NCBI GenBank assembly: GCA_029262115.1 | Contig: JAJCZZ010000072.1 | Span: 1 to 64,000, forward strand | DNA length: 64,000 nt | Reading direction: 5' to 3' | Origin: Gemmatimonadota bacterium | Lineage (GTDB): Bacteria > Gemmatimonadota > Gemmatimonadetes > Longimicrobiales > Gaopeijiaceae | Shown: piece after piece, positions 1 through 64,000 of the stretch | Layout of the letters: every line of letters begins with the position of its first letter | Position numbering within the stretch: the stretch's first letter is position 1 | Translations under genes and position numbers: made by a program | Notes under the pieces: generated by a model | The model's database searches: none | What the model was told of the DNA's origin: nothing | The model's input: the letters and a program-made list of their open reading frames with translations, nothing else

Positions 1-22
1 GAACCACTCGGAATGAGGCCGC

Positions 23-73
23 AGTCTGGTCCTCCCGCCGGTTCGCTACGCTCACCGCCGGGAGGACCAGACT
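23..73. repeat. Long palindrome at the left edge
   Basis: A perfect 15-bp inverted repeat (arms 23-37 and 59-73) encloses a 21-nt loop containing TTCGCTACGCTCAC. No T-tract follows, so it does not look like an intrinsic terminator. A second structured palindrome at 38154-38223 carries a similar loop sequence (TTCG followed by CGCTCAC). Both lie beside accessory modules, so a REP-like or boundary element is possible, but that is inference. Confidence 0.55.
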
Positions 74-254
74 CCAAACCCCCTCCCACTCCATGCGACA
101 ACTATCCTGACGCCGGGGGGTACCGGAAGTAGGCCGACTCCTGGGCGAGAAGCCGAGGACCATCCGGAGATGGGCAGTCGGCTATAAGCGCCGGGGCAAG
201 GATTACGAACCGGCCATCTTCCCGGTCCACCCTGAGCCGACCGACGTTCCGGCC

Positions 255-764
255 TTGACGTTCCTCGATCTGGTAGAGCTCCTGTTCATCAAGGGGTGCC
301 TCGAGGCTGGCGTGTCGTGGCCGAAAGTCCGAGAGGCCGCGTCGACCGCTGCACGGCTGCTGGGTGCCGATCAGCATCCCTTTGCCCTGAAGCGTTGGTT
401 TGTAGACCCGGCGGGGATCTACCTCATGCTCGGGGAGCAAGAGCGCGACCAGAGCTTGGTTGAGGTCGCGGGGGATGCTCAGGTAGCCATGAAGGAGGCC
501 CTGGCCCCGTATCTGCGTCAACTCGATTTCGACATGCACGGCTTGGCTCAGCGGTGGTTTCCGATGGGGACGACCGAGCCCGTCTTGGTTGATCCACGCC
601 GCTCCTTCGGTGCACCCATCGTCCAGGAGGGAGGAGTCCGAACGGATATCCTCGCTGGGATGTATCACGCTGGCGATTCGGTCCCGACCGTCGCCTCGTG
701 GTTTGAGGTCGAAGAGCACGAGGTCTGGGCTGCAATCCGGTACGAAGAGGGGCGGGCCGCTTGA
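255..764 (+). CDS. DUF433 antitoxin-like protein (5' end damaged?)
   Basis: Likely the antitoxin and DNA-binding half of a DUF433/PIN-like toxin-antitoxin pair. The C-terminal ~50 residues (from RRSFGAPIV to EVWAAIRYE) match the DUF433 pattern of a small helical DNA-binding domain. TTG at 255 is the first ordinary start codon, but the frame is open back to 111 and that stretch encodes a convincing MerR-like helix-turn-helix (EVGRLLGEKPRTIRRW). No ATG, GTG or TTG occurs in frame between the TGA at 108-110 and position 255, while an in-frame ATG at 93 precedes that stop. The natural N-terminus is therefore probably broken by the TGA or by an indel near the G6 run at 115-120. The stop overlaps the toxin TTG start (TTGA), as expected for translational coupling. 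Confidence 0.6.
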   Translation: MTFLDLVELLFIKGCLEAGVSWPKVREAASTAARLLGADQHPFALKRWFVDPAGIYLMLGEQERDQSLVEVAGDAQVAMKEALAPYLRQLDFDMHGLAQRWFPMGTTEPVLVDPRRSFGAPIVQEGGVRTDILAGMYHAGDSVPTVASWFEVEEHEVWAAIRYEEGRAA

Positions 765-1149
765 ACTTCCTCTTCGACAACAACATGTCTCATCCCCTCG
801 CCCGCGCTCTTCGGCTGCTGAACCAACCGGTCACGCATGTCCGCGACATCGAGGGACTTGGACCCGCTGCGCCGGATGACCTGATCCTCAACCATGCCGG
901 AAGCCGGGGTTACTTCATGGTGACCAAAGACCGGCAGATACTTCGGACGCCAGCGTTCCGCGCCATCATCACTGAAGAAGACATCGGGGCCTTTTTCCTT
1001 CACGTCGGGAAGACCAAACAGCTCCGTGCGTGGGAAGAGGCAAAGTTGATGGTGAAGGCCTGGGACAACATAATGCCGAGAGCAATGCGGTTCCCTTCAC
1101 CGCGACGATCCAACGGAACGGCCAGGTCAAGCCGAACAAGGCTGCCTGA
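761..1149 (+). pseudogene. PIN-like toxin (DUF5615 type), frameshifted
   Basis: Resembles DUF5615/PIN-like toxins, putative RNases paired with DUF433 antitoxins. The N-terminal LFDNNMSHPLARAL has the acidic residue expected near the active site, VTKDRQIL is the second conserved block and GAFFLH a core strand. From about 1075 the frame reads an unlikely Arg/Ser-rich tail that continues to 1246. Shifting to the -1 frame near 1075-1078 restores a family-like ending (AESNAVPFTATIQRNG, then QVKPNKAA and TGA at 1147-1149). A one-base deletion around the ATGCCG is the simplest explanation. It starts at TTG 761, overlapping the antitoxin stop. The last third of the toxin is probably not made correctly unless this is a sequencing error. 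Confidence 0.6.
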
Positions 1150-1292
1150 AACCGAGTATGTCTTCTTAGCTGCGGGCAGCCCGCAGGTGTTGGGGTACGG
1201 CGCACGTCGTCTAACCCGGAACGTTACCCGCCATGCCTCCGGGTAGTATGTTCGAGAGAGCCATCAGGGGGGACCGTCTTTCAGGGAAGGCA

Positions 1293-1502
1293 ATGAAGCT
1301 CAGACCGAACCATCAGGTCTATATCGGGGTCCTCCGGGCCATGTCCGCGGAGGATCGCCTCCGAAAGACGCTCGAGTTGTCGGCGTTGACCCGCGAACTG
1401 CTGAGAACGGGGCTACGCCGGCGTCACCCTGATCTCCCTGAGACCGAGTTGCACCAACTCTACCTGCAGCGTCTTCAGAAGAGTTGGGATCGACCGGAAT
1501 AG
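1293..1502 (+). CDS. Small helical companion of nucleotidyltransferase
   Basis: A charged, mostly helical protein of 69 residues starting at ATG 1293, with GGAAGG just upstream. An in-frame upstream start at 1233 lacks a good ribosome-binding site. The core (RAMSAEDRLRKTLELSALTR, then LLRTGLRRRHPDLPETEL) resembles the small proteins commonly encoded directly before nucleotidyltransferase-like genes in two-gene cassettes. The next gene begins 3 bp after its stop, so the two are almost certainly co-translated. Function is unknown; a toxin-antitoxin-like or immunity role is only inferred from the arrangement. Confidence 0.6.
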   Translation: MKLRPNHQVYIGVLRAMSAEDRLRKTLELSALTRELLRTGLRRRHPDLPETELHQLYLQRLQKSWDRPE

Positions 1503-1505
1503 GCG

Positions 1506-2072
1506 ATGACCCAGGCTGACCTTCTGCAGCACGTCGTGGCAACCCTGGAGGACGGGGGGATCGAGTACATGATCACCGGGTCTATCGCGTCGAGTCTCCA
1601 AGGGGAGCCGAGGGCGACTCATGACCTTGATGTGGTAGTCGCGATTCGGGACACTGACGTTGCGGCGGTCCTCGGTGCGTTTCCGCATCCTCGCTTCTAC
1701 GTCGACGCAGGCGCGATTCGAGAGGCGATCCGGACCGAGGGCATGTTCAACGTGATCGACGTTACCGAAGGCGATAAGGTCGACTTCTGGATGCTGACGG
1801 ACCAACCGTTTGATCGTTCGAGATTCAGTCGCCGGATTCGAGAGCGAGCGCTTGGGTTCGAGTTTCAGGTGTCGAGTCCCGAGGATACGATCCTTGCGAA
1901 GCTGCGCTGGTCCAGGATGGGGGGCGAGACCCGGAAACCGTATGTCGATGCCCTTCGGGTCTACGAAGTCCAACAGGAGATACTGGATCACCCCTATCTC
2001 GATGATTGGGCGAATCGACTGGGTGTCGAGGATCTCTGGAAACGTCTCCGACAGGACGCGGAGCCGATATAG
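1506..2072 (+). CDS. Nucleotidyltransferase-like protein
   Basis: A 188-residue protein of the minimal-nucleotidyltransferase superfamily. The segment MITGSIASSLQGEPRATHDL followed by DVVV carries the glycine-serine loop and the Asp-x-Asp pair that bind metal and NTP in this fold. A later SSPEDTILAKLRW block resembles the third conserved region of AbiEii/DUF6036-like members. It sits 3 bp after the small helical gene, so the pair forms one cassette. Enzymatic activity and target (possibly tRNA or protein nucleotidylation) cannot be told from sequence. Both frames look intact, unlike the neighbouring PIN pair. Confidence 0.72.
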   Translation: MTQADLLQHVVATLEDGGIEYMITGSIASSLQGEPRATHDLDVVVAIRDTDVAAVLGAFPHPRFYVDAGAIREAIRTEGMFNVIDVTEGDKVDFWMLTDQPFDRSRFSRRIRERALGFEFQVSSPEDTILAKLRWSRMGGETRKPYVDALRVYEVQQEILDHPYLDDWANRLGVEDLWKRLRQDAEPI

Positions 2073-2149
2073 GATAAGCTGCCCGAATTAGGCCGCGACC
2101 CACTGTTTCGGAGGGGCTGGCCGAGCAGGCCCCACCGGTGCCACCCCCT

Positions 2150-3577
2150 TCACCGCCCCATCAACGCCTCGATGTCCTCCGCAGACCTCGGCGCATTTCC
2201 CGACAGCAGTACCGGCGCGCCGTCCGTGATCAGGATGTCGTCCTCGATCCGGACGCCGATGTTCCACCACTTCGGGTCGATGTCCTCGGCCTCGGGAATG
2301 TAGATGCCGGGCTCGACCGTGATGACCATGCCGGGCTTCAGGGCGCCGTAGAAGCCGGTGTCGTGTACGTCCAGGCCGATGTAGTGGCTGGTGCCGTGCA
2401 TGAAGAAGCGACGGAGACCCTGGGTATCCTGCGGGCCGTTGATCAACTCCAGATCCGCCATCCCCCGGAGAAGGACCCGGGACGCGGCCGCGTGGGTGGC
2501 CTGCATCGGCGCGCCGCCAACCGCGGCGTCGATTCCGGCCTGTTGGGCCGCGAGCACCAGGTCGTAGATCGCTCGCTGCTCGGGGCTGAACCGCCCGCTC
2601 ACCGGCACGGTGCGGGTGACGTCCGCTGAGTATCCGTGGACCTCGGCACCGATGTCGATGACCATGACCTCGCCGGGCCGGGTGACCTTCCGGTTGGTCT
2701 CGTAGTGCAGAATGACCGAATTCTCGCCGCTTCCGACGATCGACGGGAAGCCGGTGTACTGCGCGCCCTCGCGGGCGAACGTGTACTCGATGAGTGCTTC
2801 GATCTGGTACTCGGCCCACCCCGGCTGCACCTGCCGCATGACCTCGCGGTGCGCCTCGGCGGTGATGTCGATGGCCCGGCGCAGACGCTCCATCTCTGCG
2901 GGCGTCTTGACCTCGCGCAGGCCGGTCAGCACCTGTCGGAGCGTCTCGGTGTCGACATTCGGCGAGGGGGGTCCGTCCACCATGTCCGGGCGACCCGCCA
3001 CCTCGTGGAACACGGCGAGCTGGCCGCTCAGATCGGATCCTTCGGCCACGCCGCCGGGCAGGTCCTCCACGAGGATTGTCCGACCCGACAGGACCCGGCG
3101 TGCGATCTCCTCGAACTTCGTGTTGTCCAGCGCCATCTGCAGGCCGAGTTGGCCCTCCGCTCGCTCGATTCCGAAGCGCCGTCCGGTCCAGACCTCGGCT
3201 GCGGGATCGCGCGGGGGAATGAAGAGGATCTCTTCTACGCGGCGGCCCTCGACGTCCACGCCCCCCGGTACCAGCAACAGGGCGGATCCGGGCTCCTCGG
3301 AGCCGGTGAGGTAGTAGAAGTCGCTGTCCTGGCGGTACTGGAAGTTCGTATCGTTGGAGCGTTGCCGCTCCGGCGCCCCGAAAACGAGTGCCACGGCGCC
3401 GTCGGGAATGGCCGCGCGCACCGCGGCGCGCCGGTCGGCGTGGAAGTCGGCGGGAAGGTGATCCGGATCGTACCGGACCGGCGCTTCCGTGGGCATCTGT
3501 GCGGCAGCAGGGAGCGCGCCTCCGATCATGGAGGCGGTCAGCGCCAGGAGGGAGAACCGTCGTCGCAGCATCGTCAT
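2150..3577 (-). CDS. Exported Xaa-Pro aminopeptidase, M24B family
   Basis: A dinuclear-metal aminopeptidase that removes N-terminal residues before proline. The creatinase-type N-terminal domain starts after a clear Sec signal (MLRRRFSLLALTASMIGG, cleavage near AAA-QM). The pita-bread domain carries all five metal ligands in order: two Asp in DIGAEVHGYSADVTRT, His in MHGTSHYIGLDVHD, Glu in TVEPGIYIPE and Glu in RIEDDILIT. ATG 3577 is chosen over the longer frame to 3889, because the extension is Pro/Arg-rich and would bury the signal peptide; ATG 3571 is an alternative. About 475 residues, normal for PepP-like enzymes. Export suggests use of extracellular peptides, in keeping with the M14 peptidase nearby. 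Convergent with the nucleotidyltransferase gene. Confidence 0.88.
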   Translation of the reverse strand: MTMLRRRFSLLALTASMIGGALPAAAQMPTEAPVRYDPDHLPADFHADRRAAVRAAIPDGAVALVFGAPERQRSNDTNFQYRQDSDFYYLTGSEEPGSALLLVPGGVDVEGRRVEEILFIPPRDPAAEVWTGRRFGIERAEGQLGLQMALDNTKFEEIARRVLSGRTILVEDLPGGVAEGSDLSGQLAVFHEVAGRPDMVDGPPSPNVDTETLRQVLTGLREVKTPAEMERLRRAIDITAEAHREVMRQVQPGWAEYQIEALIEYTFAREGAQYTGFPSIVGSGENSVILHYETNRKVTRPGEVMVIDIGAEVHGYSADVTRTVPVSGRFSPEQRAIYDLVLAAQQAGIDAAVGGAPMQATHAAASRVLLRGMADLELINGPQDTQGLRRFFMHGTSHYIGLDVHDTGFYGALKPGMVITVEPGIYIPEAEDIDPKWWNIGVRIEDDILITDGAPVLLSGNAPRSAEDIEALMGR

Positions 3578-3737
3578 CACCCGGTCGTGGTTTGGTTGCG
3601 CACCTGGTAAACCGCCCCGGGGGCTTTCGATCCCGCTGCGGTAGCCCTCACATTGCCCGGGTCTCGGCAGGATGGCACGCCCGGGGCGAGTTCCCGTGAC
3701 CGATGCGTTATCGGCACGCTCTATCAGGGAGGGTTCT

Positions 3738-4880
3738 ATGGATCGTCGCGGCTTCGTCACTTCAGGAATGGCCGCCGGCCTGGCCGGCATCACGGGCGCG
3801 GGTTCTGGGCTGCCCGGCCTCATCCAGGCCGGATCTCTCGGTCGCGTCGGCAAGACGCTCCCCGACGGATCGGTCAAGCTCAGCTCCAACGAGAACCCGC
3901 TGGGTCTCGCGCCTGCCGCGCGGGAGGCCGTCGTGGACGCGCTGGTCCATGCGAACCGGTATCCCCATGACTATCGAGGAGCGCTCTACGACGCGCTTGC
4001 CCGCTCGCTGGGGGTGGGCACGAACAACCTGGTGCTCGGGGCCGGCTCCACGGAGATCCTCCAGATCGCGGTGCAGGCCTTCACCGGTCCGAACGTGCCG
4101 CTCGTCGTGGCCGAACCGACCTTCGAGGACGTGCCGCGCTACCAGCGCCCGTTCGCCTTCGAGTTGCGAGCGGTGCCGCTCACCCGGGACATGGCGCACG
4201 ATCTCCCCCGCATGCGCGAAGCGGCGCAGAACGGAGGGCGCCCCGCCGTCGTGTACATCTGCAACCCCAACAATCCGACCGGAACGCTGACGCGCAGCAA
4301 CGAACTGGACCGGTGGATCGCGGACGCTCCCGAGACCACGCTGTTCCTCGTGGACGAGGCGTACCTCGAGTACGCCGACGACCCGGCCTACCGCACGGCG
4401 CTGCCCTGGATCGAGCGGAAGAGGAACGTGGTGGTCGTGCGAACCTTCTCGAAGATCTACGCGATGGCAGGTATGCGGCTGGGCTACGGCGTGGCCCACC
4501 CCGATACGACGGCGCGGCTGGCCGAGTTCGTCATCCAGAACAACCCGAACGTGCCGGCGGCCTTCGCGGGGCTGGCCTCGCTCGCGGATGACGGACTGAT
4601 CGCGCGGAGCGTCGCAGTCAACGCGGAGTCCAGGGCCATCGCGCACCAGACACTGAACGAGTTGGGGCTGGAGTACCTCCCCTCGCACACGAACTTCATC
4701 ATGCACCGGATCAATGGTGAGCTCAGCAGCTACATCGGGCGCATGGCGGACCTCGGCGTGCGCGTCGGTCGTCCCTTCCCTCCGATGCTCGGCTGGAACC
4801 GGGTGTCGTTCGGACTCCCCAACGAGATGGATCGGTGGGCCGACGCGCTGAAGGGTCTGCGTCGGCAGGGCTGGTTGTAG
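3738..4880 (+). CDS. Tat-exported HisC-like PLP aminotransferase
   Basis: A fold-type I PLP enzyme resembling histidinol-phosphate aminotransferase (SSNENPLGLAP near the N-terminus, NPNNPTGT, DEAYLEY). The Schiff-base lysine is K239 in TFSKIYAMAGMRLGYG. The start at ATG 3738 follows AGGGAGGG and gives a short twin-arginine leader (MDRRGFVTSGMAAG), so the folded holoenzyme is probably exported. That is unusual for an amino-acid biosynthesis enzyme, and there are no his genes nearby. A role in a periplasmic or envelope amine reaction is more likely than histidine synthesis, but the substrate is unknown. The M14 peptidase gene begins 13 bp downstream and is probably co-transcribed. Confidence 0.85.
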   Translation: MDRRGFVTSGMAAGLAGITGAGSGLPGLIQAGSLGRVGKTLPDGSVKLSSNENPLGLAPAAREAVVDALVHANRYPHDYRGALYDALARSLGVGTNNLVLGAGSTEILQIAVQAFTGPNVPLVVAEPTFEDVPRYQRPFAFELRAVPLTRDMAHDLPRMREAAQNGGRPAVVYICNPNNPTGTLTRSNELDRWIADAPETTLFLVDEAYLEYADDPAYRTALPWIERKRNVVVVRTFSKIYAMAGMRLGYGVAHPDTTARLAEFVIQNNPNVPAAFAGLASLADDGLIARSVAVNAESRAIAHQTLNELGLEYLPSHTNFIMHRINGELSSYIGRMADLGVRVGRPFPPMLGWNRVSFGLPNEMDRWADALKGLRRQGWL

Positions 4881-4893
4881 TAAAGGGCCAGCC

Positions 4894-7647
4894 GTGACCC
4901 GTCCGCTTCTTGCGACCGGCGCGCTGCTCGGGGCTCTCGTGTTGGCCGGCACCTCCAACCCCCTGGTCGCCCAATCCCTCCCCACGCCCGAAGCGGTCCT
5001 CGGCTTCCGCCCCGGCGCCGACTATCGCCTGGCCACGTACGAGGAGTCGCTCGACTACTTCAGACGGCTGGACGCGGCGAGCGATCGGATGACGATGGTG
5101 CGGGTCGGCACGACATCGTTCGGCCGTCCGTGGTGGGTGGCGCTGATCTCGACGCCGGAGAATCTGCGGGCGGCGGAGCGGCACAGGGAGATCGCACGGC
5201 GGCTGGCCGATCCGCGCGGTCTTACGGACGAGGACGCTCGGGCACTGGCCCGGGAAGGGCGTGCCATCGTCGACATCAACGGCGGGCTGCACGCGAGCGA
5301 GTCGGCAGGCGCGCAGCATACGATTCAGCTCGCGTACGATCTCGTGAGCGGGGCTGACACCGACCCGCGCATCGCCTCGATTCTCGACAACGTGATCGTG
5401 GCGCTCTGGCCCAGCCTGAACCCGGACGGGCAGACGCTCGTGGCCGACTGGTATCACGACAACGTGGGCACACCGTTCGAGACCGCGCCCACCCCTTTTC
5501 TCTACCAGAAGTACATCGGGCACGACAACAATCGCGATGCCTACATGCTCAACATGGAGGAGTCGCGGGTCCTTACGCGCACGTGGCGGCACTGGGAACC
5601 CCAGATCATCTACGTGCATCACCAGAGCTCGCCGTTCCCGACGCGGATCTGGCTGCCGCCGTTCGCGGAACCCATCGCGGAGTTCGCCCCGCCTCTCATG
5701 TCACGCACGGTAAACACGCTCGGGATGACGATCGCGCAGATGCTCGAGTCCAGGGGGATGCCCGGTTCGGTGCACATGGGCACGGGCTTCGACGCGTGGT
5801 ACCCCGGCTACGTCGACTACCTGCCGATGCTCCAGAACCAGGCGGCCTTTTGGACCGAGACCGCACTCCACCGGTACGCGACGCCGCGCTTCTACACGTT
5901 GGCCGACTTCCCGGAAGGGCGGCGCGACCTGCGCGCGGAGTCGCTGTACCCGAGCCCGTGGACGGGCGGGTGGTGGCGCCTGGCCGACGCGGTGGACTAC
6001 ATGCGCGTGGCGTCGATCGCGGTCCTGGACTGGGCTGCCAAGTACCGAGAGGATCTGCTCTACAACCGGTACCAGTCGGGCCGCGATGTCGTGGCACGGT
6101 ATACGGAAGGCCCACCGTACGCCTACCTCGTCTCGACCGAGCAGCGCGACCCGGTCGCTGCCGTCGAGATGCTCCGCCGGCTCGCCTACAACGGCGTGGA
6201 AGTGCATACGCTGCGCGAGGCGATCACGCACGACGGGGTGACGATGCTGGCGGGTTCCTGGGTGATTTCGATGGACCAACCCTTCGCCGAACTCGTCCGA
6301 CAGGTCATGGAGGTCCAGAGCTACCCCGACCTCCGTGAATACCCCGACGGCCCGCCTGAACAGCCCTACGACGCGGCCGGATGGACGCTCCCCTTCCAGA
6401 TGGATGTCCGTGTCGTGGCGGCGGCGACGCCGCTCGGACCGGCCATGCGAGCTGCCATGACCCCGGCAGTGGGCACCGCCGTCCCGTGGGACGCGGCCGT
6501 CGACGACGCCGCTCCCTTCGACATGGTGGACGGCGTCGGCTTCGACGCCAACGCGACCGCGGCGGGCATACGACCACCGCCCGGGCGGACGACCGGGAGC
6601 GGCGGGGCGCTTCACCTCGATCCGGCCCAGAACAACACGTTCCGGGCGCTCAACGCGGCATGGGACGCGGGCGCCACGGTACGGTTCGACCGGGGGAGCG
6701 GCAGGGGGAGTGACAGTGGAGCGCGCAGCCGCAGCGGAGGGAACGTCGCCTCCACGAACGCGGGAGCCCGGTACGTCGTCACGGGCCTGAGTGGATCGGC
6801 GACCGCGCGGCTGGTCGACGACCTCGCGCTCCGGGCGGCCAGAGGCCCGGCCACCGGCACGGTCGTGCCCCGCCCGCGCGTGGGCCTGTACCGGCCCTGG
6901 ACCGCGAGTATGGACGAGGGGTGGAGCCGCTGGCTACTGGAGCGCTACGACTTCTCGTTCGTGAATCTGCGCGATGCGGAGGTGCGCGGTGGAGAACTGA
7001 GGAGCCGGTACGACGTCATCGTCCTTCCCGCCGAGCGCGTGTCCTCGCTACGGAACGGCCACACGGCCGGCACAATTCCCGCGCAGTATGCGGGAGGGCT
7101 CGGAACGGAAGGCGTCCGCGAGTTGGGGGCGTTCGTCCGGGAGGGCGGCACGCTCGTGTGCATGAACCAGACGAGCGACCTGTGCATCGGTGAGTTCGCG
7201 CTGCCCGTGGACAATGTGGTCGACGGCGTCGGCCGGCAGGACTTCTTCTCCAGCGGCTCCATTCTGGAGCTCCTCACCGACACGTCCCATCCGGTGATGG
7301 CCGGCATGCGAGAACGCGCGCCCGTCTTCTTCGACCGGAGCCCCGTCTTCCGCCCGTCGGACGACTTCGACGGGGCGGTGCTGGCCTCGTACGAGGAGGA
7401 CGGGTCGCCGTTGCTGTCTGGCTACCTCCTGGGTGAGGACCGCATCCGCGGGATGGCGGCGGCCGTCGACGTCCGACACGGCCGCGGTCACGTGGTGCTC
7501 CTCGGATTCCGCCCGCAGTGGCGAGGGCAACCGTTCGGGTCCTTTCGCGTGCTCTTCAACGCACTGCTGTTCACGGAAGAGGTCGCGGCATCCGAGAGCG
7601 GTGCCGAGAACTTCTGGAGTGTACCCGATACCGCGGCGGCGCGTTAG
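4894..7647 (+). CDS. Secreted M14-family zinc carboxypeptidase
   Basis: A 917-residue exported protein. GTG 4894 opens a Sec signal (LLATGALLGALVLAGTSNPL, cleavage near VAQ). The first ~350 residues match the large M14 peptidases: GGLHASESAG supplies the His and Glu zinc ligands (H133, E136), followed by an Asn-Arg substrate block (GHDNNRDAYMLN) and a His-rich strand (YVHHQSS). The C-terminal half is a long domain ending in a GATase-like fold (VGLYRPWTASMDEGWSRW), with an internal Ser/Gly/Arg-rich linker around residues 570-630. Similar proteins are common in Gemmatimonadota and Bacteroidota and are thought to digest extracellular peptides. It follows the aminotransferase closely. Confidence 0.87.
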   Translation: MTRPLLATGALLGALVLAGTSNPLVAQSLPTPEAVLGFRPGADYRLATYEESLDYFRRLDAASDRMTMVRVGTTSFGRPWWVALISTPENLRAAERHREIARRLADPRGLTDEDARALAREGRAIVDINGGLHASESAGAQHTIQLAYDLVSGADTDPRIASILDNVIVALWPSLNPDGQTLVADWYHDNVGTPFETAPTPFLYQKYIGHDNNRDAYMLNMEESRVLTRTWRHWEPQIIYVHHQSSPFPTRIWLPPFAEPIAEFAPPLMSRTVNTLGMTIAQMLESRGMPGSVHMGTGFDAWYPGYVDYLPMLQNQAAFWTETALHRYATPRFYTLADFPEGRRDLRAESLYPSPWTGGWWRLADAVDYMRVASIAVLDWAAKYREDLLYNRYQSGRDVVARYTEGPPYAYLVSTEQRDPVAAVEMLRRLAYNGVEVHTLREAITHDGVTMLAGSWVISMDQPFAELVRQVMEVQSYPDLREYPDGPPEQPYDAAGWTLPFQMDVRVVAAATPLGPAMRAAMTPAVGTAVPWDAAVDDAAPFDMVDGVGFDANATAAGIRPPPGRTTGSGGALHLDPAQNNTFRALNAAWDAGATVRFDRGSGRGSDSGARSRSGGNVASTNAGARYVVTGLSGSATARLVDDLALRAARGPATGTVVPRPRVGLYRPWTASMDEGWSRWLLERYDFSFVNLRDAEVRGGELRSRYDVIVLPAERVSSLRNGHTAGTIPAQYAGGLGTEGVRELGAFVREGGTLVCMNQTSDLCIGEFALPVDNVVDGVGRQDFFSSGSILELLTDTSHPVMAGMRERAPVFFDRSPVFRPSDDFDGAVLASYEEDGSPLLSGYLLGEDRIRGMAAAVDVRHGRGHVVLLGFRPQWRGQPFGSFRVLFNALLFTEEVAASESGAENFWSVPDTAAAR

Positions 7648-7786
7648 AGAAGGAAATGCTGAGTGCGGTCGCTCGGTATAGTAGAGAAGCCAGGGAACCT
7701 CTGCTTACGTGAGGGCTCCCCTGAATACTCGGCTCGCTTGAAGGACCATGTGGGAGAATCCGCGAGCAACCCACCGGAGCAAATCA

Positions 7787-8665
7787 ATGACCCGGACCGT
7801 TCGTCTCGCGACCGTCTGCACCCTCGCCGCTGTCTGGACGCTCCCAGCCGCGACGCCCGCTGCGACCCAGACGGTCCAGGGGCGAATCAGCGAAGACGGC
7901 ACCGACGTCGCTGTCTACGGCGCGGGCGTGGAAATGCTCGACGCTTCGGGCGCGGTCACCGCGCGGGCGACCACCGACGTGACGGGCGGCTTCCTGATCG
8001 ACGTCCCGGACGGACCGACGTTCCGCCTGCGAGTGACGCACATCGGCTACCGGACCTTCACGTCGGATCCGATCGATCGGCCCGGCGCCGATGTCGAAAT
8101 CCGGATCCGCCTGGGGGTGAACGCGATCGCGCTCGACCCGATCACGGTGACCGGCGTCCGGAGCTTCGAGGCCGACCATCTGGCCGACTTCGAGGCGCGT
8201 CGCACGAATCCGGGGCGGGTCGGGGGGCACTTCGTCACCCGCGAGGACATCGAGCGTCGGCCCGTGGCCACGCCCACTCAGCACGTCCTGGGCATCGCGG
8301 GTGTGCGGGTCCAACAGGTCATCACGACCACCGACGTCTTCGGAATGGATCGGAGCTTGATCTACCTCCGCCACGGTGTCGGGGGCGAGTGCCTCGCGAA
8401 TGTGTACGTCGACGGGGTGCGTAGTCAGCAGAGCGTCGACGCCACCATGGACGATCTTCTCGCCAGTCAGAACATTGCGGGCATCGAGGTCTACTCGCGC
8501 CCGGTGACCGTCCCGCCGCAGTACCAGGGCAACCAGCAATGCGGCTCCGTGCTCTTCTGGACGGGACGCCCGGAAGGTGGCGGGTCCTGGTCGTTGGGAA
8601 GGATCCTGACAGGCACGGGACTCCTCGTCGGCCTCGTAGTGGGGAGCCTCCTGGCCATCGGGTGA
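7787..8665 (+). CDS. CarboxypepD_reg/TonB-plug-like exported protein
   Basis: A 292-residue exported protein. ATG 7787 starts a Sec signal (VCTLAAVWTLPAATPAATQT). It is followed by a carboxypeptidase-regulatory-like beta-sandwich (residues ~28-115, with GGFLIDVPDGPTFRLRVTHI and GYRTF) and a TonB-receptor plug-like segment (about 120-260, with LGIAGVRVQQV and YVDGVRSQQ). It ends in a hydrophobic stretch (GTGLLVGLVVGSLLAIG) instead of a barrel. It may be a stand-alone plug domain or a receptor remnant anchored at the C-terminus. The last codons and stop lie in a 37-bp sequence that is repeated just downstream. Confidence 0.72.
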   Translation: MTRTVRLATVCTLAAVWTLPAATPAATQTVQGRISEDGTDVAVYGAGVEMLDASGAVTARATTDVTGGFLIDVPDGPTFRLRVTHIGYRTFTSDPIDRPGADVEIRIRLGVNAIALDPITVTGVRSFEADHLADFEARRTNPGRVGGHFVTREDIERRPVATPTQHVLGIAGVRVQQVITTTDVFGMDRSLIYLRHGVGGECLANVYVDGVRSQQSVDATMDDLLASQNIAGIEVYSRPVTVPPQYQGNQQCGSVLFWTGRPEGGGSWSLGRILTGTGLLVGLVVGSLLAIG

Positions 8666-8741
8666 GCACCTCGAGCACATCGACGCCCACAGCGGAGCGA
8701 CCTACTCGTAGTGGGGAGCCTCCTGGCCATCGGGTGAGCAC
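8633..8741. repeat. 37-bp direct repeat spanning a stop codon
   Basis: Positions 8633-8669, which include the last ~11 codons and TGA of the upstream gene, recur exactly at 8705-8741, 72 bp away. The second copy is non-coding. This looks like a recent local duplication of the gene end. A comparable duplication around a stop codon occurs at 48282-48347. Confidence 0.85.
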
Positions 8742-8807
8742 GACCGGACCGTCGTGGCTCCTTACGCCTTCGGCCCACGCCGCGTCGCCCCCACGACTGC
8801 GTCGCCG

Positions 8808-9332
8808 CTACGCCTGCGGCGGATCGACTCCCACCCCACTCCCGTCCAGACTGTCGGCCAGCGCGTCGAGCGCGATCGCGTCCAACCTGCGCGTGATGTC
8901 CGGCCCCATCACACGACCGAGAAAGGTCAGCGGATGCGCGAGGTCCCAGTCGAGGAAGGGGTCGGGCCCCTCGCCGAGGTTGGCCAGGATCCGGATGACG
9001 AGATAGGCGTCGTCGATCAGCCCGGCGAGCCCCTGTGTCATCTCCGGAATCAGGTCCATCGGTTGGACGAAATAGTGCTCCGCATGATCCAGTACCGGCC
9101 CGATGACCGGCCCGAGGCTCCGCTCGTCCGCCTCCTGGCGCGCCCGCGCGAGGAAGACCGGAATCGAGTCGATCACTTCCTCGACGACGTCCGCGACCTC
9201 CCGGCGTTCCCGACCCGTCGAGTGGGGTAGCCGTCGCTCGACGAAACGCTCCAGCGACCGCCTACCGCCTCGGGCCTTTGCGCTGGCGATGATGGCCTGG
9301 ACATTCCGGATGCTGCTTTCGCTTCCCTTCAC
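8808..9332 (-). CDS. DUF1232 (YkvA-like) protein
   Basis: A 174-residue protein whose centre (PMDLIPEMTQGLAGLIDDAY, then LVIRIL) matches the DUF1232/YkvA motif, in which a Pro-Asp-Leu-Ile-Pro turn precedes a short hydrophobic helix with two Asp residues. The N-terminal half is a charged helical region (VVEEVIDSIPVFLARARQEA). The GTG start overlaps the stop of the upstream amidohydrolase gene by four bases (GTGA), so translation is coupled. The biochemical role of DUF1232 proteins is unknown, and a membrane-peripheral location is only presumed. Confidence 0.7.
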   Translation of the reverse strand: MKGSESSIRNVQAIIASAKARGGRRSLERFVERRLPHSTGRERREVADVVEEVIDSIPVFLARARQEADERSLGPVIGPVLDHAEHYFVQPMDLIPEMTQGLAGLIDDAYLVIRILANLGEGPDPFLDWDLAHPLTFLGRVMGPDITRRLDAIALDALADSLDGSGVGVDPPQA

Positions 9333-11020
9333 CGCGAGCTCCTGTAGACGACCTCACCGCCAACGACGGTGGCAACGACCTGCGCGCCCGCCACAGCCTC
9401 CTCCTCCGCGGTCAGCAGATCGGTATCCAGAATGGTCAGGTCCGCGAGCTTTCCGATCTCCAGTGACCCCTTGATGTCATCCTCGAACGCGGCAAACGCG
9501 GCATTGATGGTGTACGAGCGGAGCGCCTCGATTCGGTCCATCCGCTCACCGGGAAGAAAACGCTCGCCGGTGTTCATCATCCTGGAGATGGTCGCGTAGT
9601 AGCTCGCGATCGGATCGACGTTCTCCACAGGGGCGTCGGTGCCGTTGGCAATAACGGCTCCGGTCTCCATGAGCTTCCGCCAGACGTATGCGCCCTCGCT
9701 CGTTCGCCGGGCGCCGAGCTTCGCCTCGACCCAGGGCCCATCGGACGTGGCGTGCACCCCCTGCATGGATGCGATGACGCCCAACTCTCCGAACCGGGGG
9801 ATGTCGTCTGGATGAAGGTGCTGGGCATGCTCGATGCGCCAGCGGAGGTCGTCCTGGCCACTCCGCTCGTAGGCGGCTTCGAAGATGTCGAGGGTCTCCC
9901 GGTTCGCGCGATCGCCGATTGCGTGCACACACATCTGGTAGCCATGCTCCAGCGCCAGCCGCGAGGCTTCCTCGATGTCCTCGATCGAGGTCGTGTTGAG
10001 GCCCGCGCTGGACGGGAGATCCGCGTACGGCTCGAGCAGCCACGCGCCGTGCGACCCGAGCGCTCCGTCGATCGATTTCTTGATGCCACGGACGGTCAGC
10101 CGGTCGTTTCCGTACCCGATCATCCGGTAGGCCGCGAGGTTCTCCGCCATGTCGTCGTTGTCCGCCCGGATCATGACCCAGAGCCGGATCTTGAGCGCGT
10201 CGCCGTCGACCATCTGCTTGTACAGGTCGACGGTTTGGAAGCCGACGCCCGCGTCCTGGAAGGAGGTCAGCCCCTTCGAGAACGCTTCCTCCTGGGCGAG
10301 AAGCGCGACACGGCGGGGCTCCGACGGATTGGCCGCGCGGCGGGCGGGCCCCAGCAGCGCTGAGGCGGTCTCCCGGAAGGCTCCGATGGGCTCTCCCGCC
10401 GCGTCGCGCACAATCTCACCGCCCGACGGGTTCTCCGTGTCGGCCGTGATTCCCGACATCTCCATCGCACGCGCGTTGGCGAAGGTCGCGTGACCGCTCG
10501 CGTGCGTCAGGATGACCGGGTTGCCCGGCGAGACCTCGCTCAAGCCGTCGTGGTGGGGCAGACCGTCCACCTGTGGGTCGGGTCGGGTCGTCCACTTCTC
10601 CTGGTGCCAGCCCCGCCCGACGATCAGCTCGCCAGGCGCCGCGTTCCGCGCGGCCTCGGCAACCATGTTCACGATTTCGTCCCAGCTCTCCACATCCATC
10701 AGGTCGAGCTGAAGCGTGGACTGGCCCACTCCCATGTAGTGCCCGTGGGCCTCGATGAAGCCGGGATACGCCGTGGCTCCGGCCAGCTCGATTACCTCGG
10801 TCCCGGCGCCCACGTACTGGTCGACGTCGGCGGACAAACCCAGAGCGACGATGCGCCCGTCACGTGCTGCCAGAGCCTCCACCTCGGTACCAATCGCATC
10901 GACGGTTACGATCTTGCCTCCGCGCACCACCAGATCGGCGGGCTCGACCGAGTCACCCACACATCCCGACATCGTGAGCGTGACGGCCGCATAAACCAGG
11001 AGCGAGCGAGGACGGTACAT
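9329..11020 (-). CDS. YtcJ-like amidohydrolase lipoprotein
   Basis: An amidohydrolase_3 (YtcJ/NfdA-like) enzyme, 563 residues. ATG 11020 gives a lipoprotein signal with lipobox TMSGC. Metal-site elements follow the family order: GFIEAHGHYM, a bridging lysine in GIKKSIDGALGSHGAW, HAIGDRANRETL, RIEHAQHLHPDDIP and NGTDAPVENVDPI. Relatives hydrolyse N-substituted formamides or other amides, so the substrate is uncertain. Lipid anchoring places it in the periplasm or at the outer membrane. The DUF1232 gene overlaps its 3' end. The 154-bp spacer to the divergent HD-GYP gene shows no obvious operator. Confidence 0.85.
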   Translation of the reverse strand: MYRPRSLLVYAAVTLTMSGCVGDSVEPADLVVRGGKIVTVDAIGTEVEALAARDGRIVALGLSADVDQYVGAGTEVIELAGATAYPGFIEAHGHYMGVGQSTLQLDLMDVESWDEIVNMVAEAARNAAPGELIVGRGWHQEKWTTRPDPQVDGLPHHDGLSEVSPGNPVILTHASGHATFANARAMEMSGITADTENPSGGEIVRDAAGEPIGAFRETASALLGPARRAANPSEPRRVALLAQEEAFSKGLTSFQDAGVGFQTVDLYKQMVDGDALKIRLWVMIRADNDDMAENLAAYRMIGYGNDRLTVRGIKKSIDGALGSHGAWLLEPYADLPSSAGLNTTSIEDIEEASRLALEHGYQMCVHAIGDRANRETLDIFEAAYERSGQDDLRWRIEHAQHLHPDDIPRFGELGVIASMQGVHATSDGPWVEAKLGARRTSEGAYVWRKLMETGAVIANGTDAPVENVDPIASYYATISRMMNTGERFLPGERMDRIEALRSYTINAAFAAFEDDIKGSLEIGKLADLTILDTDLLTAEEEAVAGAQVVATVVGGEVVYRSSR

Positions 11021-11174
11021 TTGTGTCTCACCTCGAGAGTGTCCGTGGACCACGAGGATACACAGTGGCTATCGGCCCCACCGCAGGCCAGGGTCGGTGC
11101 ACTCGACCCCCGCCTCGCGGGGCGAGCCCTGTCTCGATAGACTCCCACCTCTCATCCATCCCGAAAGGCCATCG

Positions 11175-11672
11175 ATGTACGATTCCGCGTGCCGAGTTCT
11201 CGTCGTCGACGACGACCCCGAGGTGCGGTTCCTCCACCGACAGTACCTGGAGTTGGGGATCCCCGATCGGATCCTCCTGAAACCCGGCCCCCTCGACGAC
11301 GAGGAGCGCCGGATCATGAACACCCACACCACCATCGGTGCCCAGATCCTGGCGGATTCACCGTCGCCGGTCATTCGACTGGGGGAGATGATCGCGCTGC
11401 GGCACCACGAGAAGTGGGACGGTAAGGGGTACCCTGAGGGCCTCGGCGAGGAGGATATCCCACTGGAAGCGCGCATCTGCTCGGTCGTGGACTTCTTCGA
11501 CGCGCTCACGATGGATCGACCGTACCGAGGGGCCGTGTCCAACGACGAGGTCGTGATGATGATGCACGAGGAGGCCGAACGGCACTTCGATCCGCGCGTC
11601 ATCGAGGCCTTCCCCGAGACACGTGCCGAGATCGAGGCGATCCAGTCCGAGTACGGTACCGAAGACGCGTAA
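11175..11672 (+). CDS. Internally deleted receiver/HD-GYP protein
   Basis: A 165-residue protein whose first ~20 residues are the start of a response-regulator receiver (RVLVVDDDPEVRFLHRQYLE). The reading then runs, in frame, into the second half of an HD-GYP c-di-GMP phosphodiesterase (LGIPDRILLKPGPLDDEERR, then HTTIGAQIL and the HHEKWDGKGYP signature). The rest of the receiver, including the phospho-acceptor Asp, the linker and the HD metal-binding helix that normally precedes GIPD are absent. Known HD-GYP enzymes need that HD pair, so phosphodiesterase activity is unlikely. The HD-GYP part otherwise looks conserved (SVVDFFDALTMDRPYR), and the frame is intact, so it may act as a binding protein or be a recent deletion product. 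Confidence 0.75.
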   Translation: MYDSACRVLVVDDDPEVRFLHRQYLELGIPDRILLKPGPLDDEERRIMNTHTTIGAQILADSPSPVIRLGEMIALRHHEKWDGKGYPEGLGEEDIPLEARICSVVDFFDALTMDRPYRGAVSNDEVVMMMHEEAERHFDPRVIEAFPETRAEIEAIQSEYGTEDA

Positions 11673-11687
11673 CGGGTCAGCGCTTTC

Positions 11688-12467
11688 ATGAGCCAGCTTC
11701 AACACGGCCCCGTCCGCTGGGCCCTCGCCTCGGTCGTGACCCTCCTCGTCGGCCTCGCCTTCCTGCCTCGCTCGACCGCCGGGCAGGCGGCTCCCACCAA
11801 GTACTGGCAGTCCCAACTCGAGTTCGGTCTCAACGGGGCGTCGGGAAACAGTTCGTTTTCCATCCTTCGGGGTGGGTTCACGGCCAAGCGCGTGAAGACC
11901 GACGAATACGAGCTCGACTTCCGTACCCTCGTGCGCTACGGGAAGAACGATGAAAAGGTGATCGCCAACGACGTCAAGGCGTCACTCAAGTTCGACTGGC
12001 GGCCTCTGGAGAGGTTCTCACCCTTCGTCTTCGTCGACGCCGCCCGCGATCGGATTCGGAGGCTCGACTTCCAGGCGAATGGTGGGGCCGGCATGAAATG
12101 GACGGTTTCGGAGGACGACCGTAGGAGCCTTTCGCTGAGTTGGGCCGGAATCTTCGACTACCAGAATTTCGACCCGCCGGAAGGCTCGACCGCGGAGGGC
12201 TCCGAGCTTCTCGGACGCTCCAGCTTTCGACTCAAGCTCGAACAGAAGCTCGGTGAGCGGGCAAAGTTCGAGCACGTCTCGTTCTACCAACCGGCTTTTT
12301 CTGAGATCGCCGACTACGTCGTTGAAGTGACGAACTCGCTCTCCAGCAGCGTCCTCGGCAATCTCACAATGGTCGTCGAATACCTGTATCTGCGAGACTC
12401 GCGCCCGCCACCCGGCGCCGAGACCGACGACCAGAAATACTCGGTCCTGTTCCGCTACGCATTCTGA
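11688..12467 (+). CDS. DUF481 outer-membrane protein
   Basis: A 259-residue protein with an N-terminal signal (ALASVVTLLVGLAFLPRSTA) and alternating beta-strand sequence typical of the YdiY/DUF481 family of small outer-membrane barrels. It ends in YSVLFRYAF, the C-terminal aromatic signature recognised for outer-membrane insertion. The start at ATG 11688 lies 15 bp after the HD-GYP gene and the translocase-like gene starts 8 bp beyond its stop, suggesting one transcript. Function of the family is unknown; some members respond to acid or salt stress. Confidence 0.78.
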   Translation: MSQLQHGPVRWALASVVTLLVGLAFLPRSTAGQAAPTKYWQSQLEFGLNGASGNSSFSILRGGFTAKRVKTDEYELDFRTLVRYGKNDEKVIANDVKASLKFDWRPLERFSPFVFVDAARDRIRRLDFQANGGAGMKWTVSEDDRRSLSLSWAGIFDYQNFDPPEGSTAEGSELLGRSSFRLKLEQKLGERAKFEHVSFYQPAFSEIADYVVEVTNSLSSSVLGNLTMVVEYLYLRDSRPPPGAETDDQKYSVLFRYAF

Positions 12468-12475
12468 CCGCTCCC

Positions 12476-15400
12476 GTGAGGGTACGGCCGCGGGGCCTCG
12501 CCAGACTCCTCAATCTGAGGGAGGGCGAAGGGCGCCAGCTGTCGGTGCTCGGCAGTTACCTGCTGCTTACGACCGTGGTCACGACGGTCCTGTCCGCGTC
12601 CCAGAACGGTCTGTTTCTGTCCGTCTATCCGGGGAACTTGATTCCTCATGCCGTCATCGCGGCCGCCTTGGTCACCGCTGTCGTTGCGATCCTATTCGGC
12701 GGCGCGATATCGGGGACGGCCAGGCGCTCCTTGGCGCTCTGGCTGACGCTCGTGCTTGGGCTGAGTCTCGTCGCGAGTCGAACCGTCTTCGGATTGGCAC
12801 CGCGCTCGGCGTTCGTCCTGTACGTGTGGCTCTCCACCGTGCAGGTCCTGATCCTGACGCAGGCGTGGGACTACGTGGGCGACCTGCTCGCGGGACGGCA
12901 GGCCAAGCGCCTCATACCGCTCGTGGGCACCGGAGCCAGCGTCGGCGCCCTGCTCGGAGGAGCGGCCCTCGCTCCGGTCGTGCTCCTGATCGGGACCCCG
13001 AACCTTCTTCTGGTCGCGACGGTCCTGATGGGTATGTCCCTCCCACTCCTTTGGATGGTGCCCGAACCGGAGGAGATGGTGGACTCGGGCGAGGAGTCGC
13101 ATACGGGGCTCTCCGCCTTCGTCGACGCGACCTCGCTGGGAATGCGCAGTCTCGTCGGCCAACCACTCCTTCGGGTCATGGCGGTGTCGGCGCTCTTCTT
13201 CGCGCTGACCAGCACGCTCATCGAGCTCCAGTACAAGCTGGCGCTCCAGTCCAACTTCGAGCAGGACCAGATCACGGCGGTCTATGGGCTGATGACGGCC
13301 CTGGTGGGTGCGGGCACCCTCGTAGTGCAGTTGATGGCCTCGCGATACATCTTCCCGCGACTCGGCGTTTCCTTTGCGACGCGGATGCATGCCGGCCTCC
13401 TGGCCCTCGGTGCCGCCGGCGCCGCGGTCTTCTCTGGCTTTCTTGTTCGGGCGGCGCTCCAGGTCCTGGATGATGTCCTCCAGCACTCCCTCCAGAAGCC
13501 GGTCGAGCAGGTCTCGCTCCTTCCCTTCGCCGGCCGGGTCAAGAGCGCGTCGGCGGCAACGATCGGCGGGGTGGTGAAGCCCCTGTCGCAAGCGGCAGGG
13601 GGTCTGCTGGCGATCGCGCTTATCTCCCAGGGCCGCCTCCTGGCCTTCGCCACGGTCGCGACCGCCACGATGGCATTCGCGCTCCTGACCCGTCATCGCG
13701 GGCTGTACCTCGCGGCTCTGGAGAGCGCCCTTTCGCGGCACGCGGTGGACTTTCGAACCACTGATGACGTGCCGCTTCTTGCCGATCGCGAAGCGCTGTC
13801 CGTCCTGGATCGTGGCCTCGCCGATCCGGATCCGCTCGTCGTGGTCTTCTCCCTGTCTCTTCTGGAGAGAGTACCTGCCGATGACGCGCTCATCCGAGCC
13901 ATCCGACTTCTCGACCACGAGCAGGCGGAAGTGCGAGCGGAGGCTACCCGGATCGTTGGCCTCGTTGGCATGGACGCACCAGAAGAGGCGCATAAACTGC
14001 TGATTCAACGACTCTCCCACGAGTCGTCCCCGTTGGTTCTGGCGGCGCTACTCCGCAGTCTCGGCACCCTCGGTGCGGGTGGCTACGAACAGATACGGCC
14101 CTTCGAAACGACCGACGACCCTTCAGTCTGTCGGGAGGCTATTGCCGCGTCCGCGAGACTGGGGGCGACCGACATCGAGCAGCGTATGCGTGCTGACCTT
14201 CGCGGGGAGAACTCGGTGGATCGTGCGACCGCAGCCTGGGTGGTTGGCGAGCTTCGCGTGTCCCGCCTCATGGGCGACGTGGCCGCCGCCGTCGACGACG
14301 ATGCCGCCCGACCGGAGGCTCTACGCTCACTCAGGCGACTCGGGGAGGCCGCGGTACCCATCCTGTCGGGACTGATGGAGCGCAGAGCCCTTCCCCTGCC
14401 AGTTCGCCGAAGTCTGGTCACGACGCTCGCCGAGATCCCGCATCCTTCCGCACGTCAGGCCCTCCTTCGCCTCGTCGAGGAACCCGCCCTGGGCCCGCCA
14501 GCCCTGCACTCCCTGAGACGCCTGCGCAGCGAGGGTGTGCTGGACCCAGTCGATCCGAAACGGATCCGCCCGCTGCTCGAGGGGGAAATGCGACGTGGCT
14601 TTCGGTACGGCCTGGTGTCGCGAGCACTAGCGGACCGGCCCGGCGAATCGCAGCGCTTCATCTCCGAGGAACTCGACGGGCTCCGGCGCAGAGCGGTCTA
14701 CCGCGCGTTGCGTCTGCTCGCGCTGACCCACGATCCGACCTTGCTCGATACGGTGCAACGAGCGTTGTTCTCTCCGGCGGCGCGCGACAAGAGCAACGCC
14801 ATCGAACTTCTGGAGGGCACCCTCGCGCACGACGATGCGGCTCTGGTCGTTCCGCTCGCGGAGACGGAGATCGACGGTGTCACCTATGCCGCTGCGGTGC
14901 TGGCCCTCCCCGAAGCCTCCGAGCTCGAGAAACACCCGTTGGAAGGGCTTCTTGCAGACCAAGATTGGTGGCCGCGCGCTCTGGCGCTCCATGGCCTCGG
15001 CAGGCACGACGAGATTTCGGTCCCGGGTCGCGAACCCAGGCACTCCCAGGAGGAAGCAGGCATGATTCCGCTCATCGAACGCGTCATGATTCTCAAGGGC
15101 AGTCAGCTCTTTCGCTACTTCCCGGGAAACGACCTGGCGGGGATCGCCTCCCTGGCCGAGGTCGTCCACCTCGAGGACGACGAAGTCGTGTTCGAGCAAG
15201 GCGATGTAGGAGACGCCTTCTACATGGTCGTACGCGGCGGAATCCGAATCAGCCGCGGGAGCACGGAACTGGCCCTGCTCGGTCCGAGAGAAGGCTTCGG
15301 CGAGATGGCGATCCTCGATCAGGAGACGCGCTCGGCGACCGCCTCGGCCGCCGAGGCGACCACGCTCCTCCGTATCGACCGAGATTCGTTCGACCGCCTG

Positions 15401-15490
15401 GTCGAGCAGAACCCGTCCGTTGCGCGTGGCATCTATCGGATGCTGACCAAACGGCTGCGTAACACCCTCGCGCAAGTCGCCGCAGGGTAA
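12476..15490 (+). CDS. ATP/ADP-translocase-like protein with HEAT repeats and cNMP domain
   Basis: A 1004-residue fusion. Residues ~25-425 form about 12 membrane helices resembling the Npt1/Npt2 nucleotide-transporter group of the MFS (QAWDYVGDLLAGRQAKRLIP is the most family-like block). Residues ~440-850 are HEAT-like helical repeats (for example VVFSLSLLERVPADDALIRA). Residues ~880-1000 are a cyclic-nucleotide-binding fold (EVVFEQGDVGDAFYMVVRGG and FGEMAILDQETRSATASA, where the usual Gly-Glu pair and the cNMP arginine are recognisable). Such fusions are seen in environmental bacteria, where the membrane part is probably not an energy-parasite ATP importer. The cNMP domain suggests nucleotide-gated control. 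GTG 12476 is the first start after the DUF481 stop. Confidence 0.8.
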   Translation: MRVRPRGLARLLNLREGEGRQLSVLGSYLLLTTVVTTVLSASQNGLFLSVYPGNLIPHAVIAAALVTAVVAILFGGAISGTARRSLALWLTLVLGLSLVASRTVFGLAPRSAFVLYVWLSTVQVLILTQAWDYVGDLLAGRQAKRLIPLVGTGASVGALLGGAALAPVVLLIGTPNLLLVATVLMGMSLPLLWMVPEPEEMVDSGEESHTGLSAFVDATSLGMRSLVGQPLLRVMAVSALFFALTSTLIELQYKLALQSNFEQDQITAVYGLMTALVGAGTLVVQLMASRYIFPRLGVSFATRMHAGLLALGAAGAAVFSGFLVRAALQVLDDVLQHSLQKPVEQVSLLPFAGRVKSASAATIGGVVKPLSQAAGGLLAIALISQGRLLAFATVATATMAFALLTRHRGLYLAALESALSRHAVDFRTTDDVPLLADREALSVLDRGLADPDPLVVVFSLSLLERVPADDALIRAIRLLDHEQAEVRAEATRIVGLVGMDAPEEAHKLLIQRLSHESSPLVLAALLRSLGTLGAGGYEQIRPFETTDDPSVCREAIAASARLGATDIEQRMRADLRGENSVDRATAAWVVGELRVSRLMGDVAAAVDDDAARPEALRSLRRLGEAAVPILSGLMERRALPLPVRRSLVTTLAEIPHPSARQALLRLVEEPALGPPALHSLRRLRSEGVLDPVDPKRIRPLLEGEMRRGFRYGLVSRALADRPGESQRFISEELDGLRRRAVYRALRLLALTHDPTLLDTVQRALFSPAARDKSNAIELLEGTLAHDDAALVVPLAETEIDGVTYAAAVLALPEASELEKHPLEGLLADQDWWPRALALHGLGRHDEISVPGREPRHSQEEAGMIPLIERVMILKGSQLFRYFPGNDLAGIASLAEVVHLEDDEVVFEQGDVGDAFYMVVRGGIRISRGSTELALLGPREGFGEMAILDQETRSATASAAEATTLLRIDRDSFDRLVEQNPSVARGIYRMLTKRLRNTLAQVAAG

Positions 15491-15501
15491 GCGGTGCGAA
15501 G

Positions 15502-19311
<3,810 letters not shown>

Positions 19312-21550
19312 GCGAAGGCTGTTGGCCACCACGCTGACCGAGCTGGCCGCCATGGCGACCGCGGCGAGAATCGGGTGGAGGGAGCGAAGCATGTCCGGGA
19401 CCCAGTCGAGCGGGTAGAGGACACCCGCCGCCACCGGGATGAGCACGACGTTGTAGGCGAACGCCCACACGAGATTCTGACGGATCGTCCTCATGGTCGC
19501 CTTCGAGAGCGCCAGGGCCTCCGGCACGGACCGGAGGTCGCCGCGCATGAGCGTGACGTCGGCGGCCTCGATGGCCACGTCGGTCCCGGTCCCGAGGGCC
19601 ACACCGACGTCAGCCTGGGCGAGAGCGGGCGCGTCGTTGATACCGTCGCCGACCATCGCAACGCGCAGTCCTTCCGCCTGCAACGACGATACAGCGGCGG
19701 CTTTCTGGTCGGGAAGCACCTCCGCCATCACCTCGTCGATCCCGACCTCCCTCGCGACCGCGTCGGCCACCGTGCGGTTGTCCCCGGTGAGCATCACGAC
19801 CCGCACTCCGCGGCCGCGGAGGGAACGCACCGCCTCGGCGGACCCCTCCTTCACCTCGTCCGCGACACCGACCAGACCCACCACCACTCCCGCTTCGGCG
19901 ACCCAGAGCACCGTCCAGGCACGCGCTTCCATGGTGGTCGCGGCATCCGTCAGACCGCTGGGATCGACGCCCTGCTCCTCCATCATTCGACGGCTCCCGA
20001 CGAGCACCGGCTGGCCCGCTCGCTCCGCCGAGACCCCTCTCCCGGGGGTCGCGGAGAAGCCCGAGGCAGGTTCTGCGGAAATGCCCCGGTCCCGGGCACC
20101 TGCCACCACCGCTCGCGCCAGCGGATGCTCGCTGTTGATCTCCACCGCGGCGGCAATGGTCAGGACCACGGCCTCGGATGACCCGGTCGCGAAGGCGATC
20201 TCGCGAACCACCGGAGCGCCCGCCGTGACCGTCCCCGTCTTGTCCAGCACAACGACGTCGACGTCCTCGGAGGACTCGAGCGCCTCCGAGTTCCTGAACA
20301 GGATCCCACGTGCCGCGCCCCGTCCCGTTCCAACCATGACGGCCGTTGGGGTGGCCAGGCCGAGCGCACACGGACAGGCGATCACGAGAACCGCCACGAG
20401 CCGAATGATGGCCGGGGTGAAGCCGGCCCCGACCACGAGCCACCACACCAGAAACGTGATGACCGCCAGGACGAGCACGATCGGAACGAACCAACTCGCC
20501 ACCCGGTCGGCCAGTCGCTGAATCGGTGCTTTGCTGCCCTGGGCCTGCTCCACCATGTGGACGATGCGCGCCAGCGCCGTATCCGCGCCCACCTGTGTGG
20601 CCCGAACGCGCAACACGCCGTGGGCGTTGATCGTGGCCCCGGCCACCTCGTCACCCGGCGACCGCTCCACCGGCATGCTCTCGCCGGTCAGCATGCTCTC
20701 GTCCACGGCTGAGTGTCCCTCGGTCACGACGCCGTCCACCGGAATCCGCTCTCCTGGCCGCACGAGGACGACATCGCCGACGACCACCTCGGAGAGGGGC
20801 ACGAGCACTTCGCCCGAATCGCGAAGGACCGTCGCGGTGTCGGGCTGGAGCTTCATCAACTCCCGGATGGCCGCGGACGCCTGCCCTTTGGCCTTCGTCT
20901 CCAGCAGCTTCCCGAGCTTGATCAAGGTGATGATCAGCGCGGCGGTCTCGAAATATACGTGGTCGCCGACGGCGGACGACCCCGTGGTGAGCACCACGGT
21001 GACGACGACGGAGTAGACGAACGCCACCGTCGACCCCAGGGCCACCAGAACGTCCATGTTCGCGGCGCCATTTCGGAGTGCCTTCCACCCACCGACGTAG
21101 TAGTCCCACCCGACGTAGAACTGCACGGGGGCCGCCAGCACGAGCATGAGCCAATTCACCCATGGGGCGTGCGCCCACGGCCCGATGAGACCGAAGTCGC
21201 GCGCCATGCTCAGGACGAACAGCGGGAGCGAGAACGCCGCGCCGACGAGGAAGGCGCGCCGCTGGTGCGCTAGCTCGGCGGCCCGGGCGGTGGCCTCGGA
21301 ATCGCCCCCATCTCCGGCGGACGTCCGCACCACACCGTAGCCGACACGCTCGACCGCGCGGATCAGATCGTCCACGTCCACCTCGGAATCGAGTTCGACC
21401 GTGGCTCGCTCCGTGGCGTAGTTCACGGCCGCGCTGCGCACGCCGTCCGACTTCTTCAGCGTACGCTCGATGGTGGCCGCGCAATTCGCGCACGTCATCC
21501 CGGTGATGGGGAGCGTGATTTCCGTGAGCACCTGGTCGGTCATGCTCGCA

Positions 21551-21760
21551 TCATCCCTTCGGCGGGTACCCGATGTCGCTCATCTCCTTCTCGATGGCCA
21601 CCCAATCGGTGGCCTCGGGATCCCAGGAGATCACAACCTCCCTGGTTTTCGCGTCACCCTTCACGGAAGCGACGCCGTTCGCTTCGGCGACCTCGCGCTG
21701 GATGGTGTTCACGCAGTGCCCGCACGAGATGTTGGGTACTGTCACGGTCTTCTCTTCCAT
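21551..21760 (-). CDS. copZ: CopZ-like copper chaperone
   Basis: A 69-residue heavy-metal-associated domain. ATG 21760 is chosen because the longer frame encodes a basic, non-conserved extension overlapping csoR. The metal site is the CxxC pair C13 and C16 in [15 protein letters not shown], and the rest follows the beta-alpha-beta ferredoxin-like pattern to a C-terminal GYPP. The protein likely delivers Cu(I) to the CopA N-terminal domain or to CsoR in the cytoplasm. It is located between csoR and copA. Confidence 0.9.
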
Positions 21761-21813
21761 GTCCGATTCTCCTGAGTGTGCAGTTGTGGCGGCGCGCACC
21801 GCACCGTGCGGCT

Positions 21814-22092
21814 CTACGCCTTCCCTGTCGCCTCGAAAACCTCCATGAGCTCGCGCAGGACGCGCTCCTTGGCGGCGTCGTCGGAGCCGCGAACGGCGTG
21901 GGTCACACATGAGTGCAAGTGGTGATCCAGCACCGCGGCGCTCACCTTCTTGAGGGCCCGCTGCACCGCCAGGATCTGGTTCACCACATCCACGCAGTAC
22001 GCACCTTCTTCGACCATGCGTTCGATGCCCCGAACGTGACCCTCCACGCTCTTCAGCCGTCTGACGATGCTCGTCGTGCGTTCATCCGCCAT
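21814..22092 (-). CDS. csoR: CsoR-family copper-sensing repressor
   Basis: A 92-residue four-helix repressor of the CsoR/RcnR family (RRLKSVEGHVRGIERMVEEG, LDHHLHSCVTHAV). Ligand residues C33, H58 and C62 have the exact 25- and 4-residue spacing of Cu(I)-binding CsoR, which distinguishes it from the nickel sensor RcnR. It is first in the csoR-copZ-copA operon, and a GC-rich palindromic operator lies about 40-70 bp upstream, so autorepression released by Cu(I) is expected. No formaldehyde-detoxification gene is present, arguing against an FrmR role. Confidence 0.93.
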   Translation of the reverse strand: MADERTTSIVRRLKSVEGHVRGIERMVEEGAYCVDVVNQILAVQRALKKVSAAVLDHHLHSCVTHAVRGSDDAAKERVLRELMEVFEATGKA

Positions 22093-22133
22093 GCGTATCC
22101 TCGGGGTGTCGACTGGGTCTCTCTACCGAACAT

Positions 22134-22161
22134 GATACCCTGCCCCCCAGGGGGGGGTCAA
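22134..22161. promoter_or_regulatory. Candidate CsoR operator
   Basis: A near-palindrome, GATACCCTGCCCCCC followed by AGGGGGGGGTCA, sits 42-69 bp upstream of csoR on the minus strand. CsoR operators are typically a TACCC half, a short C/G-rich core and a GGGGTA half, and this site matches that architecture closely. Repression of csoR-copZ-copA by CsoR at this site is inferred from motif and position. Confidence 0.75.
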
Positions 22162-22252
22162 GAGTGGCGCGTGCGCCCCACTACCCGGAACATCCACGGA
22201 TCCGCGAGATCCGGGTGATCCCCCACGGTCTGGGCGGAACGGCAGATGCACG

Positions 22253-22419
22253 GCTACTGTTAGCGGCTGATGCAGCTACCGTAGCGGCGGTGCGGGCCAC
22301 GGTAGCGGCCGTCCACGCTACGATAGCGGCGACCTACGCTACGGTAGCGCCGGTGCAGGCTACAGTAGCGGCGGCCTACGCTACGGTATCGGCGGTGCGC
22401 TACAGTAGGGGCGGTGCGC
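22253..22419. repeat. Eight-unit 21-bp tandem array of GCTACNGTAGC palindromes
   Basis: Eight degenerate units start at 22253, 22275, 22296, 22317, 22338, 22359, 22380 and 22399. Six are 21 bp; the first is 22 bp and the seventh 19 bp. Each unit is an 11-bp palindrome GCTAC-N-GTAGC followed by a ~10-bp GGCGGTGC-like spacer. The 21-bp period places every palindrome on the same face of the DNA. The array fills the spacer between the csoR operator and pdxH. Read as protein it would be a heptad ATVAAVx repeat, but no convincing gene contains it. Confidence 0.85.
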
Positions 22420-22450
22420 GACGCCGGGCCGTATTGCCCGAGCGCCCCTC

Positions 22451-23137
22451 GTGGCCATCCCTATGTCCTCAACATCCCAGCCAATGTCCTTGAAGGCCTC
22501 GATCCGCACCCTCCTGACGCTGGGCAAGGGCGTGACGACCGGACTCCCTGACGCGGAGGAAGGCGCCGACCCGTTCGTCCTGTTCGCCACGTGGTTCGAG
22601 GCCGCTACGGAGTCTGGCCTCATCCATCCGGAGGCCATGGCCCTCGGGACGGCCTCACCCGACGGCGCCCCGTCGGTCCGCATGGTCCTCCTGAAAGAGG
22701 TGGACGAGCGCGGCTTCATCTTCTTCACGAACCATGGCAGCCGAAAGGGGGCGGAGCTGACGGGTAATCCGCGGGCGTCCCTGTGCTTCCACTGGGCCAA
22801 TCTCGAACGGCAGGTAAGGGTCGAAGGTGACGTGGGCCGCATTTCTGCTGAGGAGAGCGACGCATATTTTCAGACCCGGCCCCGTGGCAGCCGGATCGGG
22901 GCGTGGGCATCCCGGCAGAGCGAGCGGCTTCCGTCCCGAGCCGACTTCGACCGACGGGTGCGGGAGTGCGAGGAGCGCTTCAAGGGAGGCGAGGTGCCTC
23001 TCCCCCCTTTCTGGGGCGGATACCGTGTTCGGCCCACCCGGATCGAGTTCTGGCAGGGACGGGCCAGTCGGCTCCATGATCGGCTGGTCTTCGAACGATC
23101 GGGCGATCGGTGGGATGCGCACCGCCTGTACCCGTAA
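22451..23137 (+). CDS. pdxH: Pyridoxamine 5'-phosphate oxidase
   Basis: An FMN-dependent oxidase that makes pyridoxal 5'-phosphate from PNP or PMP. Family blocks are present in order: MALGTASPDGAPSVRMVLLK, GFIFFTNHGSRKGAELTGNP, SLCFHWANLERQVRVEG, GSRIGAWASRQSE and the C-terminal FWQGRASRLHDRLVFER, with the conserved substrate-binding Arg-Leu-His-Asp. About 228 residues from GTG 22451; an ATG at 22463 would shorten the N-terminus by four residues, and both fit the usual length. The 21-bp repeat array lies just upstream. A link to the PLP-dependent aminotransferase at 3.7 kb is metabolic only. Confidence 0.93.
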   Translation: MAIPMSSTSQPMSLKASIRTLLTLGKGVTTGLPDAEEGADPFVLFATWFEAATESGLIHPEAMALGTASPDGAPSVRMVLLKEVDERGFIFFTNHGSRKGAELTGNPRASLCFHWANLERQVRVEGDVGRISAEESDAYFQTRPRGSRIGAWASRQSERLPSRADFDRRVRECEERFKGGEVPLPPFWGGYRVRPTRIEFWQGRASRLHDRLVFERSGDRWDAHRLYP

Positions 23138-23183
23138 GGAGCCTCTGCCCGGGCGAGGCTCAACTCATCCCACGGAGTCGTCG

Positions 23184-23855
23184 ATGCCAACCTACTTCAC
23201 GAAGTCCACATTCGCCTTCCTGCGCGACCTGGCGAAGAACAACGACCGGACGTGGTTCGACGCCAACCGAGATCGGTACGAAGAGCATGTGAAGAGGCCG
23301 GCGCTCGACTTCATCCAGGAGATGGCACCCCGCCTCGCGACGCTTTCGCCCCACTTCCACGCGGGCCCGCGCTCTCTGTTCCGGATTCACCGGGATGTGC
23401 GCTTCAGCAAGGACAAGCGCCCGTACAAGACGACCATCGGCATCCAGTTCCGCCACGACGCCGGCCGGGACGCGCACGCACCGGGCTACTACCTGCACAT
23501 CGAACCGGGAGGCTCTTTTGCCGGGCTGGGGATGTGGCATCCGGACGGCCCCGCCCTGCGGAAGGTCCGCGACCGGATGGTCGAAGCGCCCGAGCTGTGG
23601 CATGACGCCGTGCAGCATCGGCCGTTCCAGGACGCCTTCGAACTCGAGGGCGACGCGTTGAAGCGCGCACCACGGGGATACGACCCGGAGCACCCACTGA
23701 TCGAGGATCTGAAGCGAAAGGACTTCATCGGCGGGCGGAAGGTCCCGAACGCCTTCGTTCAGGACCCCGAACTACCGGATCAGTTGACCGCGCTGTTCGC
23801 CGCCGGCACTCCGTTCATGCGCTTTCTGTGCGAGGCGGTCGGCGTAGAGTTCTGA
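23184..23855 (+). CDS. DUF2461 family protein
   Basis: A 223-residue cytoplasmic protein of the DUF2461/TIGR02453 family: an N-terminal FLRDLAKNNDRTWFDANRDR, a central FRIHRDVRFSKDKRPYKTTI and GYYLHIEPGGSFAGLGMWHP. Length and motif order are typical. ATG 23184 follows a CACGGAG ribosome-binding site. The function of the family is unknown. The last 41 bp overlap the convergent glycosyltransferase gene. It is 46 bp from pdxH and probably co-transcribed. Confidence 0.85.
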   Translation: MPTYFTKSTFAFLRDLAKNNDRTWFDANRDRYEEHVKRPALDFIQEMAPRLATLSPHFHAGPRSLFRIHRDVRFSKDKRPYKTTIGIQFRHDAGRDAHAPGYYLHIEPGGSFAGLGMWHPDGPALRKVRDRMVEAPELWHDAVQHRPFQDAFELEGDALKRAPRGYDPEHPLIEDLKRKDFIGGRKVPNAFVQDPELPDQLTALFAAGTPFMRFLCEAVGVEF

Positions 23856-25098
23856 GAACGATCTCGGCGACCGCTTCGGCGCCGGTGGGTCCGTCCGAGG
23901 TGGAGGACCGGCCGGCCGGTCCATCGGAAGCGGGAACAGGGCCCGGGCCGAGCGGTTCGTCCAAGCCGGAAGCCGGGGTCCAGCCGAGTGGCACGACCGA
24001 CCCGGACCCCCGGCCGACCGGTGCGAGCGCAAGCAGCTCGTCCACGCGCTCCAACCACCCACCGCCGGCAAAATCGGCCGCCGGAACCGCAAAGCCGGGG
24101 ACGTTGCGCTCCGCCCACGCGTCCAAAGCCGGCATCTCCCGGAAATCGTCGCGCGTGATCCTTGCCAGCGGCTTACCAGCGGACCACACCTCCGCGAGCG
24201 TGCTGTAGCCGAGCTTCGCGACGACCGCGTCGGCCGCCCCGACGAGGTCCGGCATATACAGGCGGGTGTCCCGATCAAAGGCCCGAACGGTTCCCTCCGA
24301 ACGGGTGGCGGGCGCCCCCGTGACGATGAAATGGACCGGGGCGAGACCCGGCAGGCGGCCGAGGAACGGGAGCGCCTGGTCGACGCCCCCCATCGTGAGC
24401 ACCACCGTCGGTGCGTCCAGTGGGATCGAGAGTTCGCGTCGGACCTCCTCGCGACTTCGGCATACGGGGCGGCAGACCGGCGGCACCGGGGCCGCCGCCG
24501 GAGTCGGCTCGCAGAACGGCGTCGCCTGGATGTGCACGGTGGCCCGGGAGAACCAGCGCTCGAGCGTCGCCGCGTGGGCCGCGAGCCCGGGCGCTTCGGT
24601 CAACAGCGGTTCGTAGAGCCACGGCCAGATGAAGTTCTCCACGAGGATCGAGGGCACACCCGCCCGCTCGGCCACGGCCACGCCCAGCGGCGAGATGTCG
24701 CACAGCACGGCTCCACACCGCGCCGCTGACACCTTCGCCGACAGCGCCTCGACCAGCGCGGGATCGAACGGGAGGAAGCGGTCCAGCGCACGGACGGTCC
24801 CGTCCAAATCGAAGGCCAGGGCGTCGCGCTGGCGAAAGCCGACGTCGGTCTCTACCTGATGGAGGACGTAGCGACCGGCCACAGCTTCGTCGAAGAACCA
24901 GCGCGGCGTGGTGGCGAAGAGTTGGAACGGCTCGGTGACGTGCGGCGCCAGGGCACGCATCACCGCCGAAGCCCGCGCGGCGTGCCCGAAGCCGTGCGGC
25001 GACACGAAGACGGCCAGCGGCGCGGTCGGCGCAGGGGTCGCCAAAGCGGTCGGCGAAGATTTCAGCGCGTCACCTGCGCTCGAAGTACCAGAGTCCAC
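23815..25098 (-). CDS. Glycosyltransferase, UGT/MurG-like GT-B fold
   Basis: About 427 residues with the GT-B hallmarks: an N-terminal VFVSPHGFGHAARASAVMRA glycine/histidine loop and a C-terminal nucleotide-sugar half with VLTMGG and KLGYSTLAEVWSAGKPLARI. There is no signal peptide, so it acts in the cytoplasm or at the membrane face. The start is uncertain. GTG 25098 has GGGGGA seven bases upstream and overlaps the FG-GAP gene by 29 bp; TTG 25044 is the alternative. The C-terminus carries a Pro/Gly/Ser-rich stretch (~residues 370-405) of low complexity. It is last in an operon of exported beta-propeller proteins, so it may glycosylate a surface product, but donor and acceptor are unknown. 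Confidence 0.78.
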   Translation of the reverse strand: MDSGTSSAGDALKSSPTALATPAPTAPLAVFVSPHGFGHAARASAVMRALAPHVTEPFQLFATTPRWFFDEAVAGRYVLHQVETDVGFRQRDALAFDLDGTVRALDRFLPFDPALVEALSAKVSAARCGAVLCDISPLGVAVAERAGVPSILVENFIWPWLYEPLLTEAPGLAAHAATLERWFSRATVHIQATPFCEPTPAAAPVPPVCRPVCRSREEVRRELSIPLDAPTVVLTMGGVDQALPFLGRLPGLAPVHFIVTGAPATRSEGTVRAFDRDTRLYMPDLVGAADAVVAKLGYSTLAEVWSAGKPLARITRDDFREMPALDAWAERNVPGFAVPAADFAGGGWLERVDELLALAPVGRGSGSVVPLGWTPASGLDEPLGPGPVPASDGPAGRSSTSDGPTGAEAVAEIVLRTLRRPPRTESA

Positions 25099-26950
25099 CG
25101 CCGGTTCCCCCGAGCACAAGGTCGCGGTCACCGTCACCGTCGAAGTCACCGAACGCCGGTGCGGACAGGCCGAAGTCCGGGACGCCGAACGGGCGGGCGT
25201 CCGCATCGAACGCGGCCCGCTGCGGGCTCCCTCGGTTGAGGTACAGTTGAAGCCCGCTCGACTCACTGCCGACCACGAGGTCCAGGTCGCCGTCGGCGTC
25301 GACGTCCTCGAGCAGCGGCACGCTGCGCCGGCCGGCATCGATACCCGCGTACTCCTCGGAGACGAGCGTGAAGCGAGGCGACGCCGACGAGCCGTCGTTT
25401 CGATAGAAGTTGAGGGCTCCGGACGATTCGCCGACCACCAGGTCGAGATCGCCGTCGGCGTCCAGGTCGCCGAGAGTGGGGGTCGCGTTCCGGCCGCGGC
25501 CGAGCACCACCACGGCCGAGTCGGTCAGCGCGAGCCTCACCCCCGCCCCATTGCCCTCGTTCGTGTACAGCCGAAGCACGTCGCCCCAGGTGCCGACCAC
25601 CGCGTCGAGGTCACCGTCGGCGTCCAGATCACCGAACGCCGGGGCGAAGTGATACCCGTTCGCCACCTCGTCCAGCGTGCCGTCCCAGGCCAGGCTCGGC
25701 GCCGAGGGTGTACCCCGGTTCATGAAGCGATGCAGCTTGCCGTTCTGCGGATCGTCCTGGGTGATCTTGTTTCCGACCAGAAGGTCGAGCGTGCCGTTTC
25801 CGTCGAGATCCACCACCGCGGGATAGCTCTCGCTGCCGACGTCGATGGTGGAGATCACACGCGCGCTCCGGTCGTGGAAGACGCCGGGCCGCTCCTGTTC
25901 GAGATAGTGGAAGTTGTCCCGCGTGGTCGTGTTCGGATTGAACGCACCGCCGAGCACGCCGACCACGAGGTCGTTGTCCCCGTCCCCATCGACGTCACCT
26001 ACCGTGGGCGCATTGTACCCGCTGGTCTTGAGCGGTGCGTTCGCTGGGAACGGACGGGGCTCTCCGCGCAGCGACGGCCGCTCGCACGTGCCGGTGTTCT
26101 CGATGAAGAGAAGACCCGCTTCGAAGTAGTCGCCCCAGAAGATGTCGATGTCGCCGTCGGCGTCCACGTCGCCGAGCGCCATCGTGTTGGCCCCGTGGAG
26201 GCTGCCCATCTGAGCCACGATCTCGATGTCCTCGAAGCGATGGGTGATCAGCCGAAAGCGCGGCAGGCCGTCCGGGCCGGGCACGTCCTCCTCGTACCGG
26301 GAGATCGTGCCTTCCAGCCGCCCGATCAGAAGGTCCATCCGACCGTCGCAGTCCAGATCGGCCGCGTTGGGAATGTTCTGCCGATCGGAGAACAGAGGCT
26401 CTCCGGAGGCGTTCCGCAGCGTATCCGTCGCGAGGACGAAGTCGGGCGATGTGGCACTCCCCTCGTTTCGGTAGTAACGGATATAGCTGAACAGCTCCTC
26501 GGCCAGGAGGTCGTAGTCGCCATCGGAGTCCATGTCCACGAAGCGGAACCACTCCCCGACGTCGAGCTCCCGGTACCGGTCGGTCCGCCACCGCCACCCG
26601 GCGGGCGCTCCTCCCTCGTTCTCGAAGAACATGACCGAGTTAGACGCCTCCTGGACGAACAGGTCCACGTCTCCGTCCGCGTCGATGTCGACGAGCTGCG
26701 GCCGCGGCAGATTGAAGCCGCCCAGGAACGGATGCCCGTGTTCCGTTCCGTCCGGGCCCAGTACCGGAAACGGCGTCACTCGACGGGTCCAAACGGCCTG
26801 GGCGAGCGGCGCGTCCTGCTCGGGTGCGGCGGCCTCGCGGACGCTCCTTGCTCCGGCGGGCACCCCCGTCTGTGCACCCGAGGACCCGCATCCGAGGGAG
26901 GCCAGTGACACGAGGCCGAGCCCGAACCCCCACCGTCCGGTTCGACTCAC
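25070..26950 (-). CDS. FG-GAP/VCBS repeat lipoprotein
   Basis: A 626-residue exported protein. GTG 26950 overlaps the upstream stop (GTGA) and starts a lipoprotein signal with lipobox LASLGC. The body is at least nine FG-GAP/VCBS repeats carrying calcium-binding DxDxDGxxD loops (for example DIDADGDVDLFV, DLDADGDLDAVVG, DFDGDGDRDLVLGG), which fold as an integrin-like seven-bladed propeller. Ca2+ binding and surface attachment are expected from the family. The partner is unknown. It is third in the operon and overlaps both neighbours, which suggests the four products are made in fixed proportion. Confidence 0.88.
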   Translation of the reverse strand: MSRTGRWGFGLGLVSLASLGCGSSGAQTGVPAGARSVREAAAPEQDAPLAQAVWTRRVTPFPVLGPDGTEHGHPFLGGFNLPRPQLVDIDADGDVDLFVQEASNSVMFFENEGGAPAGWRWRTDRYRELDVGEWFRFVDMDSDGDYDLLAEELFSYIRYYRNEGSATSPDFVLATDTLRNASGEPLFSDRQNIPNAADLDCDGRMDLLIGRLEGTISRYEEDVPGPDGLPRFRLITHRFEDIEIVAQMGSLHGANTMALGDVDADGDIDIFWGDYFEAGLLFIENTGTCERPSLRGEPRPFPANAPLKTSGYNAPTVGDVDGDGDNDLVVGVLGGAFNPNTTTRDNFHYLEQERPGVFHDRSARVISTIDVGSESYPAVVDLDGNGTLDLLVGNKITQDDPQNGKLHRFMNRGTPSAPSLAWDGTLDEVANGYHFAPAFGDLDADGDLDAVVGTWGDVLRLYTNEGNGAGVRLALTDSAVVVLGRGRNATPTLGDLDADGDLDLVVGESSGALNFYRNDGSSASPRFTLVSEEYAGIDAGRRSVPLLEDVDADGDLDLVVGSESSGLQLYLNRGSPQRAAFDADARPFGVPDFGLSAPAFGDFDGDGDRDLVLGGTGGGLWYFERR

Positions 26951-28035
26951 CGGCGCCTGGCCACCGCAGCAGGTCCGGCAGGACCGGCCATCCCAGCGGC
27001 ATACGCGCCGACCAGCACGACGTCAAGCACCCGTCGGGAGGCTCGCTCGATAACGACCACCGTGCCGTCACCTCCCCCACCGTACCCGCTCTTGACGTTG
27101 TGGCCCGACACGAAGACCAGGCGTCCGTCCGGACTGATGGCGCTTCCGTGCGGCTCCGCGAGTCCGGGGTGCTCCACCACGCCCGCGACCGACCAGTCGG
27201 TCGTACGCACCACGGACACCGTGCCGGCTTCCTGCTGGGGTACCCAGAGCTCCGAACCGTCGGGTGAGAAGCTGGGGTGCCAGGGCTGCCCACCGACCGC
27301 CAACCGCGTGTGTAGCGCCGGACCCGCGTCCGTCAGCTCCCACACGACCAGCTCTCCGCTCATCTGCCCGCCGCCGACCATCCAGCGCCCGTCCGGAGAC
27401 ACGGCCAACTGTACCATCATGTGATGGGGCCCGGGGATGTCGGAGAGGGATGCCTCCTCCTCGCCGAGCGGGACCACTGCGAGGCGGTTCTCGCCGAGGC
27501 TGCTCGTGTAGACCGACCCACCCGCCTGGTCGATGGTGAGCGCATGTGGCCGCGGGAAGAAGACGTCGATCTCCTCCAGCGCCATGGTCGAGCGGTGGAT
27601 CATTCCAATCCGATGCGGAGGATTGACCGCCGCCATCGACCGGCCGACATAGAGCAGGTCGCTCCCGGGGTCCAGCGCGAGCATCCCCGGCGTCTCGAAG
27701 TCCGCCTCCGCCACCACGCGGTTGTCGCGGTCCAGCTTGAGGATCTTCCCATCGGCGATGAGCGAGACGTACCAGTACGATCCGTCCGGCTCCACGGCCA
27801 CATGGTGCGCCTTGGCCGTCGGACTGTATCCGAGCGCCGTGAGGTCGACGGTCTCCAGATGCCGACCCGACGTCATGTCGAAGACGGCGACGGATACGGC
27901 CGTCTGGCTGGCGACGTAGAGCCGCGGGCCGTCCGCGGCGTTCGGATCGCCGACCCCTGGCCCGCCCGCACACGCGAGCGAGGCCAGGAGTCCCGCCAAG
28001 AGCACCTTGTGTGCCGCCGACGAGCGGCGAGGCAT
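26947..28035 (-). CDS. YncE-like beta-propeller lipoprotein
   Basis: A 362-residue exported protein. ATG 28035 shares its A with the upstream TGA (TGATG), and the leader ends in the lipobox-like LASLAC. The repeats match the YncE/surface-antigen seven-bladed propeller (RLYVASQTAVSVAVFDMTSG, SPDGRWMVGG, SPDGSELWVPQQEAGTVSVV, SPDGRLVFVSGH). Such proteins bind surface or DNA ligands in other bacteria; here the ligand is unknown. It lies inside the overlapping operon between the choice-of-anchor-B and FG-GAP genes. A C-terminal Arg-rich tail (AAVARRR) is unusual for an exported propeller. Confidence 0.82.
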   Translation of the reverse strand: MPRRSSAAHKVLLAGLLASLACAGGPGVGDPNAADGPRLYVASQTAVSVAVFDMTSGRHLETVDLTALGYSPTAKAHHVAVEPDGSYWYVSLIADGKILKLDRDNRVVAEADFETPGMLALDPGSDLLYVGRSMAAVNPPHRIGMIHRSTMALEEIDVFFPRPHALTIDQAGGSVYTSSLGENRLAVVPLGEEEASLSDIPGPHHMMVQLAVSPDGRWMVGGGQMSGELVVWELTDAGPALHTRLAVGGQPWHPSFSPDGSELWVPQQEAGTVSVVRTTDWSVAGVVEHPGLAEPHGSAISPDGRLVFVSGHNVKSGYGGGGDGTVVVIERASRRVLDVVLVGAYAAGMAGPAGPAAVARRR

Positions 28036-30392
28036 CACGGAATCAGATTGCGATCGCGGGGACGCAGGAGGAAGAGCCCCTCGCGGCCACTCGTCACGAC
28101 CACGATGCCGCTCTCGAAGAACGGGTAGTTCGACCACGACCCGTTGAAGCCGGGCGCGTCCTCTCCGTACGGCACCGTGTCGAAGTACCCCACCTGGACG
28201 GGATTCTCCGGATCGGAGACGTCGAGAATGCGCAGGCCGCTCACGTAGTTCGACTGATACATCGTGTTGCCCACGACATACAGGTTGTGATCGCTCGACT
28301 GGTTGTCGGAGAAGTGCTCCTTGGCCAGGATCGGGTCGTCGAGGTCCGTCAGGTCCCACACGAGCGTACGCGTGTTCTCGACAAGACCACCCGTCTCGTC
28401 GAGCTCGTCGTTCATGAAGAAGTAGCGGTGATCCTCGCTCAGCCAACCCTGGTGCGAGTAGCCGACGTTCGGGTAGGTGGCCATCGCGACCGCCACCGGG
28501 GCGGACTTGTCCGTGACATCCGCAATGGACAGCGCCGTTTCGTTCGAGCCGAGGCAGATCTCGCTGCCCTGGTAGTCCGGATCCGGCCCGCGGTACGACA
28601 CGCACTGGGCGTCGTGGGAGTAGCCGGTCCGGGAGCGCCCCGTTGTGGGATCCTGGAAGCACCCCGAGAACGTCGGGCTCCCGGGGGTGCGGATGTCGAT
28701 CATATGAAGCCCGCCGCCGCACGTCTCACCACCGCCGCTGGCTCCCACGGCGTAGGCGAAGCCGGTCTCCTCGTTGATGACGATGTTGTGCGCCGAGGCG
28801 ATCCGGTCGTAGACGACGTCCGGTCCGAACGTGGGGGGCTCGGACCCGTCCAGGCCACGGAGCCTGGAGAGGTCGAAGACCTGCATCCCGTGGGCACCGG
28901 CGCCGTCCGCGACCACGTAGGTGTGGCCCTCGTAGACCTTCATGTCCCGCCACGTACTCGGCCTCGCGCCTTCGGTCAACGGCATGCGCGCGAGGTAGAC
29001 GGGCTGGTACGGGTTGGACACATCCACAAACGCGGTCTGGTCCGTCATGCCGACGATGGCGATGTCACGGCCGGTTTCCGGATCCGTCCATCCCCATACG
29101 TCGTTGACGCGGACGCCCCGGCCCGCGCCGAGCTCGCCCACCGGCAGGAACGACAGCATGTCGACGTCGCTGCAGTCGAACATGGCGGCCGCACCCTCGT
29201 CCGAGCACACTACTTCGTCCCCGGTAATGGAGGCCACGGGCGCGACGTCGCTCACGAGGCGGACGCCACGACCCCACTCGTCGCCACTGCGCGACATGAC
29301 AAAGGCAGCGCCCGCGCCGTAGTCCTGACCAAGCGCGGAGACGACGGCGAGATCGCCCGCTACCGCCACCCGTGAACCGAAGGCGTCGTTCCCGCTGACG
29401 CCGTCGGCGCCGAGCAACCGAGCGAGTGTCCAGGCGCCTTCTGCGTCGCGACGGTAGGCGAACGCCGTCCCGGCACCGGGCGCCGCAATGATCAACTCGT
29501 CACCGGCCAGCGCCACGTCCGAGCCGAATTGTGTGCCCGGTCCGGCCTGGAACGGAAGCAGGAGAGAGCTGAGCGTGAAGCCGTTCTGGCTCTCGTCGAA
29601 GGTGTACTCGACCACGGAGCCGACGGCGAGAAGTCCAGGAGCGCCCACGTAGGCCCGCCCGCCTTCGAGCGCGAGGCCCTGGCCGGCACCGCCCTGGGGC
29701 TGCCCGAGTTCCGCGCCCAGAACGCCGGCGGCCGTCCACGCGTCCGTGGCGGCGTCGTAGCGATACGCGTAGACGACGCCGGCACCGTCGTTCTTCGCGG
29801 GTGCGCTCACGAGGGCCCATCCATCGTCCATCACGATCCGCGAACCGTACCGGTCGGCCGTCATGAGATCGCCGGGCACGAGCGTGGAGTGCTCCATCCA
29901 GCCATCGCCCTGACGCCGGAACGCGTAGACGGCGCCTCGCCCGCCGTTCTTCGCAATCGAACTGATGAGAGCCCAGTCACCGTCGAGGGCGAGCCCGGTT
30001 CCGAGCGAGTCCGCGGGGCCGTGATCCGACGGGTTCAGTTGCCCGACCGAGCGCCAGCCGTCGCCGGTCCGGCGGAAGTGATACACCGCCCCGGAGCCCC
30101 CGTCCGCACGGGTCGCGGAGATGAGAAGGTCGTCGCCCGCTCCCGTCGAACTGATCCCGAACCGGTCGCCCGGCGTCCCGTCCGGTGCCTCGAGCGACTC
30201 CCTGAGGTGCCACCCGTCGCCCTGCTCGTGAAACACGTACAGGAGCCCCGAACGGAGCTCGTGATGAGGCTCTCCGACCATGACCTCATTCCCCACCACC
30301 GTCGTGGAGGAGCCGAAGCCGACCTGGGCGGCGCCCGTCGACGGGGCGAGGGCCACACCCGCGACGAATGCACACAGTGCGTACCGATTCAT
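28035..30392 (-). CDS. Choice-of-anchor-B family protein with LVIVD repeats
   Basis: A 785-residue exported protein starting at ATG 30392 (signal RYALCAFVAGVALAPSTGAA). The N-terminal ~400 residues are FG-GAP-like repeats of the form GDxxGDRFGxxxxxxGDxLLI. The C-terminal half matches the TIGR04312 choice-of-anchor-B family, with LVIVD-type blades (IAIVGMTDQTAFVDVSNPYQ, SGLRILDVSDPENPVQVGYF), a HNIVINEETGFAYAVG block and conserved cysteines. This family is recognised for varied surface-anchoring strategies; no sorting tail is obvious here. It is the first gene of the four-gene operon. The divergent DUF5916 gene shares the 171-bp promoter region. Confidence 0.88.
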   Translation of the reverse strand: MNRYALCAFVAGVALAPSTGAAQVGFGSSTTVVGNEVMVGEPHHELRSGLLYVFHEQGDGWHLRESLEAPDGTPGDRFGISSTGAGDDLLISATRADGGSGAVYHFRRTGDGWRSVGQLNPSDHGPADSLGTGLALDGDWALISSIAKNGGRGAVYAFRRQGDGWMEHSTLVPGDLMTADRYGSRIVMDDGWALVSAPAKNDGAGVVYAYRYDAATDAWTAAGVLGAELGQPQGGAGQGLALEGGRAYVGAPGLLAVGSVVEYTFDESQNGFTLSSLLLPFQAGPGTQFGSDVALAGDELIIAAPGAGTAFAYRRDAEGAWTLARLLGADGVSGNDAFGSRVAVAGDLAVVSALGQDYGAGAAFVMSRSGDEWGRGVRLVSDVAPVASITGDEVVCSDEGAAAMFDCSDVDMLSFLPVGELGAGRGVRVNDVWGWTDPETGRDIAIVGMTDQTAFVDVSNPYQPVYLARMPLTEGARPSTWRDMKVYEGHTYVVADGAGAHGMQVFDLSRLRGLDGSEPPTFGPDVVYDRIASAHNIVINEETGFAYAVGASGGGETCGGGLHMIDIRTPGSPTFSGCFQDPTTGRSRTGYSHDAQCVSYRGPDPDYQGSEICLGSNETALSIADVTDKSAPVAVAMATYPNVGYSHQGWLSEDHRYFFMNDELDETGGLVENTRTLVWDLTDLDDPILAKEHFSDNQSSDHNLYVVGNTMYQSNYVSGLRILDVSDPENPVQVGYFDTVPYGEDAPGFNGSWSNYPFFESGIVVVTSGREGLFLLRPRDRNLIP

Positions 30393-30526
30393 GATCGCTC
30401 GTTGTCTTGTGGAATTCCATTCGGGTTCAGACGACCGGCTCACATACCACGGCGGACGCGGTCGGGGTCCATGACGGCACTTCCTTACACGGGGAACCTT
30501 CCGATCCATGTCAACTATAAATCTAG

Positions 30527-30542
30527 TACTATTGCGATAGTA
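30527..30542. promoter_or_regulatory. Operator-like dyad TACTAT-N4-ATAGTA
   Basis: A perfect 6-bp inverted repeat around TGCG in the divergent spacer between the choice-of-anchor-B operon and the DUF5916 gene, 22 bp before the DUF5916 start codon. An AT-rich ACTATAAATC lies just upstream. A near-identical 16-mer (13 of 16 bases) occurs at 49583-49598 before the metalloprotease gene. The size and symmetry suit a winged-helix repressor of the PadR or BlaI kind; the regulator is not in this window. Confidence 0.6.
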
Positions 30543-30563
30543 AACTGCACTGGGGAGGTTGGG

Positions 30564-32894
30564 ATGGGTGGAACGAGATGCGTCGGCGTTCTCGCGTGCG
30601 TGGTGGTCCTGGCGGGTGCGATCCCACCTACTGGTGGCTCGGCACAGACGAGCAGGTCAGCCCGGGTCGAGGGCGATCTCGTCGAGGAGGCGACGACCAG
30701 GCGCCAGTACCCGATCCGCGTCGCTCCAGCTCGGATCCAGGTGGACGGCGTCCTCGACGATGCCGGATGGGACGGCGCGCTGGGCGTCGAGCTCCCCCAC
30801 GAGGTCCGACCCGCCGAGAACGGTACGGCACGCGTGACCACCGCGTGTCGCATGACGTACGACGCCGACGCCCTCTACATCGGATGCGAGGCCGCCGACC
30901 CGGACCCTGGCCGCATCCGCGCCTACGTGGCTGATCGCGACGGGATCGACGGCCATGACCGGGTGGTCGTGACATTGGACCCCTTCAACGACCAGCGCCG
31001 CGCGTTCCAGTTCGGAATCTCCGCGCTCGGCGTTCAGTACGACGCCGTCATGGCCCAGCAGGGCGTGGGCGGGCGCGACGACGGACCGGACGCGCAGCCG
31101 GTCGATCCGTCCTGGGACGCCATCTGGGACTCGTCCGGGCGAATCACGGACGAAGGCTACGTGGTCGAGGCCGCGATCCCCTTCTCGGCGCTTCGGTTCC
31201 CAACGCCCGCGGGCCCGGCCACCTGGGGGGTGTACGTGTCGAGGTGGTGGCCCCGGAGTACGGACACCGAGTTGCGGTCGGTGCCGTGGGATCGTTCGAA
31301 TTCCTGCGAGCTCTGCCAGGCCGGGGAGATGACCGGGCTGGAAGGGATCACGCCCGGAGCCAACATCCAACTGACGCCGACGCTCACGACCTCTCGGACC
31401 GATCGCCGGCCCGCGGACGGAGGCGCCCTCACGACCGGGGACACCGATGCATCCCCCGGAATGGATGCCCAGTGGGGCGTCACGTCGAATCTCACGCTGA
31501 ACGTGACCGCGAACCCGGACTTCTCGCAGGTCGAAGCGGACGTGGCCCAACTCGACGTGAACAACCGGTTCGCGCTGTTCTTCCCCGAGAAGCGACCCTT
31601 CTTCCTGGAGGGTGCGGACTTCTTCGGAACGCCGATTCAGGCGGTGTTCACACGTGCCATCTCCGATCCCATCGCGGGCGCCAAGGTCACCGGAAAGGTC
31701 GGCGACCATGCCGTGGGAGCCCTCGTGGCCCGTGACGCCGTGACCAACCTCCTCATGCCCGGGGCCGAGTTCAGCCGGAGCACCAGCCTGGACGCCTCAT
31801 CCACGACCGCCGTCGCGCGGCTGCGCACGGACATCGGTGCGTCATCGACGGTCGGGGGCCTCTTCACGAGCCGGGACGCGCGCGGATACCACAACCGCGT
31901 CGGCGGCTTCGACGCGTTCTATCGCCCGCGGTCGTCCGTGACGCTCCAGGCCCAGGCGCTCCGGAGCGACACGCGCTATCCCGACGCCGTGGCCTCCGCG
32001 TTCGACCAGCCCACCGATGCGTTCGGCGGCAACGCCTTCAGCGTTCAGGCCGACTGGACCACCCGCAACTGGATGGCGAACGCGTCCGCGTCACGAACGG
32101 ACGAGGGTTTCCGCGCGGACGCGGGCTTCGTGAGTCAGAGCGGCCGTCAGGGTGGCAACGCGAACGTGCGTCGCCGGTGGTGGGGCGGCTCGGATCGCTG
32201 GTTCTCCCAAATCCGCGCACAGGTCGGGACCTGGCACAACCGCGACTTCTTAGGCAACCAGCTCGACGGCGGCATGTGGATGGGCCTGGAGTACTTCGGG
32301 CCCGGCCAGACACACGTCGGGATATGGCCGAACCTGTTCATGAAACAGTATTTCGCCGGCACGGAATTTACCGGGATTACCCAGCTCTTCTTCAACGCGT
32401 CCGCGGCGCCGGTCGGGGCGCTGAGCGTCAACTTCGGAGGTGACTGGGGCGACCAGGTGGACCAGGCCAACGCGCGACTCGGACGCCAGTTGACGCTGCG
32501 GCCGCGCGTAAGCCTGCGCCTCGGCCGGAAAACCGATCTGAGCCTCCAATACTCCCATCAGCGGATGACGCGCGACGGCGGCACCGTCTTCGGCGCCGAC
32601 CTCACGCAGCTCCGCGCCGTGTACAACTTCAGCGTCCGCTCCTACCTGCGCGCGGTCGTCCAGTACCGGGACACCGAACGGGACGCCGCGCTGTACACGA
32701 GGCCGATCAGCGAGCGATCCCGCACCCTGTTCACGCAGCTCCTATACTCGTACAAGCTCAACCCTCAGACGGTGCTGTTCGCGGGATACTCCGACGATCG
32801 TGACGGCCTGATCGACGCCCAGGGACGGGATGTGCCCCTGCGCCCGCTGGGGCGGACGTTCTTCCTCAAGCTGGGCTACGCCTTCCGGCCGTGA
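30564..32894 (+). CDS. CBM9-like/DUF5916 outer-membrane protein
   Basis: A 776-residue exported protein. ATG 30564 follows GGGGAGG and starts a signal peptide (VLACVVVLAGAIPPTGG, then SAQ). Residues ~45-240 are the family-9 carbohydrate-binding-like domain (IRVAPARIQVDGVLDDAGWD, FQFGISALGVQYDAVMAQQG). The rest is the DUF5916 barrel (LNVTANPDFSQVEADVAQLD, then NNRFALFFPEKRPFFLEG, and a beta-rich C-terminus ending GYAFRP). DUF5916 proteins are abundant in Gemmatimonadota and Bacteroidota and are thought to be outer-membrane proteins linked to polymer or peptide use. It is divergent from the propeller operon, so a shared function is plausible but unproven. Confidence 0.9.
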   Translation: MGGTRCVGVLACVVVLAGAIPPTGGSAQTSRSARVEGDLVEEATTRRQYPIRVAPARIQVDGVLDDAGWDGALGVELPHEVRPAENGTARVTTACRMTYDADALYIGCEAADPDPGRIRAYVADRDGIDGHDRVVVTLDPFNDQRRAFQFGISALGVQYDAVMAQQGVGGRDDGPDAQPVDPSWDAIWDSSGRITDEGYVVEAAIPFSALRFPTPAGPATWGVYVSRWWPRSTDTELRSVPWDRSNSCELCQAGEMTGLEGITPGANIQLTPTLTTSRTDRRPADGGALTTGDTDASPGMDAQWGVTSNLTLNVTANPDFSQVEADVAQLDVNNRFALFFPEKRPFFLEGADFFGTPIQAVFTRAISDPIAGAKVTGKVGDHAVGALVARDAVTNLLMPGAEFSRSTSLDASSTTAVARLRTDIGASSTVGGLFTSRDARGYHNRVGGFDAFYRPRSSVTLQAQALRSDTRYPDAVASAFDQPTDAFGGNAFSVQADWTTRNWMANASASRTDEGFRADAGFVSQSGRQGGNANVRRRWWGGSDRWFSQIRAQVGTWHNRDFLGNQLDGGMWMGLEYFGPGQTHVGIWPNLFMKQYFAGTEFTGITQLFFNASAAPVGALSVNFGGDWGDQVDQANARLGRQLTLRPRVSLRLGRKTDLSLQYSHQRMTRDGGTVFGADLTQLRAVYNFSVRSYLRAVVQYRDTERDAALYTRPISERSRTLFTQLLYSYKLNPQTVLFAGYSDDRDGLIDAQGRDVPLRPLGRTFFLKLGYAFRP

Positions 32895-33048
32895 GGCGAA
32901 GGTGTTTCGTATCCTTGCGGATAAGGGACACCCCACGCGCAGGGGTGGATCTTGACCCCCTGCTTCGAGGGGCAGACATGTCGTCGAGAGTCGAACCCTT
33001 CGGCATGGCGGTTGGCGCGAGTGATCCAAACCCCGGAGGTGTCCGTGG

Positions 33049-34008
33049 GTGATAGGCAGGATCAAAAACAACGCTTCGCCCGCTGAGGCATCGGTAGAGC
33101 TTGATCAAATCTCGGAGTCGATCGACGCCTTTCCGCCCGACGACCGGTGGCGCTTCGCTAAGGTCACGCCTCTTCAGGACTTCGTTATTGGTCCGATCCG
33201 CGGGAATCTCTGGTCGCTTCAGAACTGTTGCGACAACTCCCGAGTACTTCGAGGTCCGGAGCATTCCGCTTGTGCACGGCAGCTCCCTTGATGCCGGAAG
33301 TGGGGACGAAATTCTCATTGATATTGAGGCGACGACCAGGCTTCTGGGCACTTCGGATCCCATCGGAGTGCCGGTCGCGTGGCGACGTGATCGCCAGCAA
33401 GGCGTGGTACGAGGGATCGTCGGGAACGTACGCCAGGACAGACCGCAAGACCTCCGCGCCCACCTCTATATGCCTCATGGAGCCGGTGTCACGTCGCGGC
33501 TCACGATTCTCGCTCGAACCAGTGGACGGCCCTCGGACTACCGTGACGCCGTGGCCTCTTCAATTAGTGACGTAGACCCTGCACTACCCATTGAACAGGT
33601 TGCACCGATGGAGTCCCTGCTCGGTGACTCGGTCGAGCGGGAGCGATTCTATACGATCCTGCTGGCGCTTTTCACGGTGAGTGCGTTGCTGATCGCCTCA
33701 GGAGGCGTCTTCGCCAGCGTCAACGCGATCGTGGCGAAGTCCGTGCGTGAGCTTGGAGTCCGGTCCGCACTTGGTGCCCATCGCTGGCGGCTCTTGGTGC
33801 TGGTTCTCCGGCGAGGAATCTCGTTGACGGTGATCGGTGGAGGAGTCGGAATCGCGATTGCTTTGGCGATCACAGAGCGCTCGAGGGTCTGCTCTACGAG
33901 GTTTCGCCGACCGATCCATTGACGTTCGCGCTGGTGTTCGTGGTTCTGATTTTTCCGGCGGTGGCGGCGGCACATCAGGCGTGCTCGAAGGAGGGGTATG
34001 AACCGTGA
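33049..34008 (+). pseudogene. ADOP-type ABC permease remnant
   Basis: Remains of a MacB/FtsX-like permease of the acidobacterial ADOP type. In the first frame, NNASPAEASVELDQISESID and GPIRGNLW match the periplasmic domain. A second frame (33101-33922) continues with TTPEYFEVRSIPLVHG and ends with the four-helix core (ILLALFTVSALLIASGGVFA, SVRELGVRSALGAHRW). A third frame from about 33880 supplies GLLYEVSPTDPLTFALVF and runs to TGA 34006-34008, with no normal PARRAA-type ending. The first membrane segment between frames one and two is missing. So at least two frameshifts and one internal deletion are present. It is a decayed gene, and no ATPase partner is nearby. Confidence 0.85.
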
Positions 34009-34056
34009 GATATGGGAACGACGGTGACCGGGCGGGGCACTCGACTCCTCGAACGG

Positions 34057-35046
34057 CTAGCAGCCGGTGCGAACAAGAGTCCAGGGTCGGGGCGGGGTCG
34101 CCACGAGTATCACAAATCCGTCGGATGTCGCCCCAACCACCTGCGAGTCATCGGGAAGGGCAAGTTCCATCACGAGATCCCAGCTCCCTTGACGAAGGAC
34201 CGTCGCAGATGTGTGACGGACGTGTGTGCGACTTGCGTCTGGCGCGGATTCCAGACTCCCATGGACTACGGCGAGAAGCGAGTCACAGACCGCGAAAAGA
34301 CCAGCGATCACATCAAAGGAATTAAACCAATCCTGTCGTCGAACGAGACGATGCGGTCCCGCTAACGCGCCCGGCTCAAGGGGCGCATTGCGGAACCAGG
34401 CAGGAGCAAGGATGCTGTCGCGGACTACGCCAGATGTATTACGTACTGAGATCGGATACGTGAGGGACCACCCGGTCAACCAGATGTCGCCGAGCGACAA
34501 GAAGAGACTCCGGTTGAAGCTTCCAACGTATGGATAACTGGCGGCAGGCTCCGGTGGTTGGAGCCGCATTGTATGCGTCGTTCGCCAATCATCGTCAACC
34601 CACACGAGACCTGCCGTGCGTGATCCGATGACCCCTGAGAAGGCGAATCCGCCGTTAGGTTGAGGGACTATCGTACCCAGCGGAGCAACAGGCGTGCGAA
34701 AGGTCGTATCGGTCGAGAGATCCCATCGAAGACGTGTAGCTCGGGAAAGCCGACTATCGAGCACTACAACGGCTCCCCCGAGTTCCGTTACCCCACGAAC
34801 ACGACGGTACTCTCCCCGACCGTCTCCGAATCTCCCAACCGAAGCAAGAAGGCGCCCCGCGGCTGAGTATCGGTGTAGTCGCGGCAGAAGAGCGTCCGCC
34901 ACCAACATGGAACCATCCGTACTCTCGTAGAATGGACCGAACTCGGCGAGGGGATCGTCGGGAGCCTCCCCGAGCATGATTGTATCGATCGGAGGGAATT
35001 CGTCCCAGAAGCTAGCCGAGGGGAGGGGGGGCATCCGAACAACCAA
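34057..35046 (-). CDS. Six-bladed propeller protein, leader out of frame
   Basis: About 329 residues of a beta-propeller of the 6-bladed NHL-like lipoprotein group (FGPFYESTDGSMLVADALLP, YRRVRGVTELGGAVVVLDSR). The frame opens with only TTG 35046 and no export signal. Directly upstream, in the neighbouring frame, ATG 35086 encodes a good lipoprotein signal (MRGGIGVASTITLLGCSDAP). The two frames meet at a run of seven G on the plus strand (35025-35031), and removing one base would fuse them exactly. The functional gene was probably 34057-35086. Whether the extra base is a mutation, phase variation or a sequencing error cannot be told here. Its neighbours are also damaged. Confidence 0.65.
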   Translation of the reverse strand: MVVRMPPLPSASFWDEFPPIDTIMLGEAPDDPLAEFGPFYESTDGSMLVADALLPRLHRYSAAGRLLASVGRFGDGRGEYRRVRGVTELGGAVVVLDSRLSRATRLRWDLSTDTTFRTPVAPLGTIVPQPNGGFAFSGVIGSRTAGLVWVDDDWRTTHTMRLQPPEPAASYPYVGSFNRSLFLSLGDIWLTGWSLTYPISVRNTSGVVRDSILAPAWFRNAPLEPGALAGPHRLVRRQDWFNSFDVIAGLFAVCDSLLAVVHGSLESAPDASRTHVRHTSATVLRQGSWDLVMELALPDDSQVVGATSDGFVILVATPPRPWTLVRTGC

Positions 35047-35090
35047 GAAGAGTGATTGTAGACGCGACCCCGATCCCGCCCCTCATGGGC

Positions 35091-35431
35091 CTAGTGATCG
35101 GACTCAACCGATGGCACAACAGTCCTCAAGCGTCGTGTAGCATCCGTCGTCGTAGCAGTCGTCGCTAGTCGGTTGCCAGAAACCGCGAGAAGCTCCTCTC
35201 GGTGAGACCAGGGGCGGAATTCGCTGGGCAGGCTCGCCCGACCCAGAGGTGTACCATCTGAATGGAGGACAAGCCACGAACGCCATTTTTGTCCAGGTCG
35301 CCTGGGCAGCGATCCAGGTCCGTCCATTTTCGTCCACCACGAGGCCACCACGAGGCCACCAAGAGGAGAACGCGCAGGTCCATTGGTCCAGGCCGCTTCT
35401 GTCGCCGGTGTGCGTAATGGAAGCGCGTCAA
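35091..35431 (-). pseudogene. C-terminal remnant of a beta-propeller gene
   Basis: Two frames on the minus strand together read LVVDENGRTWIAAQATW and then SWLVLHSDGTPLGRASLPSE, the usual final blade of 6-bladed propeller lipoproteins (compare the ending of the gene at 47.1-48.3 kb). The frames switch at an AAAAA tract near 35285-35290. An 11-bp tandem duplication of GAGGCCACCAC at 35341-35361 adds a second frameshift; with one copy removed, the upstream codons read into the same blade. No start is present. Probably the same ancestral gene as the fragment at 38.2-38.5 kb. Confidence 0.7.
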
Positions 35432-35575
35432 TACGGAGTTATTGGAAATTCCTGATGACCAATGATGGGAGTGAGGCTTGTTTCATCATTCGGCTGCACG
35501 GTCGGACGCACTAGCTTAAGTTCGCTCGGCCACCGGCCACATCTTGGCTGACTCGTATCGAAGCTAGCTGACTGC

Positions 35576-37336
35576 ATGATTGATATCGAACAAGAATCGC
35601 TCTTCACTGAGGTTGCTCTTCCGAGAGCACCGGCGATTTCTGAAGCAGTGGAGCTTCTACGCACTTCCGGCGGTGTCGAGGAGCGTGGCGCTGTCTTCAC
35701 AGCAACGGAGATCGTCCACGCGATTCTCGACCTGTGCGAGTATGTGCCCGAGGCAGAGCTGGTCCAGAAGAGGTTGCTTGAGCCCTCGTTTGGTGGGGGG
35801 GACTTCCTACTTCCGGCCGTTGAGCGTCTCCTTGCCTCAGTATCGAGTCGAGGGGAGACTCTGTCATCAGCCCTTCCGGAGCTTGCCGGGTGTATCCGCG
35901 CTGTAGAGTTGCATCGGCTGACGTTTGAGGAAACCCGCAAGAAATTGTACGCGCTCCTCGTCGGCGCGGGCCTTCACAGGACGCAAGCCTATCAGCTTCT
36001 GGACGCGTGGTTGATCAACGATGACTACCTGCTTCAGGAAGGCCTCGGTGAGTTCGACGCGGTGGTAGGTAATCCGCCGTACGTTCGACAGGAGCGGATC
36101 CCGAATGTCCTGCTGAGCGCGTACCGCGAGCGTTTCCACACGTTCGTTAACCGGGCGGATCTATATGTGCTGTTTTATGAGAAGGGACTACTGTCGCTCT
36201 CGGATGGCGGACGGCTCGGCTACATCTGCGCCAACCGCTGGGTGCGGAATCAATACGGCGGCGCACTCCGCTCTTTGATCGGCAAGCATTTTCATCTGGA
36301 GTATTTTGTGGACCTTGAGCGCGCCAATGCGTTCAAGTCATCCGTGATCGCGTATCCAGCGATCACGGTGGTCCGGAAGTCGCCTCAAACATCGACGGTC
36401 TTGGCGGTGGGCATGCGCGATTCTGCCGACGGACTGACAGATCTAGTGCCTCGATTGAAGCGGGGTGCGGTGGACAAGAGCACGCTTGAGGCCGGGATCT
36501 CACGCGTCAATGTCGTTCGATCGAGCCGAGAGCCGTGGCTTCTGGACGCACCTGGGATTGTCGCTCACCTGCGGGATCTAGAGGAGCGTTTCCCTGGCCT
36601 GGAAGAGGCTGGGGCACGGGTAACCATTGGTGTGGCTACGGGTGCGGACCGTGTGTTTATCGCACCGTTCGACGAGCTGCCAGTCGAAGACTCCCGAAAG
36701 CTCCGACTCGCCATGGCCTCTGACTGCAGGAATGGACGAGTCGAATGGGGTGGATTCGGAGTTGTGAACCCATTCATGGCGGACGGTAGCTTGGCGCCAC
36801 TCGATGACTTCCCACGGTTCCGCACCTATCTCGAAGGGCATGAGTCGGTCCTGCGGGCTCGGCACGTCGGCAAGAAGAACCCAACGCGTTGGTATAAGAC
36901 GATCGACCGGGTCTATCCCGACCTTACAACGACTCCGAAGCTTCTAATTCCAGACATCAAGGGAGACGCTGCGATTACGTTCGACCCCGGGGATTACTAT
37001 CCACACCACAACCTGTACGTCGTCACAGGCACCTCCTGGGACATTCAAGCCCTACGGACATTGTTGCGTTCGTCCTTGGCCCTGGCCTTCGTAGCCGCAT
37101 ACTCGCCGCGCATGTCGGGAGGTTTCATGCGTTTTCAGGCACAGTACCTCCGCCGCATCAGGTGCCCTCATTGGGCGTCTCTTTCCGACGGGAATAGGGA
37201 GCTGTTGATCGGAGCCGCGTCGAAGGAAGCTGCCGAATGTGACGCAGCGGTTTTTGAGGCGCTCGGCATCAAGTCGCCAGCTGCAAAGTCACTGAAACTG
37301 TTTGCGGAGAACTCGAGAGTTGGGGGGAGTGACTAG
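35576..37336 (+). CDS. N6-adenine DNA methyltransferase (type II, Eco57I/PaeR7I-like)
   Basis: A 586-residue modification enzyme. Motif I is LLEPSFGGGDFLLPAVERLL (about residues 70-88), the catalytic NPPY is at about residues 166-169 (VVGNPPYVRQERI), and the C-terminal half is a TaqI-like target-recognition region (NPTRWYKTIDRVYPDL, FRAQYLRRI-like ending). Length and domain order fit the methylases paired with PaeR7I/XhoI-type endonucleases, so m6A modification of CTCGAG is the expected specificity. Its TAG stop overlaps the endonuclease GTG by one base. Both flanks contain pieces of a propeller gene on the opposite strand, so the cassette was probably acquired. Confidence 0.9.
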   Translation: MIDIEQESLFTEVALPRAPAISEAVELLRTSGGVEERGAVFTATEIVHAILDLCEYVPEAELVQKRLLEPSFGGGDFLLPAVERLLASVSSRGETLSSALPELAGCIRAVELHRLTFEETRKKLYALLVGAGLHRTQAYQLLDAWLINDDYLLQEGLGEFDAVVGNPPYVRQERIPNVLLSAYRERFHTFVNRADLYVLFYEKGLLSLSDGGRLGYICANRWVRNQYGGALRSLIGKHFHLEYFVDLERANAFKSSVIAYPAITVVRKSPQTSTVLAVGMRDSADGLTDLVPRLKRGAVDKSTLEAGISRVNVVRSSREPWLLDAPGIVAHLRDLEERFPGLEEAGARVTIGVATGADRVFIAPFDELPVEDSRKLRLAMASDCRNGRVEWGGFGVVNPFMADGSLAPLDDFPRFRTYLEGHESVLRARHVGKKNPTRWYKTIDRVYPDLTTTPKLLIPDIKGDAAITFDPGDYYPHHNLYVVTGTSWDIQALRTLLRSSLALAFVAAYSPRMSGGFMRFQAQYLRRIRCPHWASLSDGNRELLIGAASKEAAECDAAVFEALGIKSPAAKSLKLFAENSRVGGSD

Positions 37337-38097
37337 TGCCGCCCAGCCTCCTACCCGCCGGATTCGACGACATAGTTGGTGATGCCGTGGGCGTCTTTTG
37401 GGCCTCACGGTCAACGGGTTCGGACGCTCAGGCCGGAAGCCGTGGCAACGTGGTGGCTGGAAAGAACTTGGATGGATTCACCGAGGTCACCCGCGCCGTG
37501 GCCGCGCATTGCGGACTATCTGAGGACTGCGTATTCGCGAAGGGGCGCAAGTACCTCACGCTGCCTGGTTACTACAGGCCTCATAAGAACTGGGACGTGC
37601 TCGTGATTCGGGAAGGCCGTCTCTTGGCGGTTCTCGAGTTCAAGTCTCAGGTCGGCTCTTTTGGAAACAACTTCAACAACAGGGCCGAAGAGGCGATCGG
37701 GAATGCCACCGACCTGTGGGTGGCGAACTCTGAGGGGGCTTTTTCACCGGAGCGTCACCTTGTCTACGAAGGGCCTCCACCTGCGGACCCACGTCCTCCA
37801 TTCCTTGGCTACCTGATGCTCTTGGAAGAATGCGACGCCTCGACCCGGCCGATCAGCGCCGAGTCCGCCCAATATCCGATTCTCCCAGAATTCGCCGGTG
37901 CCTCGTACTCTGACCGGTAGAGGCTCCTCTGTGAGCGTTTGGTTGAGAGAGGGCTATACCACGCGGCCGCCTTGGTCATGTCACCTAGGCCGGCCGGGCC
38001 ATACGTCGGATGGGCTGGCGTGTCGAAGGCGACTAGCGTGCGCAATCTATACGCCGAGCTAGCTGGGCGCCTCCTTGCGGCCATGGAAACCGACTAG
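37336..38097 (+). pseudogene. PaeR7I/XhoI-type endonuclease with in-frame amber codon
   Basis: A homologue of PaeR7I (recognition CTCGAG). The hallmark GSFGNNFNNRAEEAIGNATD block is intact, preceded by the nuclease core with D87 (NWDVLVI) and E101-x-K103 (VLEFKSQ). Reading stops at TAG 37918-37920, codon 195. The same frame then continues with family-like sequence (RLLCERLVERGLYHAAALVM, then NLYAELAGRLLAAMETD) to a second TAG at 38095-38097, giving 253 residues, close to the ~246 of PaeR7I. The amber replaces what is expected to be a Tyr in the RYxLLxERL helix. A single nonsense mutation fits best, leaving an orphan methylase. GTG 37336 overlaps the methylase stop. Confidence 0.85.
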
Positions 38098-38153
38098 GCA
38101 CGGGCTCCTGACAGGGGAGGGCGACCGCGACTGGAGCGGAACTTCCAATAATC

Positions 38154-38223
38154 AGTTGCCGGCTTCGTTTGCTTCGCTCACTACGACGATCACGGCTCGC
38201 ATTCGCGAGCCGTGACGGCAACT
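38154..38223. repeat. Nested palindrome at the RM cassette edge
   Basis: An 11-bp perfect stem with a 4-nt loop (38190-38200 and 38205-38215) lies inside an outer 8-bp inverted repeat (38154-38161 and 38216-38223). The side arm contains TTCG followed by CTTCGCTCAC, resembling the loop of the palindrome at 23-73. It lies where the 38.2-38.5 kb propeller fragment loses its family resemblance, 57 bp after the endonuclease stop at 38097, so it may mark the insertion junction. No T-tract follows for a normal terminator. Confidence 0.65.
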
Positions 38224-38485
38224 TTGGACGTTCACGGTATTCTCGGAGTTCGCGTTCCGTCACCTCTTCTCTCGGTGGGGAGCCGCGAACCACGCGGGTG
38301 AGTCGGCCCTGGCCATCATAAAAGTGGACCACGAGGGAATCCGTCGAGGCGATGGCTACCTCGCCGTCATGACCTGACACGAGCACTGAGCGACCGAAAA
38401 CGATGGGTACCACCAAACTACCCTGTGGTACTTCTGCAAAGCCGCGCTCTTCGCTGGGCCAAAGGCCGACGGTATCCAGTTGCAC
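38220..38485 (-). pseudogene. Middle fragment of a beta-propeller gene
   Basis: The minus strand reads GFAEVPQGSLVVPIVFGRSV, then HDGEVAIASTDSLVVHFYDG and VTERELREYRER, matching the fourth and fifth blades of the 6-bladed propeller lipoprotein family (the intact gene at 47.1 kb has the same order, including the VTQEHRR step). No start or signal precedes it, and the sequence degenerates at the nested palindrome. The expected continuation (final blade) lies on the same strand at 35.1-35.4 kb, beyond the restriction-modification cassette. Confidence 0.65.
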
Positions 38486-38512
38486 GGTGGAGGGATGAAA
38501 AGAGGGGCCGAG

Positions 38513-39274
38513 CTACTCCCGAAGGGCTTCCGTGATCAACTCCGCGGTCCGTTCGAGGCACCGTCGACCGATCTCCTCGCTCAGCCCCCGTGCATCTCCG
38601 AGAATCCCGTTCGGGGCCACCGCATGGAGCCCCTCACGGAACATCCGCTCCACGATTTCAGCGAGAGGCTCGGTGCACCCCTCGGCCACCCACTCGTGTC
38701 GAACGAGGTCGGGGCGGAGCACCAGCATTTCCGAGCTTTCCGCGATGTCCGCGTGTCCGCCCACCCGTGCACCCAACCCACTCACCTCCTCCACCGCTTC
38801 GGTCCACGCGGCGGCGAAGCCCATGAGATCGGTGAAGGCGGCGACGTGGCACTTCGGCGCGACCGCACGCCGCAGATCGTCCAACATGTCCGCGAGGGGA
38901 CCGAAGTTGCCTCCGTGCGAGGGAACGAAGCAGATCCGCTCGAAGCCGTGACGCGCGAGGCTCACGCAGTAGTCGATGCAGATGGCTTCGAGGGTAGACC
39001 GGCGCAGCGACAGGGTACCCGCAAAGGCCATGTGATGCTCCGAGCATCCCACCCGGATGGTCGGCGCGACGAGCGCGCCACCGAGGCGGCGGGCCACTTC
39101 CTCGGCCAACCGATCGCCGCGTACGGCGTCCACGAGGAGCGGAAGGTGCGGGCCGTGCTGTTCGGTCGCCCCGACGGCCACGACCACCGTCGTCCACCCG
39201 TCGTCGAGGGCCGCCCGCACCTCCGGCGACGTCATCTCCTCGAGACGGAGCGAATCGGGAATCGTTGCGCTCAT
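38513..39274 (-). CDS. Creatininase-family amidohydrolase
   Basis: A 253-residue protein of the creatininase/MftE/ArfB-like family. Metal-site motifs are GATEQHGPHLPLLVDA (Glu and His), SHGGNFG and GGHADIAESSEML. The start is ATG 39274 behind a GAGGGGGG ribosome-binding site; a longer GTG start at 39334 is possible. No signal peptide is visible. Family members hydrolyse small cyclic or linear amides (creatinine, FAPy, mycofactocin peptide), so the substrate is unknown. It follows the Tat-exported amidase gene on the same strand, which suggests a shared amide-degradation pathway, but the compartments differ. Confidence 0.83.
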   Translation of the reverse strand: MSATIPDSLRLEEMTSPEVRAALDDGWTTVVVAVGATEQHGPHLPLLVDAVRGDRLAEEVARRLGGALVAPTIRVGCSEHHMAFAGTLSLRRSTLEAICIDYCVSLARHGFERICFVPSHGGNFGPLADMLDDLRRAVAPKCHVAAFTDLMGFAAAWTEAVEEVSGLGARVGGHADIAESSEMLVLRPDLVRHEWVAEGCTEPLAEIVERMFREGLHAVAPNGILGDARGLSEEIGRRCLERTAELITEALRE

Positions 39275-39337
39275 GGCGTCGCCCCCCTCACCGGCCGTCG
39301 CTCCCACCAGCCGCCGCGCCTCGCAGTCGCTCACTCT

Positions 39338-41041
39338 TCACTGCCCGTAGCGCATCACGTCCGGGACGTCGGTCCGCCCCCTCGGACCCGGATCGGCCAT
39401 GCCGAAGCCGTCGGGACCGTCGACCGCCAACACCGGGCGGCGGGTATGCCAGTCAGTAACTGCCTGATAGCCCGCGGCCAACGCAAGCAGCCGCTCCTCG
39501 CCCCACGGCAGCGCCCCGAATAACCCACCCACCGGGACGTCGAAGCCGCGCGTCGCTTCCATGCCGATCGGGAAGGAGATCAACGGCAGCCCGATGATGT
39601 CGAACGGAATCGGTGAGATCTGCACCACGACGTCGCACTGCGCGAACAGGCCGTCGAGCACGCGCTCGAGGAGGAGCATCTTGGCGCGCTGTCCCCGGAG
39701 ATACTCTGGCCCCGACAGCAGGAGGCCGTTGATCCAGGGCGACAGCGACACGCCGAAAAGCCGCACATCTTTCTGGAGATATTCGAGGAACGGCTCGGTC
39801 CGCTCCGGCAGCCGCACGTTGTTGAAGTTGAAGCTGGTCAGCGTCTCCCAGTCGTCGGGCATCTCCACCTCGACGACCCGCGCGCCCAACGACTCGAAGG
39901 TGGACAGCATCCTGCGGCGAGCGGCGACCTCTTCGCGTGCCCGGAGCCCGGCCAGCCGGAGTCGCTCCGCCCGCTCATCGTCGTCGTCGTCTCTGCCGGA
40001 CCCAAAGCCTTCGGTCGGCGCTTCGACATCGAGGTAGCCCGGCATGACACCGATGGTGGTCTGCCAGCGGAGCTCGTACGCGCTTCCCCGAGCGACCGGT
40101 GTCGCCGCGCGCACCAGATCCGGCATGGCCGGGTTGCCGAGGGTGCGCGGGTCGGCCGGGTCGGGCCCGCCCATGGTCTGCACCATGAGCGCCGCGTCCC
40201 GGGCATCCCTCGCGAGCGGCCCCGGATGGTCGCGCGTGTAGGTCAGCGGGATGATGCCGTAGAGCGACGCCCTCCCCATCGTGGGTTTCAACCCGGTGAG
40301 ACCCTGCGCCCCGGACGGGTTCGTGATCGAACCCCCGGTCTGGGTGCCCGTGCTGGACGCCGCGAGACCGGCCGCGACGGCGGTCGCGGAGCCGCTGGAG
40401 GAGCCGCCGGGACTGACGGACGGATCGTTGGGCGACCATGCGTTGAGCGTGGTGTTGCCCCCGTCCGGGTTGGTCGCCCGGCTCGTGGCCAGCGGACCCA
40501 TCTGCGTCTTCCCGATGAGGATGGCCCCCGCGTCCTTCAGCCGAGCCCACGTCGTGGCGTCGAACGTCGGAACGAAGTCGGCGAAGATGTGCGAGTTCGC
40601 CGTGGTCCGGACTCCAGCCGTGTAATAGTTGTCCTTGATGGCCAGGGGGATGCCGTGCAGGGGCCCCGACCACGCCAGCCGCTCCCACCGACGAGCGGAG
40701 GCGCGCGCGCCCTCGGCCACCACCGTGTTGAAGGCCATCAACGCGGGGTTGGCGCGCTCGATGCGCGCAAGGTACCCCTCGACGAGCTCGACCGGCGACA
40801 ACGCGCGGGCACGGATGAGGGCCGCTTGCTCCGCCATGCTCATAGCCCACGGCTCCACCGACTGGACGTCTCTCGGGCGGGGAAGTGCGGCGTCGTACAG
40901 ACGGGGGGCGCGCACCGCCGCCGCCCCAGGCGCCGGCAGGGCGGCCGCGCCCCCCACCGCCGCGGTCAGCAGACCCATCCGCTCCAGAAACGCGCGACGA
41001 TCCACGCGCCGGTCGAGCGGCGGCGTATCCGGCCGGCTCAC
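39338..41041 (-). CDS. Tat-exported amidase (amidase-signature family)
   Basis: About 567 residues. GTG 41041 overlaps the stop of the upstream small gene (GTGA) and begins a twin-arginine leader (RRAFLERMGLLTAAVG, then AAALPAPGAAA). The amidase-signature catalytic set is complete: Lys in GIPLAIKDNYYTAGV, the Ser/Gly loop VSPGGSSSGSATAVAAGL and the nucleophile region TGTQTGGSITNPSGAQGL. An acidic insert (RDDDDDERAERLRL) lies around residues 350-365. Cleavage of a periplasmic amide or peptide-like substrate is expected. It probably forms an operon with the small upstream gene and the creatininase-like gene. Confidence 0.88.
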   Translation of the reverse strand: MSRPDTPPLDRRVDRRAFLERMGLLTAAVGGAAALPAPGAAAVRAPRLYDAALPRPRDVQSVEPWAMSMAEQAALIRARALSPVELVEGYLARIERANPALMAFNTVVAEGARASARRWERLAWSGPLHGIPLAIKDNYYTAGVRTTANSHIFADFVPTFDATTWARLKDAGAILIGKTQMGPLATSRATNPDGGNTTLNAWSPNDPSVSPGGSSSGSATAVAAGLAASSTGTQTGGSITNPSGAQGLTGLKPTMGRASLYGIIPLTYTRDHPGPLARDARDAALMVQTMGGPDPADPRTLGNPAMPDLVRAATPVARGSAYELRWQTTIGVMPGYLDVEAPTEGFGSGRDDDDDERAERLRLAGLRAREEVAARRRMLSTFESLGARVVEVEMPDDWETLTSFNFNNVRLPERTEPFLEYLQKDVRLFGVSLSPWINGLLLSGPEYLRGQRAKMLLLERVLDGLFAQCDVVVQISPIPFDIIGLPLISFPIGMEATRGFDVPVGGLFGALPWGEERLLALAAGYQAVTDWHTRRPVLAVDGPDGFGMADPGPRGRTDVPDVMRYGQ

Positions 41042-41307
41042 GACCGTCCCTCCAGGACGTCGGCGGCCATCGCCGCCGGGTACATGGACGGAGGCACCTC
41101 CTGCGTGTCCATCTCGAAGTCGAGAATCGCGGGTGGCGTGCTCCGGAGGAAGCGCCGGGCCCCTGCGAAAATCCGCGACCGGTCGGCCGGCGCGTCCGGG
41201 TCGTCTTCCGGGAGGACGCTCAGGTCGACGCCAGCCATGAGCAGGCGAGTCGTGATGTAGGCGTCGAGCTCCGCGTCGGACAGCTCCTGGGCACGGGGGC
41301 GCTTCAT
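41038..41307 (-). CDS. Small conserved-looking protein preceding amidase
   Basis: An 89-residue soluble protein of unknown function. ATG 41307 follows an AGGAGTCCTA ribosome-binding site. The sequence is acidic and helical at the start (AQELSDAELDAYITTRLLMA) with a proline-rich centre (DPDAPADRSRIFAG) and ends PSMYPAAMAADVLEGRS. It has no signal or membrane segment. Its stop overlaps the amidase start, so strict coupling with the Tat-exported amidase is likely; a folding partner or export companion is one possibility, without direct evidence. Confidence 0.6.
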   Translation of the reverse strand: MKRPRAQELSDAELDAYITTRLLMAGVDLSVLPEDDPDAPADRSRIFAGARRFLRSTPPAILDFEMDTQEVPPSMYPAAMAADVLEGRS

Positions 41308-41457
41308 TAGGACTCCTGTGGGGTTGTGCGGGGCGTTGAGATCTGGGGCGGCCGCGACGTTCGGACCGAAGGAGGGCAAAGTGCGCGCATCTGGCGCCTA
41401 CGGCGAGTCCGGCAGAGTTTCGAACCCCGCCGACGTCCACCGAACGCCCCGCCCTAC

Positions 41458-42405
41458 ATGCCAGATTCCGGCTCCCGCAGCCACATCACTCAGGAGGAGG
41501 CCACCCGTCTTTGGGAGCGGGCCTCCGAACTGCAGTCCGAGGCGACCCGGCGGGAGGAGTTCGAGGCACTCTCCGCCGCGGAGGAGGACGGCGCCACTTC
41601 GGACGCCAACGCAGCGACGGACGGCTACGCGCTGGAGCACGTCCGCGCCGCGGCGGTCGAGGCTGGAATCGGCGCCGAATACGTCGACGCCGCGCTGGCC
41701 GACATCCGGACTCAGGACGCGCTCACGCGCGCGTCACCTGCGGAGAGACGACCGATCTCGCGGCGTCTGCTGGCCAACCCGCCTGCTTCCGTCACCGTAA
41801 CCCGCGTCATTCGGGCCGCGCCGGTCGACGTGGTCAAGGCGATGGAGGCGGTCCTGCCGGCAGAGCCGTTCAGTCTCGTTCTGCAGAACCGCCAGGGCGA
41901 TCCGCTCAACGGCGGTGTGCTCGAGTTCGACATCCCCGGAGCCACCTTCACGCCTGCCGGGGTAACCGGCTTCGCCCTGGACGCGAGTTGGGCCGACATG
42001 CGAACGGTGATCGTCTCGCTCCGACCCGTGCCGGGCTCGCAGGGTCGAACCGAGGTGACCGTCGGCGCACCGGTCGCCTGGGCATGGCGGATCAATGCCG
42101 CCGTGTCGGGCGGACTCGCAGCGGGGGCTGGGATGGTGGGAATGGGCATCGGCCTGGCTATCGGAGCCGCGGTCGCGATGGCCTTGGCCAGCACGGGAGT
42201 GGGCACGGTGGTGGGAGTGGGCATTGCGATGGCCAGTGCAGGGGGCGCCGGCGGCGGGGCGCTCAAAGGGCTGCAGGTCTCCTACCGATACGGGCTGAGG
42301 CGAGGAGAGAAGGGGTTGCAGGGTTTGATGGCCGCGGTGGCCATCAAGGCGGAGGGAGGCTGGGGCCTCACGGAAGGCAAACCATCTTTGGAGGACGGAG
42401 TATGA
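41458..42405 (+). CDS. Membrane protein of unknown function
   Basis: A 315-residue protein from ATG 41458. The N-terminal ~95 residues are soluble and helical (ITQEEATRLWERASELQSEA), then a basic segment and a beta-rich domain (~105-215), and finally two glycine/alanine-rich membrane segments (about 220-245 and 250-275; GAGMVGMGIGLAIGAAVAMA). It looks like a two-helix membrane protein with an N-terminal cytoplasmic sensor-like helix pair. No family is recognised with confidence. The next gene starts within its stop (ATGA), so the two are translated together. Confidence 0.6.
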   Translation: MPDSGSRSHITQEEATRLWERASELQSEATRREEFEALSAAEEDGATSDANAATDGYALEHVRAAAVEAGIGAEYVDAALADIRTQDALTRASPAERRPISRRLLANPPASVTVTRVIRAAPVDVVKAMEAVLPAEPFSLVLQNRQGDPLNGGVLEFDIPGATFTPAGVTGFALDASWADMRTVIVSLRPVPGSQGRTEVTVGAPVAWAWRINAAVSGGLAAGAGMVGMGIGLAIGAAVAMALASTGVGTVVGVGIAMASAGGAGGGALKGLQVSYRYGLRRGEKGLQGLMAAVAIKAEGGWGLTEGKPSLEDGV

Positions 42406-45400
42406 CCACGGGAATTCGTTTGGCGCTGACCGCGCTGGCCCTGGGCCTTAGCGTCGCGCCTGCTTCAGCTGTCGCCGCTCAGGAGTCGGCCGATACGACC
42501 GCCGAGCGCAAGAAACGCGAGTCCGTCTCCCTTCCTCTCGAGGCCGCCCGCTCGATGTCGCTCGATGTCGACCGCGGCACATGGCTGTCGCTCGACGTGA
42601 GTCCGGACGGTCGGACCGTCCTGTTCGATCTGCTCGGCGATCTCTACACGGTCCCGATCGGTGGTGGAGACGCGACCCGTCTGACCGACGGGCTCGCCTT
42701 CGACTTCCAGGCTCGGTACAGCCCGGACGGGACGGAGGTGGTGTTCGTCTCGGACCGTAGTGGCGGCGAGAATCTGTGGCTCCTGGAACTGGCGTCCGGG
42801 GACACGACGCAGGTGACCAAGGGCGATGGCAACTCCTGGATGTCCCCCGACTGGACGCCCGACGGAGAGTACCTGGTGGCGTCGAAGGGCGACTCCCGCC
42901 TCGGCGTGCATCGTTTGTGGCTTGGGCACAAGGACGGCGGCTCCGGGAGCGTGCTGCGCCCCGAGCCGCAGCCGCTGAAGACCGTCGGAGCCGCGGTGTC
43001 CCCGGACGGTCGGTGGATCTGGCACGCGCAACGAAACGGAGCGTGGAACTACAATGCCCAGTTCCCTCAGTACCAGTTGGCCGTCTACGACCGCGACACG
43101 GGCACCTCGTCGAGCCGGAGTCAGCGGTACGGCTCGGCCTTCCGGCCGACCCTGTCCCCCGACGGGCGGTGGCTGGTCTATGCGACCCGCCACGAGGCGG
43201 AGACGGGGCTACGGGTCCGGGACCTCGGCACCGGCACCGAGCGATGGCTGGCGTATCCCGTCACACGGGACGAGCAGGAGTCCATCGGCGACCGCGACGC
43301 CTACCCGGGGATGTCGTTCACGCCGGACTCGCGCGAGTTGGTGGCGTCCTACGACGGCGCCATCTGGCGCATTCCCGTCGACGGCGGCGAACCGATCGCG
43401 GTCCCGTTCCGCGTCCGCGAGCAGGTCGCGCTCGGGCCGGAGCTCTCCTTTGACTACGACATCTCGGACAGCCCCACCTTTCAGGTCCGCGAGATCCGCG
43501 ACGCCGTGCCGTCGCCGAACGGGCAGCGCCTGGCGTTCACGGCCCTCGACGACCTGTACGTGATGGACTTCCCGGGCGGCGCACCTCGCCGGCTTGGGGC
43601 CGAAGGCGGACCAATCCAGGCCAAGCCCGCCTGGTCACCCGACGGCGAGTGGCTGGCGTGGGTCTCGTGGGGTCCGGACGGTGGACACGTCTGGAAGCAG
43701 CGGGCCAACGGCTCCGGGCAGGCCAGCCAGCTCACGCGGCGTGCCGCCACCTACCAGGACATCGCCTGGGGCCCGAACGGCCGGCTGGTGGCGCTGCGCG
43801 CTCCGGCGCGCATGCTTCAGGAGGCGACGGGACCGGGCTTTTCGGGCGCCGAAACTGACCTCGTCTGGATTCCGGAGGCAGGCGGGCAGGCCACCTTCAT
43901 CGCGCCGGCAGGAGGCCGGAGGGCGCCCCACTTCGTGGCGTCCGCTCCCGAGCGCATCTACCTGCACCACGGTCAGGACGGTCTGGTCTCGATCCGATGG
44001 GACGGAACGGACCCGAAGGCACACGTGAAGGTGGTCGGAGCCACGAGGCCCGGCGCCACCCAACCCGACCGGGCAGCCCTGATCCTGATGGCGCCGCGCG
44101 GTGATCGTGCCCTGGTGCAACTCCACAACGACGTCTACGTGGTCACCGTGCCCAGAGTCGGTGGAGATGCCCCCACCATCAATGTGTCCAATCCCGACAA
44201 CGCGGCGTTCCCGGCTGCCCGCTTGACGGATATCGGGGGTCAGTTCCCGGCATGGGGGAGTACCGGTCGGATCATCCACTGGTCGGTGGGTCCCGCCCAC
44301 TTCGTCTACGACCTCGACGCGGCGGAGGCCCACGCCGACAGCGTGGACGCGGCCAACGGCTCGGAAGCCTCGGACAGCGCCGCCGCAGATTCCACCGCCA
44401 CCGGAGCGGACGACGAAGACGAAGGGTACCGTCCGGCCGAGTACCGCATCCGGATCGACGCGACCCGTGACATCCCCCAGGGCACGCTGGTCCTGCGCGG
44501 CGCACGGGTCATCACCATGAACGGTGACGAGGTCATCGAGAACGCCGACCTGGTCGTTCGCAACAACCGGATTCAGGCGGTGGGCGCCCGGGGGAGCGTC
44601 GACATACCCTCCGGAGCGGACGTCATGGACGTCAGCGGGCAGACCATCGTTCCGGGCTTCGTCGACGCGCACGCGCACATGTGGCCGGCCTTCAACATCC
44701 ATCGGACGCAGACCTGGATGTACCTGGCCAACCTGGCGTATGGAGTGACGACGACCCGGGATCCCCAGACGAGTACCACCGATGTGGTCACCTACGGAGA
44801 CAAGGTGGACGCGGGCCGGACGTTGGGTCCGCGCGTGTACGCCACGGGCCCCGGTATCTTCGGCGACTACGTGACGGACGCGATCCGCTCGCTGAAGCAT
44901 GCGCGCAGCATCATGCGGCGGTATAGCGAGTACTACGACACCAAGACCATCAAGATGTACATGGCTGGCAACCGCCAGCAGCGCCAATGGGTCATCATGG
45001 CCGCCCGTGAGCAAAGCATCATGCCCACGACCGAAGGCGGGCTGAAGTTCATGTACGATCTGACCATGGCGCTGGACGGCTACCCCGGCCAGGAGCACTC
45101 CCTCCCGATCGCGCCCATCTACGAAGACGTTGCCGAGCTCTTCGCGGAGTCGGGCACCGTCTACACGCCGACGCTGCTGGTATCCTACGGTGGTCCCTGG
45201 GCGGAGAACTGGTTCTACTCGAGAGAGAATCCCCACGACGACGCGAAGCTGTCCTACTTCACCGCCCACGCGGAGCTGGATCAGAAGGCGCGCAGGCGGC
45301 CGGGTTGGTTCCGCGATGACGAGCATGTCTTTCGGAAGCACGCGGAGGGCGTCCGGAAGGTGGTGGAGGCGGGGGGACGGGTCGGGGTCGGAAGCCACGG

Positions 45401-45743
45401 GCAGCTCCAGGGACTCGGGTACCACTGGGAACTGTGGGCCATGCAGTCGGGGGGAATGGACGAGCACGACGCTCTCCGAGCCGCCACGATCATGGGGGCC
45501 GACGCGATCGGGGTGGACAACGACCTCGGCTCCATCGAGCCTGGCAAGCTCGCGGACCTCGTGATCCTCCGAGCCAACCCGCTGGTGGATATCCGCAACA
45601 CCAACACGATCTTGCATGTCATGAAGAACGGACGCATATACGAGGGGAACACGCTGGACGAGACCTGGCCCCGACAGCGGCCCCTGGAACGGAGGGGGTG
45701 GGTCATGCCCGAGCCCGAAACGAGGGCCGGTTCACGGAGATAG
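42402..45743 (+). CDS. TolB-like propeller fused to amidohydrolase, exported
   Basis: A 1113-residue protein. ATG 42402 opens a Sec signal (LALTALALGLSVAPASAVAA). Residues ~55-690 contain TolB/WD40-like propeller repeats (SPDGRTVLFDLLGDLYTVPI, YSPDGTEVVFVSDRSGGENL). Residues ~700-1095 are an amidohydrolase of the imidazolonepropionase-like type with the metal HxH in VDAHAHMWPAF, and GSHGQLQGLGYHWELWAMQS near the C-terminal site. An acidic Asp/Glu-rich linker around residues 645-670 joins the halves. Such fusions are common in Gemmatimonadota and are expected in the periplasm, possibly as cyclic dipeptide or peptide hydrolases; the substrate is unknown. Translationally coupled to the preceding membrane protein. 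Confidence 0.88.
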   Translation: MTTGIRLALTALALGLSVAPASAVAAQESADTTAERKKRESVSLPLEAARSMSLDVDRGTWLSLDVSPDGRTVLFDLLGDLYTVPIGGGDATRLTDGLAFDFQARYSPDGTEVVFVSDRSGGENLWLLELASGDTTQVTKGDGNSWMSPDWTPDGEYLVASKGDSRLGVHRLWLGHKDGGSGSVLRPEPQPLKTVGAAVSPDGRWIWHAQRNGAWNYNAQFPQYQLAVYDRDTGTSSSRSQRYGSAFRPTLSPDGRWLVYATRHEAETGLRVRDLGTGTERWLAYPVTRDEQESIGDRDAYPGMSFTPDSRELVASYDGAIWRIPVDGGEPIAVPFRVREQVALGPELSFDYDISDSPTFQVREIRDAVPSPNGQRLAFTALDDLYVMDFPGGAPRRLGAEGGPIQAKPAWSPDGEWLAWVSWGPDGGHVWKQRANGSGQASQLTRRAATYQDIAWGPNGRLVALRAPARMLQEATGPGFSGAETDLVWIPEAGGQATFIAPAGGRRAPHFVASAPERIYLHHGQDGLVSIRWDGTDPKAHVKVVGATRPGATQPDRAALILMAPRGDRALVQLHNDVYVVTVPRVGGDAPTINVSNPDNAAFPAARLTDIGGQFPAWGSTGRIIHWSVGPAHFVYDLDAAEAHADSVDAANGSEASDSAAADSTATGADDEDEGYRPAEYRIRIDATRDIPQGTLVLRGARVITMNGDEVIENADLVVRNNRIQAVGARGSVDIPSGADVMDVSGQTIVPGFVDAHAHMWPAFNIHRTQTWMYLANLAYGVTTTRDPQTSTTDVVTYGDKVDAGRTLGPRVYATGPGIFGDYVTDAIRSLKHARSIMRRYSEYYDTKTIKMYMAGNRQQRQWVIMAAREQSIMPTTEGGLKFMYDLTMALDGYPGQEHSLPIAPIYEDVAELFAESGTVYTPTLLVSYGGPWAENWFYSRENPHDDAKLSYFTAHAELDQKARRRPGWFRDDEHVFRKHAEGVRKVVEAGGRVGVGSHGQLQGLGYHWELWAMQSGGMDEHDALRAATIMGADAIGVDNDLGSIEPGKLADLVILRANPLVDIRNTNTILHVMKNGRIYEGNTLDETWPRQRPLERRGWVMPEPETRAGSRR

Positions 45744-45752
45744 GAGGTCGAT

Positions 45753-46313
45753 ATGGGTGACAGACGGGTGTCACGGCTCTTTCTCTCGGCGGCTGCACTC
45801 TGGGCGGTGGCATGTGCGCCGCCCTCCTCGTCTGCACCCGTCGTACCACAGGGTGATGCCGACCGGGTGGGTCGGGGAGGCGTGCGCGGCGCCATCCTCA
45901 TTGAAAACGAACGGGGCGTCGTGACCGATCGGGTCGACGCGCCGGTGGAGGCGGTGTACAAAGCCGTCGCGCGGGTGTACTCCGACCTGGAGATTCCCGT
46001 GACGCTGCAGGATGCCACGGAAGGCGTCGTGGCGGCGGAAGGCTTCCGCCTGACCCGGATCGACGGCCGGCGCCCGAACCGGTGGGTGGACTGCGGCACC
46101 GACATCGCCGGCCCGGTCGCCAACGACTCGTACGTGACCGCGACCGTGGCCACGTTCGTGGAGACGCAAGCGTCCGGCGGAACGGCGGTCCACACGCAGG
46201 TGGAGGCTTCGGCCCAGCGCCGCGACAGCGCCACCGGCGAACTCCACTGTACGACGACCGGGCGGCTGGAAGCGCTGATCCTGGAGCGGATCCAGACCCG
46301 ACTGCCTCGGTAG
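45753..46313 (+). CDS. Putative lipoprotein of unknown function
   Basis: A 186-residue exported protein. ATG 45753 is preceded by TAGGAGG, and the leader ends in a lipobox (LWAVACAPP). The rest is beta-rich (DAPVEAVYKAVARVYSDLEI, ATEGVVAAEGFRLTRIDG) with two cysteines (WVDCGTD, ELHCTTT) that could form a disulfide. I recognise the pattern as a lipoprotein type seen beside exported hydrolases but cannot assign a family. It starts 9 bp after the fusion gene and is probably in the same transcript. Confidence 0.65.
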   Translation: MGDRRVSRLFLSAAALWAVACAPPSSSAPVVPQGDADRVGRGGVRGAILIENERGVVTDRVDAPVEAVYKAVARVYSDLEIPVTLQDATEGVVAAEGFRLTRIDGRRPNRWVDCGTDIAGPVANDSYVTATVATFVETQASGGTAVHTQVEASAQRRDSATGELHCTTTGRLEALILERIQTRLPR

Positions 46314-46432
46314 GCCCGCAGCATATTCCTTGCGAGGCCGCGCCCGAATACGGTGCCGACACCGATGCGTCGCCGTGCCCGTTCATGGAGACCGGCACCG
46401 GCGCGCCGCTAGCCACTTCATGGAGAGACGAC

Positions 46433-46981
46433 ATGCGTGCCCGCCCCCATTCATTCGGCGCTTTCGCCTTCGTGTTGGTCGCTTCGACGCTCGCGTGCAG
46501 CCCTTCCGACGACGCCGAAGCGGGTCCGGAGCGGGTCGCGACTGAAACGCCGCTGACCCCCGATCCGGCAGAGATCGCCTTCGCACCCTTTACCGACGAA
46601 CGGCTGGATGGCAACTACGTCATGCTCGACGCCTGGCACGGCGACCTTGGAAGGGTGGTCGAGCTCTACGTCCAGGCGGAGCGGGACGCGTCGGGGCGCA
46701 TGATGTGGGACGATGGCCACCAGTGGCGGCTCGTCGTTCGGGAAGGCGATCGCAGCGCGCGGCTCGTCGACGACTTCGTGCCGAATGGGACCGTCCGCTT
46801 CTGGGTGGTCAACGTACTGGACGGTGACCCTGTCGTGGTTTCGCAGATTGATTCCGGAACGGCGGGTGTGCGGGTGACGGAATGGGTGGCTGCTCCCGAT
46901 CGCGACGGATGGTCGGCACGCACTCGCGTCGACGTCACCGGAAACCTCGTCCACCGGACGGAGTCGGCGCTCTTCCGGTGA
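46433..46981 (+). CDS. Putative lipoprotein of unknown function
   Basis: A 182-residue exported protein. ATG 46433 follows TGGAGAGACG, and the leader carries a lipobox (LVASTLACSPS). The mature part is beta-rich with several Trp residues (MLDAWHGDLGRVVELYVQAE, WRLVVREGDRSARLVDDFVP) and no cysteine beyond the lipid anchor. No family is recognised. The 119-bp spacer to the previous gene shows no clear terminator, so read-through from the upstream operon is possible. Confidence 0.62.
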   Translation: MRARPHSFGAFAFVLVASTLACSPSDDAEAGPERVATETPLTPDPAEIAFAPFTDERLDGNYVMLDAWHGDLGRVVELYVQAERDASGRMMWDDGHQWRLVVREGDRSARLVDDFVPNGTVRFWVVNVLDGDPVVVSQIDSGTAGVRVTEWVAAPDRDGWSARTRVDVTGNLVHRTESALFR

Positions 46982-47060
46982 AGCGGAGAGCCACGTTTTG
47001 CGCTCGCTCCACTAGATTTCCCACCGTAGCCGGCCTCGTGGTCCCTTCCGGAGTGGTGTA

Positions 47061-48293
47061 ATGGTGGCGTCCGAATTCCAGCGTTTCGGGTCCGCCGCGG
47101 TGGGCGGCGCCCTGGCCGCGATCCTGGCTGTCTCCCTCGGCGCGTGTGACGGCGGTAGCGGCGGGACCGTGGCCACGGTCCGGGATTCGGCCGGTGTGAC
47201 CGTCGTGGAGGCTCCCGCCCGACTGCTCGACCGGCTTCCCGAGTGGAGCGTCGACACGGTCATGGTGGTGGGTGGCTCCGGCGCCCCCCCCGAGCAGGCG
47301 TTCGGCCAGATCCAGGGTGTTCACCGGTACGATGACGGGACCATCGCAGTCCTGGACATCACGTCCCGAAACGTTCGGTTCTTCGGCCCGGACGGCGAAC
47401 TGCAGACGACGGCGGGAAGCCCCGGCTCGGGCCCCGGGCAGTTCGAGCAGCCCGCTCGTTTGAGAAGGATCCACGGTGACTCGCTCGTGGTGACGGATCG
47501 GACGCGTTGGCGGCTGTCCATCATCGGTCCCGAACGGACCATCGACCGGTCCGTCCGGATGCGAGGGCTTCCGCCGTCCGGCCTCCTGCATGGGGTTCTG
47601 GACGACGGCACCATGGTCTTCGGGGCCCCCGTCCCGGGAGGACGAGACGCGAGTGCGACCCCGGTCGTGCAAAGGACTTTCATCCGGTTTTACGGCCTGG
47701 ACGGCGCCCCCCGCGACTCGCTTGGGCCCTTCCCCGATGTGCCCACGTACCGGATCGCGCCGAACGCCTTTGCCGTGCCCGTCTTCTCGGCGCGCACCGA
47801 CTTCGCGACGGATCTGGATGGCGTCTGGGTCGGCACCGGCATGGAGCCTGAGCTCATCCGGATCCGCCGGGATGGCTCGCTCGACCGGATCGTCCGTTGG
47901 GCCCGCCCACCCCGAGCGGTCACGCAGGAGCACCGACGGATCACGCTGGATGACGCGCTCGCCCGCGCGAGCGACGACAATGAACGGCAGCAGGTTCGCG
48001 CCATGCATGAGCGGACGATCTTCGCCAGTCGTCTGCCGGCGTATCGGCGGATCTTCGCCGGACCCTCGGGCCGGGTGTGGGTGGAAGGCTTCAACCCCTG
48101 GCTCGAGTCGCGCCCGACCGAGTGGATGCTCCTCGGCCCTGACGGAGAGCCGGAAGGTACCATCCGACTCCCCTACCGTTTCCGGCTTTGGGAGGTCGAC
48201 GAGGATTACCTGAGCGGGATGATTCCGGACGCCTCGGGGGCGCAGCGCGCAGTCGTGCTCCGGGTGGTTCGAGACCCGGATCCGGCTGGATAG
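47061..48293 (+). CDS. Six-bladed beta-propeller lipoprotein
   Basis: A 410-residue exported lipoprotein (leader ending LAVSLGACDGG). Blades follow the NHL-like pattern of this family: FGQIQGVHRYDDGTIAVLDI, SRNVRFFGPDGELQTTAGSP, LDRIVRWARPPRAVTQEHRR and the final GPSGRVWVEGFNPW with WMLLGPDGEPEGTIRLP. It is intact and serves as the template for recognising the broken relatives at 34-38.5 kb. The ligand is unknown. The sequence around its stop codon is duplicated immediately downstream. Confidence 0.82.
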   Translation: MVASEFQRFGSAAVGGALAAILAVSLGACDGGSGGTVATVRDSAGVTVVEAPARLLDRLPEWSVDTVMVVGGSGAPPEQAFGQIQGVHRYDDGTIAVLDITSRNVRFFGPDGELQTTAGSPGSGPGQFEQPARLRRIHGDSLVVTDRTRWRLSIIGPERTIDRSVRMRGLPPSGLLHGVLDDGTMVFGAPVPGGRDASATPVVQRTFIRFYGLDGAPRDSLGPFPDVPTYRIAPNAFAVPVFSARTDFATDLDGVWVGTGMEPELIRIRRDGSLDRIVRWARPPRAVTQEHRRITLDDALARASDDNERQQVRAMHERTIFASRLPAYRRIFAGPSGRVWVEGFNPWLESRPTEWMLLGPDGEPEGTIRLPYRFRLWEVDEDYLSGMIPDASGAQRAVVLRVVRDPDPAG

Positions 48294-48347
48294 CCGCGTC
48301 CCTTTTCGACACGGGCCGGCCGGATAGCCGCGTCGTTTCGACACGGG
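48282..48347. repeat. Tandem duplication around a stop codon
   Basis: Two adjacent copies of about 33 bp (48282-48315 and 48316-48347) share the block GGATAGCCGCGTC, then TTTCGACACGGG. The first copy contains the TAG stop of the propeller gene, and the second repeats an in-register TAG. The copies differ by one substitution and a 2-bp length change. It resembles the stop-codon duplication at 8633-8741. Confidence 0.8.
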
Positions 48348-48401
48348 ACCGGCCTCCTGCGAGAACGACGCCGGCACTCCGCTCTCTCGCCTCAATCGCG
48401 T

Positions 48402-48524
48402 ATCTCCTTGGAAATAAAGGAGATGAGCAGCCGGCTCACGTGGGCACGCCAGATGCCCTCCTATCGTTCCGGGTCCCGGCCCGCGCAGGCGTTCGGCCCG
48501 CGTTCCGTGGATCCGCTCAGATGA
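48402..48524 (+). other. Hairpin-masked candidate leader ORF
   Basis: An 8-bp perfect inverted repeat (ATCTCCTT at 48402-48409 and AAGGAGAT at 48417-48424) includes a strong AAGGAG ribosome-binding site and the first bases of an ATG at 48423. That ATG opens a 33-codon frame (starting MSSRLTWARQMPSYRSG) ending at TGA 48522-48524, nine bases before the next gene start. A regulated leader peptide is possible, but the hairpin may equally be a repressor site. Coding evidence is weak. Confidence 0.3.
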
Positions 48525-48533
48525 GGAGGGGAC

Positions 48534-48914
48534 GTGCGGGACAGGGCACGAGGATCAGGGTTGCAGAAGACGGCGCTCATCGCGGCGCTCGCGGTCACGA
48601 TGACCGGATGTTACTCCCACACGATCCACGCAGGGGGTGGCGCACCGAACGGACCGGTGGTTTACGACGAGTGGCAACACTTCTGGATCGGCGGGCTGGT
48701 CGGTGACAGCCGAGTCGACCTGCAGCGCCTTTGTGGGGGTCGGGACGCCACGGTGAGGGTCCGCCAGAGCTTCCTGAACGGACTCGTGGCTGGGCTGACG
48801 GGCGGCATCTACGTCCCCACGACCGTCGAGGTCCGGTGTCGCAACGGTCGTCGCGGCGACATCGAACTCGACGCCGACGATCTGGAGCGACTGAGGGAGA
48901 GCCTGGACCGCTGA
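48534..48914 (+). CDS. Bor-family lipoprotein
   Basis: A 126-residue protein from GTG 48534, preceded by GAGGAGGGG. The leader contains a lipobox (ALAVTMTGCYS) typical of Bor/Iss lipoproteins, followed by the family layout: THxxxxxGGxP, a FWIGGLVGDSRVDLQRLCGG segment and a QSFLNGLVAGLTGGIYVPTT block. Bor proteins are outer-membrane lipoproteins first found in phage lambda and linked to serum resistance; here the role is unknown. A short candidate leader frame and a hairpin precede it. Confidence 0.75.
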   Translation: MRDRARGSGLQKTALIAALAVTMTGCYSHTIHAGGGAPNGPVVYDEWQHFWIGGLVGDSRVDLQRLCGGRDATVRVRQSFLNGLVAGLTGGIYVPTTVEVRCRNGRRGDIELDADDLERLRESLDR

Positions 48915-49056
48915 GGAATCGCCGAGGGATTCCGAGACGTCACGTACGGACGCGCGAGTGGGCCGTCCGCCCGGCGCCACCTCTTGAGCGAAGGCCTCGG
49001 GTGTACGAAGCTATGCGTATCGTCGAACGCCCCCGCCGTTCACCCGAGGCGCTTTC

Positions 49057-49506
49057 TTGACCCAGCAGCCCCACTGCCCTGTCGATCACCACGCCGCCGA
49101 AGTCGCGGCGGAGCGGCTGCCCGGCCCCCTGCGCCGCGGCATCTACTTCTCAGTGGGGAGCGTGAGCGTGGTCATGGGCGTCATCGGGATTTTCGTGCCG
49201 CTCTGGCCGACGACCTGCTTCCTGCTCCTGGCAGGCTGGGCTTTCGCGCGCAGTTCGCCACGGGCGGAGCGGTGGCTGTACGAGAACCGGCTCTTCGGGC
49301 GATACCTCTCGGACTATCGGGAGCGGGGCGTGATCTCGCCGCGCGTGCGCCTCACGTCCGTCTCGGTGCTCTGGCTTTTCATGGCCGTCACGATCGTACT
49401 TCTGTCGCGGGTCTGGGTGGCCGCGCTCCTCCTGCTCGTGGCGACGGCGGTCACGGTGCACCTCTACTCCCTGCCGACCGCGCCACGGGAACCCGCTCGG
49501 GGCTGA
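49057..49506 (+). CDS. DUF454 (YbaN-like) membrane protein
   Basis: A 149-residue inner-membrane protein. TTG 49057 is the start. The segment LGxxxVVMGVIGIFVPLWPT followed by TCFLLLAGWAFARSSPRAER is the signature of the DUF454/YbaN family, including the conserved Pro-Thr-Thr-Pro-like turn (here PLWPTTCF) and the WLxxxxxxGxYLxxYRExG region. Two to three further hydrophobic segments follow. The function of the family is unknown. The start has only a weak ribosome-binding site. Confidence 0.8.
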   Translation: MTQQPHCPVDHHAAEVAAERLPGPLRRGIYFSVGSVSVVMGVIGIFVPLWPTTCFLLLAGWAFARSSPRAERWLYENRLFGRYLSDYRERGVISPRVRLTSVSVLWLFMAVTIVLLSRVWVAALLLLVATAVTVHLYSLPTAPREPARG

Positions 49507-49582
49507 GCCCGCTCGGGAGGTTGATGGGTTCCTCCCCCCCAACGCTGTGCCTCCCTCCCTTGTCACAATTGAGTCGGGACAG

Positions 49583-49598
49583 GACTATTGGCATAGTA
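49583..49598. promoter_or_regulatory. Second copy of the ACTAT-N4-ATAGT operator-like dyad
   Basis: GACTATTGGCATAGTA lies 57 bp before the metalloprotease start and matches the 16-mer at 30527-30542 in 13 of 16 bases, with the same spacing. The dyad may be bound by the same repressor. A related TATAGTAGAG at 7679 shares only the right half. Confidence 0.5.
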
Positions 49599-49654
49599 GA
49601 CCTCGGCGTACGCCGTTCGCGTGCGCGGGACACCAAACAGGGAGCGGGACCGGG

Positions 49655-52168
49655 ATGACGGGTCGATCGAGGCGTGGGTACGGGGCGTGGATGGTGGCGG
49701 CGGTAGTCGGGATCTCTGGGTGCTCGAGCACACAGGCCGCGCCGGGGTCGACGGCGCCCCCCAACGGCGGCGCTCGCGGCGGAACGGGCAACGGTGCGCG
49801 CACAGCCCCGAGTGGACCCAAGCCGTACACCGACGTAATCGACAGCACGGTCACGTCCGACGACGGTCTGATTACGGTCCACTCCAAGGACGGCGACTGG
49901 CTGTTCGAAGTCCCGGACTCACTGCTCGGGCGCGACATGCTTCTGATCTCGCGCATTGCCGGCGTGCCCACGGGGCTCGGCGGCTTCGCGCCAGCGGGCG
50001 TCGCCGCCGGGCGCCAACTCGTCCGGTGGGACCGGATCGGTGACCGGATCCTGCTGCGGCGCCACGAAGAAGGGTTCGTCGCCGAGGACTCGCTTCCGAT
50101 CGCGCAGTCGGTGCGGAGCAACAACTTCGCGGCCATCCTGGCCTCGTTCGAGATCGAAGCCCGCTCCGAAGGCGACGACGCCTCGGTGGTCGATGTGACC
50201 GACTTCTTCGAGGGCGACACGCCGTCCCTGTCGGGGCTCCGGGCGAATCAGCGCCGGGACTTCCAGGTCCGTCGTCTCGACAGCTCCCGGAGCTTCATCA
50301 ACTACGCGCGAAGCTTTCCCCTCAACGTGAACGTGCGCCATACGCTCACGTACGACGCAGGGGCCCCGCCCGCGAACGCGCAGACCGGCACCATCTCGAT
50401 GGAGATGCACCAATCGATGGTGCTCCTCCCGTCCGATCCGATGATGCCCCGCTACGCCGACGACCGGGTCGGGTACTTCACCGTCAACCGCATCAACTTC
50501 GGGCTGGACGAGCAGAAGGCGGCCGACGAGGAGTTCATCCGCCGCTGGCGCCTGGAGCCCAGCGACCCCGTGGCCTACGCGCGCGGGCAACTCGTCGACC
50601 CCGTCAAGCCGATCGTCTACTACGTCGACCCGGCCACACCGTCTCGATGGGTGGGCGCCGTCAAGCGAGGCGTTGAGAACTGGCAGGCCGCCTTCGAGAC
50701 GGCCGGCTTCAGCAACGCAATCATCGCCCTCGACCCGCCATCTCCCAGTGAGGATCCCGAGTGGGACCCTGAGGACGTGCGGTATTCGGTGGTCCGGTGG
50801 GCCGCGAGCCTGACACGCAACGCGCAGGGTCCGAGCACGTCCGACCCCCGGACCGGTGAGATCATCGAATCGGACATCGTGTGGTACCACAACCACATGC
50901 GGTCGTACCGGACCTGGATGATGGTGCAGACGGGCGCGGCCAACCCCGACGCGCGTAGCCTACCGATCTCGAATGAGCTGATGGCCGAGGCCATGGAGCA
51001 GGTCATCACGCACGAAATCGGGCATGCGATCGGGCTTCCGCACAACATGATCGCCTCCTCCTCGTACCCGGTGGACTCCCTCCGATCGGCCAGCTTCTCG
51101 CGGCGCATGGGTGTCGCCCCGACCATCATGGACTACGCCCGCCAGAACTACATCGCCCAGCCAGGCGACGGGCTTCAGCCGCTCGATTTTCTCCGCCACA
51201 TCGGTCCGTACGATCACTATTCGGTGAACTGGGGATACCGGGTCATTCCGGGCGCGGACACCCCGGACGATGAGCTGGATACGCTGGATCGCTGGATCGT
51301 CGAACGTGCGGGGGATCCCATGTACCGATACCTCCCGCAGGGTGGTCTCGGCGTCAGCGACCCGCGCGCCCAGACCGAGGACATGGGAGACGATCCCGTG
51401 CGCGCGAGCGAGTACGGGATGGCCAACCTGAAGCGGATCGTCCCGAATCTGGTGGCATGGACCACACGGCCCGGCGAGGACTACGGTGACCTCGCGGAGA
51501 TCTACGGCGAGGCGCTGGGGCAGTGGAACCGGTACGTGGGGCACGTCCTGACGGTCGTGGGCGGTGTCAACGTGGATCTCAAGACGTCCGACCAGGTCGG
51601 TCCGGTCTACGACGCCCTTCCGCGCGGGCGCCAAAAGGCCGCAATGGGGTGGCTGTCACGGGAGGTGTTCGAAGCGCCCTTATGGCTCAACGACGCCGCG
51701 ATCCTTGAGCGCATCGGCCCCGGTCGAGCAGGGCTTTCCGTTCTGAGCGCCCGCCAAGCGGGCATTCTCCGTCGTCTGCTCGACCCGAGGCGGCTGGCCA
51801 TGCTGTCCGAACTCGAAACGAGTGCCGCCGATCCGTATCCACTGGTGGAGTTCCTGGACGATACGCGGGCCGCCGTGTGGCGGGATCTCTCCCGCGTCTC
51901 CGCGATCGACGGCTACCGACGAGCGCTCCAGCGGGCGTATCTGGAGCGGATGGAGTCGCTCATGACCGAGCAACCGACCGGCAACCCGTTCCAGGGGCAG
52001 GCACCCGTCATGGATCGGTCCGACATCCGTCCGCTGGTTCGGGCCCAGCTGATCGACCTACGTGCGGACGCCCAGCGGGCGGCCGCACGGGTGAGCCATC
52101 GGGTGACGCGGGCGCACCTGCGGGACGTGGTGGCACGGATCGACGACCTGCTGGAGGGTGGGAACTGA
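49655..52168 (+). CDS. Zinc-dependent metalloprotease lipoprotein (DUF5117/DUF4953 type)
   Basis: An 837-residue exported protease from ATG 49655 (GGGAGCGGGACCGGG upstream), with a lipobox (VVGISGCSS) and a low-complexity Gly/Pro linker. The zinc site is HEIGHAIGLPHN starting at H453, and the conserved downstream Met-turn-like APTIMDYARQNY follows. Upstream, DGLITVHSKDGDWLFEVPDS and GFAPAGVAAGRQLVRWDRIG are the N-terminal domain typical of the Gemmatimonadota/Bacteroidota DUF5117-DUF4953 family. It is probably an extracellular peptidase. The operator-like dyad at 49583-49598 lies in its promoter region. Confidence 0.9.
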   Translation: MTGRSRRGYGAWMVAAVVGISGCSSTQAAPGSTAPPNGGARGGTGNGARTAPSGPKPYTDVIDSTVTSDDGLITVHSKDGDWLFEVPDSLLGRDMLLISRIAGVPTGLGGFAPAGVAAGRQLVRWDRIGDRILLRRHEEGFVAEDSLPIAQSVRSNNFAAILASFEIEARSEGDDASVVDVTDFFEGDTPSLSGLRANQRRDFQVRRLDSSRSFINYARSFPLNVNVRHTLTYDAGAPPANAQTGTISMEMHQSMVLLPSDPMMPRYADDRVGYFTVNRINFGLDEQKAADEEFIRRWRLEPSDPVAYARGQLVDPVKPIVYYVDPATPSRWVGAVKRGVENWQAAFETAGFSNAIIALDPPSPSEDPEWDPEDVRYSVVRWAASLTRNAQGPSTSDPRTGEIIESDIVWYHNHMRSYRTWMMVQTGAANPDARSLPISNELMAEAMEQVITHEIGHAIGLPHNMIASSSYPVDSLRSASFSRRMGVAPTIMDYARQNYIAQPGDGLQPLDFLRHIGPYDHYSVNWGYRVIPGADTPDDELDTLDRWIVERAGDPMYRYLPQGGLGVSDPRAQTEDMGDDPVRASEYGMANLKRIVPNLVAWTTRPGEDYGDLAEIYGEALGQWNRYVGHVLTVVGGVNVDLKTSDQVGPVYDALPRGRQKAAMGWLSREVFEAPLWLNDAAILERIGPGRAGLSVLSARQAGILRRLLDPRRLAMLSELETSAADPYPLVEFLDDTRAAVWRDLSRVSAIDGYRRALQRAYLERMESLMTEQPTGNPFQGQAPVMDRSDIRPLVRAQLIDLRADAQRAAARVSHRVTRAHLRDVVARIDDLLEGGN

Positions 52169-52196
52169 GGGCGGGGTAGCCGCTTCCAAGTGGAGG

Positions 52197-52793
52197 ATGA
52201 GGCTCCTGCCCCTTCTCGCGCTCCTGGCAACCCTCACGACCAGCCGACCGGTAGACGCCCAGGAGTCGGAATGGGCCCTCGGACCGGTCGTGCGCCGCCA
52301 CTGGTTCGGCGAGGATCTAAACCCGTCGCTGGCCTACGGTCTCCGAGGGTGGCACGCCAGCGGCAATCGCTTCCTGTATCTCGAAGGCTCTTTCCAGCGC
52401 ACGCGGCAGCACCCTGCGTCCGACTGTCAGAACGACGACTGCCAGACGCGCACGAAGCCGGTGTCGTTTATCAATGGGGCGGTCGGGTGGCAACGTCGCT
52501 TGGCAGCGATAGCCGACGGCGTGATCTCGGTAGTCGGAGGCGGCGGGATCGTTCGCTCGCGTCGAACAACGGACTTGAAGGCACTCGCTCGACCCGCGGT
52601 GACCTCGGTTCACTACGGTATCGAGGTGAGGTCGATCATACTGCTCACGGCGGGGCTCAACACCCAGGCGTACCTGGAGGGCGTGAGTACAGCGATCATG
52701 AGTGGGTGTCAGGACGTTCATATCGGGGTTTGTCCGGAGTGGAGGTTGGGGGTTGGTATCGGCGTGGCGATCTCTTTGCCGCGACCACCCTGA
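52197..52793 (+). CDS. Exported protein of unknown function
   Basis: About 198 residues with an N-terminal signal peptide (RLLPLLALLATLTTSRPVDA). The mature part is beta-rich with glycine-containing strands (GGGGIVRSRRTTDLKALARP, GVGIGVAISLP at the end), compatible with a small outer-membrane barrel. Four cysteines (SDCQNDDCQT and GCQDVHIGVC) may pair. No family is recognised. ATG 52197 is preceded immediately by GGAGG, while the in-frame GTG at 52158 is an alternative start. It is convergent with the OmpA gene. Confidence 0.62.
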   Translation: MRLLPLLALLATLTTSRPVDAQESEWALGPVVRRHWFGEDLNPSLAYGLRGWHASGNRFLYLEGSFQRTRQHPASDCQNDDCQTRTKPVSFINGAVGWQRRLAAIADGVISVVGGGGIVRSRRTTDLKALARPAVTSVHYGIEVRSIILLTAGLNTQAYLEGVSTAIMSGCQDVHIGVCPEWRLGVGIGVAISLPRPP

Positions 52794-52837
52794 GATATGA
52801 CGCGCGACCATTTGCGGAATCGCACGCCCCGACGAGC

Positions 52838-52889
52838 AAACAGCAAAACGCGGGCGGCGCGGACCAAAATCGGCCCACCCCGCCCGCGT
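52838..52889 (-). terminator. Rho-independent terminator of the OmpA-like gene
   Basis: A perfect 10-bp inverted repeat (52848-52857 and 52880-52889) encloses a 22-nt loop. On the minus strand it is followed by a TTTTGCTGTTTG tract. It lies 57 bp after the stop of the OmpA-family gene and between convergent genes, so it probably serves the minus-strand transcript. Confidence 0.75.
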
Positions 52890-52946
52890 CGCTGCACGTC
52901 GACCTTGAGGCGTACGTGCTACCGCAGCGTTACTCGCTACCGCACA

Positions 52947-53639
52947 CTAGTTGCCTACGCCGCCGTGGCGCTTGAGCATCTCTTCCTGGAGCTCTTCGGA
53001 CGCGAAGATCGCCACCTCGACCCGGCGGTTCTCCTGACGGCCCATATCAGTGTCGTTCGACGCGATCGGCTCCATCTCTCCACGGCCCATGGCCGAGACA
53101 CGCGCGGCCATCAGGCCCTGGGAGATCAGGTAGCGCTCGGCCGCCGCAGCCCGCCGCTCGCTGAGGGCCTGGTTGTAGCTGTCCGAACCGGCAGCGTCGG
53201 TGTGACCGACGACGAGCACCTCGGTGTCGTCGTACTCGCGCAGGCTCTCGGCCAGATTCCGCAGGTTGTCCCGCGCCGCCGTGCGGAGCACGTCGGAGTC
53301 GTAGTCGAACAGGAGGCCCGAGTCGAACGTGACGTGGATCCCCTCACCGACGCGCTCGATGGTGGCTCCGGGGATGGTCTTCTCGAGCTCCTCGGCCTGG
53401 TCGTCCATCCGGTAGCCGATAGCGGCTCCGGCGGCCCCACCCAGAACGGCACCGATGATCGCGCCCTTGGTGGTCGAGCCGGTCTGGCTTCCGATCACAC
53501 CACCGACGACGCCCCCGACCGCGGCGCCGGTCGCGGCGCCCCGCTCGGTCTTACCCAGGGACTCAAAAGTCGAACACCCCGACAGGCCCACGACACCAAT
53601 GGTGCCGAGGACGAGAAAACGGGAAGATCGTAAAGACAT
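52947..53639 (-). CDS. OmpA-family lipoprotein with glycine zipper
   Basis: A 230-residue outer-membrane lipoprotein (lipobox GVVGLSGCS). Residues ~32-75 are a glycine-zipper membrane-like segment (GAAVGGVVGGVIGSQTGSTT, GAVLGGAAGAAIG). Residues ~100-220 form the OmpA peptidoglycan-binding domain (LLFDYDSDVLRTAARDNLRN, VVGHTDAAGSDSYNQALSER, RRVEVAIFAS), with the Asp and Arg that grip diaminopimelate. It resembles YiaD. It probably tethers the outer membrane to the wall. The start is ATG 53639, and a terminator follows the gene. Confidence 0.92.
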   Translation of the reverse strand: MSLRSSRFLVLGTIGVVGLSGCSTFESLGKTERGAATGAAVGGVVGGVIGSQTGSTTKGAIIGAVLGGAAGAAIGYRMDDQAEELEKTIPGATIERVGEGIHVTFDSGLLFDYDSDVLRTAARDNLRNLAESLREYDDTEVLVVGHTDAAGSDSYNQALSERRAAAAERYLISQGLMAARVSAMGRGEMEPIASNDTDMGRQENRRVEVAIFASEELQEEMLKRHGGVGN

Positions 53640-53734
53640 ATTCGTTACTCCGGTTGGATCGAGTACTTGATTGACGCACCTGCCTGTTCGTCATCAAGTG
53701 CACGGAGCATGCCAATTCTCGTTTCGCCGACCCG

Positions 53735-54928
53735 CTATCCCCCGAAACCCATGACCAGCAAGGGCTTCTCGTGGAAATCGTACCGCGGCCTCAGCTCGTC
53801 GACGTCGTATGACTCCTCGAGATCCACCACCTTCGACGTTCCGTGGATCTCGTCGATGGGCACTGACCGGTAGACCCCGTTGCGTACCGCGACGAGGAGC
53901 CCGCTCTTCCCTTCTCGGACCAGATCGAACGCAATGTTGCCGAACGCCATCGGGGCAATGGAGTCCAGCGCATCGGGTTCACCGGAGCGCACGAGGTAGC
54001 CCAGACGCTGATTCACCGTGTTGATGCGGCGCCCGTGATTGTACTTCGGCGAGATCGACTTGATGAGGTCGGACACGCGGTCACCGATCCCGCCCAGCTT
54101 CTTGTGTCCGAACTGGTCCGCCTCCTCGCCCTCGAAGCTCATCTCGGCGTCCCCGGCGAGGGTCGCCCCCTCGCTCACCAGAACGACCGAGTAACGGCTC
54201 GGATTGGCACTCCGGTCCTTCACGAGGAGGCGCACGAGCCGATCCGGGTCGAACGGATGCTCGGGGATGACACATCGGTCCGCGGCCCCTGCCAAGGTCG
54301 GCAGCAGAGCGGTGAACCCCGCGTATCTGCCGAAGACCTCGATGACGAGGATCCGCTCGTGAGACCCAGCCGACGTGCGCAGTCTGTGCGTGAGTTCGAT
54401 GGTGCGGGTAACACACGTGCTGAAGCCGATGCAGTAGTCCGTGCCCGGAACGTCGTTGTCCATGGTTTTGGGGATGGCGATGACGCGCACCCCCTCGCGG
54501 TGCAGCCGGTGACCGTACGACAGCGTGTCGTCGCCTCCGATCGGTATCAACGTGTCGACGCCCAGATACTCCAGGTTCTCCAGCACGGCCGGGGTGATGT
54601 CGTTGACCTCGTCGGTGTACCGATCCGACAGATGATCGGGCACGAACGCTCTGGGCAGGTGGCTGGGACGGGTCCGGCTGCTGTGGAGGAACGTGCCGCC
54701 GGTGCGCCCCGCGCGATTGACGGCCACCTCCGAGAGTTCGACAACGCTGGCGGAGTTGTCGGCGCCGTCCTCCGGTACGAGGTCGACCAGACCCCGCCAT
54801 CCCCGGCGAATCCCGAGCACACGGTACCCGTCCCGGCGGGCGCGAATTGTGACCGCGCGGATGGCAGGATTGAGGCCAGGGACATCCCCGCCGCCGGTCA
54901 GGATGGCAATCGTGCCCCGGTTGGTCAT
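53735..54928 (-). CDS. 6-phosphofructokinase, probably PPi-type
   Basis: A 397-residue group-A phosphofructokinase, cytoplasmic (ATG 54928, sharing ATGA with the upstream stop). Substrate motifs are complete: GGGDVPGLNPAIR, RTGGTFLHSSR and the active-site PKTMDNDVPGTD. Residue D134 in IGGDDTLS and K154 in PKTMDND are the pair that, in characterised enzymes, selects pyrophosphate over ATP. An ATP enzyme would have Gly at both positions. The phosphoryl donor is therefore inferred to be PPi, pending assay. It is the second gene after an exported MBL-fold hydrolase, an arrangement with no obvious metabolic reason. Confidence 0.87.
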   Translation of the reverse strand: MTNRGTIAILTGGGDVPGLNPAIRAVTIRARRDGYRVLGIRRGWRGLVDLVPEDGADNSASVVELSEVAVNRAGRTGGTFLHSSRTRPSHLPRAFVPDHLSDRYTDEVNDITPAVLENLEYLGVDTLIPIGGDDTLSYGHRLHREGVRVIAIPKTMDNDVPGTDYCIGFSTCVTRTIELTHRLRTSAGSHERILVIEVFGRYAGFTALLPTLAGAADRCVIPEHPFDPDRLVRLLVKDRSANPSRYSVVLVSEGATLAGDAEMSFEGEEADQFGHKKLGGIGDRVSDLIKSISPKYNHGRRINTVNQRLGYLVRSGEPDALDSIAPMAFGNIAFDLVREGKSGLLVAVRNGVYRSVPIDEIHGTSKVVDLEESYDVDELRPRYDFHEKPLLVMGFGG

Positions 54929-55899
54929 CGGTCCAAGCCTCGGTCCAGTTCGGTCATCCACGCCCCGATCGCGCGCTCGAAGTAGCGCGGGTTGAACAGC
55001 GTCCATTCGCCCAATGACGTCGGGACACGGTACCGGCTCCCGGCCTCCTCCGCGCTCAGCCCCGCGTCGAAGGCCCGCTTCGCCGCTCCCTCGACGTCGT
55101 CCAGCAGATCGATGTACCGGGCCAGATCGGTGGAATCGGCCAGCGGTCCATGACCCGGCACATAGGTGGACGCGCCCCGCTCACGGATGAGACGCACAGC
55201 CATACTCAGACGCGACGGCGCGGCATCCACGTAGTTCGGAAACATCCGGTTCCACACCAGGTCACCGCAGAACACAACGGATGGATCGGTGACCTCGAGG
55301 GAGACGTCGGAATCCGTGTGGCCCCGGCGCGGTACGACAATGACGGAACGACCGCCGAGGTCCACCTCCGTGGGACGGCGCCTGTCGATCAAACGCGCGT
55401 CCTCGAACATCGCTTCGCTCGTGTTCCGGTTTCGCTCCAGGACCAACTCCCGCGTGCGGGCCGTGACCAGGAGTTCGGGACCGCCGCGACCGGTCACGTC
55501 GGACAAGCCGCCGGTGTGGTCGCCGTGATAGTGCGTGACCACGACGTGGGTCGGGGCGCGCCCGGTCAGAGTGCGTGCTTGCGCCGCCATCCATTCGGCT
55601 CCCTTCGCCGATCCGAATCCTTCGACGACGAGGACGCCGGCGCGGCCGGCTACGATGCCGCCGTTGCACAGTGTCGTGTTGTCCTCGAGCGGTGTGGAAA
55701 CCAGCGCCCACACCCCGTCGGCCACCCGCTCCAGACGCCCCCACGGCTCGCGCGCCACGACCGGAAAGCGCTCCTGACGGCCCCACCGCGTCCGGGCGAG
55801 GAGTGGAGAAGCGGACGCCATCAACCCCAAGTGCAGGGCACACGAGGACGAATGGCGGAGGAAGTCACGTCGGTTCCAGGGGCGGTCGGCAGGGCACAC
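54925..55899 (-). CDS. Tat-exported MBL-fold metallohydrolase
   Basis: A 324-residue protein with a twin-arginine leader (NRRDFLRHSSSCALHLGL). The metallo-beta-lactamase core shows HYHGDHTGG (metal ligands), the later GHTDSDVSLEV and CGDLVWNRMFPN, and a C-terminal GHGPLADSTDL. It resembles the SoxH/quinoprotein-relay-like exported MBL proteins more than true beta-lactamases. The substrate is unknown. The stop overlaps the phosphofructokinase ATG by four bases (ATGA), so the two are translated together. A 270-bp divergent spacer separates it from the copper-associated response regulator. Confidence 0.83.
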   Translation of the reverse strand: MCPADRPWNRRDFLRHSSSCALHLGLMASASPLLARTRWGRQERFPVVAREPWGRLERVADGVWALVSTPLEDNTTLCNGGIVAGRAGVLVVEGFGSAKGAEWMAAQARTLTGRAPTHVVVTHYHGDHTGGLSDVTGRGGPELLVTARTRELVLERNRNTSEAMFEDARLIDRRRPTEVDLGGRSVIVVPRRGHTDSDVSLEVTDPSVVFCGDLVWNRMFPNYVDAAPSRLSMAVRLIRERGASTYVPGHGPLADSTDLARYIDLLDDVEGAAKRAFDAGLSAEEAGSRYRVPTSLGEWTLFNPRYFERAIGAWMTELDRGLDR

Positions 55900-56060
55900 G
55901 GCGACGGATCCGAGAGGTTGGAGTCTGAGCTGGAGGCCACGCGCTGTGCGGGGGCCGGTCCACCAAGGGCATCACCACCATACCCCCACGTCCGCTATCC
56001 GGTTACGCCGATGTCTCCGCGCGGCGCCCATCCACACCCATATCGGTGACGTGAATACTT

Positions 56061-56088
56061 CTTAACGCGCAGTTCATGGTGGGTTGGG
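56061..56088 (+). promoter_or_regulatory. 11-bp-phased direct repeats upstream of response regulator
   Basis: CTTAAC (56061-56066) and GTTCAT (56072-56077) are spaced exactly 11 bp apart, with a weaker GTTGGG at 56083. This is the pattern OmpR/PhoB-type regulators bind. Similar arrays precede copC and the TolC-CusBA operon, so autoregulation by the downstream regulator is likely. Confidence 0.6.
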
Positions 56089-56169
56089 CCCCGGCAGCAT
56101 ACCGTAATGGGAGCCTGGGCCGCGCGCGGAGGCCGCCCGACTGACCTGTGGGAAGGAGGAGGACGGAGA

Positions 56170-56874
56170 ATGCGCATTCTCGTCGCCGAAGACGATAGGA
56201 AGGTCGCCAGCTTCATCGAGAAGGGCCTCCGAGAGGAAGGCTACTCCGTGGACGTGGTCCACGACGGCGACGCGGGCGCTATGAAAGCGCTGGTCTACGA
56301 GTACGATCTCTTGCTCCTGGACGTCATGATGCCCGGGAAGTCGGGTCTCGAGATCCTACGCGAGGTTCGCGCCAAGGAGAGCACCGTGCCGGTGCTGTTG
56401 CTCACCGCACGCGATGGTCCCGGAGACGCAGTCCAGGGACTGGACGCGGGGGCCGACGACTACCTGACGAAGCCGTTCAGCTTCGACGAGCTGCTCGCTC
56501 GACTCCGGGCACTCCTGCGTCGGGGCGGTGCCGAGCGCCCCGACCGCCTGATCTACGGCGATCTCCAGCTGGACCGGTTGAAGCACCAGGCGTTCCGCCG
56601 GGGAGAACGTCTGGACCTCACGCCCAAGGAATTCCAACTGCTCGAGTTCTTCATGCTCAACGCGGAGCGGGTCGTCCGTCGCACCGAGCTTTTGGAGAAG
56701 GTGTGGGACCTCACGTTCGACCCCATGAGCAACGTGGTCGACGTGCACATTGCGCATCTGCGCCAGAAACTTCGTACGGACGATCTGGATCCTCTGGTCC
56801 ACACGGTCCGGGGCGTGGGATACATCTTCCAGAACGCCGACGAAACGGAGGGGGGTGGCTCCGCCTCCGGTTGA
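56170..56874 (+). CDS. OmpR-family response regulator, copper module
   Basis: A 234-residue DNA-binding response regulator. The receiver has D51 as phospho-acceptor (LLLLDVMMPGKSG), T in LLLTARDG and K in DDYLTKPFSFDE. The C-terminal winged helix has the expected DLTPKEFQLLEFFMLNAERV and VDVHIAHLRQKL recognition helix. Overall it is most like CusR/CopR heavy-metal regulators. ATG 56170 follows AGGAGGACGGAG. No histidine kinase gene is adjacent, so its partner is elsewhere or it is used by another kinase. Phased repeats upstream of itself, of copC and of the efflux operon suggest that it controls this copper module. Confidence 0.9.
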   Translation: MRILVAEDDRKVASFIEKGLREEGYSVDVVHDGDAGAMKALVYEYDLLLLDVMMPGKSGLEILREVRAKESTVPVLLLTARDGPGDAVQGLDAGADDYLTKPFSFDELLARLRALLRRGGAERPDRLIYGDLQLDRLKHQAFRRGERLDLTPKEFQLLEFFMLNAERVVRRTELLEKVWDLTFDPMSNVVDVHIAHLRQKLRTDDLDPLVHTVRGVGYIFQNADETEGGGSASG

Positions 56875-56934
56875 GGGGCGCGATATCGCGGTGGATGGAC
56901 GGGGAAGCCGGCAATTCCTCGGGAGTCGTCCTTG

Positions 56935-57834
56935 TCAGTGCCCCGTGGGGGATGTCCGCACGAGGATGGCCGTGACCAGCAGGACCAACGTGCCGAGCAC
57001 AAGCTCGAGGGTCGCGGCGCGGCGCATGGCGCGGGAACCCTCGGCTTCGGCCAACCGGGGGGACAATCGCTTCCAGTTGATGCCCCCGAGGGCGAGCACG
57101 ACGGCGACCAGAACCAGCTTGAGCGACAGCGTCCGCCCGTAGTCCGTGCGCCAGAGGTCGGTGAGGGCGGGAAGATGGAACCATGTAGCCAGCGTGCCCG
57201 TGAGCACCAGGATGACCACGGACAGTTGAGCGAGCCGTGAAAACGCGGGTACGAGCGTCGGAAGGAGCGAGGACCCGTCCCGTTCCCGGCAGCGCCACGC
57301 AGACTCGATCCAGAGCACCGTGGCCAGGCCGCCCATCCATGCGCCTGCCGCGAGCACGTGGAGGGCATCCGCGGGAACGGTAAGCCACGTGGGGACGTCG
57401 CCCCCGGACGCGTGGCCGGTGAGGCCCGGAAAGACCGCAAGCACGGTCGCAGCGCCACCGGCCAACCACCAGCCCAGCGCACGACCCCGCCGCGCCACGA
57501 CCATGGCTGCCAGGGCCACGGCGGCGGCGGCCACCGCGAGCTTGAACGCCGTTCCCCAGGACGAGGACAGGAGCAAAGACACGTCCTCGCTCCAAGGAGC
57601 GAACGGGTCCCGGAACTCCCGAAGTTGGCGAAAGAAAACCGCCGCCAACGCCAGCGGCATGAGCACCGCTCCTGCCAGACCCGGCGCGGCAGTCTGCCGT
57701 TCCAGCCACACATCCTCGACCAACCCATGGCTGCCGGGCGCGACCGCCGCGCGGGCGGCCACGCTCCCGCAGATCAGCACCACGGCCATGAAGAGGAGCC
57801 AGCCGGTGGCGGCCGCGAGGGCGTCGATCGTCAC
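56935..57834 (-). CDS. copD: CopD-like copper-resistance membrane protein
   Basis: A 299-residue inner-membrane protein of the CopD family with about eight hydrophobic helices (LLFMAVVLICGSVAARAAVA, LVILVLTGTLATWFHLPAL-like segment, LKLVLVAVVLALGGINWKRL). The conserved His/Trp region HVLAAGAWMGGLATV and the GxINWKRLSPRL motif are present. It is thought to move copper across the inner membrane together with the periplasmic CopC. It lies 28 bp after copC on the minus strand, forming a copCD operon that faces away from the efflux operon. Confidence 0.87.
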   Translation of the reverse strand: MTIDALAAATGWLLFMAVVLICGSVAARAAVAPGSHGLVEDVWLERQTAAPGLAGAVLMPLALAAVFFRQLREFRDPFAPWSEDVSLLLSSSWGTAFKLAVAAAAVALAAMVVARRGRALGWWLAGGAATVLAVFPGLTGHASGGDVPTWLTVPADALHVLAAGAWMGGLATVLWIESAWRCRERDGSSLLPTLVPAFSRLAQLSVVILVLTGTLATWFHLPALTDLWRTDYGRTLSLKLVLVAVVLALGGINWKRLSPRLAEAEGSRAMRRAATLELVLGTLVLLVTAILVRTSPTGH

Positions 57835-57862
57835 GGCTGAACCCCTTTCAGAGGATGCCCGA

Positions 57863-58249
57863 TCAGTGGTTCATGACCATGAAGCTGAACGAGTCTCGAA
57901 CCACGTGGCCGTCCTGGCCCAGCGCCCGCCACGCGACCGTGTAGGTGCCGTCCGCCAGCTTGCCCTGCACGGGAACGCTGAAGACCGTCGCATCGTCCGC
58001 GTCCTGCACGACGTCGCCCGTGGACGCTTCCGTTCCGTCACTGGTGACCAACCGGATGGACGTGGATCCTTCCTGCGGCTCCTGCGTGAACCACAGACGG
58101 ACCTCCGACGGGGAGCCCATGACGTGCGCGTCCTTCTCCGGCGCCGACTGCTTGAGATCGAAGTGCTCGAGGGCCAGTGAAGCGGGGGGCGCAGGGATGG
58201 CGGCAGTGGCCGCGAGGGCGAGCATGGCGGTAAGGACGAGGCGCTTCAT
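57863..58249 (-). CDS. copC: CopC-like periplasmic copper-binding protein
   Basis: A 128-residue exported protein starting at ATG 58249 (signal RLVLTAMLALAATAAIPA). The mature part is a single CopC-type beta-sandwich (EHFDLKQSAPEKDAHVMGSP, TYTVAWRALGQDGHVVRDSF), with His in the GHVVRDSFSF strand and His/Met near the N-terminus as in Cu(II)/Cu(I) sites. The first gene of copCD; three phased repeats lie about 100-125 bp upstream. Confidence 0.86.
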   Translation of the reverse strand: MKRLVLTAMLALAATAAIPAPPASLALEHFDLKQSAPEKDAHVMGSPSEVRLWFTQEPQEGSTSIRLVTSDGTEASTGDVVQDADDATVFSVPVQGKLADGTYTVAWRALGQDGHVVRDSFSFMVMNH

Positions 58250-58347
58250 GAAGTCTCCGTTGAGCGGTGCGGGATGAGCCGGCATCGACATGATGGGTTC
58301 CCGCATCCTGACGGGACGGACCCGACATGGAAAGTGGCTACCACGCC

Positions 58348-58375
58348 GTGAACGGAGGATGAAACCCGTCTTAAG
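58348..58375 (-). promoter_or_regulatory. Three 11-bp-phased half-sites upstream of copC
   Basis: On the minus strand CTTAAG, TTTCAT and GTTCAC recur with exact 11-bp spacing (58375-58370, 58364-58359 and 58353-58348). The array matches the half-site form and spacing of the arrays before the response-regulator gene and the efflux operon, consistent with binding by an OmpR-family dimer. Confidence 0.65.
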
Positions 58376-58506
58376 GTCTCTTCATGGTGAGGTCCGCGCT
58401 TGCTGCGCGCCGGCCTTACCTCCCTGCCTCGCCATCGTTGATGGCTGACGCCCGTTCCACCGTGTAGGGCATCGCTCCCCGCCCTGTGGGGGATCTCCCC
58501 ACAACG

Positions 58507-58545
58507 GTTGAAGCGATCTTAATCCGCGGCTCACCGGGCCTTCAT
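58507..58545 (+). promoter_or_regulatory. Four 11-bp-phased half-sites upstream of the efflux operon
   Basis: GTTGAA, CTTAAT, GCTCAC and CTTCAT start at 58507, 58518, 58529 and 58540, exactly 11 bp apart, ending 55 bp before the TolC-like start codon. The half-sites fit (C/G)TTNA(T/C) loosely, and the spacing fits OmpR/PhoB-type regulators. The likely ligand is the regulator encoded at 56.2 kb. Confidence 0.7.
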
Positions 58546-58600
58546 GAGCCCCGCCGTAGCTTCCGTGCGTCCGATCCATCCCACGCTCACGGGACGCACG

Positions 58601-59950
58601 ATGACACGAAGACTCCTCCTCGTTACGGCAACCGCGCTGGCCGCGGCCAGCGCTCCTGAGGCCGCCCACGGCCAGGAGCCGCGATGGCCCCTCGATCCGG
58701 CCGCGGAGGCCGCGCTGGCGGAGGCACCCCTGACCCTGCCCGATGTCCTCATGATCGTGGCAGCCCGTAACCCACGGCTGCGGGCCACGGAGGCGGCCGC
58801 CGCAGCCGCGGCCAGTCGGGTCGAGGAGGCCTCGACGCTCCCGGACCCGGTGGTCCAACTGGGCGTCATGAACTTCGGCCTTCCGAATTTCAACGCCGAC
58901 ATGCCCACATCCATGGCGCCGTCCGTCCAGCTCATGCAGATGGTGCCGTTCCCGGGCAAGCTGGGCCTGCGAGGAGACATCGCCGATGCGGCCCGGGGTA
59001 TGGCCGAAGCCGGCGCGGACGAAGCATGGTGGGACGTGCGCGGCCGAGCCGCCAACCTCTTCTACGAGCTCTACTCGCTCGATCGGCGCATCGAGGTTAT
59101 GTCCGAGACGCTGGCCATCCTCAGCGACTTCCGCACCATCGCCCGGGCGCTCTACTCGGCCGGGACCGGGCGGCAGGCGGACGTGCTCCGCGCCGACGTC
59201 GAAGTTGCCCGCATGGACGGTGAGATCCGGAAGATGGCGGCGATGCGCACCGCGATGTCCGCGCGCCTGAACGGCCTGCTCGACCGCCCCGCCGAAGCAG
59301 ATTTGGCGTCCCCTGTTCTGGGTGCCCTCCCCTCCATCGTCCCGCCGCAGGACACCCTGAGCATGTGGGCGGACGAGAGCCGGCCCCTGCTGCTCCGAGC
59401 CCGGCTCGGCGTCGGCCGAGCCGACTCAGGGGTCGAACTGGCCCACAAGGAGCTCTGGCCGAACCTCACGTTCGGAGTGACGTACGGCCAGCGCGACCGC
59501 GGCGCCGGGACGGAGCGCATGGGAAGCGCGGTGGTCGGCTTCAGCCTTCCGATCCACGCCGGTAGACGCCAGTTCGCCGCCCGGGAGGAAGCGGGCGCCG
59601 TCAAGCGCATGGCGGAGGCCGAACTGGGTGGGCTGAGGGCCGAGGTAGATGCACGCATCGGCGAGCTCCTGGCGGAGCTGGGGCGGGCCCGCTCCCTGAT
59701 CGACCTGTACCGGGACGAGGTGCTGCCGGAGGCGAGGGCGACGGTACAGTCGGCGCTCTCCTCCTACCGGGTGGGCGCCGTGGACTTCATGACGCTCGTC
59801 GACGCGCAGATGACAGTGAATCGCTACGAAGCAGAGCTCTACGTACTCCTGGCGGACTACGGCAAGGCCGTGGCCGGACTGGAGTCCACAGCGGGGCGCA
59901 CCCTGCCCCGCACCGACCCAATCCTGGCTGAAGCGCCGGAGGAACGATGA
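58601..59950 (+). CDS. TolC-family outer-membrane efflux protein (CusC/CzcC-like)
   Basis: A 449-residue outer-membrane efflux protein (signal LLLVTATALAAASAPEAAHG). The duplicated TolC helical-hairpin architecture is visible (LMIVAARNPRLRATEAAAAA, FYELYSLDRRIEVMSETLAI, SYRVGAVDFMTLVDAQMTVN), and conserved strand positions precede each coil. It is the outer-membrane channel of the tripartite copper efflux system with the CusB- and CusA-like proteins that follow, whose starts overlap or lie close. ATG 58601 is 20 codons after an upstream in-frame start that would lack a signal. Confidence 0.88.
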   Translation: MTRRLLLVTATALAAASAPEAAHGQEPRWPLDPAAEAALAEAPLTLPDVLMIVAARNPRLRATEAAAAAAASRVEEASTLPDPVVQLGVMNFGLPNFNADMPTSMAPSVQLMQMVPFPGKLGLRGDIADAARGMAEAGADEAWWDVRGRAANLFYELYSLDRRIEVMSETLAILSDFRTIARALYSAGTGRQADVLRADVEVARMDGEIRKMAAMRTAMSARLNGLLDRPAEADLASPVLGALPSIVPPQDTLSMWADESRPLLLRARLGVGRADSGVELAHKELWPNLTFGVTYGQRDRGAGTERMGSAVVGFSLPIHAGRRQFAAREEAGAVKRMAEAELGGLRAEVDARIGELLAELGRARSLIDLYRDEVLPEARATVQSALSSYRVGAVDFMTLVDAQMTVNRYEAELYVLLADYGKAVAGLESTAGRTLPRTDPILAEAPEER

Positions 59951-61299
59951 AGAACTGGAAACAAATCGCCCTGTCTACCGGGGTCGTGACGGCCGCCGTA
60001 GTCGTCGTGTCCCTCCAGCTACGGGACGGTGAGGCCGCACAGGTCGACCCGGAAGCCGGAGGACACGACCACGCGGCCATGGGCGCTAGCGGCGAACAGA
60101 ACCCCGTGACGCTCCGGCCCGAGGACGCCCGCCGCATCGGCGTCACGTTCGCGAATGTCGAGTACCGGGTGCTGGATCGCACGGTCGAGGCCCTTGGCAC
60201 AGTGGCGTACGACGAGACGCGGCTCACGACCGTCAACCCCAAGATCGAGGGGTGGGTCGAGGACCTCTATGTCGACTTCACCGGGGCGCCGGTGCGAGCC
60301 GGCCAGCCGCTCATGTCCGTTTACAGCCCCAAGCTGGTGTCGGCGCAGGAGGAACTCGTGCTGGCGGCTCGACTGCTGCAGGACGCGAGGGAGGGACGCG
60401 CGGCCGACAACGCCCGTGGGCTGGTGGAGTCGGCGCGCCGGCGCCTGGCCTATTGGGACGTTCCGGCCGACGAGATCCGCCGGATCGAGGAAACCGGCGA
60501 GGTGACCAAGACCCTCACGCTACGCTCCCCGGCGTCCGGCCTGGTGGTGGAGAAGAACGTGGTCGAGGGCGACCGGATCATGCCGGGCATGAACGTCTAC
60601 CGCATCGCGGATCTCTCCCGGGTCTGGGTCGAGGCCGACGTCTTCGAGAAGGACCTGGGTCTGGTGCGCGTGGGTCAGACCGCCGGCGTGAGCTTCGAGA
60701 CCTACCCGGGAGAGCGCTTCGGCGCCCGGATCACCTATGTCTACCCGACGGTTTCCATGGAGTCGCGCACCGGTCGCATCCGGCTGGAACTCCCCAACCC
60801 GGGCCTGCGCCTCAAGCCCGGGATGTACGCTCAAATCACGCTCCAGACGCCGGCAGCCGATCCGACCCTCGTGGTGCCGCGCAGTGCGGTGCTGTCCACG
60901 GGCCCTCGGTCGCTGGTGTTCGTGCAGGCGGCCGACGGCTCCCTCGTGCCCCGGGAGGTGGAACCGGGCCGGACGTTCGGGCGCGACGTGGAGGTGCTCG
61001 AGGGGCTGTCGGTCGGTGAGCGCGTGGTCTCATCCGCGGCCTTCCTCGTCGACGCCGAGTCCAACCTCGGAGCGCTGACGGCGGGCATGGGCGAAGCGGC
61101 CGGGGCAGCCCCCGAGGCGGAGGACCACAGCGCCCACGACATGAGCGACATGGCCGACACGGTTCCGGTGCCCATGGCTCCCATGGACCCCGCCATGGCC
61201 GACACCGTCCCGGCGCCGACGGGCCACGAAGGCCACGTCATGCCGGACACCGTCCCGGAGGCGTCCGGCCACGACGGCCACGCCTCCCCGACTTCCTAG
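59947..61299 (+). CDS. cusB: CusB-like periplasmic adaptor with Met/His tail
   Basis: A 450-residue adaptor anchored near the inner membrane (IALSTGVVTAAVVVVSLQL). It shows the barrel-sandwich and lipoyl-like sequence of CusB (LRSPASGLVVEKNVVEGDRI, RVWVEADVFEKDLGLVRVGQ, SRTGRIRLELPNPGLRLKPG). It links the TolC-like channel to the CusA-like pump. Unusual features are an N-terminal GGHDHAAMGAS segment and a long C-terminal extension (~residues 390-450) rich in Met, His and Asp, with three DTVP repeats and GHEGHVM/GHDGHA pairs, which looks like an added metal-binding tail. Its ATG overlaps the upstream stop (ATGA), and cusA follows 33 bp later. Confidence 0.9.
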   Translation: MKNWKQIALSTGVVTAAVVVVSLQLRDGEAAQVDPEAGGHDHAAMGASGEQNPVTLRPEDARRIGVTFANVEYRVLDRTVEALGTVAYDETRLTTVNPKIEGWVEDLYVDFTGAPVRAGQPLMSVYSPKLVSAQEELVLAARLLQDAREGRAADNARGLVESARRRLAYWDVPADEIRRIEETGEVTKTLTLRSPASGLVVEKNVVEGDRIMPGMNVYRIADLSRVWVEADVFEKDLGLVRVGQTAGVSFETYPGERFGARITYVYPTVSMESRTGRIRLELPNPGLRLKPGMYAQITLQTPAADPTLVVPRSAVLSTGPRSLVFVQAADGSLVPREVEPGRTFGRDVEVLEGLSVGERVVSSAAFLVDAESNLGALTAGMGEAAGAAPEAEDHSAHDMSDMADTVPVPMAPMDPAMADTVPAPTGHEGHVMPDTVPEASGHDGHASPTS

Positions 61300-61332
61300 A
61301 ACCTCCAGCCGCGACCGAAGGACGACACCGCC

Positions 61333-64000
61333 ATGCTGAAACGGATCATCGAGAGCTCGATCCGGAACAAGTTCCTGGTCCTCCTGGCTTCGGCGTTCCT
61401 CGCCGTGGGCGGCATCCTGGCCATGCGGAGTATGCCTCTGGAGGCGCTCCCGGACCTCTCTGACGTCCAGGTGATCGTCCGGACCGACTACGCGGGCCAG
61501 GCGCCCATGATCGTCGAGGACCAGGTCACCTATCCGGTGGCGTCGGAGATGCTCAAGGTTCCGGGTGCCGAGACGGTGCGGGGCTACTCGTTCTTCGGTA
61601 CCTCGTTCGTGTACATCATCTTCGCAGATGGCACGGATCTGTACTGGGCCCGCAGCCGCGTGCTCGAGTACTTGTCGGCCATCCGGGGTAAGCTGCCCGA
61701 CCGCGCCGAGCCCTCCCTCGGCCCCGACGCCACGGGCCTGGGCTGGGTCTACCAGTACGCTCTGGAAGACACCACCGGGACGATGTCGCTCGCCGACATC
61801 CGCTCGTACCAGGACTGGTACCTCCGCTACCAGCTCACCTCGGTTCCGGGCGTGAGTGAGGTGGCCACCGTGGGCGGCTACGAGCGCGTGTACGAAGTGA
61901 CCGTGGATCCGGTGAAGCTCCGGGGCTTCGGGATCCCCGTAACCACCGTCATGGAGGCCATCCGGTCGTCGAACGAGGACGTGGGTGCCATGGTTCTGGA
62001 GATGGCGGAGCGGGAGTACATGATCCGCGGGCTAGGCTACCTCGAAGGCATGGAGGACATCGAGAGCGTGGTCGTGGCCTCGACCGGCCACGGAACGCCG
62101 ATCCGGGTGGCTGACATCGCGGAAGTGCGCCTCGCACCTGACGTCCGGCGCGGCGTCGCCGATCTGAACGGGCGGGGCGACGTCGTGGGCGGCATCGTCG
62201 TCATGCGCTTCGGAGAGAACGCGCTCGCCACCATCGAGCGGGTCAAGGAGAGGCTCGCCCAACTCGAGAGCGGTATGCCCGCGGGCCTGGTCGTGCGGCC
62301 GGTCTACGACCGCTCCGACCTGATCCACCGGGCCATCGACACCCTGAAGGAGAAGCTCCTCGAAGAGTCGCTCGTGGTGGCACTCGTGACCGTGCTGTTC
62401 CTCTTCCACGTACGGAGCGCCCTGGTCGCGATCCTCACGCTGCCACTCGGCATCCTCATGGCCTTCATCGCCATGCGCGCCCTCGGCCTCGGCGCCGACA
62501 TCATGAGCCTGGGTGGCATCGCCATTGCCATCGGCGCCATGATCGACGCGGCCATCGTCATGGTCGAAAATATGCACAAGCACCTGGAACGGGCCATCGA
62601 CGAGAAGCGCGAGCGCGCCCAGGCCATGGGCGTGCCGATTCCCGGCGACGACGGCGGCGACTACCTGCACACGAAGCTGCTCACCACGCGCGAGCGCTGG
62701 GACGTCGTGGTGACCTCGTCAAAGGAGGTGGGTCCCGCGCTCTTCTTCAGCCTGCTCATCATCACCGTCTCGTTCCTTCCGGTCTTCGCGCTGGAGGCCC
62801 AGGAAGGGAGGCTGTTCAAGCCACTGGCCTGGACGAAGACCCTCTCGATGGCCGCGGCGAGCCTGCTCTCGGTTACGCTCGTGCCGGTGGCGATGGGGCT
62901 CCTCATCCGTGGCCGGATCCACCGGGAGCACAGCAATCCGGTGAACCGCTTCCTGGTCGGGGTCTACCGGCCGGTGCTGGAACTCGTGCTTCGTTTCCGT
63001 GGACCCGCCGTGGCGTTCGCCCTCGCGCTGCTGATCCTGACCGTGATCCCCCTCAAGCGGATCGGTTCGGAGTTCATGCCACCGCTGAACGAGGGCACGA
63101 TCCTGTACATGCCGACCACGCTCCCGGGCATCAGCATCGCCAAAGCGGCCGAAACCCTGCGCGTACAGGACTCCATCATCAAGTCGTTCCCGGAGGTGGC
63201 GAGCGTCTTCGGCAAGGCCGGCCGGGCGACGACCGCCACCGACCCCGCTCCGCTGGCGATGTTCGAGACGACCATCGCCCTGAAGGACGAAGACGAGTGG
63301 CGGGAGGGCATGACGTACGAGGCGCTCGTCGCGGAGATGGACGACGAACTCCGGATGGCCGGGGTCACCAACTCCTGGACCATGCCGATCAAGGGCCGTA
63401 TCGACATGCTGGCGACCGGGATTCGCACGCCGGTGGGCGTCAAGATCTTCGGGCCCGACCTGAACGAGTTGGAGCGGCTGGCCGAGGAGGTCGAGGCTGC
63501 GGTGCAGATGGTCCCGGGCACGCGCTCGGCCTTCGGGGAGCGCGTGATGGGAGGCTCCTACCTGGACATCGACATCGATCGAGACGCCGCCGCCCGCTAC
63601 GGGCTCAACATCCGACAGGTCCAGATGGTGATCCAGTCCGCTATCGGCGGCATGAGCGTGACCCGCACGGTCGAGGGGCGGGAGCGGTACGGGGTGCGGG
63701 TCCGCTACCCGCAGGAGCTCCGTGATCAACCGGAGAAGCTCGCTGAGATCCTGATCCCGGTGGGCTCCCGCCGAGCTGGATACGGGATGGAGGCGATGGC
63801 CTCGCCGTCGACCATGGCAGGGATGGAGGGCAGCTCGGCTGGAGCCTCGGTCTCCGCGTCGGGCGGGATGGACATGGGCGGTGGCTCGGCGATGGGCGGC
63901 GGGGGGGGCGCTCAGATCCCGCTGGGGCAGGTCGCGACAATCCGCACGGTGAGCGGTCCGATGGCAGTGAAGACGGAGCAGGCCTTCCCCACCGCGTGGG
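61333..64000 (+). CDS. cusA: CusA-like RND copper efflux pump (partial)
   Basis: At least 889 residues; the gene runs off the window without a stop. It belongs to the heavy-metal-efflux RND transporters (IRNKFLVLLASAFLAVGGIL, LEALPDLSDVQVIVRTDYAG, MSLGGIAIAIGAMIDAAIVM). Within CusA, the porter methionine equivalent to E. coli M573 is kept (M693 in IDMLATGIRTPVG). The position of M623 is L758 (RYGLNIRQVQM), and near the M672 loop there is a ~48-residue Gly/Ser/Met-rich insertion (~residues 811-858) carrying seven Met before AQIPLGQVATIR. It is fed by CusB and ends the efflux operon. Confidence 0.93.
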   Translation, partial: MLKRIIESSIRNKFLVLLASAFLAVGGILAMRSMPLEALPDLSDVQVIVRTDYAGQAPMIVEDQVTYPVASEMLKVPGAETVRGYSFFGTSFVYIIFADGTDLYWARSRVLEYLSAIRGKLPDRAEPSLGPDATGLGWVYQYALEDTTGTMSLADIRSYQDWYLRYQLTSVPGVSEVATVGGYERVYEVTVDPVKLRGFGIPVTTVMEAIRSSNEDVGAMVLEMAEREYMIRGLGYLEGMEDIESVVVASTGHGTPIRVADIAEVRLAPDVRRGVADLNGRGDVVGGIVVMRFGENALATIERVKERLAQLESGMPAGLVVRPVYDRSDLIHRAIDTLKEKLLEESLVVALVTVLFLFHVRSALVAILTLPLGILMAFIAMRALGLGADIMSLGGIAIAIGAMIDAAIVMVENMHKHLERAIDEKRERAQAMGVPIPGDDGGDYLHTKLLTTRERWDVVVTSSKEVGPALFFSLLIITVSFLPVFALEAQEGRLFKPLAWTKTLSMAAASLLSVTLVPVAMGLLIRGRIHREHSNPVNRFLVGVYRPVLELVLRFRGPAVAFALALLILTVIPLKRIGSEFMPPLNEGTILYMPTTLPGISIAKAAETLRVQDSIIKSFPEVASVFGKAGRATTATDPAPLAMFETTIALKDEDEWREGMTYEALVAEMDDELRMAGVTNSWTMPIKGRIDMLATGIRTPVGVKIFGPDLNELERLAEEVEAAVQMVPGTRSAFGERVMGGSYLDIDIDRDAAARYGLNIRQVQMVIQSAIGGMSVTRTVEGRERYGVRVRYPQELRDQPEKLAEILIPVGSRRAGYGMEAMASPSTMAGMEGSSAGASVSASGGMDMGGGSAMGGGGGAQIPLGQVATIRTVSGPMAVKTEQAFPTAW

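Follow-up and report, generated by a model that had tools for sequence, protein, structure and literature searches.

A co-inherited module of three exported propeller proteins in Gemmatimonadota and the probable relationship of one of them to the TCM1 phosphotriesterase

The genes for three exported propeller proteins, a choice-of-anchor-B protein (CAB), a YncE-like propeller, and an FG-GAP repeat lipoprotein, constitute one co-inherited module, encoded on the same strand and mostly in a fixed order. We encountered this module in a 64,000-nucleotide stretch, hereafter the window, of a Gemmatimonadota genome of 5.45 Mb in 110 contigs. The initial annotation of the window knew of no described system with this set of genes and, as far as the literature searched extends, the three-propeller module is indeed undescribed. 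At a rough probability of 0.45, we favor a surface enzyme system in which a secreted, probably metal-dependent CAB hydrolase would work with two lipid-anchored partner propellers.

Recognizing the module turns three separately annotated propellers of obscure role into one testable unit. It also provides the choice-of-anchor-B family, for which the literature searched describes no function, with a concrete hypothesis, namely a metal site with named residues. Finally, it suggests where in nature an enzyme that has been known to date from the degradation of man-made organophosphates might have originated.

Gene organization and domain assignments

The genes considered here occupy positions 23815-32894 of the window (Table 1). 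Domain scores bear out the identities originally given to the three propellers and to the DUF5916/CBM9 gene opposite them. CAB scored 420.8 bits against TIGR04312 (choice-of-anchor B), well above the cut-off of 100, and 107.3 bits against PF14312 (FG-GAP_2), above the Pfam gathering score; LVIVD repeats scored 25.7 bits. This exported protein comprises two domains: N-terminal integrin-like FG-GAP_2 repeats and a C-terminal choice-of-anchor-B propeller. The YncE-like protein matched PF10282 (Lactonase) at 31.5 bits (gathering score 21.7) and PD40 above its cut-off; against the YncE equivalog NF052280 it reached only 25.6 bits (cut-off 400). The FG-GAP protein scored 141.8 bits against PF13517 (FG-GAP_3), above the gathering score, and the DUF5916 gene scored 51.5 bits against PF19313 (gathering score 22.6) and 32.4 bits against PF06452/CBM9_1 (gathering score 23.4). 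The identification of the fourth minus-strand gene as a GT-B glycosyltransferase (GT) is based on a match to PF13528 below threshold (11.0 bits, gathering score 25, E = 0.24) together with a reading of its motifs.

Table 1. Features of the module and its surroundings in the window.
Feature	Coordinates	Strand	Basis and remarks
CAB (choice-of-anchor-B protein)	28035..30392	-	ATG 30392; stop ends 28035; signal peptide by eye
CAB C-terminal propeller domain, residues 385-785	28038..29240	-	AlphaFold2, PDB profile search, Foldseek, hhalign, conservation
YncE-like seven-bladed propeller, probable lipoprotein	26947..28035	-	Cys 22 after LLASLA; Lactonase/PD40; pLDDT 90.0; orthologs
FG-GAP repeat lipoprotein	25070..26950	-	GTG start 26950; PF13517; orthologs 46-64% identical
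Putative GT-B-like glycosyltransferase (GT)	23815..25098 (or 25044)	-	Sub-threshold PF13528 and motif reading
CBM9/DUF5916 gene, divergent	30564..32894	+	PF19313, PF06452; ATG 30564
Divergent intergenic region, 171 bases	30393..30563		A+T-rich towards 30500-30560

The gene overlaps reported in the initial annotation are present. Specifically, the ATG of the YncE-like gene at 28035 shares one base with the CAB stop (TGATG), and the GTG of the FG-GAP gene at 26950 overlaps the YncE-like stop by four bases (GTGA). GT may start at GTG 25098, which is preceded by a GGGGGA stretch and falls within the FG-GAP gene, or at TTG 25044; a further candidate, the GTGA at the FG-GAP stop, was rejected as its frame closes after three codons. 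At its other end, GT overlaps a convergent DUF2461 gene tail to tail by 41 bases (23815-23855). A scan of the region yielded two terminator-like sites, the first within CAB and the second past GT, which is about the number expected from shuffled sequence. None was found between the four minus-strand genes, so a single transcript carrying all four is plausible. With the DUF5916 gene starting at ATG 30564, a gap of 171 bases separates it from CAB. This gap likely contains the promoter of the trio, and its sequence revealed no sigma-70 consensus.

Co-inheritance of CAB, YncE-like, and FG-GAP genes

We scored the three genes in 150 genomes drawn from the phylum, taking as strong matches at least 386 bits for YncE, at least 541 bits for the best piece of FG-GAP, and E ≤ 1e-60 for CAB. 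Strong YncE and FG-GAP orthologs occurred in an identical set of 45 genomes (Fisher's exact test, 2e-39, a value that ignores shared ancestry). CAB was present in all 45 and in four more genomes without strong YncE or FG-GAP matches (G131, G159, G072, and G110). Six of the 150 genomes had weak YncE matches only (112-125 bits) and were left out of the count. Because the three genes share the same 45 of 150 genomes, functional coupling of the three exported propellers is supported. In a set of 59 relatives, which includes the host genome itself and overlaps the 150-genome draw, strong matches were found in 26 genomes for YncE, 25 for FG-GAP, and 27 for CAB. The whole trio was present in 24 of these genomes, at least one member in 27, and none in 32, the incomplete cases being G003, G004, and G023.

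Gene order was similarly regular. Of the 45 phylum genomes, 41 had YncE immediately upstream of FG-GAP, 39 had CAB immediately upstream of YncE, and 37 had the complete order CAB-YncE-FG-GAP. The four genomes without YncE immediately upstream of FG-GAP had it at a contig end (G027 and G037) or elsewhere (G015 and G163, of one genus). YncE was separated from FG-GAP-CAB in G015, G163, and G031, and the order was YncE-FG-GAP-CAB in G140 and G097. In one further genome, G123, the FG-GAP match came in two pieces (C1:242365-244278), possibly reflecting an internal insertion.

Beyond this draw, 80 loci were fetched with the FG-GAP profile, Gemmatimonadota included. The order CAB-YncE-FG-GAP was found in 20 of them and YncE-FG-GAP in a further 9; the other 51 were mostly weaker, generic FG-GAP relatives. 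Outside the phylum, the module occurred in Rhodothermales, Salinivenus, Fodinibius/Aliifodinibius, Bacteroidetes, and one Acidobacteria MAG, with the proviso that MAG names may be misassigned. Since the three-gene order recurs across phyla, among them Rhodothermota and Balneolota, it reflects more than chance. Variant arrangements included FG-GAP-CAB-YncE in an Ignavibacteriaceae locus (L086) and FG-GAP-CAB in locus L100. In a Calditrichia locus (L083) and a Marinimicrobia locus (L090), the order was YncE-cytochrome-FG-GAP, the intervening gene encoding a cytochrome c554-like multiheme protein (8457-9959 and 5282-6709, respectively).

Two other candidate features of the module were rejected. 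The four-base YncE/FG-GAP overlap occurred in 13 of the 43 rows for which a distance was available, with two of these 13 (L038 and L067) apparently stemming from one contig, and CAB and YncE overlapped in no locus other than the window, L036, and L041; gene overlap is not a conserved signal of coupling. Neither did we retain additional partner genes: a DUF1232 protein and an Atg22-like MFS transporter were found downstream only in some Gemmatimonadota.

The number of CAB copies was more variable. Genomes with the YncE/FG-GAP pair carried from one to at least 12 copies (median 3), and 33 of the 45 had more than one, while YncE and FG-GAP were usually single-copy beside the multiple CAB matches. 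This excess of CAB over the pair argues against one fixed set; it fits an arrangement in which one shared partner pair would serve several CAB proteins. Alternatively, individual CAB paralogs could function on their own. In the three genomes inspected (G025, G022, and G005, read by eye with a simple ORF caller), the paralogs had mixed or unrelated neighborhoods.

The glycosyltransferase and DUF5916 genes

The distribution of the two remaining genes was different. GT matches were found in 4 of the 59 relatives, namely the window, its congener G001, G014, and G020. Adjacency to the trio was limited to the window and G001, with GT following FG-GAP in the latter; G014 and G020 carry the GT match without strong YncE, FG-GAP, or CAB matches. 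Among the 80 wider loci, the GT query gave no match above 50 bits. A DUF5916 gene adjoined CAB in none of the loci of 28 relatives and in none of the 80 wider loci. In addition, no signal peptide was seen by eye on GT, so direct glycosylation of the exported partners by this enzyme is unlikely, as judged from its sequence.

These results bear on the reading proposed initially, in which the four gene products would form a surface complex, the encoded GT would glycosylate its subunits or substrate, and DUF5916 would be a linked, divergent partner. The compact arrangement here and in G001 is consistent with such a complex. Its distribution nevertheless leads us to reject a four-gene unit with GT and DUF5916, both the coupling of GT to the trio and the linkage of DUF5916 falling away, and the proposed glycosylation finds no support in a GT that appears to lack an export signal. 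Overall, we consider the glycosylated four-gene complex very improbable. Rare co-occurrence, which the initial annotation had named as the observation that would count against its proposal, was thus found for the four genes but not for CAB, YncE-like, and FG-GAP. We take GT and the DUF5916 barrel to be local neighbors, present by chance or through recent addition, and not members of the conserved module.

Probable relationship of the CAB C-terminal domain to the TCM1 phosphotriesterase

The C-terminal domain of CAB is predicted to be a seven-bladed propeller (AlphaFold2 pLDDT 93.3). In an alignment of 46 CAB sequences, four of which are at 28-36% identity, D431, W433, D483, H535, N536, H647, W650, E663, H702, N703, and W753 were invariant and H593 was nearly so (full-length numbering, equal to the alignment number plus 384). 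In the AlphaFold2 model, most of the conserved residues lie where the inner strands begin, in one blade after another. Propeller enzymes frequently have their active site in this position.

The CAB profile matched only 5hrm and 5ioj, structures of the Sphingobium TCM1 phosphotriesterase (haloalkylphosphorus hydrolase), among 177,635 PDB sequences. Using Foldseek, 5hrm was also the best match of the C-terminal domain (E = 1.6e-12; next protein, 2.4e-9), with approximately 15% identity over the fold. Alignment of CAB with a plasmid-borne TCM1-type homolog using hhalign gave 97.3% (E = 1.8e-11, 313 colinear columns), versus 41% for CAB and the YncE-like protein. Nevertheless, the YncE-like protein and the TCM1-type enzyme gave 93.7%, indicating that propellers in general score well. 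With VIA-align, CAB matched generic WD40 propellers at Z of about 30, and 5hrm was absent among the 50 matches listed. Like the C-terminal domain of CAB, the TCM1 enzyme has seven blades and is LVIVD-like, and these comparisons of sequences and models make it likely that the two are related.

The TCM1 structure paper reportedly announces, in its title, a binuclear metal center in a seven-bladed propeller. We take the metal ligands to be E201, H258, H389, E407, and H475; the plasmid-borne homolog has E, H, H, E, and H at these positions. Based on this assumed numbering, H535 of CAB aligned exactly with H258, and E663 with E407, using hhalign and three MAFFT modes. The other three of the five presumed ligands were not exactly aligned: with MAFFT, H647 was displaced from H389 by 4 positions and H702 from H475 by 9, and D483 and E201 were unaligned. 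The conserved histidines of CAB do start the strands corresponding to H389 and H475. A metal site common to CAB and the TCM1 enzyme is accordingly offered here as plausible, on alignment and model together, while enzymatic activity of CAB would be a guess.

A further difference concerns genomic context, as no YncE or FG-GAP gene is named beside the TCM1 enzyme in the one plasmid region considered. The enzyme has been described as recently evolved for flame retardants (PMC11656708). The choice-of-anchor-B family appears to be named only: the literature searched contained no papers using the term, and none linking two of "choice-of-anchor", "FG-GAP", and "YncE", or linking phosphotriesterase with LVIVD. 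A broader search at the level of the phylum returned nothing relevant.

The YncE-like and FG-GAP partners

Many YncE and FG-GAP orthologs carry a lipobox, according to a survey in which starts were assigned by a crude rule that gave a wrong internal start for the YncE-like protein of the window and artefact values in a few rows. Across 54 YncE sequences, H77 and H164 were invariant. In seven of the 54 rows, a cytochrome c domain bearing a heme motif was found at the N terminus, ahead of the propeller, six recognized by pattern and the seventh (L088) by a CSACH motif and a PSCyt1 match. In three more the domain was degenerate, and in the remaining 44, including the copy in the window, none was detectable.

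The best structural match of the YncE-like model was an archaeal surface-layer propeller (Z 39.6, rmsd 1.7, 290 residues). The corresponding entry, 1l0q, which is grouped here with YncE/YVTN propellers, was the best match of the YncE-like protein in both fold and sequence; the YncE-like protein differs from that group in its score below the equivalog cut-off and in the cytochrome c domain of some orthologs. The model also aligned by fold with nitrous-oxide reductase (N2OR; Z 34.8, rmsd 2.8, 316 residues) and thiocyanate dehydrogenase (Z 33.6, rmsd 3.5, 320 residues), in the range of 310-320 residues. As these two alignments extend over more residues than most other matches, a redox role is kept among the possibilities. 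The cytochrome cd1 propeller likewise appeared in the Foldseek and profile lists. The YncE-like protein scored far below the cut-off of NF052460 (L-NosZ, clade III nitrous-oxide reductase; 38.9 versus 700 bits).

The best PDB relative of the FG-GAP protein was CRTAC1. FG-GAP propellers of CRTAC1 and integrin alpha matched both this lipoprotein and the N-terminal domain of CAB, although the similarity is weak and at the level of repeats. Many positions beyond the repeat motif were invariant among orthologs of the FG-GAP protein, a pattern suggestive of an interface or a site.

Possible functions of the module

From these data, we infer catalysis by CAB, its substrate, and a physical complex with the YncE-like and FG-GAP proteins. 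On the reading that we favor, the three proteins would constitute, or supply, an enzyme system at the cell surface. CAB would be secreted and would bear, at the mouth of the central channel of its C-terminal propeller, a metal site built like the binuclear site of TCM1, with which it would hydrolyze an extracellular ester, a phosphate ester being the likeliest candidate. Its constant partners would be the YncE-like and FG-GAP proteins, both lipid-anchored, which would dock or supply one or several CAB proteins. Any electron-transfer role of YncE would be either ancestral or gained in the cytochrome c-bearing lineages, the copy in the window having no cytochrome domain.

Two other accounts deserve weight, each of them unlikely at present. 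One is a redox system in which the YncE-like protein, originally linked to cytochrome c, would be the catalytic or electron-transfer subunit, as in N2OR, thiocyanate dehydrogenase, and cytochrome cd1, with CAB and FG-GAP as its partners. The heme-motif domains, intact in seven orthologs and degenerate in three, the multiheme gene in L083 and L090, the alignments with N2OR and thiocyanate dehydrogenase, and the invariance of H77 and H164 all point this way. Against it stand the 44 orthologs without a detectable cytochrome domain, the L-NosZ score, the surface-layer protein as top structural match, and the small number of invariant histidines, presumably fewer than an N2OR-type copper cluster needs. 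The other account, to which we attach similar doubt, dispenses with catalysis: the three propellers would form an adhesion or binding complex at the surface, like integrin alpha or the surface propellers of Bacteroides, with conserved residues that are structural or bind a ligand. Such a complex would explain the FG-GAP or integrin-type repeats in two of the proteins, the lipoprotein and secretion signals (assigned partly by eye), and the resemblance of the YncE-like model to surface-layer and B12-binding propellers. It accounts less readily for the set of His, Asp, Glu, and Trp residues kept in 46 CAB sequences, which exceeds what maintenance of the fold would need, and for the fact that the specific relative of the CAB C-terminal domain is an enzyme, TCM1.

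The favored surface enzyme system can be extended, more speculatively still, to an extracellular metalloenzyme system of the FCB group. Interchangeable secreted CAB hydrolases, ancient relatives of TCM1, would then share one lipid-anchored pair of propellers, with YncE coupled to cytochrome c in some lineages; we regard this broader proposal as doubtful. If true, hydrolysis and electron transfer would be combined in one surface system, and the TCM1 enzyme would gain a natural parent family.

Other genes in the window

Several further genes of the window were noted. A copper-type heavy-metal P-type ATPase (19276-21543, minus strand) has a CopZ-like HMA protein directly upstream (21551-21910, minus strand); this pair lies close to the trio here and was not seen among its conserved neighbors. 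On the plus strand, 12476-15490 encodes a protein of 1004 residues whose C-terminal part matches cyclic-nucleotide-binding regulators, and a large hybrid histidine kinase follows (15502-19311). The product of 35576-37336 (plus strand) shows weak similarity, far under cut-offs, to BREX adenine methyltransferases (PglX). Finally, 41511-45743 (plus strand) encodes a 1410-residue fusion with matches to a TolB-like propeller and to amidohydrolase-type proteins.

What the first reader, a model, noticed from the sequence alone, without database searches (positions are those of the whole stretch)
37336..38097. PaeR7I-type endonuclease interrupted by a single in-frame amber codon
After TAG at codon 195 the frame continues for 58 codons of recognisable PaeR7I sequence to a full length of 253 residues, and the amber sits where a tyrosine is expected in the RYxLLxERL helix. 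The nuclease core is upstream of the stop. A nonsense mutation probably silenced the enzyme and left an orphan m6A methylase; rare readthrough would make a small amount of full-length nuclease. Of note, the gene itself contains a CTCGAG at 37633-37638.
Basis: partly seen in the sequence, partly recalled or inferred. Interest (0 to 1): 0.75.

Follow-up and report, generated by a model that had tools for sequence, protein, structure and literature searches.

The report
Restriction enzyme broken by stop codon
A bacterium's DNA-cutting defence enzyme of the XhoI/PaeR7I kind carries one stop codon that removes its last quarter, while the partner enzyme that marks the bacterium's own DNA still looks intact; this is an ordinary, well-known way for such defence systems to decay.

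Summary
The + strand ORF 37336-37917 (194 codons) ends in TAG at 37918-37920, and the same frame runs on for 58 codons to TAG at 38095-38097. The downstream piece is real PaeR7I/XhoI sequence: the family score rises from 182.7 to 223.6 bits when the TAG is read through. The amber replaces a tyrosine found in all 90 alignable relatives. None of these relatives ends near residue 194. A predicted structure puts the amber inside a confident helix; the missing part holds a further strand and the C-terminal helix, and the model aligns with type II enzymes such as PspGI, BsoBI, SgrAI and EcoRI up to residue 244-253. No amber-suppressor tRNA was found, TAG is a normal stop here, and a same-genome control shows no general read-through or error problem. 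The upstream methyltransferase is intact and 48% identical to the PaeR7I methylase. Best reading: a recent nonsense mutation inactivated the endonuclease and left a probable CTCGAG m6A methylase. Rearranged PaeR7I-type endonuclease genes occur in three other genomes, one beside a near-complete methylase. A consensus error or mixed strains cannot be excluded without reads. Ordinary restriction-modification decay; low interest.

The parts
35576..37336 (+). Intact N6-adenine DNA methyltransferase of the PaeR7I/XhoI kind (586 aa; motif I EPSFGGGDF, catalytic NPPY)
   Evidence: PDLC03313 MTase_II 649 bits; Eco57I PF07669 80.8 bits; 48% identity over 549 aa to PaeR7I methylase of pRSB105; no stops inside
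37336..37920 (+). Open 5' part of the PaeR7I-type endonuclease gene, 194 codons plus TAG; contains the catalytic D87...E101-x-K103
   Evidence: PF04555 166.6 bits alone; catalytic columns invariant in 42 sequences
37918..37920 (+). In-frame TAG at codon 195, where relatives have an invariant tyrosine
37921..38097 (+). Continuation of the same frame: 58 codons of conserved PaeR7I C-terminal sequence (rest of helix 191-204, strand 210-216, helix 235-251) and a TAG stop
   Evidence: Score gain of 30-41 bits on reading through; 64% identity to L005 in this part; AlphaFold2 model
33000..38500 (.). Stretch of lower G+C (58-61% against 66-73% at its edges) holding the restriction-modification pair; probably acquired

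Best explanation
The locus is a horizontally acquired two-gene PaeR7I/XhoI-type restriction-modification system whose endonuclease gene has been inactivated by one recent nonsense substitution at codon 195. Translation ends inside a conserved helix, so the product lacks the end of that helix, a further strand and the C-terminal helix and is expected to misfold or fail to act as an endonuclease. The methyltransferase is intact and, by homology, should still put m6A in CTCGAG, making it an orphan methylase by loss of its partner. Shown: the stop, its place, the conservation of what is missing, the intact methylase. Inferred: loss of activity, recency, specificity. Basal read-through would at most give traces of full-length enzyme, which the methylase would make harmless to the host.
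For: Reading through the TAG raises family scores. Tyr195 and Arg194 are invariant and all usable relatives run past residue 225. The model places the amber in a helix with pLDDT above 90 and the tail in confident secondary structure; the model aligns to PspGI, BsoBI, SgrAI and EcoRI from its N-terminal helix to residue 244-253. The gene is otherwise undecayed: 1 of 52 conserved columns before the stop and 1 of 5 after it deviate, like an intact relative, and window-specific and L005-specific changes are similar with four of five outgroups. The tail's nonsynonymous divergence (0.26) equals that of the methylase (0.26) and of the first 60 codons (0.26). No CTA-anticodon tRNA among the tRNA genes found in the genome. 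11 of 29 long window ORFs end in TAG. Of 64 ABC-transporter matches in the same genome none holds a stop. Rearranged endonuclease genes occur in other genomes: L021 (near-complete methylase, endonuclease lost after about residue 184), G174 and G004; in the class, 6 of 9 carriers are intact and 3 broken, this one included.
Against: No reads, so the base itself is unverified; no activity data; the assembly is 95.7% complete, so a suppressor tRNA could be missing. With only one lesion the tail shows no decay, which fits a recent loss but equally a consensus error or a polymorphism.
Confidence: 0.8

Rival explanations
1. The TAG is a consensus or sequencing error, or the allele of only part of the population, and the cells carry a working restriction-modification pair.
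For: The gene is otherwise free of lesions and evolves like an intact gene; the genome is a 110-contig assembly with 2.7% estimated contamination.
Against: Stops inside genes are rare in this assembly: 0 of 64 ABC-transporter matches and 1 of 27 short-chain dehydrogenase matches, the latter beside what looks like a frameshift. Restriction endonucleases are known to decay often.
Confidence: 0.14
2. The full-length enzyme is made by read-through of the TAG, as a way to keep restriction low.
For: The tail is still conserved and in frame.
Against: No relative out of 90 has a stop there; no CTA-anticodon tRNA found; TAG is a common terminator here.
Confidence: 0.03
3. The 194-residue protein, alone or with a separately started C-terminal fragment, is a working split enzyme.
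For: Catalytic residues lie upstream; an in-frame TTG at 37939 follows an AGAGG by about 14 nt.
Against: The break lies inside a helix, the best restart is a TTG with poor spacing, and no relative is split there.
Confidence: 0.03

Closest known systems
PaeR7I restriction-modification system (CTCGAG; methylase makes m6A at the fifth base; PMC3031569)
   Same: Same gene order, methylase then endonuclease; 48% and 43% identity over most of each protein
   Different: Endonuclease interrupted by TAG at codon 195; no DNA-invertase gene seen upstream as in pRSB105; specificity not tested
Unnamed intact pair on soda-lake sediment contigs L005/L006 (filed as Wenzhouxiangella sp. and Clostridia)
   Same: 76% (endonuclease) and 62% (methylase) identical, same order, endonuclease of the same length
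   Different: Endonuclease intact, tyrosine at 195
Orphan methyltransferases next to degraded endonuclease genes (Seshasayee et al., as reported in PMC6471742)
   Same: Intact methylase beside a broken endonuclease
   Different: Lesion is a single nonsense codon; the methylase's retention cannot yet be told from mere recency

Membership tests
PaeR7I/XhoI type II restriction endonuclease (PF04555) | Profile match over the family cut-off | tested here: met
   196.9 bits read through, 166.6 truncated, cut-off 25
PaeR7I/XhoI type II restriction endonuclease (PF04555) | Catalytic D...E-x-K of the PD-(D/E)XK kind | tested here: met
   D87, E101, K103 invariant in 42 sequences; model aligns to PD-(D/E)XK restriction enzymes
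PaeR7I/XhoI type II restriction endonuclease (PF04555) | Complete C-terminal part in one open frame | tested here: not met
   TAG at codon 195; all 90 usable relatives continue
PaeR7I/XhoI type II restriction endonuclease (PF04555) | Cleavage of CTCGAG | not testable with these tools
   Needs an assay
PaeR7I-type m6A methyltransferase | Full-length match with motif I and NPPY | tested here: met
   PDLC03313 649 bits over 544 residues; alignment to PaeR7I methylase
PaeR7I-type m6A methyltransferase | Methylates the adenine of CTCGAG | not testable with these tools
   Needs long-read methylation calls
Orphan methyltransferase from a decayed restriction-modification system | No working cognate endonuclease in the genome | tested here: met
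   Only one PF04555 match in the genome, with one TAG; by sequence only, in a 95.7% complete assembly
Amber-recoded or amber-suppressing genome | tRNA with CTA anticodon, or TAG not used as stop | tested here: not met
   No CTA anticodon among tRNA genes found; TAG ends 11 of 29 long window ORFs

The most novel reading that the evidence does not exclude
The amber is a maintained low-level switch: basal read-through yields just enough full-length nuclease for weak restriction while the methylase protects the host.
Probability: 0.02. Interest if true: 0.6.

Novelty: new member of a known kind. Interest (0 to 1): 0.15.

Why it matters
It is a clean snapshot of the first step in the decay of a mobile restriction-modification system: one lesion, everything else intact. 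If the stop is real, the organism should carry methylated CTCGAG sites without restriction. It adds one example to a known process and needs no new mechanism.

Tried and rejected
Solved-structure search by sequence gave only chance matches to gamma-crystallin, so no solved structure of a relative was found that way; Foldseek alone gave no significant hit and the second look was used. NCBIfam has no model for the endonuclease. Amber suppression was rejected for lack of a CTA tRNA; one 30-bit tRNA-like match, C24:66912-66973, was not confirmed by ARAGORN. Avoidance of CTCGAG as a trace of past restriction: none in the window. dN/dS could not be computed because synonymous sites are saturated against the nearest relative; relative-rate counts were used instead. 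No copy was found in the one sampled genome of the same genus, so the age of the stop could not be dated. Three literature searches returned nothing. The plasmid record with a fragmentary match (L148) has no methylase beside it and was not used as a parallel.

Full report
The observation. ORF listing, translation and raw sequence confirm a GTG-started frame at 37336 that overlaps the end of the methyltransferase gene by one base, ends in TAG at 37918-37920 after 194 codons, and continues in the same frame for 58 codons to TAG at 38095-38097. The CTCGAG at 37633-37638 is present; so is another at 37312-37317. The window holds 39 such sites against 39.6 expected, so neither is notable.

More than chance. 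Fifty-eight open codons by themselves have a probability of about 0.14 at the local base composition; the evidence is homology. The truncated protein scores 166.6 bits against Pfam XhoI (PF04555) and 182.7 against PADLOC PDLC03540; with the TAG read as a residue the scores are 196.9 and 223.6 and the match extends nearly to the end of the protein. Relatives were fetched from genome and viral contigs and from sampled genomes of the window's wider lineage. In the alignment residue 195 is tyrosine in all 90 usable relatives (L021, a rearranged gene, is excluded), arginine 194 is invariant, and no usable relative ends before window residue 227. The nearest relative, L005/L006 (76% identical, soda-lake sediment contigs), is uninterrupted and has a tyrosine codon at the position.

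What is lost. An AlphaFold2 model of the read-through protein on a 41-sequence alignment has mean pLDDT 89 and pTM 0.88. The amber falls inside helix 191-204; the missing part also contains strand 210-216 and helix 235-251, with high confidence. Invariant residues D87, E101 and K103, upstream of the stop, fit the catalytic pattern of PD-(D/E)XK nucleases. Foldseek gave no significant match to solved structures, but VIA-align places the model with PspGI (Z 9.5), NucC, BbvCI, BstEII, BsoBI, SgrAI and EcoRI, with aligned ranges running to residues 244-253. These Z-scores are moderate, and ranges give end points only. Taken with the conservation, the tail is part of the normal fold, and a 194-residue product is unlikely to be a working endonuclease. 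That last step is inference.

Is it decay, error or recoding? Apart from the TAG the gene shows no sign of decay. At columns conserved in at least 90% of relatives it deviates once in 52 before the stop and once in 5 after it, about as often as an intact relative; window-specific and L005-specific changes are similar with four of five outgroups, with an excess in the window tail mainly against L015 (8 against 2). Nonsynonymous divergence of the tail (0.26) is higher than that of the whole upstream part (0.15) but equal to that of the first 60 codons and of the methylase. Synonymous sites are saturated, so dN/dS could not be used. This fits one recent nonsense mutation; it would also fit a consensus error. 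Against a general problem, 64 ABC-transporter domain matches in the same genome contain no stop and 27 short-chain dehydrogenase matches contain one, next to a second piece in another frame. Against recoding, no tRNA with anticodon CTA was found and TAG ends 11 of 29 long ORFs of the window.

The partner and the setting. The upstream gene encodes an intact 586-residue Eco57I-type adenine methyltransferase with EPSFGGGDF and NPPY, 48% identical over 549 residues to the PaeR7I methylase of pRSB105; the endonuclease is 43% identical to the PaeR7I endonuclease there. PaeR7I recognises CTCGAG and its methylase modifies the fifth base to m6A (PMC3031569), so that specificity is inferred here. The pair lies in a stretch of 58-61% G+C from about 33000 to 38500, between flanks of 66-73%, and only 9 of 394 sampled genomes of the class carry the endonuclease family, both consistent with acquisition. 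Of 91 fetched endonuclease loci, 72 have a related methylase ending within 400 bases upstream.

Parallels. Loss of the endonuclease is seen elsewhere in this family: in L021 a methylase matching residues 15-582 is followed by an endonuclease gene that departs from the family after about residue 184; in genome G174 only endonuclease residues 186-220 remain behind a methylase that lacks its first 67 residues; in G004 the endonuclease has an internal deletion and a frame change. A published survey cites earlier work in which a number of orphan methylases neighbour degraded endonuclease genes (PMC6471742). The present case therefore belongs to a known kind of event. That the methylase is intact may reflect only how recent the loss is.

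Verdict. Observation confirmed; interpretation supported, with read-through an unsupported extra and read-level confirmation outstanding. Interest is low because the process is well known.

Noticed in passing
window 33101-33922: ORF matching only the FtsX-like permease C-terminal domain (31.5 bits), without a long partner ORF upstream; probably the remnant of an ABC permease gene, in the same lower-G+C stretch as the restriction-modification pair.
   Followed up: partly
L021 749-3370: Myxococcota contig with a near-complete PaeR7I-type methylase followed by an endonuclease whose last quarter is replaced by unrelated sequence, an independent loss.
   Followed up: partly
L005 and L006: Nearly the same 4.1 kb contig is filed under Wenzhouxiangella and under Clostridia, so at least one of the two bins is wrong.
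   Followed up: no
G000:C85:67708-68279: Short-chain dehydrogenase match split in two pieces with one TGA, probably a frameshifted gene in the window's genome.
   Followed up: no
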